The position numbers and the translations under genes were made by a program. Positions 1 through 27,633 of a DNA stretch of 27,633 bases are shown here, piece by piece. The notes under the pieces were generated by a model that did not search any database, had not been told where the DNA came from, and worked only from the letters and a program-made list of their open reading frames with translations. Source of the DNA: a virus; the IMG/VR virus record IMGVR_UViG_3300037264_003206, positions 1 through 27,633 of that record, one strand, 5' to 3'. Position 1 is the stretch's first letter. Each line of letters starts with the position of its first letter.

Positions 1-893
1 ACATTCTTCTTGGTTGATGTTTGTTCATCATAAACATGAACAATCTTACGCTCCTTATCTGTAATTCGATCAAAATATTGCTCGGTAACGGTCGATATTC
101 CACTAGTTATTAATTGACGTTGGAATACCGAAATATAAGTATTAGATAAGAATTCGAAATGATAACCATCACCTGCATTTGGAGCTTTTGTATTAAAAAA
201 CCATGTTCCATAGTTTATAGATGGTCTTACAGCTTGCTCCTTAATCCAGATTGTTGGCACACCACGCTCAAGCGCTCCATCAGATGAAATAATAAAGTTA
301 CTCTTCTTCTCTGTAACTGATGATGCCCAATCAAGTAATGTCCCGATGAACGTTTTTGGGTCCATCCTCATCATCCACCATTTGTTTTTAACATTGTCTA
401 GGGTCTCACTAACCTGAAAATCCGCTTTGGTCGGACCACCGTTAGGGCCAACCCAATATCGTTGCAGGACTTGCTCAATAACCTTTTTAACTGAACCTTC
501 GTACACATCACCGGATGCATCACCAGCATTTAACCAATATGATGGTGGATCAACCGCTACGAACTCAAATCCGCCACCAGTATTAATACCAACTGCATAG
601 ATATCAGTCAAATAACCAAGATGCTTGCCGGTCCTCCCTGCGCCAGGCCACTTCAACTCCCAAACCACTCTAGTTGGTTGACGCCTACCTTGATCAAGAT
701 ACTCATCGGTTCTAACAAACTGTTTCATAATATTCCAATAAGAATCGCGGATTCGTCCACGGACATAGTATCCACCATTTGTAAATGCTTGCCATTCAAA
801 TTTTTCGAAGATGAAACCGATGTCTTTATCATCACCGATAGATAAGAATAGTTCAGGATGGGAAGTAACCGGTGTGACCTTGTCCTTGGCCAT
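1..893 (-). CDS. baseplate hub-like tail protein (partial)
   Basis: An open frame of 297 codons begins with ATG at 893 and runs off the left edge without a stop, so the C-terminus is missing. The translation contains DPPSYWLNAGDASGDVYEG followed by SVKKVIEQVLQRY, and later WWMMRMDPKTFIGTLLDWAS. This pattern resembles the gp27/VgrG-type hub proteins of contractile-tailed phages, in which a barrel domain is followed by a helix that nucleates the next domain. If so, it would sit at the centre of the baseplate and join tube to spike. The family call rests on remembered sequence pattern only. The reading frame itself is secure because it is long, has protein-like composition and no competing frame. 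It is divergent from the small gene starting at 899, with only 5 bases between the two start codons. Confidence 0.6.
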   Translation of the reverse strand, partial: MAKDKVTPVTSHPELFLSIGDDKDIGFIFEKFEWQAFTNGGYYVRGRIRDSYWNIMKQFVRTDEYLDQGRRQPTRVVWELKWPGAGRTGKHLGYLTDIYAVGINTGGGFEFVAVDPPSYWLNAGDASGDVYEGSVKKVIEQVLQRYWVGPNGGPTKADFQVSETLDNVKNKWWMMRMDPKTFIGTLLDWASSVTEKKSNFIISSDGALERGVPTIWIKEQAVRPSINYGTWFFNTKAPNAGDGYHFEFLSNTYISVFQRQLITSGISTVTEQYFDRITDKERKIVHVYDEQTSTKKN

Positions 894-898
894 TTAAT

Positions 899-1207
899 AT
901 GCCCCAATCAGCCGAACTTATCTGGGCCAGATACGACAAACAACCACCAAAACACTATCTACTAATATTTTTAGGGGAAACCGATCAGAACATCCTTGCA
1001 ATGGAAGCTGATAAGGTCCCAGACAGAGAAGTAGCTATATTGCGCGCCAACTTAAACGAAGTAAGACAACTTAGTGCTGTTGATTTAGTCGAGTGGATTA
1101 AGAAAAACATGCCTATATCATACACAAACGCCTTCCGACGTTTCGAACGGGATAAACTCATAATAAAACAATCATACGGATTGAAATCGCTCAAGAAGAC
1201 GCAATAG
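899..1207 (+). CDS. hypothetical protein
   Basis: A 102-residue frame on the plus strand fills the gap between the hub-like gene and the primase. I do not recognise it. The composition is protein-like, with a charged amphipathic second half, no membrane segment and no cysteine motif. There is no Shine-Dalgarno sequence before the ATG at 899, and its 5' region would lie inside the oppositely oriented hub gene, which lowers confidence. Its last 36 bases overlap the 3' end of the convergent primase gene. The only minus-strand alternative here (985-1194) is rich in Ser and looks like a shadow. Confidence 0.5.
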   Translation: MPQSAELIWARYDKQPPKHYLLIFLGETDQNILAMEADKVPDREVAILRANLNEVRQLSAVDLVEWIKKNMPISYTNAFRRFERDKLIIKQSYGLKSLKKTQ

Positions 1208-2227
1208 AGAATTTAAATTTAAACGCCTAGTATTCTTCTCGATATATTTCCTAGCTGTGCCAATGCCGTGCTTCTGATCCATGTCATTCCAATCAAGATC
1301 GTCAGGTGGCAAACAATAAGCCAAATTAAATTGGTCTTTCAAAGCATAATAATTCAATTTTAACGACACAACACCAGCCTCGTCCATATCTGGCGCTAGA
1401 ATAATATCCTTCGGAGATAGCATATTTAACTTACGAATCTGTTTAGCGTCTTCAGGAATCTTGGCACCACCAGTCGCAACACAATTGTCACCAATACTAA
1501 GACAATTGAATATAGATTCTACGACAATAACATAATCGGCTGGCTGCTCTACATTATCGAAATTATATAAAAAATCAGTCTTGGCAAGGCCAGTTTTAGC
1601 TTCATCAGGGAACTCAAACCGCTTATCTAATACTTCACGCATTTGCCAATATACTAAGGCACCATATTCGATATATGGGAAGACAATCGCAACTGGCGTA
1701 TAATATAGCTGATGTTCAATAACTACTGATTCTGCAATGGCTCTGTTGTTCAAGTAGTTAATAGCAATCTGTCTCAATCTCGAATCATCTTTTTTAGATA
1801 GTAGAACGCTTAATGGTGGTAATTCAACTTCAGATTCGTCTTCAGCTTCTTCCTCTTTCGACTCTGATCTTAGGCGATCAATTTTTATTTTGTGCATTAA
1901 ATCGCGTAGATTTTTAGCAGACGCGCCAGTCAATTCAGCAAGCGCTTCAAAATAACTTATTCTCTTATATTTCTTAATGAAACTAATAAGCGACCCATTA
2001 TATTGTTGATGATTTACTCTAAAATCGTTAACCCAATACCCATATATTGGCTTATTATTCTTATCATACTTATTCTTTAATAATTTATATTCGGTACTAA
2101 TTCGCAGATTGTGCTTAGTATCACCATCTGGATTATTAATTAAAAGCTCACGCCCATTCTTTTTACGTTTATACTCAAAATGTCTGGCCACCCAGGTTTC
2201 TATTTGTTCTGGTTGTAATTTAATCAT
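1172..2227 (-). CDS. DnaG-type DNA primase with TOPRIM domain and degenerate zinc-finger region
   Basis: This 351-residue protein should synthesise RNA primers for lagging-strand replication with the DnaB helicase at 19060-20523. A TOPRIM core is visible: VIVVES with the catalytic Glu at about residue 237, and APDMDEAG with the DxD pair at about 280-282. Upstream lie a middle segment resembling the primase RNA-polymerase domain and an acidic linker (residues 121-137). The N-terminus follows the layout of a CHC2 zinc finger (ELLINNPDGDTKHNLRIS, then NGSLISFIKKY), but every zinc-binding Cys has been replaced. It starts at ATG 2227, directly after a stop codon and an 11-base repeat array. The repeats leave no good ribosome binding site, so translation may be coupled to the upstream RNR gene. 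Priming activity is inferred from family membership. Confidence 0.85.
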   Translation of the reverse strand: MIKLQPEQIETWVARHFEYKRKKNGRELLINNPDGDTKHNLRISTEYKLLKNKYDKNNKPIYGYWVNDFRVNHQQYNGSLISFIKKYKRISYFEALAELTGASAKNLRDLMHKIKIDRLRSESKEEEAEDESEVELPPLSVLLSKKDDSRLRQIAINYLNNRAIAESVVIEHQLYYTPVAIVFPYIEYGALVYWQMREVLDKRFEFPDEAKTGLAKTDFLYNFDNVEQPADYVIVVESIFNCLSIGDNCVATGGAKIPEDAKQIRKLNMLSPKDIILAPDMDEAGVVSLKLNYYALKDQFNLAYCLPPDDLDWNDMDQKHGIGTARKYIEKNTRRLNLNSLLRLLERFQSV

Positions 2228-2257
2228 CTTAGCTGCATCTTAGTTGCATCTTAGCTG
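2225..2257. repeat. three tandem copies of an 11-base unit
   Basis: Three consecutive copies of catcttagctg (the middle copy has one change, c to t) occupy the junction between the RNR stop codon (2251-2253) and the primase start codon (2225-2227). Each copy contributes an ATG and a TAA on the minus strand, so the array both ends RNR and supplies the start context of the primase. It looks like a slippage expansion. Confidence 0.9.
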
Positions 2258-4593
2258 CATTTACTATGGGCACAATCAAGGCATGTAAAACACATGCCTT
2301 CGTACTTAATACTTCTACCACCACATTTCGGGCATTTGAATTTACCCTCCATATCCTCTTTCTTAACATATGATGATAAAGCGCGTGCAATTGCTCTACC
2401 AAATGACGTAAGCGGATCTTTGGACTTAAACGTCTGATCAACCAGAAACTCAAGTGGTGTGCCATGTCTAAGGGAGGTTGATATTAATCGCGTAATCAGT
2501 GATACATCAGAACCTTCATATCGATTCAATTGCCTGACCAATAATGCTCCACTTTCAAAATTATAAATATTGTCACCATCGGGTTTGTCACGGCTAACTT
2601 TAACGATTTTACCTTTCATTCCATCGGCCATGCCAGCTTGTTTATGATCAAGCGCGAATACCTCATATGGTCTACCTTGCAGTAAACCAACGAAGATAGT
2701 ATAAGTCTTCCCATTCGGTTTAATCACGTGTACATTGGCATCAAGCTCCGATGGCCGTTTAGGAGCAGAATGAATAGTTATTTCTTTTGATTCATCTCTT
2801 TTCTCAGTCGATACTAAGACGCCTTCACGCGAACCATCCCGATATACTGTAATACCCTTACAACCTTGACGCCATGCTTCCATATAATAATATGCGATCT
2901 TCTCTTCAGTCGTATCGGCTGGTAAATTAACCGTATTACTGATGCTTTGATCAATATATTTATTGACTAATGCCTGCATTTTAATCCTATAGTCTGGGCT
3001 AATTTGATGTGATGATACAAAGAAGTCGGGCAATTTCTCACCAGTCAATTCAACATATTGTTTAGCAACTGAATGGAATACCTCATGTTCTTCTACCTTC
3101 TTAGCTGTACCGAGATTTGTCTTCCTTATGTGTCGCATCATAAACACTGGTTCTATAGCTGACGAACATTGGGCAATGCAACTCAACGATCCGGTTGGGG
3201 CTATCGCATGCACTGCTATATTACGAATCCCTGTTTTGTTAATTCGTTCCTTAATATCATTCGGCAAACGCTTAATAAATTCTGATTTCGCATGAATCTC
3301 TGAGCTGAAAATTGGAAATGGTCCTTTTTCTTCTGCGAGATTACAAGACGCTGAGTAAGATGCTCGCATAAATGAATTCATTACACGATCGGTTAATGCA
3401 AGTGCTTGATCTGAGTCATAACGAATATTCATTTTTAATAACATATCGGCAAAACCCATTACGCCAAGACCGAGACGCCTGCCGTTATCATTGGCTCGCT
3501 GTTGGAATGGTAATGGTGCTTTCTCAAGACTTATAATATTGTCTAGGAATCGTACGGCAACATGTGTATCATTTTCAAATGTATCAAAATCAAATTCTGG
3601 CTTTTTGAATGGATTAATTACGTATTTTCCTAAATTCATCGATCCGAGATTACAGGAATCTCCATCAGACAAGCTGGTCTCTCCACATGGATTAGTCGTC
3701 ACACAAGCAAAACCAGGATAATTATGTGCCGGAATCTCTCTACATGTCTTATCCCAAAATAGTAAACCAGGCTCCGCACGCTTCCATGCGTAATGAATTA
3801 ACTTATTCCATAATTCACGCGCCTTGATCGTCTTATAAACTTTCCCATCCCAACGTAAATCAAAATCCTTATTATCATTAACTGCCCGCATAAATTCATC
3901 TGTAATCTTGACAGAAACGTTCGCATAACGAACAAGATCAAGATCATCACCACCTTTTATACTAATAAAGTCTTCAACATCTGGATGGCTTACATCGATA
4001 CTAATCAGTAGTGCTCCGATCCTTGCTTTTTGTCCAATCATGCCCGTAATATGACTATAGAAATCCATAAATGATACTGCACCTGTTGATTCTCTAGCAG
4101 CATTATGCACCACACTCCCTCTAGGTCGCAGTGCTGATATATCGATGCCGCATCCACCACCAGCTTTATAAGTCTCTGCCATTTCATATGCTGTTTGGAA
4201 AATTCCTTTAATCGAATCTTCCCTAACCGCAATAACATAACAATTCTTAAGCGTAACATTTACATATGGATTACCTAGACCATACAATACACGCCCTGCT
4301 GGCACAAATTTGAAATCATCCAAGGTGTGTCTAAATTGTTCTACTAATTCAGGTTGTTTATCTGGTGCTTCTGCCGTTGCGATTGCTGTTGCTAATCTAT
4401 CCCACATTTGGGCCGGTGTTGATTCATAATAAATTCCATTATTACAGAGAAAGTATTTATCAACCAACACTTTAGCTGCTAATTCGTCTTTAACCGCTTT
4501 AATGCAATTATCGTATGCTTCTTGTCTTGTTAGTGGCTTCGTAGTATTAGATGTCTTTGGTGCATGTTCCGCAATTAATTGAAGCGTGCTCAC
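2251..4593 (-). CDS. nrdJ: adenosylcobalamin-dependent (class II) ribonucleoside-diphosphate reductase
   Basis: The 780-residue protein reduces ribonucleotides to deoxyribonucleotides using a B12-derived radical, supplying phage DNA synthesis. The active-site loop TTNPCGE lies at 299-305, with the thiyl-radical Cys at 303 flanked by Asn301 and Glu305. The reducing Cys pair would be C118 (LKNCYV) and C314 (DSCNLG), and the 11-residue spacing from C303 to C314 matches class II enzymes. LGLGVMGFAD, IAPTGSLS and GCKGITVYRDGSR are further family motifs. The C-terminal region (about 600-780) has a TSCPD-like segment and ends in a Cys-rich tail with CPKC and CFTCLDC. No small-subunit gene is adjacent, as expected for class II. 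The start is GTG 4593, preceded by GGAG at 8 bases. The gene is probably co-transcribed with the primase downstream. Confidence 0.95.
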   Translation of the reverse strand: MSTLQLIAEHAPKTSNTTKPLTRQEAYDNCIKAVKDELAAKVLVDKYFLCNNGIYYESTPAQMWDRLATAIATAEAPDKQPELVEQFRHTLDDFKFVPAGRVLYGLGNPYVNVTLKNCYVIAVREDSIKGIFQTAYEMAETYKAGGGCGIDISALRPRGSVVHNAARESTGAVSFMDFYSHITGMIGQKARIGALLISIDVSHPDVEDFISIKGGDDLDLVRYANVSVKITDEFMRAVNDNKDFDLRWDGKVYKTIKARELWNKLIHYAWKRAEPGLLFWDKTCREIPAHNYPGFACVTTNPCGETSLSDGDSCNLGSMNLGKYVINPFKKPEFDFDTFENDTHVAVRFLDNIISLEKAPLPFQQRANDNGRRLGLGVMGFADMLLKMNIRYDSDQALALTDRVMNSFMRASYSASCNLAEEKGPFPIFSSEIHAKSEFIKRLPNDIKERINKTGIRNIAVHAIAPTGSLSCIAQCSSAIEPVFMMRHIRKTNLGTAKKVEEHEVFHSVAKQYVELTGEKLPDFFVSSHQISPDYRIKMQALVNKYIDQSISNTVNLPADTTEEKIAYYYMEAWRQGCKGITVYRDGSREGVLVSTEKRDESKEITIHSAPKRPSELDANVHVIKPNGKTYTIFVGLLQGRPYEVFALDHKQAGMADGMKGKIVKVSRDKPDGDNIYNFESGALLVRQLNRYEGSDVSLITRLISTSLRHGTPLEFLVDQTFKSKDPLTSFGRAIARALSSYVKKEDMEGKFKCPKCGGRSIKYEGMCFTCLDCAHSKCS

Positions 4594-4598
4594 TTTTT

Positions 4599-5252
4599 CT
4601 ACTCCTGAAATAAATCATTGCCCATGAATGTTCGCAGTTCAGCTGCGATCTCTTTGTCCATGATGAGTCTAATCTTAAGCTTTAGTAGCTCTCGTGGGGC
4701 TGGTAATAATGTTAACTCGTGCGTTTGCAATTCAACCAGCGCTCTTCTGCATGCTTTAGACACGGCTATGTATCCAAGTGTAATGTAACCGGCCTTATGC
4801 CAGCTCACAATATTTGCATAAGCACGTGCACTCGATCTCTGGCTTAAGAGCTGCGTAACAGATCGATCTGGACATTGTTTCTGTTGTTTTCTGATGAAAT
4901 CATATGACTTTCTTATTTCTGTAATCAGATTGTCTTCACTTCGGGCGTCACGTTCGAATTTAGCGTAACAGACATCAAAAAGATTTTTTTGATCTAAAAC
5001 AGCAATGCCGCGATGAAGCAAATCATGTTGTTTAGCATGTGCAACTACTGCATCAACAATACGAGGCAATATCTCATCACCAAGTTCTAACTCATCAACT
5101 TTCTCTAGAAAATTAACCAAATAACGCCAAGAATATGTTTTGGTCGGATCGGTCTTCTTTGGGAACGAAATCATTTTACCGTGTCGCTGCATCGCTTGCC
5201 TAAATAACTGATATAGTTCAAAGACTCGATCGGTTTGGTCAATTTTAGTCAT
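4599..5252 (-). CDS. hypothetical protein upstream of RNR
   Basis: This 217-residue protein is not one I recognise. It is predominantly helical, charged and without membrane segments or cysteine clusters. The second half has an Arg/Ala-rich stretch (SQRSSARAYANIVSW), and the C-terminus ends in an acidic short tail. I chose ATG 5252. A GTG two codons upstream (5258) is possible, and neither has a clear ribosome binding site. Its stop codon overlaps the Shine-Dalgarno sequence of the RNR gene (GGAGTAG), so the two are very likely co-expressed, which hints at but does not prove a link to nucleotide metabolism. It is divergent from the gene at 5309. Confidence 0.8.
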   Translation of the reverse strand: MTKIDQTDRVFELYQLFRQAMQRHGKMISFPKKTDPTKTYSWRYLVNFLEKVDELELGDEILPRIVDAVVAHAKQHDLLHRGIAVLDQKNLFDVCYAKFERDARSEDNLITEIRKSYDFIRKQQKQCPDRSVTQLLSQRSSARAYANIVSWHKAGYITLGYIAVSKACRRALVELQTHELTLLPAPRELLKLKIRLIMDKEIAAELRTFMGNDLFQE

Positions 5253-5308
5253 TTCCACTTACCACACCGTATATAAGATCGTTAACAATCAAATACCAGG
5301 AGCAAACG
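5253..5308. promoter_or_regulatory. divergent intergenic region, probable promoter site
   Basis: This short spacer separates a minus-strand gene from a plus-strand gene, so transcription of at least one should begin here. It contains a TATATA box (5270-5275) that could act as a -10 element for the minus strand, a GTTAAC palindrome (5281-5286), and AGGAG seven bases before the ATG at 5309. No matching -35 hexamer is obvious. Confidence 0.3.
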
Positions 5309-5635
5309 ATGCCTGACACAACACCACCTGACACAACACCAATCACTCAACCTGAAAATTTGCATCCAAGTATGATCGATCTGAAGTCGATCAAGACTGA
5401 AGAAGAAATGAAAAAAGCACAAGAAACAATTGATAATTGGACTGAGAATATTCTTAAAAATCTGCGCCAATTATTAGAGGCACAACACGTAAAGACATTC
5501 TCATTTGGATTCATACAAGAAGGCACTAAAATGCCATTGGTAGTAGCCGGTGGCAATAAATATGATGCGGCACGATGCGCAGCAGCAACCTTACGCATAA
5601 TGAAAGAACAAATCGACAAGGATTTGATCGCATGA
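5309..5635 (+). CDS. hypothetical protein with N-terminal Thr/Pro repeat
   Basis: A 108-residue soluble protein of unknown function. The N-terminus carries a repeated PDTTP pair encoded by a perfect 15-base tandem duplication. It is followed by a charged helical stretch (about residues 30-57) and a compact C-terminal part with VKTFSFGFIQEG and AARCAAATLRIMKEQ. AGGAG seven bases before the ATG gives a good start. The gene is alone on the plus strand between two minus-strand operons and converges on the thyX gene with a 40-base gap. I can suggest no function. Confidence 0.8.
   Translation: MPDTTPPDTTPITQPENLHPSMIDLKSIKTEEEMKKAQETIDNWTENILKNLRQLLEAQHVKTFSFGFIQEGTKMPLVVAGGNKYDAARCAAATLRIMKEQIDKDLIA
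5312..5341 (+). repeat. perfect 15-base tandem duplication
   Basis: The unit cctgacacaacacca occurs twice without a mismatch just after the start codon of the 5309-5635 gene. It encodes the duplicated PDTTP element. Confidence 0.95.
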
Positions 5636-5675
5636 TTAAGTTCCTACTGGAAGGTATTTTGGACGCCAGAGAGCT

Positions 5676-6806
5676 TTAAGAAACTTTCTTGACAGCTATC
5701 GAACCTATTCCATCAGGGCTAGGCTCAAGAACATAATCACCAAAATGAGAACCATATTGACTTGATTTCAAAGCCTCCAATGCTCCACAGAAAATTGCAC
5801 GAATTTCAGCGTCGGCTGCTAATGTAGCTCTAAGATCCAACATCCATCGCCACATAGCGACTGGTGCGGTAAAAAACATCTCTGTATATAAAGCATTGCC
5901 TAAGATACCACGAGCAGCACCACGTGCTTGTTTCCTAGCATTAAACTTATCAATATTACGACTAATTAACCATCCCTCAAGTCTCTCCACCACCTTCTTA
6001 TAAGCCTCCTTACAACCGTGACTGGTATCATGTAATAGACATTCTAACTCATTTGGCAGTTCTTTGTCACTAACTATTTTATTATGCGTCTCTATTAATG
6101 GATGCCAAACCCATATACTCTCTGATTCATCACAATATCGCGTACTCCGTTGCGAAATATTAAACCTATGCCTAACCATTTCGTGGCTAAAGCCGCGAGA
6201 TCCAGCCATAAACAATGTAACGTGCTTCTCCATCATATGTTCTGGCTGTGTTAATTCCCAAGACAAACTAGGTCTATCACCATTAAAATTACGGAAGATA
6301 ATAGGAGCCAATTGTTTAGATGCGTGAAATAAAATTAACTTGATCTGTTCGCATAATGGATTGTCATATAAGTCAGTTGGTAGCACACTTGACCATTTAT
6401 CGAAATCAAGCACATTTCTAAAATTAACTGTAATTCTCAGGTCTGTGTTGTCTTCACTGGGTCTAACCGGTTCGACAAAAACTCCAGGTCGATTCATTAA
6501 TATATGACTAGCATGGTACTGGTCACTTAGTTTTTCAAAATGAACTAATACCGTAAAATAAGCATGTTCAACTGTACTAAGATGATTAACCTCAAGAATA
6601 TGCTTATGATATTCTTCACTTGAGCGCCCAGATCCTAGCGAATCATAACACACTCGACCCGCTAATTCACATAACTTCTCTCTATGGGTCCCTTGTAATT
6701 GTTGCTTATTTATTATTTTGGCCCTGTCTTTCGGCATCATTTCATCTGGAATAATCGGGCTGGTATCGCTCTCATCCCATATTAATTTGGCAATCATGTT
6801 CTTCAC
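5676..6806 (-). CDS. thyX: FAD-dependent thymidylate synthase ThyX (long variant)
   Basis: ThyX methylates dUMP to dTMP using FAD, NADPH and methylene-tetrahydrofolate. The signature region reads SHEMVRHRFNISQRSTRYCDES, split here as SHEMVRHR (208-214) and FNISQRSTRY. Also visible are the N-terminal EVNHLSTVEHAYFTVLV element (about 72-88), the ITVNFRNVLDF strand, and a C-terminal half with FNARKQARGAARGILGNALYTE. At 376 residues it is longer than the 210-250 typical of bacterial ThyX, with extra sequence at the N-terminus and between the HLS and RHR regions. The spacing after RHR is one residue shorter than RHRX7S. GTG 6806 with GGAG at 8 bases is the preferred start. The ATG at 6797 is an alternative. 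It pairs functionally with the RNR in the same region. Confidence 0.9.
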   Translation of the reverse strand: MKNMIAKLIWDESDTSPIIPDEMMPKDRAKIINKQQLQGTHREKLCELAGRVCYDSLGSGRSSEEYHKHILEVNHLSTVEHAYFTVLVHFEKLSDQYHASHILMNRPGVFVEPVRPSEDNTDLRITVNFRNVLDFDKWSSVLPTDLYDNPLCEQIKLILFHASKQLAPIIFRNFNGDRPSLSWELTQPEHMMEKHVTLFMAGSRGFSHEMVRHRFNISQRSTRYCDESESIWVWHPLIETHNKIVSDKELPNELECLLHDTSHGCKEAYKKVVERLEGWLISRNIDKFNARKQARGAARGILGNALYTEMFFTAPVAMWRWMLDLRATLAADAEIRAIFCGALEALKSSQYGSHFGDYVLEPSPDGIGSIAVKKVS

Positions 6807-6849
6807 TATTGTTTCTCCTGTATGTCATTACGTGTATCGGGCAACATCT

Positions 6850-8757
6850 TTATTTAGAAGTATAACCATATTTAGTAGCGAATCGTTTATGAGAATAAGC
6901 AAGCCTAATTTGCATTGAATCTTTAGCTAACTTAGACTCTAATTGTTTATTTCTCTCATGATGCTGTTTCCACCCAATCGTCCTGCCATGATACATATGA
7001 AGAAGATCAATAAATCTATGATTATGAAACTTACATCCGACTGATAATCTAGAAAAGAATTCCGTATCTTCATTACCATATCCCATAAAACTCTCATTAA
7101 AACCGCCAATATTTATATAGATATTATGTCGGCAAGCTAATGAACCACCCTCAAAATATCGGACACTTCTCTCTGTGCATAGGCCAGAAACAAGACTATT
7201 TTGTTTAATAACATTTTCCGTTGTCTTCTCATCTAGATAGATTACACTTCTACCAATATGTAATCCTTCATAAGTGTCTAATAGTTCAGAGACTACTTCT
7301 GTATAATCATCTTGAATCAATATATCAGCATCATGAAGGATTATCTTATTGGTCTTCACCTCTACAAAACCCTTATTAAAGGCAAGAGCCTTGTTAAAGG
7401 GTTGATCATGAATTTCATTCCGTGCAAGGACATATTTTATTGTGGCCAATTCTTTGAACTTTAGACGCCGATCTGAATCTTGTTCGACAATGATGATTTC
7501 AATATATGGGTATTTCTGAGCTTTAAGATTTTGTATAATCACACGGATGCTACCGACTCGGTTCTGTTCCCGAAAAGGGACAATAAATGATACTCCTGGT
7601 ACTTTGGACTTATCAGTTGGTTTAACATAAATGCGACTGCGGTCACGCCGCAGTGCTTCGTATTTCTTTCTAGCCTCCGCAAATAAAACAGACCTAGAAT
7701 CAACTGCTGATTTATCTGAATGTACTCTGTAGAACTTATCTGATCCAACCACATCATGAAAACCGGACTGTTGTATCCCACTCAATTCAATTCTATGTGA
7801 CCAATCAACATGCTCCATGCCATAGATGCCAAACGCCTCATCAAAGAAACCGACTTTCTCAAAAGCAGTATGGTCAAATGCAAATACGGCCCCTTGTGGT
7901 TTCTCATCAATTGTTCTTATTTTAAGACCATTAATGTCTTTAATAGCTCCGTCTGAATCTTTAGCACCATACACACCCGATTGTCGCATACAAAAATGAT
8001 GAATTCCAGTATCATGCATTGCTCTAGCATATAATTGTTCCCAATTCTTTTCAAGAATCTCAACATCGTCATTAAGCAAAATCTTATACTGAAAACGCCC
8101 AAGACATCTTAAAAGTCGATTTGTATTACCAGCTACACCTAACCGCTCTTTGTTTAATAATACGGCCATATCCTTTATTGAACCCAAATATTCACGCACA
8201 TTGGATTCTGTTGATTCATCACTAATAATGATAGTAGTCTTGGTCAGATCTGTGTAATCTCTAATTGATTTAACTAATCTTTTAATACAATCTAATCTGT
8301 TGAAGCTTAATATACCAATACCAATATCATTTGATATGGAGAAGTTAATACGTTGTGTTAATTCACGCAGATATTTATTTGCTTCTTCAGAACGCATTAA
8401 TGTTGCGCCTACAGTCGGCCTACGCCGTATTGCTCCATGATGCTTTGTGATTTTAACGGACGCACGTTTGCGCATCTCGGCTAAATAAGCTCGACGCTCC
8501 TCGCGTTGTTGAATCTTACGCATAAGTTCTTTGGCTTTAATCTTGGTCATATCGACCTGAGGATTTGAGTCTGGCGGGGTGTGTATAATAGCACCTTCTT
8601 TAATGATTTTAAGATATCGTGGAACGTACTTTACAAAATATCTCGGTAATATTTTCCGTTCAGCTTTAGCAAAGTGTACTCGTTTAAATTCTGGCGAAGC
8701 CCCAGACAACATAATAATGCGCCCAGAGACATTCAGAAATTCAATTAAATCAGTCAT
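6850..8757 (-). CDS. two-domain family 2 glycosyltransferase
   Basis: This 635-residue protein has two GT-A-type glycosyltransferase domains. The first (about 144-340) starts with DIGIGILSFNRLDCIKRLV and has a metal-binding DDV at 230-232 and an acidic MEHVDWS segment at 314-320. The second (about 388-595) starts with GVSFIVPFREQNR, has DAD at 476-478, and carries GGFNESFMGYGNEDTEF (551-567), typical of the galactosyltransferase C-terminal region. Residues 1-60 form a separate non-catalytic module rich in aromatic and basic residues, joined by a basic helical linker (70-110). There is no signal peptide or membrane segment, so it is cytoplasmic. Two complete active sites suggest sequential sugar addition, either to phage DNA bases or to a virion or host surface structure. 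The acceptor is unknown. It lies downstream of a P-loop kinase gene with a 37-base gap. Confidence 0.85.
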   Translation of the reverse strand: MTDLIEFLNVSGRIIMLSGASPEFKRVHFAKAERKILPRYFVKYVPRYLKIIKEGAIIHTPPDSNPQVDMTKIKAKELMRKIQQREERRAYLAEMRKRASVKITKHHGAIRRRPTVGATLMRSEEANKYLRELTQRINFSISNDIGIGILSFNRLDCIKRLVKSIRDYTDLTKTTIIISDESTESNVREYLGSIKDMAVLLNKERLGVAGNTNRLLRCLGRFQYKILLNDDVEILEKNWEQLYARAMHDTGIHHFCMRQSGVYGAKDSDGAIKDINGLKIRTIDEKPQGAVFAFDHTAFEKVGFFDEAFGIYGMEHVDWSHRIELSGIQQSGFHDVVGSDKFYRVHSDKSAVDSRSVLFAEARKKYEALRRDRSRIYVKPTDKSKVPGVSFIVPFREQNRVGSIRVIIQNLKAQKYPYIEIIIVEQDSDRRLKFKELATIKYVLARNEIHDQPFNKALAFNKGFVEVKTNKIILHDADILIQDDYTEVVSELLDTYEGLHIGRSVIYLDEKTTENVIKQNSLVSGLCTERSVRYFEGGSLACRHNIYINIGGFNESFMGYGNEDTEFFSRLSVGCKFHNHRFIDLLHMYHGRTIGWKQHHERNKQLESKLAKDSMQIRLAYSHKRFATKYGYTSK

Positions 8758-8794
8758 TATTTAATCCAGTAGAATCGACTTCTCTCGCCTGATC

Positions 8795-9322
8795 TTAACG
8801 ATCATGAACCGAGTTCACTATTTCAACTAATTTACTTATATCTGGATCAACATCATCATTATTTTCGACAATCACCCGGTGATCACATAACTTACTAAAC
8901 CTAGGCAAACCATCTGTGAATTTATCAATATATTTCTGTTCAACTTCTGTATCTAGTTTATCCTTAGTCCTCCGTGAACAAACATCTAAATTAGCCTTAA
9001 CATACACATATGCCACAGAATGCTTGAATCTCTTAGCTAATTTAAAATAAGGCTCCATAACTTCGTAGGTAGCACAACATGTATCATAGACTATAATTTC
9101 ATTTTTACCTAACTCTTTAATCTTTTCTGCTAATAAATCAAGTGAAACCTCCCAAGCTGCAATATCTTGGTCATGTTGTTCTTCTTTCTTGAGTTTATCG
9201 TATGAATCATCTCTAAAGGTCTTCGGACTAATAACCAATAGTTTTAGGCGGACCTTTTCTAATAAGCGAGAAACCACAAATGATTTTCCAGAAGACGGCA
9301 TTCCAGACATAAATATTACCAT
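8795..9322 (-). CDS. P-loop kinase (AAA_33-like)
   Basis: The 175-residue protein begins with a strand and Walker A motif, FMSGMPSSGKS (residues 4-14), and has a second strand IIVYDTCC (about 96-103) that could carry the Walker B Asp. Later come VAYVYVKANLDVCSRRT, whose RR pair resembles the lid region of small-molecule kinases. The size fits nucleotide-type or polynucleotide-type kinases of the AAA_33/zeta-like group. The substrate cannot be read from sequence, and polynucleotide 5' ends, a modified nucleotide or a small metabolite are all possible. No Shine-Dalgarno sequence is obvious before ATG 9322. It sits directly upstream of the glycosyltransferase gene. Confidence 0.75.
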   Translation of the reverse strand: MVIFMSGMPSSGKSFVVSRLLEKVRLKLLVISPKTFRDDSYDKLKKEEQHDQDIAAWEVSLDLLAEKIKELGKNEIIVYDTCCATYEVMEPYFKLAKRFKHSVAYVYVKANLDVCSRRTKDKLDTEVEQKYIDKFTDGLPRFSKLCDHRVIVENNDDVDPDISKLVEIVNSVHDR

Positions 9323-9341
9323 AATTGTGAAATACAGCTAT

Positions 9342-9557
9342 TTATAAGCCTTGTTCGGCGTATGGTTTATCAATACTTGTTGTCGCGGCATAGATCTTCT
9401 TAGCATTCATCCAACTACGCGTCTTGCTGGTTCGACTATAATCAACGGGCTGCCATACTTTACTAATCTTATTCCGTATCTTATGACCAAACATTCCACC
9501 GGCTTCACGGATATTAATGGCAGATAGAATATCATCTTTTAGAATAGTAAGTTTCAT
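9342..9557 (-). CDS. small basic hypothetical protein
   Basis: A 71-residue protein, basic, with no membrane segment or cysteine. The central part (MFGHKIRNKISKVWQPVDYSR) is rich in Lys and Arg, which would fit nucleic-acid binding, but I recognise no family. ATG 9557 follows GGGA closely. It lies in a chain of small genes with short gaps (16 bases upstream, 19 bases downstream), so it is probably transcribed with the kinase and glycosyltransferase. Confidence 0.65.
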   Translation of the reverse strand: MKLTILKDDILSAINIREAGGMFGHKIRNKISKVWQPVDYSRTSKTRSWMNAKKIYAATTSIDKPYAEQGL

Positions 9558-9573
9558 TTCCCAACGTATTCCT

Positions 9574-10149
9574 TTAAATGCATGCGTACATTGGTATTAC
9601 TTCATCTCCATGTACCATAAATTTGAATGCTGATGGTTTCACAATAAAAGTATTGTTTGAATATTCACCGGTCTTATCTTGTATCTTCTTTAAATTATCT
9701 TCTATTAAGTGTATAGGCTTCCCTATCAACTCTTGAGTTGGAATACCAAGTTTTGGCACGAAATCTTGTATCCAACCGGGTCCACAAAATTTGTTAAGCG
9801 AGACCCGAATATCAACTAGCTTTAATTCATTATTATTCTCAGAAAAATAATAAATGGCTTGATTTATATTAATATATTTCATTAATGTTGCTAACTTCTG
9901 ATAATAATTGCTTAAAATATACACAATCATATCTGAATATTGGCCTTTCGTGGTTGGATCTAGGCACTCACCACTAAAACGCGCAAATTGCGTATGCACC
10001 TGTTGATTATTTCTATAAATCAATAATGCAAAACCATCTAATGGATATGACTTAACAACATAACAAAATTTATCACGCAATTGCGGCATATCATTAAAAT
10101 TCAGAATCTTTGGGTATGGCAATAGCTTTGGTAATTGTTCCTTTGGCAT
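9574..10149 (-). CDS. hypothetical protein
   Basis: This protein of 191 residues is of unknown function. It is mixed alpha/beta, with strands such as GFALLIYRNNQQVH and AIYYFSENNNELKLVDIRV and a proline-rich start. It has no signal peptide and no recognisable catalytic motif. The ATG at 10149 shares its A with the stop codon of the upstream gene (TAATG), so translational coupling decides the start. A TTG four codons upstream would be an unlikely alternative. Confidence 0.75.
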   Translation of the reverse strand: MPKEQLPKLLPYPKILNFNDMPQLRDKFCYVVKSYPLDGFALLIYRNNQQVHTQFARFSGECLDPTTKGQYSDMIVYILSNYYQKLATLMKYININQAIYYFSENNNELKLVDIRVSLNKFCGPGWIQDFVPKLGIPTQELIGKPIHLIEDNLKKIQDKTGEYSNNTFIVKPSAFKFMVHGDEVIPMYACI

Positions 10150-10475
10150 TAGAAATACCAAACCCCTTCTTGCTGAATATGATATTCACCACCACGGGAT
10201 GATTTAATCTTATATAATGGAATACGCACAAGATGCTGTTCTCGTTCAGATTCGGCTATTGTAAATAATAAGCATGGTAAGCCCTCGGTAATAACTGTAA
10301 CTTCATTATCTAAGATCGAGTTTATGACACCATACCATCGATTTCGCAACCATCCATGCCATATTATAAAATCACCAATTTTTGGTCGCCACGCCGTCAT
10401 CGGACGATAACGGGCCAATTCCATATTTATTTGGTTTGAAATTCGCGATGGTTTCGACAGTATAATGTCTGACAC
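10149..10475 (-). CDS. hypothetical protein, probable small beta-barrel
   Basis: A 108-residue protein rich in Trp and aromatic residues. KIGDFIIWHGWLRNRWYGVI followed by NEVTVITEGLPCLLFTI gives alternating strands and turns like an SH3/KOW-type barrel, which in phages often means a nucleic-acid or protein binding module. That assignment is inference from pattern. I chose GTG 10475, since GGAGG lies five bases upstream. A TTG at 10487 would place the ribosome binding site inside the gene. Its stop overlaps the start of the next gene (TAATG). Confidence 0.7.
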   Translation of the reverse strand: MSDIILSKPSRISNQINMELARYRPMTAWRPKIGDFIIWHGWLRNRWYGVINSILDNEVTVITEGLPCLLFTIAESEREQHLVRIPLYKIKSSRGGEYHIQQEGVWYF

Positions 10476-10492
10476 AATAACCTCCAAATCAA

Positions 10493-10963
10493 TTATCCTT
10501 CAACTTTATATAGCTTTTTAGCATATGGATCAAACTCATATACGCCTTCCTCAACATTCCAACGAACTCTTAAGCCATTTCTGATACCGCCCAATCGACG
10601 TTTAATTAATAAATCAACATTAAATGTAATACCATCAATATTTAATAAAGAGGCTGAATTCGGTAATTCAGCCTTATCGAGATTATCATAGGTAGCTTTA
10701 GCTTTTTCAATCGCCTCTTGATGTCGCTTAACCATATTTATACCATCGATTAACATTCTATATAATGATGCATCATTGCTATAACATTTAATATCATCAG
10801 TTCCACTATCACTATCGGCATTCCATGGGAGTTTACAATCAAAGACAACCGGTATGTCCTTAGTCTTATCTGATAAGATCGGCAAAAGAACTCGTCTAAT
10901 ATCATCAAATGTTCGGACTTCAACCGGCTTTGCTGCCTCTTGCAGACGCTCAATGTTATTCAT
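10493..10963 (-). CDS. hypothetical protein
   Basis: A 156-residue soluble protein that I do not recognise. It has a helical start (MNNIERLQEAAKPVEV), a central region with PVVFDCKLPWNADSDSG, a helix MVKRHQEAIEKAKATYDNL and a C-terminal beta part ending GVYEFDPYAKKLYKVEG. ATG 10963 is favoured because GAGG lies six bases upstream and the overlap with the preceding membrane-protein gene is then only 8 bases. A longer frame to 11014 would overlap far more. The DNA contains a perfect 10-base inverted repeat at 10651-10674 within the coding sequence. Confidence 0.75.
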   Translation of the reverse strand: MNNIERLQEAAKPVEVRTFDDIRRVLLPILSDKTKDIPVVFDCKLPWNADSDSGTDDIKCYSNDASLYRMLIDGINMVKRHQEAIEKAKATYDNLDKAELPNSASLLNIDGITFNVDLLIKRRLGGIRNGLRVRWNVEEGVYEFDPYAKKLYKVEG

Positions 10964-11333
10964 TGTTAACCTCGACTTTATCTGGAAAGTCTTCGATTTG
11001 ATTTTTACCCACAATCACATACCAAGGAAGTCGCTTAAACCATCTTGAGAACAATTCATGAATTACATTAGAACAACGGTGTAAAATAAAAGTCTTAATT
11101 ACTACATCAAATAACCATAATGATGTTATACTACCAGGCAATAACCAAGCCACAGGCATTGATGCCCACATTGACATACAATAACCACAACCAACTAATT
11201 TACCAAAGAAATTTCGATTTAATTTAATGATATAATTTCTAAATCCGAACAAAATATCTGATGATACTATTATTTCAGTTATTGCTTCTACAAATATCGC
11301 TGCTCCCACCCATATAAGTAATACCTGAATCAT
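10956..11333 (-). CDS. small membrane protein with CGYC motif (DUF1360-like)
   Basis: A 125-residue protein with an N-terminal hydrophobic segment (about residues 3-24), then GCGYCMSMWASMPVAWLLPG (about 48-67), where the two cysteines sit at the edge of a second hydrophobic segment, and a third segment (about 70-83). The pattern of a Cys-x-x-Cys followed by Ser and Trp at a membrane helix resembles DUF1360 proteins found in phages and Gram-positive bacteria. The function is unknown. It would lie in the host inner membrane. ATG 11333 overlaps the stop of the upstream zinc-ribbon gene by four bases (ATGA), so the two are coupled. Confidence 0.75.
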   Translation of the reverse strand: MIQVLLIWVGAAIFVEAITEIIVSSDILFGFRNYIIKLNRNFFGKLVGCGYCMSMWASMPVAWLLPGSITSLWLFDVVIKTFILHRCSNVIHELFSRWFKRLPWYVIVGKNQIEDFPDKVEVNNE

Positions 11334-11527
11334 TGATTAACCCTATATCTGCAATTCTTATTATTACATACCCATGTTATAATCTTGGCGTTATTTTTAA
11401 CAACCCGCAGACTCGCCATGGGCCAACTACAGCGTGGGCATTTACGCGACAACTGACGCGGCTGAGTGTGCTTTACTGTAATTGCACCAGCTCTGTATTG
11501 AACACGCTTCTGGCCACAGCAGCCCAT
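11330..11527 (-). CDS. small zinc-ribbon protein
   Basis: A 65-residue protein starting MGCCGQ and containing CPRC (about residues 30-33) and VCNNKNC (about 53-59), four cysteines that can bind one zinc. The sequence between them is basic and beta-rich. Such small ribbons are common in phages and may bind DNA or a host protein. No specific function can be given. A GGGG tract six bases before ATG 11527 serves as ribosome binding site. It is the first gene of a minus-strand run, so a promoter should lie in 11528-11639. Confidence 0.75.
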   Translation of the reverse strand: MGCCGQKRVQYRAGAITVKHTQPRQLSRKCPRCSWPMASLRVVKNNAKIITWVCNNKNCRYRVNQ

Positions 11528-11639
11528 ATTTATCCCCTTTTGATTCCATCCTATATTTATTTTAAATACTGATTATGAACATTTATATCTAATATTTATG
11601 ACATTAATACACAGCGATATTCCAAATCAAAAATAGCCT
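11528..11639. promoter_or_regulatory. divergent AT-rich intergenic region
   Basis: These 112 bases separate the minus-strand zinc-ribbon gene from the plus-strand HNH gene. They are very AT-rich, with several tattta-type elements, so -10-like boxes exist for both strands but none is decisive. I see no strong hairpin and no Shine-Dalgarno sequence before the HNH start at 11640. Confidence 0.3.
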
Positions 11640-12092
11640 ATGAAAAAGAAAAGCAAATTACAAAAGAAAAAGGATGACATTAATTCATCTTTATGGAGAC
11701 GCAAAGCTGACAAATTATGGAAAGAACTTGTATCAAACAATTATGCAGGTAGATGTGCGATATGTGGTAGTGCCGACTGGACACAGTCACATCATCTCAT
11801 ACCGCGAGAAATGCGTTCACATCGTCATGTAATAAAAAATGGCATGCTATTATGTGCGACTCACCATCGTTTTAGTTTCGAATTATCGCCACATAAGGCA
11901 CCAATAGCTTTTATAAAATGGATGACCACACATCATAAAGAAACTTGGGATTGGCTATTAAAGCAGGAGCCAACGCGTCATAACACAATATCATTTAAAG
12001 ACGTTGCGCAAAAATTGGAGATCGAGTATGCCATGGAAAGACAAAGAGAAAATAAAAGCTTATCAGAAGAAACACAGAATGATGCATCATGA
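11640..12092 (+). CDS. HNH endonuclease
   Basis: A 150-residue HNH nuclease. The motif is clear: CAIC (39-42), HH (51-52) as the first catalytic His region, Asn67, and LCATHH (71-76). It would nick or cut double-stranded DNA using a metal ion. The N-terminus is lysine-rich and helical and probably binds DNA. The gene stands on the plus strand between minus-strand blocks and is followed by two more HNH genes, so this looks like a mobile endonuclease island. Unlike the next two, its HNH core is of a different subtype. Its last 65 bases overlap the following gene. Confidence 0.85.
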   Translation: MKKKSKLQKKKDDINSSLWRRKADKLWKELVSNNYAGRCAICGSADWTQSHHLIPREMRSHRHVIKNGMLLCATHHRFSFELSPHKAPIAFIKWMTTHHKETWDWLLKQEPTRHNTISFKDVAQKLEIEYAMERQRENKSLSEETQNDAS

Positions 12093-12444
12093 TGCATATC
12101 TAAAACGCGCATTAATGTATAGGCAAAATAATAAGAATAAAATTAATAAATATCATAAACAACTTAGGTTCGATCTAAAAATCAAAGCATTTGATGCTTA
12201 TGGGGGCCGTAGATGTTCTTGGTGTGGCGAAACTGATATTATAGTATTAACTATTGACCACATAAACAATAATGGATCTAGACATTTAGACAAAGGAGGA
12301 TATAGAATACAAGGTTCGCGAATCTATACTTGGTTAAAAGTCAATCATTATCCATCTGGCTTTCAGATATTGTGTATTAATTGTAATTTCGCTAAATCAT
12401 TCTATGGAGTAATTCCAACAAATAGAAAGAACTTGTGTCGATGA
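12028..12444 (+). CDS. HNH homing endonuclease (first of paralogous pair)
   Basis: This 138-residue protein starts MPWKDKEKIKAYQKKHR, a start common in phage HNH homing endonucleases. GGAG seven bases before ATG 12028 supports that start over an ATG further upstream. The nuclease core has CSWC (63-66), TIDHINNNG (75-83) with the catalytic His, and LCINCNFAKS (115-124). The protein is basic. The DNA coding for the CSWC region is almost identical to that of the next gene. It overlaps the previous HNH gene in a different frame. Confidence 0.85.
   Translation: MPWKDKEKIKAYQKKHRMMHHDAYLKRALMYRQNNKNKINKYHKQLRFDLKIKAFDAYGGRRCSWCGETDIIVLTIDHINNNGSRHLDKGGYRIQGSRIYTWLKVNHYPSGFQILCINCNFAKSFYGVIPTNRKNLCR
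12181..12240 (+). repeat. direct repeat copy 1 between HNH genes
   Basis: This 60-base segment matches 12596-12655 at 58 of 60 positions (changes at a-to-g and c-to-t). Identity drops sharply outside it, pointing to recent gene duplication with local conversion. Confidence 0.9.
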
Positions 12445-12451
12445 TAATCAT

Positions 12452-12922
12452 ATGAGAAAAAATGATTGGCTATTATTAACACCTAAACAGCAATTGACTT
12501 ATAAAAATAAAATGAAATTATACTTTCAAAAATACAGATTGAAAAATCAGGAGAGAACTAATAAAATATCGAGATTAAGTCGCCTAAGAACCAAAATCAA
12601 AGCATTTGGTGCTTATGGGGGCTGTAGATGTTCTTGGTGTGGCGAAACTGATATTGCTACATTAACTATTGATCATATAAATAATAACGGCGCAGACCAT
12701 CGAAGAAAATTAAGTACCAATAAACATAATACAGACCATCGAAATAACGGCGGCGGTACACGAACATATAACTGGTTAAAGGAAAATAACTACCCATTGG
12801 GATTTCAAGTTCTATGTTTTAACTGCAATTTTGCTAAAGCACAAAACAATGGCATGCTGCCAAAGAATAGACAGGACAAATACAAAAACCATCAATTAAT
12901 GCCCGTTAGACTCACAATCTAA
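12452..12922 (+). CDS. HNH homing endonuclease (second of paralogous pair)
   Basis: This 156-residue paralogue of the preceding protein has CSWC at 60-63, LTIDHINNNG at 71-80, and LCFNCNFAKA at 121-130, plus an insertion of about 16 residues between the His and the second Cys pair. The N-terminal halves have diverged much more than the nuclease core, as expected if target recognition has changed. The last eight codons and the stop lie inside a perfect inverted repeat (12894-12934) that probably terminates transcription. No ribosome binding site is evident before ATG 12452, seven bases after the previous stop, so coupling is likely. Confidence 0.85.
   Translation: MRKNDWLLLTPKQQLTYKNKMKLYFQKYRLKNQERTNKISRLSRLRTKIKAFGAYGGCRCSWCGETDIATLTIDHINNNGADHRRKLSTNKHNTDHRNNGGGTRTYNWLKENNYPLGFQVLCFNCNFAKAQNNGMLPKNRQDKYKNHQLMPVRLTI
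12596..12655 (+). repeat. direct repeat copy 2 between HNH genes
   Basis: Second copy of the 60-base segment at 12181-12240, encoding the zinc-knuckle part of the HNH core. Confidence 0.9.
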
Positions 12923-12934
12923 CGGGCATTAATT
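12894..12934. terminator. perfect inverted repeat between convergent genes
   Basis: Left arm 12894-12910 and right arm 12918-12934 pair perfectly over 17 bases around a 7-base loop (ctcacaa). It sits between the convergent HNH gene (stop inside the right arm) and the lipoprotein gene ending at 12936, and so suits a bidirectional terminator. A U-tract is weak on both strands, so it might act as an RNA-stabilising structure instead. Confidence 0.75.
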
Positions 12935-12935
12935 A

Positions 12936-13466
12936 TTAACCAATCCAAACATTCTTTCTGTCTGGTGCGCCAAAAACTGGCTCAGTCTTATCAAGGAACG
13001 ATTTAGTTCCACTAGAAACGCCACTAAGAAACGCCTTAATAAATTCAACATGCTCTGGCTTTAAGAATGTATTACTATCAGGTATTGGCAAATAAATATC
13101 CAATACCGTAGCAGCGGCGACGACAGTAAGCTTGATCTCATTAGGCACATCTTTGAATAATGACGAATTAATAAATTCACGTACCTCAGCTGAAGATGGC
13201 AACTTATCGCCGCTAAGATATGGCAATAGTTGGTCATTAATGTTTCGATTAATAGCTGTTGCGGCTTCTTTTGCAGCGTCTGGTTGCTTTTCGGCCCATT
13301 TCTTCAAACCAAGTTCGGTGCCGCTCTCAGCAGCTGCCTTAATTATGACAACAATCTTGTCCTTATTTTTCAGGATGGTTTCCTCAATCTTAGCGGTTTC
13401 ACCACAACCTGACGTTAACAACATTGGCACCATGGCCAAAACCACAAGAGCGTTTCGTCTTTTCAT
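12936..13466 (-). CDS. predicted lipoprotein
   Basis: A 176-residue protein with a lipoprotein signal peptide: basic start MKRRNALVV, hydrophobic core, then LLTSGC with the lipid-acceptor Cys at about residue 21. The mature part is helical and Ala-rich (KIVVIIKAAAESGTELGLKKW) with a second hydrophobic patch (LTVVAAATVLDIYLPI) that might associate with membrane. I know no family. ATG 13466 is chosen because GGAG lies six bases upstream. The ATG at 13472 directly abuts it. It is the last gene of a minus-strand cassette containing another lipoprotein. A role in lysis (outer spanin) or superinfection exclusion would fit but is not shown. Confidence 0.75.
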   Translation of the reverse strand: MKRRNALVVLAMVPMLLTSGCGETAKIEETILKNKDKIVVIIKAAAESGTELGLKKWAEKQPDAAKEAATAINRNINDQLLPYLSGDKLPSSAEVREFINSSLFKDVPNEIKLTVVAAATVLDIYLPIPDSNTFLKPEHVEFIKAFLSGVSSGTKSFLDKTEPVFGAPDRKNVWIG

Positions 13467-13476
13467 GTCCATCTCC

Positions 13477-13881
13477 TTAAGCTATTATGAGGCCAAGTAG
13501 CCCCATTGCCAAACGCGTGCCAACTTGTTCCGCGAACTTCAACCAAAACTTTCTAGTCTCTTGAATCTGCCTTGCGAGTTCTGCCAATTTAATCGAATCT
13601 TCTTTGAACTTCTCAACTAATTCTGTAGTTTCGAGGGCGTCATAAATAGTTACTAATGCCTCAAAATCTTTACCATCTCGTTTTAACTCAAGAAAGCGCT
13701 TAAATGTATCTTTACCAATTTGTGCAAGACTTTGCTGGTTAATTTTAATTAGCTTTACAAATTCTTCTTTAATTTCAATTAAAATTTCTTCTTCGGGTGG
13801 AATTACAAATTTGATCTTACCGTCATCCTTTAGTGCATTCTCAAGGACACGGATCAATTCTTGAATCCATATTATATCCAT
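13477..13881 (-). CDS. hypothetical protein with helical body and hydrophobic C-terminus
   Basis: A 134-residue protein composed almost entirely of charged helix, with EEEILIEIKEEFVKLIK and repeated heptad-like Leu/Ile, so a coiled coil is plausible. It ends in a hydrophobic stretch GTRLAMGLLGLIIA at the very C-terminus, like a tail anchor. Flanked on both sides by lipoprotein genes, it could be the membrane partner of one or both, but this is inference. No ribosome binding site better than AGAG is seen before ATG 13881. The downstream lipoprotein's GGAG lies immediately after its stop codon. Confidence 0.7.
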   Translation of the reverse strand: MDIIWIQELIRVLENALKDDGKIKFVIPPEEEILIEIKEEFVKLIKINQQSLAQIGKDTFKRFLELKRDGKDFEALVTIYDALETTELVEKFKEDSIKLAELARQIQETRKFWLKFAEQVGTRLAMGLLGLIIA

Positions 13882-13883
13882 TA

Positions 13884-14165
13884 TTAATTCTCTGTCCCTG
13901 GTGTGTCTAATGTAGTCTCGCCCATATTAGTAGATGGCTTCCAATTATTTAAAATCTTATCTAACGATTCAAAATCCAAAGCACAAGCCCTAATCATTGA
14001 TTTATTCTGTTCTGGAGTAGGATCATTCGATGGATCAGCATCGTCCATGCGCTTAACATATGAATATAATTGCGCATGTTTGTCTTTGACCGACACACGA
14101 ACGGCTTTTGATGTACCACACCCAGCCACAAATACCAGTAGTAAGATTGCCCCAATCTTCTTCAT
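13884..14165 (-). CDS. small predicted lipoprotein
   Basis: A 93-residue protein with a classical lipoprotein signal: MKKIGAILLLVFVAGC, with the lipobox VAGC and acceptor Cys at 16. The mature part is short, hydrophilic, and Pro/Asp-rich in the middle (DDADPSNDPTPEQN), resembling small phage lipoproteins such as outer-membrane spanin subunits in size only. ATG 14165 overlaps the upstream stop as TAATG. It lies beside a gene encoding a C-terminally anchored helical protein and a second lipoprotein. Confidence 0.75.
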   Translation of the reverse strand: MKKIGAILLLVFVAGCGTSKAVRVSVKDKHAQLYSYVKRMDDADPSNDPTPEQNKSMIRACALDFESLDKILNNWKPSTNMGETTLDTPGTEN

Positions 14166-14428
14166 TATGTCACTTTCTTGGTTATGATCATTGTCTGCAA
14201 AATCTGCACCGGCTCAAATCCACTGCTCGCTTCCCTTTCTAAATACTCTCTAATATTTGGTTCGTCAGTTGTATTAGGATTAGTTGAATCTGCGATTACA
14301 CGGAATTCTGTATCGAATTTAAGCATTGCATTAATAGGAAGATTTAGCTCAGTACCACGCCTTACCACGCGGCCATCTGGTAAGACATTAAGGTAAGCTA
14401 ATTCGGCCAGGTGAACTTCAACGGCCAT
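14165..14428 (-). CDS. hypothetical protein
   Basis: An 87-residue soluble protein, unknown family. It begins with a beta-rich half (AYLNVLPDGRVVRRGTELNLP) and ends QTMIITKKVT. Both ends overlap their neighbours as TAATG junctions, so it is translated between the FEN-type nuclease gene and the small lipoprotein. GAGGTG lies just before its start inside the nuclease gene. The position at the switch from replication to lipoprotein genes gives no clear functional clue. Confidence 0.7.
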   Translation of the reverse strand: MAVEVHLAELAYLNVLPDGRVVRRGTELNLPINAMLKFDTEFRVIADSTNPNTTDEPNIREYLEREASSGFEPVQILQTMIITKKVT

Positions 14429-15306
14429 TATTCACCTCCATTGGTAAGATTCAACTTGAACGGCAGAATCACTCTAGTATATTCGCCAAGTAACCCACGC
14501 ACCTTGTATTTTTGAATAATGCTCCTCAAAACGGTCTGGTCAAATTTCAAATCTTCTGATATTACTTCGGTTATATAATGCATATTCTTCAATAGATATG
14601 GACATAATGATAAATCAATTAATGCTCTATTGCGCAGATATGTTTCTATATCATTTTCTTTAAAAAATTCACTACGTTTCTTTAAATTCTCAACCAATAT
14701 CTTAGCTCTGACCGGCCCAATTTGGTAATATCCACTAATATTATCGGCACGTTCTCCCATAAAGCATTTTAATTCTACGACATCAAGATCTTCCATACCA
14801 TGTTCAAATAATTGCTTATCTTTGGCGAGTGGGTTGAATATAGACACATTTTTATATTGATGCGGTATTTGTTTAAAATCACCGTCGCTGCTAACTATAA
14901 TAATTTTAGATGCATTCATTTGTTTACAAAACGCATAAATCAGATCATCTGCTTCTTGTTTTTCAATTGCATAAGATCTAGCATTAATATGAGGTACCAT
15001 TTCGGCTAGTATAGTTGTGCAACGCTCTAATGAGTCATCAATGCGTGTCTGTTCGTGCTTACCATCATGAGTAAGATCGCGCCCTTCTTTGTATTCAGGC
15101 AATATTCGCTTTCGCCATACCTGAGCTTTAGGACAGTCCCAAATAAAATGGATGTTTCTGGGCTTGAAACGATGAATATAACTACTCAAAAACCTAAATA
15201 ATATTACAATATCTTCGATACTTTGATTATTTCGATCTGATAGGTTGGCATATATTGCTCTATATATGGCATTTCTAGTATCAATCAACATGTGCTCATA
15301 TGGCAT
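14428..15306 (-). CDS. FEN-type 5'-3' exonuclease (T4 RNase H / Pol I 5' nuclease family)
   Basis: A 292-residue structure-specific 5' nuclease that removes RNA primers or 5' flaps on the lagging strand. Acidic metal-binding residues lie in LIDTRNAIYR (Asp9), IWDCPK (Asp57), KQEADDLIY (118-121) and SSDGDFKQI (139-147). GERADNISGYYQIGPVRA (184-201) holds the last Asp and the helix-three-turn-helix that grips DNA. RRKILPEYKEGR-like sequence (65-76) forms the helical arch with its Arg and Lys. No polymerase domain is fused. It would act with the small family A polymerase at 17159-18310 and the SSB encoded just upstream. The start is ATG 15306. A later ATG at 15291 is possible. Confidence 0.9.
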   Translation of the reverse strand: MPYEHMLIDTRNAIYRAIYANLSDRNNQSIEDIVILFRFLSSYIHRFKPRNIHFIWDCPKAQVWRKRILPEYKEGRDLTHDGKHEQTRIDDSLERCTTILAEMVPHINARSYAIEKQEADDLIYAFCKQMNASKIIIVSSDGDFKQIPHQYKNVSIFNPLAKDKQLFEHGMEDLDVVELKCFMGERADNISGYYQIGPVRAKILVENLKKRSEFFKENDIETYLRNRALIDLSLCPYLLKNMHYITEVISEDLKFDQTVLRSIIQKYKVRGLLGEYTRVILPFKLNLTNGGE

Positions 15307-15321
15307 ATGATTAATCCATAA

Positions 15322-15364
15322 TGATGGCTAGGCGACGATCAGGATACTCGTCGCCTAGCCATCA
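15322..15364 (-). terminator. strong hairpin after the SSB gene
   Basis: The arms 15322-15338 and 15348-15364 pair perfectly over 17 bases with a 9-base loop, and the stem is GC-rich. It starts three bases after the SSB stop codon and lies before the nuclease gene. There is no U-run, so it may be a partial terminator or an mRNA-stabilising structure that favours SSB over downstream genes. Confidence 0.75.
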
Positions 15365-15367
15365 AAA

Positions 15368-16435
15368 TTATTTCTTTCTTGACCTGATTGATCCAAGAAG
15401 CTCTTGTAATTCTGGATCATCAGCTACTGTTGCGGTAGTTGTTTTTGCCTCTTGAGTCGGGGCTGAAACCGGGGCTGAAGCCTGAGCCTTAGCAGGCTGC
15501 GTTGTCGGCGTTGCTTCTCGTTTGGATGTCGATTGGGTCGGCTGCTTTCGTTCCTCGTTTATAGACCTCGGTGGGCTTTTAATTGGCGCTACAGCTTCAG
15601 CGTCATCGTCTGTATTAATCTCTTCGGCAGCATCATCAACACCAGCGCAAATATTCTCGATCTTCTTTACAAGCATGGTTAACTTCTCATTATTACGTTC
15701 AGCAAATCTGCTTTGCAGAACAATCCGTTTGGCAAGGATCTCCTGGATTGCTTTATCATCAGGCTCATTATTTTCTGCAACCATCAGCGGACTGAACGAC
15801 TTCGGCAAGAAAGACGATTCAGAATAATCGTTCCAATCACCCTTCTTCTGGGCGATTAACTTAAATGTATAACCGCCTTCATAAGGATGGTAGAAAATTC
15901 CATGCGCCTTCTGGTCAAGTTCATCACCAGCATCATCGCTGCTTATGCATTCATCCATCTTGCGCCACAGTGTAATAGGTAGATTAAACCACTTAACCTT
16001 ACCTCGCAACTCCTCTGGGTTTGTCTTCACGTCAAGGAAATAAACATTAACTGCGAATCCCTGACGAGCAAGATACTTTCGAGCAAGCTGGCTCTTTGCG
16101 TCCTTATCTGGAGCACTCTCCATCAGGTCAAAACCCAATTGACAAAGCTGGCATTCTTTCCCATCATGTACACGCGGACACTCATGGCGTTCCTTCTGAA
16201 ACCAATGGACACCATTCTCATAATACCACAGTTCATTATCAACTTCGCAGACACCACTTGCGCACTTATCTCCTTCGTGGAGTTCAGGAAGAACTCGAAA
16301 ATAATAAATGAGCTTGGTAGTATGATCCTTAATCTGAGGCGGCGAAAATTGGTCTGGATCTTTACGCCTAGTTGTGCGCTCCTCCTGCTTCTTGCGCATT
16401 CTCTTCAGTAATTCATCACGCGATGGCATTGCCAT
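15368..16435 (-). CDS. single-stranded DNA binding protein, T4 gp32-like
   Basis: A 355-residue SSB. A basic N-terminus (LLKRMRKKQEERTTRRK) matches the cooperativity region of gp32. The zinc site is visible as HECPRVHDGKECQLC (H84, C86, C95, C98), followed by an aromatic-rich OB core including FAVNVYFLDV, KWFNLPITLWRKM and GYTFKLIAQKKGDW. Residues 280-345 are a low-complexity Ala/Pro/Thr/Gln linker, and the end is DDPELQELLGSIRSRKK. The acidic region therefore lies before rather than at the very tail. It coats single strands at the fork and recruits recombination and replication partners. The start is ATG 16435 with GGAGG at 8 bases. It is followed by a strong hairpin and neighbours the UvsY-like gene, as in a T4-like recombination system. 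Confidence 0.85.
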   Translation of the reverse strand: MAMPSRDELLKRMRKKQEERTTRRKDPDQFSPPQIKDHTTKLIYYFRVLPELHEGDKCASGVCEVDNELWYYENGVHWFQKERHECPRVHDGKECQLCQLGFDLMESAPDKDAKSQLARKYLARQGFAVNVYFLDVKTNPEELRGKVKWFNLPITLWRKMDECISSDDAGDELDQKAHGIFYHPYEGGYTFKLIAQKKGDWNDYSESSFLPKSFSPLMVAENNEPDDKAIQEILAKRIVLQSRFAERNNEKLTMLVKKIENICAGVDDAAEEINTDDDAEAVAPIKSPPRSINEERKQPTQSTSKREATPTTQPAKAQASAPVSAPTQEAKTTTATVADDPELQELLGSIRSRKK

Positions 16436-16447
16436 GGTCTACTCCTC

Positions 16448-16924
16448 CTATGCTTGTTTTCTCTCTTCCCGCTTGAAGCCAGCCAGGCTTCGAAGGTGAT
16501 CAGACTTACGTTGAAGAGCATTAACAACAGCTCTAATCTTATTCTCGGTTTTCTCTTCTTTAATAATCCTAGCCAGCAAGAGTGTCATGCGATCGTCACC
16601 ATTAATAATATTATTCATCACTTGCACACTTGTCTTTATTCCCTGTTGTCTCGAACGCTCAACTATCTCGTTGATTATTGTGGCTTTGGTTACCTCCTGT
16701 TCTGCCTCCAACACGGAGACTGTGGCACGTTGTTCCGCTAACAACTGATCAAAGAAGCAAAGCATTTCAGGCAATTCCGCCAATTGGTTCTCAAGCCCAT
16801 CAAAATCAATAGTTAAATCTGATCTAACATCACGTTGAAACAAACTACGATTAGCAAGATTAATACGTATATTGAAAATATACTCGGCAATTTCTGGACT
16901 AATATGTCGCGAAACCCAACTCAT
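16448..16924 (-). CDS. UvsY-like recombination mediator (tentative)
   Basis: A 158-residue, almost wholly helical protein. The stretch from FFDQLLAEQRATVSVLEAEQ through INGDDRMTLLLARIIKEEK to VNALQRKSDHLRSLAGFKREE follows the arrangement of phage UvsY-type mediators: long heptad helix, short insertion, then helix ending in ALQ-R...L. Those load RecA-like recombinase onto SSB-coated DNA. Support also comes from its place directly upstream of the SSB gene and a few genes downstream of recA. The assignment is from pattern and context. A structural or coiled-coil protein of another kind remains possible. ATG 16924 has GGTGAG just upstream. Confidence 0.55.
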   Translation of the reverse strand: MSWVSRHISPEIAEYIFNIRINLANRSLFQRDVRSDLTIDFDGLENQLAELPEMLCFFDQLLAEQRATVSVLEAEQEVTKATIINEIVERSRQQGIKTSVQVMNNIINGDDRMTLLLARIIKEEKTENKIRAVVNALQRKSDHLRSLAGFKREERKQA

Positions 16925-16970
16925 GTCTCACCTCATCATGTCAGATACGTGATGACGTGAGCGTCGAGGA

Positions 16971-17162
16971 TTAATGGCGGTGGGCGCGTTGCAACAATCG
17001 GTCTAACTCAATCGCTTGTTGTGTTATCGCTTCACTCGTTGCCCGTTCTTCCGCTTCTCTTACTCGACGCTCGCGCTCTGCTTTCCTCTGCACTTGTCTC
17101 TTTTCTCTTACTCGTTGCTCTCTTCTTTTCTTTTTTCTCTCTTCTTTACGCCGCTTACTCAT
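16971..17162 (-). CDS. tiny highly basic helical protein
   Basis: A 63-residue protein of which roughly half is Arg, Lys or Glu (MSKRRKEERKKKRREQR), predicted as a single long charged helix. It has no aromatic residues, membrane segments or cysteines. The strong purine bias of the coding strand produces the long opposite-strand open frames seen here, which are shadows. It is translationally coupled to the PolA-like gene by an ATGA overlap. It might bind nucleic acid or a polymerase, but this is inference and a non-coding explanation is not excluded. Confidence 0.5.
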   Translation of the reverse strand: MSKRRKEERKKKRREQRVREKRQVQRKAERERRVREAEERATSEAITQQAIELDRLLQRAHRH

Positions 17163-18310
17163 CTATCTACTCGCAATCTTTTCCATCTTCGCCACCGATT
17201 GCCGACACTAATTTTGATCGGCATACGTGGTGCTGGATCTACCCAATCATCCAGCGGTTGCAACATAATTTTAGATACTTCACTGATAATTTGCGGCACT
17301 GTTTCTTCATTGCAACACATAATTATAGAGTCATGTACCTCGGCAAACAGATATTTAGGAAATCGATCATAAATTTTAACTAGAGCGGCCTGCATCGCAT
17401 GAACTACACTACCTTGAAATTGTGCATTAAACACACTAAGCTCATTATCCGCCTCGACTATAAAACGCCGCCCTAAAATGCTCTCTAGGTACCCCTGACT
17501 TCGCATTAATTTGAGCCGATCAATCATCCATAATTTAAATTTAGGAAATATCTCTATGATTGGATGATTTACATTTAAAGCATACAATGCTTTAATCAAC
17601 TCACTCTTACATTGATCTCTATTGTATTCTGGGTCATGTAGATATGATTCAACATAAGCATATGGGTCAGATTTTATAAACGACGCCTCCATCCGCTGAT
17701 CGCCAGACATATAAGCTGCCATCCGTAAATCAGCGGCAAGCCAATCAAACTGGATAAATATATCAAGGTCATCGTGGATTGGTCTAATATCATATTCATC
17801 CGTAGTGCCTTGAATATTAAAACCAAGTGTCTTGGATCTACCCGCAAAGGTATCAAGACTATACTTGGTTTGTAAAATCTTATGATTGTGCCGTATCTTC
17901 TTCGATTCAAGTGCTGCATAAACAAACGCAGCGTTTGCTAATAACTTTTGCCATTGTTGTGGACTTATTTTACATAATTCTAATGCCAATTTCAATAAAG
18001 TCTTTCGACCATGCTGGATGTCTTTAGGTTTAATGTGCAATTCAGGTATTGCATAGTCGATAACAGAGCCATTTGGTTCAAGATTAAAATTCAATATATG
18101 TGATTTATAATCATTAATACACAGATCTCCCGATCCTGATATCATCAACTTAAATTTAAACATTGCTTCCTTTATCTGTTTGATGGTTGAACCCATGCCA
18201 GATAGATAAAATTCAAAGAAATCAATTGAATTATCCTGATATATAATAAGCGATTGTAGGGGTCGTGGTGGAGCATGAGCATGATCAAATAGTGTTAGCA
18301 CATGGCGCAT
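17159..18310 (-). CDS. reduced family A DNA polymerase with degenerate exonuclease region
   Basis: A 383-residue PolA-type polymerase, much shorter than Klenow-sized enzymes (about 600). Motif A is FIQFDWLAADLRMAAY (Asp189). Motif B is RDQCKSELIKALYALN with R231, K235 and Y243 kept, but the Phe position is Ile239 and the usual Gly after Tyr is Ala244. Then follow ILGRRF (278-283), FQGSVVHAMQAA and motif C EVHDSII (His326, Asp327, Ser328). The fingers are shortened by some 20 residues after motif B. Residues 1-120 vaguely trace a 3'-5' exonuclease fold, but the metal-binding acids are gone. ATG 18310 lacks a clear ribosome binding site. It may repair gaps with the FEN nuclease rather than be the main replicase, since a DnaE gene is also present. 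Confidence 0.85.
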   Translation of the reverse strand: MRHVLTLFDHAHAPPRPLQSLIIYQDNSIDFFEFYLSGMGSTIKQIKEAMFKFKLMISGSGDLCINDYKSHILNFNLEPNGSVIDYAIPELHIKPKDIQHGRKTLLKLALELCKISPQQWQKLLANAAFVYAALESKKIRHNHKILQTKYSLDTFAGRSKTLGFNIQGTTDEYDIRPIHDDLDIFIQFDWLAADLRMAAYMSGDQRMEASFIKSDPYAYVESYLHDPEYNRDQCKSELIKALYALNVNHPIIEIFPKFKLWMIDRLKLMRSQGYLESILGRRFIVEADNELSVFNAQFQGSVVHAMQAALVKIYDRFPKYLFAEVHDSIIMCCNEETVPQIISEVSKIMLQPLDDWVDPAPRMPIKISVGNRWRRWKRLRVDR

Positions 18311-18344
18311 CGCTAGTTAAATACCAACTCATTATTGGTGGTAT

Positions 18345-18689
18345 TCAACTCTTAGGTAAAAACGTCTTTGAATTAGGATTACGTTTACCACCCTTACGAA
18401 GCTTAATAGCAAGATCATCCTTTTCACCAGGTTGGCGCATTCCGGCATATGGATCATCATTGGTGAGTTTATATAAATGCATATCACGTCGCCTACCTTT
18501 TGTATCCAAATATCCACGTCCACGGACATATGCTATTGGTGGCGTGACTCCAATAAAAGTCAATTCTGTATCAACACCAGAGCATTTAGGGCATTTTACT
18601 ATTGGTTTTTCATTCATTCCGTGGCTAGTTTCAAAAACAAATGGTTTTTGATCAGTTCCACAAGTCTTACAATGGTAATTATATCTCAT
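18345..18689 (-). CDS. FmdB-like zinc-ribbon protein
   Basis: A 114-residue protein starting MRYNYHCKTCG and continuing to VKCPKCSGV, a CxxC pair separated by about 30 residues as in FmdB-type regulatory zinc ribbons. The C-terminal half is basic and unstructured-looking (YVRGRGYLDTKGRRRDMH, then KLRKGGKRNPNSK). ATG 18689 is preferred over upstream starts because GGAG lies six bases before it. The stop of the tube-like gene is two bases upstream. Its role is unknown. Location between a tail-tube-like gene and PolA does not decide between replication and virion functions. Confidence 0.75.
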   Translation of the reverse strand: MRYNYHCKTCGTDQKPFVFETSHGMNEKPIVKCPKCSGVDTELTFIGVTPPIAYVRGRGYLDTKGRRRDMHLYKLTNDDPYAGMRQPGEKDDLAIKLRKGGKRNPNSKTFLPKS

Positions 18690-18691
18690 TG

Positions 18692-19063
18692 TTATCTCCT
18701 GCGTGCCCATGTATAGGACACTTGTGCACGCACTACATCTAGATCAATCATACGCGCCCTACCGTAATTTATATATATGATTTTGGCATTCTGCATATAC
18801 CACTCTTCTATAATTTGTCCTCCATGATTTATCAGGCTAAGAATAATATCGCACTCTTCACGTTTCTGGAGCCACTCTTTAGTGCAGTCTAGATGTCTAG
18901 TTGGTATTTCTAATGAAACATTCTGCCATCGCGGCTTGCCGTCAGATTTTAACAAAGTCTTCCCTGCTACTTGTTCTTCTTTAACTGGAAACTTAAAATT
19001 AGGTCTCTCGGCATAATAGAGAACTTGCCTTTGACTATTACTAAATATTATATGCCAATTCAT
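18692..19063 (-). CDS. tail-tube-like (gp19-fold) small protein
   Basis: A 123-residue protein. The segment CDIILSLINHGGQIIEEW, followed by MQNAKIIYINYGRARMIDLDVVRAQVSYTWA, follows the recurrent pattern of T4-type tail tube proteins (hydrophobic strand, short turn with Gly, then E-x-W, then paired strands ending in a Tyr-x-Ala strand). Earlier, KPRWQNVSLEIP fits the matching strand before the central loop. Tube proteins are usually about 160-200 residues, so this one is short, which may make it a tube cap, a baseplate piece or an unrelated barrel. ATG 19063 overlaps the helicase stop (ATGA). The position within the replication genes is unusual for a virion protein. Pattern match only. Confidence 0.5.
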   Translation of the reverse strand: MNWHIIFSNSQRQVLYYAERPNFKFPVKEEQVAGKTLLKSDGKPRWQNVSLEIPTRHLDCTKEWLQKREECDIILSLINHGGQIIEEWYMQNAKIIYINYGRARMIDLDVVRAQVSYTWARRR

Positions 19064-20523
19064 TTTCTCTTTTTACTCTTCTCCCTATCCTTATTTATGG
19101 CCTCATTATCTGGTCGTACAATTGTATCAATAAACCCTTGCTCACGCATAACCATGGTCTCATAGTTGATCGTACTGCCAATACTCTTAAACTTCGGACC
19201 ATTTCGATTTTTAGCAATATACAATCGACAACGAGCTGATGTGACTGGGCGTTCTTGAATTTGCTCTTTAGTGTCACCTTGAATTATCTCTCTACCAGAT
19301 TCATACTCTTGCTTGGTCTGGTTAATAGTCACAACATAACTCAATGGCATTGCTTTACCGAAACTTTCTGCCATCTTGTTTAATTCGATCACATTGTCAC
19401 CACCTTTTGTATTAAGTGGATCCATGCCAGATCGATTCGATTGACTAGCGGTCACACCAAACACATTCTCTTTTACTGCAAGTCTTGCAAATTCGGTACT
19501 AACCCGCTTCTGGCGCAAATATTCATCTTCACGTCCACTAGCTTTCCTCGGTATCATTAATTCAAGATAATCAATAATAACAACATCCATTATTATACCA
19601 TGAACACGCCTTAGTACATCTAATAATGCATGAACAGTATCAACACTTATTTCATCAGGCGGATATTCTGCTAGAATTAATTCAGCACCATAGGTTGCCT
19701 TCACGGCACGCAAACAATCAATTATCCGTAGCTTATGCGTTAATCTATCACGAATTCGCAACTCCGTAAAACCACCAAGATACCTATATCCAACTTGGAG
19801 TTTAGGCATTTCACACGTAACATGCAAAACATTCTTTCTTCTACGAATATTGGCAATGCCGGTATGATTTAATGTAATTGATTTACCAACCCCTGTTGGA
19901 GCCAAATAACATAGAGTGTCGCGCCGAGTTGGACCACCATAATTTAGACACGAATCTAAGGAAGCAAAACCAGTCGTAAGCTTTTCTTCTTTATCTTCTA
20001 CGAACAATTGTTCATAATCATCAAACATCCACAACAGATCGGTGCCAAAATTTACTATCTTTCGTGCGTCCTCAATAACTTGTTCTTGGTATTGATATTC
20101 ACCGCGCTCATGAGCATCAAGCGCATCCTTACTATATAATAAACTATACTGTTTCCGTCTAGCCCATTCAATAAGACGTTCGGTGATTATTGGGATCTCA
20201 CGCGGGTCCGACTCTCGTTTAATTAATGACAAGACTTCGTCATGAGGATCATCTGCGGTTAAAGTCTGTTCGGCAATATCAATGCACATTGGTCTAGTAA
20301 TAACTAAATTGTGTTTGTCATGATAAAACTTGATTATATTAAATATAAATTTAGTTTCATACCTATCAAAATGATCATCGCGTAAGTAACCTATTACCGC
20401 CGAAAAGAATTCAGGTTGATCAAATGCTAATGATATAATTGCTACTTCTTCGTGCGGACCAAATACATGCCGCTGCTGTTGTTGTTCATCGGTAATAGTT
20501 CCTTCCTGTATTTCTATTGTCAT
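19060..20523 (-). CDS. replicative DnaB-type helicase
   Basis: A 487-residue hexameric helicase of the DnaB/gp41 family that would unwind the fork. The N-terminal helical domain (about 20-160) is followed by a RecA-type ATPase: Walker A APTGVGKS (208-215), CEMP (about 237-240), Walker B VVIIDYLEL (314-322), and GVTASQSNRSGM (about 362-373). The C-terminus is Lys-rich (DREKSKKRK). It should associate with the primase at 1172-2227. The start ATG 20523 overlaps the upstream gene as ATGA, and the stop overlaps the tube-like gene in the same way, so translation of the three is coupled. Confidence 0.9.
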   Translation of the reverse strand: MTIEIQEGTITDEQQQQRHVFGPHEEVAIISLAFDQPEFFSAVIGYLRDDHFDRYETKFIFNIIKFYHDKHNLVITRPMCIDIAEQTLTADDPHDEVLSLIKRESDPREIPIITERLIEWARRKQYSLLYSKDALDAHERGEYQYQEQVIEDARKIVNFGTDLLWMFDDYEQLFVEDKEEKLTTGFASLDSCLNYGGPTRRDTLCYLAPTGVGKSITLNHTGIANIRRRKNVLHVTCEMPKLQVGYRYLGGFTELRIRDRLTHKLRIIDCLRAVKATYGAELILAEYPPDEISVDTVHALLDVLRRVHGIIMDVVIIDYLELMIPRKASGREDEYLRQKRVSTEFARLAVKENVFGVTASQSNRSGMDPLNTKGGDNVIELNKMAESFGKAMPLSYVVTINQTKQEYESGREIIQGDTKEQIQERPVTSARCRLYIAKNRNGPKFKSIGSTINYETMVMREQGFIDTIVRPDNEAINKDREKSKKRK

Positions 20524-21269
20524 AAAGATCCACTAGATCCACTGTCGGACCCCTCAGAACAATACGACTGCTGTCTTAATGTTGCTCGTGCAACCGCACG
20601 CCCTAGAAAGTTTACAACAAGTGGGAGTGCCTCACATATCTTACACAAATCAATTTCTGGGTATCTAATTATTTGATTATAGGTCATATCACCACGATCT
20701 CCAACTGTCATGTGTTTCCCCGGTCGTGGCGTAATCGTAAACACATACACCCATTGATTGAGATCTGCGTTCCATTCAATGCCATCGATTCTAAAGCCTT
20801 CGAGGCGTCCAAGCACTTCAGCCGACTCTCTCAAATACACAAACTCATTATGACCAAAACGCGGCACTGTGGTTATAGTCATTTGTTTAAATCTGACTGG
20901 CGCTGGTGGGTCTTGTGGTTGTTGTGGCTCAACACAATTATCAGCAAGTTGTTTTTGGGCATCCTCTAATTCCTTGCTAAGGACACGAATCTGAATATCA
21001 AGCGCTTCACATAAAAATAAGACCATTGATTCGCGCAATTCAATCGGTGCCAATGTTAATCGCATTGGGGGATTAAAAGAATTATCAGTGCTCTTTTTAA
21101 ACTCACGACTGAAAGTATAAACATACTCATTTAAAGCTGGTTCATACCTAACTCCAACAATTACGATTGGTTCAATAAATCCTCTAACTGCCGACGCTTT
21201 AATATAGGCTACTTCGTTAATTGCAAAACGAGCTTGCGACGGCCTAAGTATCGTTCTGTCACCGGACAT
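20520..21269 (-). CDS. hypothetical protein with two repeated domains
   Basis: A 249-residue protein built from two similar modules. Residues about 12-95 (ARFAINEVAYIKASAVRG, VRYEPALNEYVYTFSREF) match residues about 135-225 (PRFGHNEFVYLRESAEVLG, IEWNADLNQWVYVFTI): each has a strand, a loop with Asn-Glu, and a second strand ending LN-x-W/Y-VY-F. A Glu/Gln/Pro-rich linker and a Ser/Gly-rich tail (SEGSDSGSSGSL) lie between and after them. I know no family. Internal duplication with barrel-like strands suggests a binding role, perhaps DNA or a replication partner. It is placed between RecA and DnaB with TAATG and ATGA overlaps. Confidence 0.7.
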   Translation of the reverse strand: MSGDRTILRPSQARFAINEVAYIKASAVRGFIEPIVIVGVRYEPALNEYVYTFSREFKKSTDNSFNPPMRLTLAPIELRESMVLFLCEALDIQIRVLSKELEDAQKQLADNCVEPQQPQDPPAPVRFKQMTITTVPRFGHNEFVYLRESAEVLGRLEGFRIDGIEWNADLNQWVYVFTITPRPGKHMTVGDRGDMTYNQIIRYPEIDLCKICEALPLVVNFLGRAVARATLRQQSYCSEGSDSGSSGSL

Positions 21270-22369
21270 TATGAATCGCCTGACTCGCCTGACTCGCCTG
21301 ACTCAATATCCTCAGCATCATCAGTATCGCCATTGCCAACAAACACTTCCTCATTAGATTTGGATAAGAGTTTCTCTCTGAGTTTCATATTAAGCTCAGC
21401 CATTACGTCTTTATTCTCCTCAAGATATTTCAAGGACGCAAGCCAGCCCTGACCGATCTTCTGGTTGTTATATGAAAACCATGATCCTGACTTGTCAATT
21501 AATTTAAACTTACAGCCAAGATCGAGAAGACTACCAGCCTCGGATATGCCTTTACCAAATATGATGGCAAATTCGGCATTTCTAAATGGGGGCGCGACTT
21601 TATTCTTGATCACCTTAACCATCGTAACATTTCCAATAATTTGTTTAGCTCCATCAACTACTTCGGATATGCTCATCTTTCTACGGATATCCATTCTAAC
21701 GGACGCATAATATCGCAGCGCCCGACCACCAGGAGTTGTTTCACGATTTGCACCAGGCATCATCATGCCAACTTTTTCTCTGATCTGATTAATAAAAATG
21801 AGACAAATATTCGACTTATTAACCTCTGAGGACAGCATACGAAGTGATTTGCTCATTAACCTAGCTAGAGGTGCCATTTGTTTGGCATCAATTTCACCAT
21901 CTAGTTCTTCTTTCGGAACCATTGCGGCTACTGAATCGATTACAATCACACCAACCAAATGCGATTGAATCAATTTTTGACATATTTTAATCGCTTGTTC
22001 ACCGTGATCGGGCTGAGCGAACAACAAAGAATCTAAATCAATACCAATATTTTGTGCATAAGTTGGGTCAATCGCATTTTCAGCATCAATATAGGCAGCT
22101 ATTCCACCTTGACGCTGACATTCTGCTACTATAGTTAATGCTAAGGTTGTTTTGCCACTCCCCTCAGGGCCAAAGATCTCAATAACTCGCCCTTTTGGAA
22201 CGCCACCAACACCAAGTGCATAGTCAAGAGCAAGACAACGGGTTGATATTGATTCACATTTTAATACACCACCCGTAAGAATACCTTGTCTAATAGCGTC
22301 GTCACCAACTTCATTATGAATAGATTTTAAAACCTCTTGTAACTTATCATCTGGTTTCTTCTTTGCCAC
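21269..22369 (-). CDS. recA: RecA recombinase (cellular type)
   Basis: This 366-residue recombinase resembles bacterial RecA rather than T4 UvsX. Walker A is GPEGSGKTT (about residues 67-75), then AYIDAENAIDP (the MAW-like region), FAQPDHGEQAI, Walker B VIVIDSVAAMVPKEE (about 141-155), FINQIREKVG, and the DNA-binding loop NRETTPGGRALRYYASVR with MDIRRK. RecA forms filaments on single-stranded DNA for strand exchange. The C-terminus is acidic and ends ESGESGESGDS, coded by a 9-base repeat. I chose GTG 22369 (MAKKKPDD) because GGAG lies seven bases upstream. The ATG at 22375 is only one base from it. It probably works with the UvsY-like protein and SSB. Confidence 0.95.
   Translation of the reverse strand: MAKKKPDDKLQEVLKSIHNEVGDDAIRQGILTGGVLKCESISTRCLALDYALGVGGVPKGRVIEIFGPEGSGKTTLALTIVAECQRQGGIAAYIDAENAIDPTYAQNIGIDLDSLLFAQPDHGEQAIKICQKLIQSHLVGVIVIDSVAAMVPKEELDGEIDAKQMAPLARLMSKSLRMLSSEVNKSNICLIFINQIREKVGMMMPGANRETTPGGRALRYYASVRMDIRRKMSISEVVDGAKQIIGNVTMVKVIKNKVAPPFRNAEFAIIFGKGISEAGSLLDLGCKFKLIDKSGSWFSYNNQKIGQGWLASLKYLEENKDVMAELNMKLREKLLSKSNEEVFVGNGDTDDAEDIESGESGESGDS
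21276..21302. repeat. three tandem copies of a 9-base unit in recA
   Basis: The unit tcgcctgac is repeated three times without mismatch and encodes the Gly-Glu-Ser repeats of the RecA tail. Confidence 0.9.
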
Positions 22370-22661
22370 TTTCATTCTCCTTAAGCCCGGTTAAATGATA
22401 TGCCTTCAAATCACTTAAAGTTCTAATACGTCTAATCATATTCATCGTAGCATTTATATCATAATTAGCCACATGTTGAACATCATCGTGTGGGATTTGT
22501 ATTAGAGTTTGGTCTTTAGCTAATAATAAGACTTTATCGCCATTGACACCAGCAACCACGGTCCAGACACCACGCGGATCGGCTGGTTTGCTATTTGGTC
22601 CACTCATCCATACGATACTGCGCGTAGTCTTAAGCATTACTAAGTCAAATCGTCTAATCAT
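22347..22661 (-). CDS. hypothetical protein, possible SH3-like barrel
   Basis: A 104-residue protein, unknown family. MIRRFDLVMLKTTRSIVWM, WTVVAGVNGDKVLLLAKDQTLIQIPHDDVQHV and a helical C-terminus (RRIRTLSDLKAYHLTGL) suggest a small beta-barrel followed by a helix, similar in style to the 10149-10475 protein. ATG 22661 has no obvious ribosome binding site. Its last 23 to 29 bases overlap the recA gene, and the recA ribosome binding site lies inside it, so recA translation is probably coupled to it. It is the first gene of the long minus-strand replication operon. Confidence 0.65.
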   Translation of the reverse strand: MIRRFDLVMLKTTRSIVWMSGPNSKPADPRGVWTVVAGVNGDKVLLLAKDQTLIQIPHDDVQHVANYDINATMNMIRRIRTLSDLKAYHLTGLKENESGKEETR

Positions 22662-22696
22662 CAAAAATATTTACACTGAGTTGGGGAGATCACTCT

Positions 22697-23185
22697 ATGA
22701 ACGATACTGAAACAGCAATCCTTGAAGCCATCCATAACTTATTTAAGGATTCTAAAAGTAAATTAGGTATTATTAAAGGCAAACCAGATAAAGAGATATC
22801 ACATCGGTTCGAACACCAATGGAACACAATAGAATACACATATGCAATGAAATCAGTCGATTCACCATTTCATGAGAGCATAACATCCGCATTCCATGAT
22901 ATTCACAGCTATAAGTATCTGAATGATCCAACTTTTCCGATTGCTCTAGACAAGAGATTGTCGGCTATCGCCATTCCACTCAAAGAACGGAAAAATGCAA
23001 TTAAATATCTTGAAGAGACAATTAAAGAATTGGGCGGCGAAAATTTCGAAGAAAAAGAATCAGGCTGGCATCCAGATCTAGATGAAATCGCCACCATGAC
23101 TAGAGAGGCGAATAACAGGGACGCTAAAGTCACAAAGCCATATACTGGCGGTGGAGACGCACCGGCTAAGAATGAAACTAAGTAA
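22697..23185 (+). CDS. hypothetical acidic protein
   Basis: A 162-residue soluble protein of unknown function, with a helical middle (KRLSAIAIPLKERKNAIKYLEETIKELGG) and a disordered Gly/Pro end (YTGGGDAPAKNETK). GGGGAG eight bases before ATG 22697 is a good ribosome binding site. It starts a plus-strand trio that diverges from the replication operon, with a gap of only 35 bases that should hold promoters for both directions. It overlaps the next gene by 14 bases. Confidence 0.75.
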   Translation: MNDTETAILEAIHNLFKDSKSKLGIIKGKPDKEISHRFEHQWNTIEYTYAMKSVDSPFHESITSAFHDIHSYKYLNDPTFPIALDKRLSAIAIPLKERKNAIKYLEETIKELGGENFEEKESGWHPDLDEIATMTREANNRDAKVTKPYTGGGDAPAKNETK

Positions 23186-23402
23186 CCTACACACCAAGAC
23201 ACCGCTTGAACTCACACTTGGTACTAATCTATCCTTAAAACACGTCAAAACCAGAAAACAATATTTATGGAAAGACAACGGATTAAATTACCAAGCCCCA
23301 CCGCCAGGAGCTAGTCATGCGGGTGGCCATACCGATGCTTACATTGAAGCAAAGCCACGTCTAAAGAAATACTTTGGTGGATCATTCCTGAGTGCTATAT
23401 GA
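23172..23402 (+). CDS. small hypothetical protein
   Basis: A 76-residue basic protein starting MKLSNLHTKTPLELT, with a Gly/His-rich middle (PPPGASHAGGHTDAY). I do not recognise it. The chosen ATG 23172 gives the shortest overlap with the previous gene. A longer frame from 23151 exists. It ends in an ATGA overlap with the following gene, which supports real translation in this frame. Confidence 0.65.
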   Translation: MKLSNLHTKTPLELTLGTNLSLKHVKTRKQYLWKDNGLNYQAPPPGASHAGGHTDAYIEAKPRLKKYFGGSFLSAI

Positions 23403-23848
23403 ACACAAAACCATTCCCGACACCATCACGCCAATTCAGTCTAACTGATAACGTAGAATTAGTTAGGGTCGATGAATTATATCAAGCTAATCATAATCAA
23501 TTTGAGATGATACCATTCAAACAAAATCTGACGTTAAGACGCGCTGCTGCTAAATTTGGGATAAACCCTAGTAAATATAATATATATCAAGTATTACCGG
23601 CAACCGCCAACACAACTACAGCAAACAATTTTAAATTAATCAGTCGCAATTATAATCAATTCATTCAACGCAAGTCAACATATTTCTTTGTTAATGTTCA
23701 ATTTAACAAAACCAGAGAAGAATTAGAGTTGTTATTGTTTGAGGCATGGGAAACTCATATTGGTGCTGGCCAAAGCACAGTCTGTTTTCCGGTAACACCT
23801 GATCATTTTAAGTTTATAATGCCTAGCAGGGGCAAACGATTCCGCTGA
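23399..23848 (+). CDS. hypothetical protein
   Basis: A 149-residue soluble protein, unknown family. It has a helical central region (LTLRRAAAKFGINPSKYNIY), Thr/Asn-rich middle and a C-terminal alpha/beta part (FVNVQFNKTREELELLLFEAWETH). Translation is coupled to the previous gene. The stop at 23846-23848 directly abuts the stop of the convergent gene at 23849, with no intervening base, so there is no room for a separate terminator. Confidence 0.7.
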   Translation: MNTKPFPTPSRQFSLTDNVELVRVDELYQANHNQFEMIPFKQNLTLRRAAAKFGINPSKYNIYQVLPATANTTTANNFKLISRNYNQFIQRKSTYFFVNVQFNKTREELELLLFEAWETHIGAGQSTVCFPVTPDHFKFIMPSRGKRFR

Positions 23849-24688
23849 TTAGCGGTTTAATATACCGGCACCTTTACACTTCGGACATGTCATAGTCTCA
23901 CCTTTATTTTTAACCTTTAATGTGCCTTTACATAGGGTACATTCGATTACACTGTAGCCATCACGACCATACATATGAAACTTATCGCCACTCTTTGATT
24001 GTTCTGCGACTGTCTTAAACCGTTCTTGAAGGGTCTTATCGCCACCCGTGTCAACTATCGAAATATTAGTTTCACCTCCAAAACTGTGACGAATCGATTT
24101 TGGTATTGTGATTGGCGCTCCACCGCGCCCACGCACTGTCTGAACTTCTTTAATTTTAGATGTCAATTTATTTTGCTGGATGTCTTTTGATTGATTAATA
24201 TCTAATGGTTGGTGTGTTTCAATATCGACTGTTTCGTCACCTTGCTGCTCGGTGGTAGCTTTACCGCCAATTGATTTTGGGGGTGGAATATTTAGACGAC
24301 GTTGTTCAACTTTAACAACCGATGTTTCTCCACTAATATTACCATCACGTGAATAGGCAACATTCATTTTTGGGGCTGGCTTAACCTGCTCTTCTGGTCC
24401 TGATGATTGGTTCGGTGCCTTCTGGGGGATCGCTTCCGACTTTGCTATTATTATGCCACTATTGGTTGATTCACCTACACTCATACCAAACTGTTTTAAG
24501 ACATCGAGTGCCTTCTTGAGATCACTTATCTTGTTGGTTACTAATTCTTTTGCTTGTCTGGGTGTCATATCTTCTGCGTGTTCATCACAGATAACTATTT
24601 CATGATTCTCATTATTTAAACTAACAACCATCTTAGTATTTAAATCATGGGCAGAGCCACAGACAATACAATTGTTGACGAGGTTCAT
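23849..24688 (-). CDS. hypothetical protein with N- and C-terminal zinc motifs
   Basis: A 279-residue protein. The N-terminus has CIVCGSAHDL with VICDEH about 25 residues later, a probable zinc knuckle. The C-terminus has CTLCKGTLKVKNKG then CPKCKGAG, a ribbon like the DnaJ-type CxxCxGxG repeat. Between them is a long Gln/Pro/Ser-rich linker likely unstructured (about residues 85-185) and a segment with RGRGGAPITIPKSIR that could be basic and DNA-binding. The start ATG 24688 is favoured by GGAG six bases upstream over the TTG at 24700. It might be a scaffold or nucleic-acid binding factor. Function unknown. It diverges from the winged-helix-like gene. Confidence 0.7.
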   Translation of the reverse strand: MNLVNNCIVCGSAHDLNTKMVVSLNNENHEIVICDEHAEDMTPRQAKELVTNKISDLKKALDVLKQFGMSVGESTNSGIIIAKSEAIPQKAPNQSSGPEEQVKPAPKMNVAYSRDGNISGETSVVKVEQRRLNIPPPKSIGGKATTEQQGDETVDIETHQPLDINQSKDIQQNKLTSKIKEVQTVRGRGGAPITIPKSIRHSFGGETNISIVDTGGDKTLQERFKTVAEQSKSGDKFHMYGRDGYSVIECTLCKGTLKVKNKGETMTCPKCKGAGILNR

Positions 24689-24718
24689 AATAATCTCCAA
24701 TAATTAAATACTTAGAAC

Positions 24719-25126
24719 ATGAATAAGAAGATAGAAATAATTAACTTAGACTTGGGGATCGATCCTGAACAGACGATCAAAAAACCAACCATATCACAAC
24801 CTACCATCGACAAAATAGAGAAAGCAATTGACTTAAATAAAAAAGAACAAGTTGCGTTCAAAAAAGTGATTGAAAAAAGACAACAGAAGCAAACACATAG
24901 TGATATTATTGAAACATTGTTGGCCACGCTATTGTCTGCCGCTGCCAATAAACACGAATTATCAAGTTCAGAAATCTTGGAAATAACTAAATCGAGTAAT
25001 CTATCTGGGACTATGTTACGATTACGAAATCTAATTAAACGTCGCGGCAACGATTATAAAATTATAAGTAGACGAGAAGATGGTATAGCCTACTATTCAC
25101 TTGAAATTAACCAACCGCTTAATTGA
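24719..25126 (+). CDS. hypothetical protein, possible winged-helix DNA-binding protein
   Basis: A 135-residue protein. Residues about 60-130 (ETLLATLLSAAANKHELSSSEILEITKSS, then LRNLIKRRGNDYKIISRREDGIAYYSLEI) follow the helix-helix-helix-wing order of a winged helix domain. The N-terminal part is Lys/Gln-rich and helical. It could be a phage transcription regulator, which would suit its isolated plus-strand position and the divergent 30-base promoter region. No ribosome binding site is evident at ATG 24719. Its last 30 bases overlap the 3' end of the convergent oxidoreductase gene. The winged-helix call is from pattern only. Confidence 0.6.
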   Translation: MNKKIEIINLDLGIDPEQTIKKPTISQPTIDKIEKAIDLNKKEQVAFKKVIEKRQQKQTHSDIIETLLATLLSAAANKHELSSSEILEITKSSNLSGTMLRLRNLIKRRGNDYKIISRREDGIAYYSLEINQPLN

Positions 25127-25999
25127 TGACCCTAAATCCATAAAATCATCATGTTGTGCATTGCTGCCGACACAGGTAATCCCTGCATTTTCAAATATTG
25201 TCAAATCAGGCACTTCACCAATAGGAATTACCTCATCAACCCGCAATACTTCAACTATGTCCAACTGATAACCTAGAAATTTTCCAAAGTATAAATATGG
25301 ATTCTCAATCGCCTCAAATGTATTAAAGATATAACTATCCGACCATTTGGTGACCTTATAAAACTCAATATCTAGGTCACTGACCAATGTCTGTTCAGCG
25401 CCTTCAAGATCAATCTTGTTGCTCTGAATCCTGTAAGAACATACTGCCTTGGCTTTTAATGTTGGTGCATTAATACCACAGAATTTATATAAAGCATTAA
25501 GCGGGATCGTGCTAATCATGCGCTCGTAATTAATCGTGCTACCGTCTGACAAACAAAGTGTTCTGGCCTTCAAATCTATACTTACTAACTTCTTTTGCGC
25601 CCCAACTTGTATCTGATTCCAGAATTGTTCGTTTAGTTTAGAGTATAACGTAATTGCCCTAATATTATACACAGAGAACGTAGTCTTTAACAGACTATCG
25701 ACAATAATGCGCGTATTATCATAGACTTTCTTGATATACGGATCAATAACAACTGGTTCGGTTGAATTAGTTAATTGCCCATGGTATGAGAATAATCGTT
25801 TATAAATTATAATTGGCCCACTTAAACCAAGTTCAGCACTTACAATATCAATATCTTTATCACATCGAATAAAATCATCAGCTAGTGGTATATCAAATGA
25901 GTAATAACGCGATTTCTTAAAGGGAATAAAAGACCAATCTTGCCCAAGTAATCTTTTTGCTATGCAGGCGATTAATCCACTACCTAATATAATATTCAT
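25097..25999 (-). CDS. FAD/NAD(P)-binding oxidoreductase-like protein
   Basis: A 300-residue protein starting MNIILGSGLIACIAKRLLG, a dinucleotide-binding beta-alpha-beta start of the GxGxxA type. Further, YERMISTIPLNALYKFCGI resembles the conserved (I/V)STIP strand of UDP-galactopyranose mutase and amine-oxidase-type flavoproteins, and the end GITCVGSNAQHDDFMDLGSSIKRL resembles their C-terminal flavin-contact segment. The substrate is unknown, and the usual acidic residue after the first strand is not evident. In some phages such flavoproteins act on modified DNA bases, but this is not shown here. It is translationally coupled to a zinc-knuckle gene upstream (ATGA). Confidence 0.65.
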   Translation of the reverse strand: MNIILGSGLIACIAKRLLGQDWSFIPFKKSRYYSFDIPLADDFIRCDKDIDIVSAELGLSGPIIIYKRLFSYHGQLTNSTEPVVIDPYIKKVYDNTRIIVDSLLKTTFSVYNIRAITLYSKLNEQFWNQIQVGAQKKLVSIDLKARTLCLSDGSTINYERMISTIPLNALYKFCGINAPTLKAKAVCSYRIQSNKIDLEGAEQTLVSDLDIEFYKVTKWSDSYIFNTFEAIENPYLYFGKFLGYQLDIVEVLRVDEVIPIGEVPDLTIFENAGITCVGSNAQHDDFMDLGSSIKRLVNFK

Positions 26000-26334
26000 A
26001 TATCAAAATTAAACAAACCAAGTTCTACGGGGTCGATGAACGGACACTCGGCCATAACTATTGGCTTCTTCCGTCCAATTACCTGGCCAGATTCAATAAC
26101 CTCCAATTTATCAACTCTTACAACTTCACTAATTACTTTTCCATAGCCACATGTCGGACACTGCACACTGGTTTTCGTTTCTGGGTAAAATTGAATCATA
26201 TTGGAACAACTAGGGCATGTTGTTTCATATTGGGTCGCTAATTTAGGTTCTTCATTTTCAAATATGAAATCAATCGGCCTAGCCGTAAGTTCATACTCAC
26301 CTATTTGTATTGAGATTCTATCATATGGGTTCAT
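25996..26334 (-). CDS. small zinc-ribbon protein
   Basis: A 112-residue protein with CPSCSNMIQFYPETKTSVQC and PTCGYG, a four-Cys ribbon at about residues 40-62. The N-terminus and C-terminus are acidic, and it ends PFIDPVELGLFNFDI. Function unknown, perhaps a phage regulatory or RNA-polymerase-interacting factor by analogy. ATG 26334 overlaps the previous gene and its stop overlaps the next gene, both as ATGA, so the three adjacent genes are a translational unit. Confidence 0.7.
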   Translation of the reverse strand: MNPYDRISIQIGEYELTARPIDFIFENEEPKLATQYETTCPSCSNMIQFYPETKTSVQCPTCGYGKVISEVVRVDKLEVIESGQVIGRKKPIVMAECPFIDPVELGLFNFDI

Positions 26335-26642
26335 GATTTAGCTGTCCAATTGTCCTCTGATTGTTTACTAACTTGATCTTGTTTTGGGGTCTCTTTTGAA
26401 TTCCTATCAAGAGCACGCACCTGTACTCGCTCTATTAACTCTTTCATACATTTTATGCAAATATCTAAATCTAACCAACGGCGATCGATCTTTTTAATTC
26501 CTGTTTTACCAATTAAACGATCTACCTCAACTAAATCAAATTTGGCACTATAATATTCAAATTTGTCAACATGCGTCGAGTTACATAAATCGCAAGTTAT
26601 GCCATTTTGCTTTTTGGTGTGTCCATCGACGTGCACTACCAT
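26331..26642 (-). CDS. small Cys-rich hypothetical protein
   Basis: A 103-residue protein with CDLC at about residues 17-20 and ICIKC at about 61-65, probably binding zinc. The C-terminus is polar, Lys/Gln/Ser-rich, and disordered. ATG 26642 has GAGG seven bases upstream inside the DnaE gene and overlaps it by seven bases, so it is co-transcribed with the polymerase. I do not recognise a family. Confidence 0.65.
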   Translation of the reverse strand: MVVHVDGHTKKQNGITCDLCNSTHVDKFEYYSAKFDLVEVDRLIGKTGIKKIDRRWLDLDICIKCMKELIERVQVRALDRNSKETPKQDQVSKQSEDNWTAKS

Positions 26643-27633
26643 AACAGATCCTCACCAATGTCTTTCTTCATGGTTGCTTCATTTATCTCAACCTTATCGT
26701 CGATCTCAACCATCTTATTTAGTAATGGTATAACTACGCTACCATTTGCTATTCTAAATGAATTACGCTCACTATTATACACAACATCGACCTCTACGCC
26801 TGCCCCCTCATGAAAAACTCTCTTATCGCATGAATTATAAACATCGGCCCATACAACTACATCGGTAGTTTGGACACCATCGGTCAGGTGCATTATATAA
26901 AAGAAACTACCACTCGCTTTAGCACGCTTGGTTTCTACCTTTTCTACAACAGCTTCTATTTTAACAATTATGGGTTGGTCACTTGCCAAACTTAATTCTT
27001 TTGCTTTCTTAATCGTATTACCACGCGTATGATACATCGTTAATGGTGAACTCCAATAATAACCTAACATGCTCTTTTCAATCATTAGGCGTTCGGTAAT
27101 ACTATAATCATTAAATAAATTTATCACCTGTTCTCTGGTTAGAATAATCTTAGGACGCCATTTAAGTAGCCCAACTGGAATTTTCTTCTTTTTCGGATTA
27201 AGCTGTTTATATTCGGCAATATGTTTGGCACGATCGTTAAGAACATTTTTCTCTGGCCATTCAAATTCGGCATCGACCTGCTTTTTAAGTTCACGAATAT
27301 CTGGGCCTGAGCAATATTTATACTTATACCATACCCATAAACCACGACGGTTTGGATGTAGTTTATCAAACGCGCCTAATTTAATTAAACGCTCAAAGAT
27401 TATTTTATGTTTACCGCATTTTGATATCATATCATCAATACTATCAAATGGGCCTGGTATTTTGGTGAAAGCAATAGCAGCTTTCTCACCAACACCCTTA
27501 ATCGCTTTAAGACCAGGGATTACTTTACCATTTAATACTGTAAATTCTTGGGTTAAATTATTAATATCAATCGTTCCGAATTCCACACCATCTAATTTGG
27601 CTGCACTCATATAATGACCAAGTTTATCACGGT
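26636..27633 (-). CDS. dnaE: DNA polymerase III alpha subunit, C-terminal part (partial)
   Basis: The frame is open to the right edge and codes for the C-terminal third or so of a DnaE-type replicative polymerase. GLKAIKGVGEKAA and the following FDSIDDMISKCG form the helix-hairpin-helix region (residues about 33-70 from the first Met at 27610). EKSMLGYYWSSPL matches the EKEMLG-type motif of DnaE. An OB-fold follows (GSFFYIMHLTDG, VVVWADVYN). The catalytic palm with its Asp triad lies outside the window, so activity is not visible. Upstream of the first Met the frame continues as LGHY, so the true start is beyond the edge. Three coupled genes follow: two zinc-knuckle proteins and an oxidoreductase-like one. 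Confidence 0.85.
   Translation of the reverse strand, partial: RDKLGHYMSAAKLDGVEFGTIDINNLTQEFTVLNGKVIPGLKAIKGVGEKAAIAFTKIPGPFDSIDDMISKCGKHKIIFERLIKLGAFDKLHPNRRGLWVWYKYKYCSGPDIRELKKQVDAEFEWPEKNVLNDRAKHIAEYKQLNPKKKKIPVGLLKWRPKIILTREQVINLFNDYSITERLMIEKSMLGYYWSSPLTMYHTRGNTIKKAKELSLASDQPIIVKIEAVVEKVETKRAKASGSFFYIMHLTDGVQTTDVVVWADVYNSCDKRVFHEGAGVEVDVVYNSERNSFRIANGSVVIPLLNKMVEIDDKVEINEATMKKDIGEDLLW

Follow-up and report, generated by a model that had tools for sequence, protein, structure and literature searches.

Family A DNA polymerases are built as a right hand of thumb, palm, and fingers, and this architecture is treated as the minimum for synthesis by the family. The phage T7 member, gp5, is a proofreading replicase whose thumb holds thioredoxin. 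Actinobacterial PolA2 (APEX) is an accessory family A polymerase with a vestigial 3′-5′ exonuclease and no 5′ nuclease domain; in the excerpt of its description (PMC12926913), it is known from Actinobacteria only, carries a clamp-binding motif, and is not reported to have lost its thumb. Among large phages, about half of the marine jumbo phage cluster PGC_A carry DnaE (PF07733), as given in the excerpted survey (PMC9123017).

The window analyzed here is an entire IMG/VR record, 27,633 bases long and probably one piece of a phage genome, and it encodes a 383-residue family A polymerase (the mini polymerase). It resembles Pol I and its Klenow fragment (PolA1 of PMC12926913) in palm motifs A, B, and C and in overall fold, and differs from the 605-residue Klenow fragment in missing about 104 thumb, about 80 exonuclease, and 17 finger residues. 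With human pol ν and pol θ, among its top Foldseek matches, it shares the family A fold and an exonuclease-like domain without proofreading; unlike the mini polymerase, both keep a full thumb and extra inserts, and identity is only 12–13%. Like T7 gp5 and the T7-type PolA of jumbo phages (PGC_D in the excerpted PMC9123017), it is a phage family A polymerase, but in contrast to gp5 it lacks a thumb and proofreading, and DnaE is the likely replicase. The likeness to PolA2 (accessory enzyme, vestigial 3′-5′ exonuclease, no 5′ nuclease domain) is a comparison by description (excerpt of PMC12926913). The phages themselves are, like PGC_A, large and uncultured, and they carry DnaE as about half of PGC_A do, whereas the excerpted account of PGC_A (PMC9123017) mentions neither a small PolA nor a split DnaE. 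Motifs and fold place the protein among the family A polymerases, but it lacks the thumb that defines them, and the open-licence papers searched contained no account of a family A polymerase without a thumb.

The mini polymerase gene and its family

The gene lies on the minus strand, from an ATG at 18310 to 17162 plus the stop codon, and the frame 17159–18310 is open on that strand only; the sequence-only reading had the coordinates right and left out the strand. Pfam DNA_pol_A (PF00476) matches the protein at 5.8e-12 (45.7 bits, cut-off 34.3), with the HMMER match covering residues 253–374 only, and all 34 aligned members match the same model at E values up to 0.5, the best being 4e-20. Together with the family alignment, an AlphaFold2 model built from the alignment of 34 (pLDDT 93.2, pTM 0.92), and a residue map to E. 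coli Pol I, this identifies a genuine family A polymerase whose catalytic core is intact. Its layout comprises an exonuclease-like rump (residues 1–112), a connector helix (119–136) replacing the thumb, the palm, reduced fingers, and a basic C-terminal tail.

Searches with the single protein or with two sequences returned only one true relative, 80% identical and syntenic. Further members were recovered with degenerate DNA patterns for motif A and for the stretch FN-x3-QG[ST]V-x-HAM. The latter scan gave 45 stretches, a few already seen, and every one encodes a protein or fragment that a profile built from the first six members matches with an E value of 2e-54 or lower. Three matches to the motif A pattern (L012–L014) are other PolA proteins, not members. 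The family numbers at least 34 distinct full-length proteins of 363–404 residues as aligned, the start codons of some being uncertain, with 29–80% identity to the window protein, on IMG/VR contigs of up to 395 kb, several of them above 230 kb.

By tblastn with three divergent members, no member of the family was found among 50,697 GenBank phage records; the hits, if any, were ordinary PolA matching part of the query at roughly 22–27% identity. The UnionJack, Arthrobacter, and fecal “phage” records in GenBank hold ordinary full-length or bacterial PolA where inspected and are not members. The FN-x3-QG[ST]V-x-HAM pattern had zero matches in bacterial and archaeal genome contigs, and a viral structure library held no same-size relative matching across the whole protein. 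In the collections covered by these searches, members appear to be limited to uncultured phages.

In a tree, the family stands apart from seven of eight reference PolA proteins on a branch of 3.2 with support of 99/100; for the eighth, L006, the placement is meaningless after bad trimming (25% filled, branch 6.4). Values of dN/dS are 0.026–0.074 for most pairs with unsaturated dS and 0.165 for one pair; the window protein and its nearest relative give 0.046, with dS near saturation. These ratios point to strong selection to keep the catalytic site. A frameshift truncation or other artefact is ruled out, as the identical architecture recurs in 34 distinct proteins, and chance is no explanation because these homologues have a common architecture, invariant catalytic residues, and strong purifying selection.

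Catalytic core and lost parts

Residue equivalences were taken from an hhalign map of the window protein to E. coli Pol I. In the first half of the map, R158 corresponds to R668, N165 to N675, Q167 to Q677, D189 to D705, D194 to E710, R196 to R712, R231 to R754, and K235 to K758. The remainder pairs I239 with F762, Y243 with Y766, A244 with G767, N295 with N845, Q299 with Q849, E324 with Q879, H326 with H881, and D327 with D882. The protein is thus like Pol I at R668, N675, Q677, R754, K758, Y766, N845, Q849, and H881/D882. The catalytic aspartates of motifs A and C (D189 and D327) are present in 34/34 members, and the equivalents of R668, Q677, D705, R754, K758, N845, Q849, and D882 are invariant in the same 34. 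The H881 equivalent is kept in 32/34 and that of Y766 in 30, with Asn in the other four.

Asp189 and His326/Asp327 are therefore retained as the sequence-only reading had it, mapping to D705 and H881/D882, and Ala244 does stand in place of the Gly at G767. The differences from Pol I extend across the family: the G767 position is never Gly (Ser in 24 members, Ala in 6), and the E710 position, about which that reading was silent, is Asp in 33 of 34. Ile239 does replace the usual Phe/Tyr at F762, but the weight placed on it fails because the position varies (Leu 14, Phe 11, Ile 7, Met 1, Asn 1); judged from the alignment, Ile239 is not diagnostic. The idea of a reduced, possibly active PolA is well founded, with motifs A and C retained and the catalytic and dNTP-binding residues invariant in 34/34, and by these residues the mini polymerase is probably active.

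The losses are large. Foldseek matches the model to Klenow (8oo6, TM 0.69 by query length), pol ν, and pol θ, and some 600 alignment columns for 383 residues therefore indicate large deletions. In the thumb region, every member has 24–27 residues from Y131 to G157, compared with roughly 130 in Klenow, so that about 104 are missing, and the model shows one helix in the thumb’s place; the comparison assumes that the VY-x2-LE-x-RG motif (near 130–139) is the VLSRIERNG segment of Klenow, with Y131 at L537. An unmodified Klenow profile aligns from residue 143 only and a thumb-deleted profile from residue 120. Length and the model together make the shortage of thumb residues certain, while the exact left border of the deletion is an estimate because the cut in the thumb-deleted profile was placed by the analyst. 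As modeled, the enzyme is essentially thumbless, which is more unusual than the features listed in the sequence-only reading, where the thumb loss was missed.

The fingers are also reduced. Y243 (Y766) and W261 (801) are 18 residues apart (16–20 in the family), compared with 35 in Pol I, and the 17 fewer residues come close to the deletion of about 20 first proposed. The exonuclease-like N-terminus spans about 112 residues against about 194 in Klenow, so about 80 are missing, and forms a truncated beta-alpha, RNase-H-like rump. Folded alone, residues 1–112 give a pLDDT of 89, and their best PDB matches include RNase AS and the exonuclease-like domains of pol θ and Pol I, the latter two at probability 0.96–0.98 and E 0.03–0.04. 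Neither hhalign against the Klenow exonuclease nor a profile search matched the rump by sequence, so its identity as an exonuclease comes from fold. No DEDDy exonuclease acid is conserved throughout the 34-member alignment at the expected places, in agreement with the earlier statement that these acids are gone, and H71, motif-aligned to D424, is never acidic. Proofreading therefore appears to be lost, as read from the alignment. Compared with Klenow, the predicted structure shows neither an intact exonuclease with its acids nor normal fingers.

Loss of the thumb and part of the fingers would be expected to damage normal primer-template binding, and it is conceivable, if improbable, that the family A fold has been repurposed for a non-polymerase or template-independent function, such as end tailing or service as a structural replisome subunit. 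The Asn in place of Y766 in 4/34 members and the G767 position that is never Gly would suit such a change. Against it, the catalytic and triphosphate-binding residues are all invariant and selection is strong.

DnaE, the flap nuclease, and the replication block

The minus-strand frame at 26636–27631 (26636–27633 in the sequence-only reading) is a DnaE gene (DNA polymerase III alpha) truncated where the record ends, so that only the C-terminal part is encoded; Pfam HHH_6 (3.7e-14) and a PHROG DNA polymerase profile (1.5e-20) confirm the assignment made earlier, and an 87% identical relative sits in a longer DnaE frame. DnaE (PF07733) is found in 21 records, about 10–14 kb upstream of the mini polymerase. 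Records without this match have at most about 10 kb of upstream sequence, except G001 and G017. G001, a close relative, carries the DnaE C-part, and with G001 and the window itself DnaE accompanies the mini polymerase in 23 of the 24 records that reach its place. The DnaE C-genes that were read contain both catalytic motifs, PDxDxDF and KFDxLG, and the replicase is most likely DnaE. To speak of two replicative polymerase families was an overstatement, as only DnaE looks replicative. The pairing itself is unusual within the sample: PolA was absent from all seven GenBank DnaE phages sampled; the alignment-based search of these seven had no positive control.

The sole true exception, G017 (153 kb, linear), has the mini polymerase and the flap nuclease and no detectable DnaE or family B polymerase, and it is what would speak for the mini polymerase as the sole replicase of its phage. 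This is very improbable. G017 is possibly incomplete, the other records that reach far enough carry a DnaE with catalytic motifs intact where read, and the copying of 100–395 kb genomes without a thumb or proofreading is implausible. The regular presence of DnaE upstream (23/24) and of the flap nuclease downstream (35/38 records) likewise argues against a sole replicase.

The DnaE genes have features of their own. DnaE is in two genes in L068, L071, L073, and L076–L079 (records G009, G004, G016, G025, G028, G002, and G015): an N-gene, which holds the PHP region and ends near ...SPSRGGNMLKVSME, and a C-gene with the PDxDxDF and KFDxLG motifs. The break, at which no intein halves were seen, falls just ahead of the first catalytic motif. 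Intein-like insertions were noted by eye in the C-gene at L003:1-2620, L068:3048-6842, and L078:12583-16170. That of L003 precedes CYQEQ and has a LAGLIDADG-like stretch, and those of L068 and L078 separate RYCFN from SHA, close to the site of the split DnaE intein of cyanobacteria, and have a nested frame of about 273 residues resembling a homing endonuclease (all by eye). In record G018 (231,672 bases), a further match resembling DnaE lies at 86927–87589, some 80 kb away from the main DnaE genes; this phage may have a second DnaE.

Downstream of the polymerase on the same strand is a solo 5′-3′ exonuclease or flap endonuclease (FEN-like) of 292 residues (14428–15306, minus; Pfam 5_3_exonuc_N 8.3e-22, PHROG exonuclease 2.7e-27). 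This 5′ nuclease is a separate gene, not fused to the polymerase as in canonical cellular Pol I. Of 38 records, 35 have a flap nuclease (PF02739) about 2 kb downstream of the polymerase; in the remaining three the sequence stops within 2 kb. According to the excerpted PMC12926913, a solo 5′ nuclease is usual in bacteria without canonical Pol I.

In the related blocks inspected, the recurring order is DnaE, small genes, RecA, a 249-residue protein, DnaB, zinc ribbon, PolA, a 158-residue protein, single-stranded DNA binding protein (SSB), and FEN, with DnaE missing from the G017 block. In the window, all on the minus strand, these include RecA (21269–22375; Pfam RecA 5.4e-102), a DnaB-like replicative helicase (19060–20523; Pfam DnaB_C 3.2e-10, PHROG DnaB-like helicase 6.2e-57), an FmdB-type zinc ribbon protein encoded just ahead of the polymerase (18345–18710; NCBIfam TIGR02605 at 1e-5, below cut-off, and synteny), the conserved 158-residue protein directly after it (16448–16924; PHROG 2058 at 9.5e-10 and synteny), and a gp32-like SSB (15368–16435; Pfam gp32 8e-12, PHROG SSB 7.7e-13). 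The 158-residue protein is a candidate partner of the polymerase. It occupies the site where T4-like phages might have a recombination mediator, and a UvsY-like role would be a guess. A ligase is found in at most 7 of 16 long records, among them all six above 230 kb, and a DnaQ-like exonuclease scores above cut-off in 7/16.

Other observations concern the block and the rest of the window. A 300-residue protein (25097–25999, minus) with a dinucleotide-binding-like N-terminus is conserved in the replication block of most contigs and has no Pfam, NCBIfam, or GenBank phage match. In L074 (record G006; 12577–14739 and 15089–17108), the RecA frame is 721 residues long, a possible insertion, and DnaB is split over two frames. 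Three consecutive small frames at 11640–12922 (plus) with CxxC and HNH-like motifs are probably HNH endonucleases (by eye), and other contigs have a homologue at a different place in the block. The window holds a ribonucleotide reductase large subunit (2251–4593, minus; Pfam and PHROG) and a frame resembling ThyX thymidylate synthase (5676–6806, minus; by eye), so the phage seems to produce deoxynucleotides itself. A 635-residue protein (6850–8757, minus) with weak glycosyltransferase model matches adjoins a small kinase-like frame at 8795–9322.

A proposed role in gap filling

The mini polymerase may be the gap-filling half of a “split Pol I” that works with the separate flap nuclease in Okazaki maturation and repair, a proposal held at about even probability. 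DnaE would make the bulk of the phage DNA, and the flap nuclease would remove RNA primers or displaced flaps, leaving short gaps. The mini polymerase, active but distributive and of low processivity, would fill these gaps, and ligase would seal the remaining nick. Polymerase and flap nuclease would jointly cover what cellular Pol I does with 5′ nuclease and polymerase in a single protein, in Okazaki-fragment maturation and excision-type gap repair. The thumb’s grip on duplex DNA may be replaced, speculatively, by SSB, by the 158-residue neighbor, or by the conserved basic C-terminal tail. The gap-filling role is strengthened by the flap nuclease found downstream wherever the contig reaches, and short synthesis rather than genome replication fits an enzyme with no proofreading acids and no thumb.

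Several considerations temper this proposal. In B. subtilis, maturation of Okazaki fragments can proceed with DnaE and FEN and no Pol I (PMC13082043), so phage DnaE might not need the mini polymerase, and by this comparison the argument from necessity for a fill-in role appears weakened. A thumbless polymerase might be unable to bind primer-template, and host Pol I could do the fill-in job instead.

With RecA and DnaB no farther away than FEN, the neighborhood suits a recombination role nearly as well. A polymerase that extends RecA-made recombination intermediates or synthesizes across lesions, rather than maturing Okazaki fragments, is unlikely but deserves weight. RecA and DnaB are fixed neighbors, proofreading is lacking, reduced fingers and the E710-to-Asp change could loosen the nucleotide pocket, and the top Foldseek matches are the related pol ν and pol θ, which are repair enzymes. 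The block nevertheless contains the entire set of replication genes, so that closeness to RecA is no specific sign of recombination, and no sequence feature specific to bypass was found in the mini polymerase. Where the sequence-only reading proposed gap filling or lesion bypass, gap filling stands as the best reading through the flap nuclease linkage; lesion bypass is possible, with no specific case for it.

B. subtilis DnaE extends primers for PolC in a hand-over, and the mini polymerase could similarly lengthen primase RNA by a short stretch of DNA before handing over to DnaE. A short-synthesis enzyme would suffice, and a DNA primase (Toprim; 1172–2227, minus; PHROG DNA primase 6.6e-30) shares the replication region with DnaB. 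No specific tie to primase is apparent, however; it lies about 15 kb from the polymerase in the window, compared with 2 kb for FEN, and this role is rather improbable.

Gap filling beside the flap nuclease can also be put in a more specific form, which is offered tentatively and at somewhat less than even probability. The family would be an undescribed family A subfamily that carries out templated synthesis without a thumb, with the primer-template gripped in trans by the 158-residue protein, SSB, or the flap nuclease, or by its own basic C-terminal tail, and would act as a lagging-strand finishing module of large phages that replicate with DnaE.

A conserved family of about 380 residues that keeps the catalytic contacts without a thumb makes the question of the smallest working Pol I directly testable, and the mini polymerase could yield a compact gap-filling enzyme. 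For the phages, it means that one lineage of large, uncultured members combines genes for a DnaE replicase, a predicted Pol I-like fill-in enzyme, SSB, and a flap nuclease in a single conserved block, with ligase in its longest contigs, and that the seven cultured DnaE phages sampled differ from this lineage.
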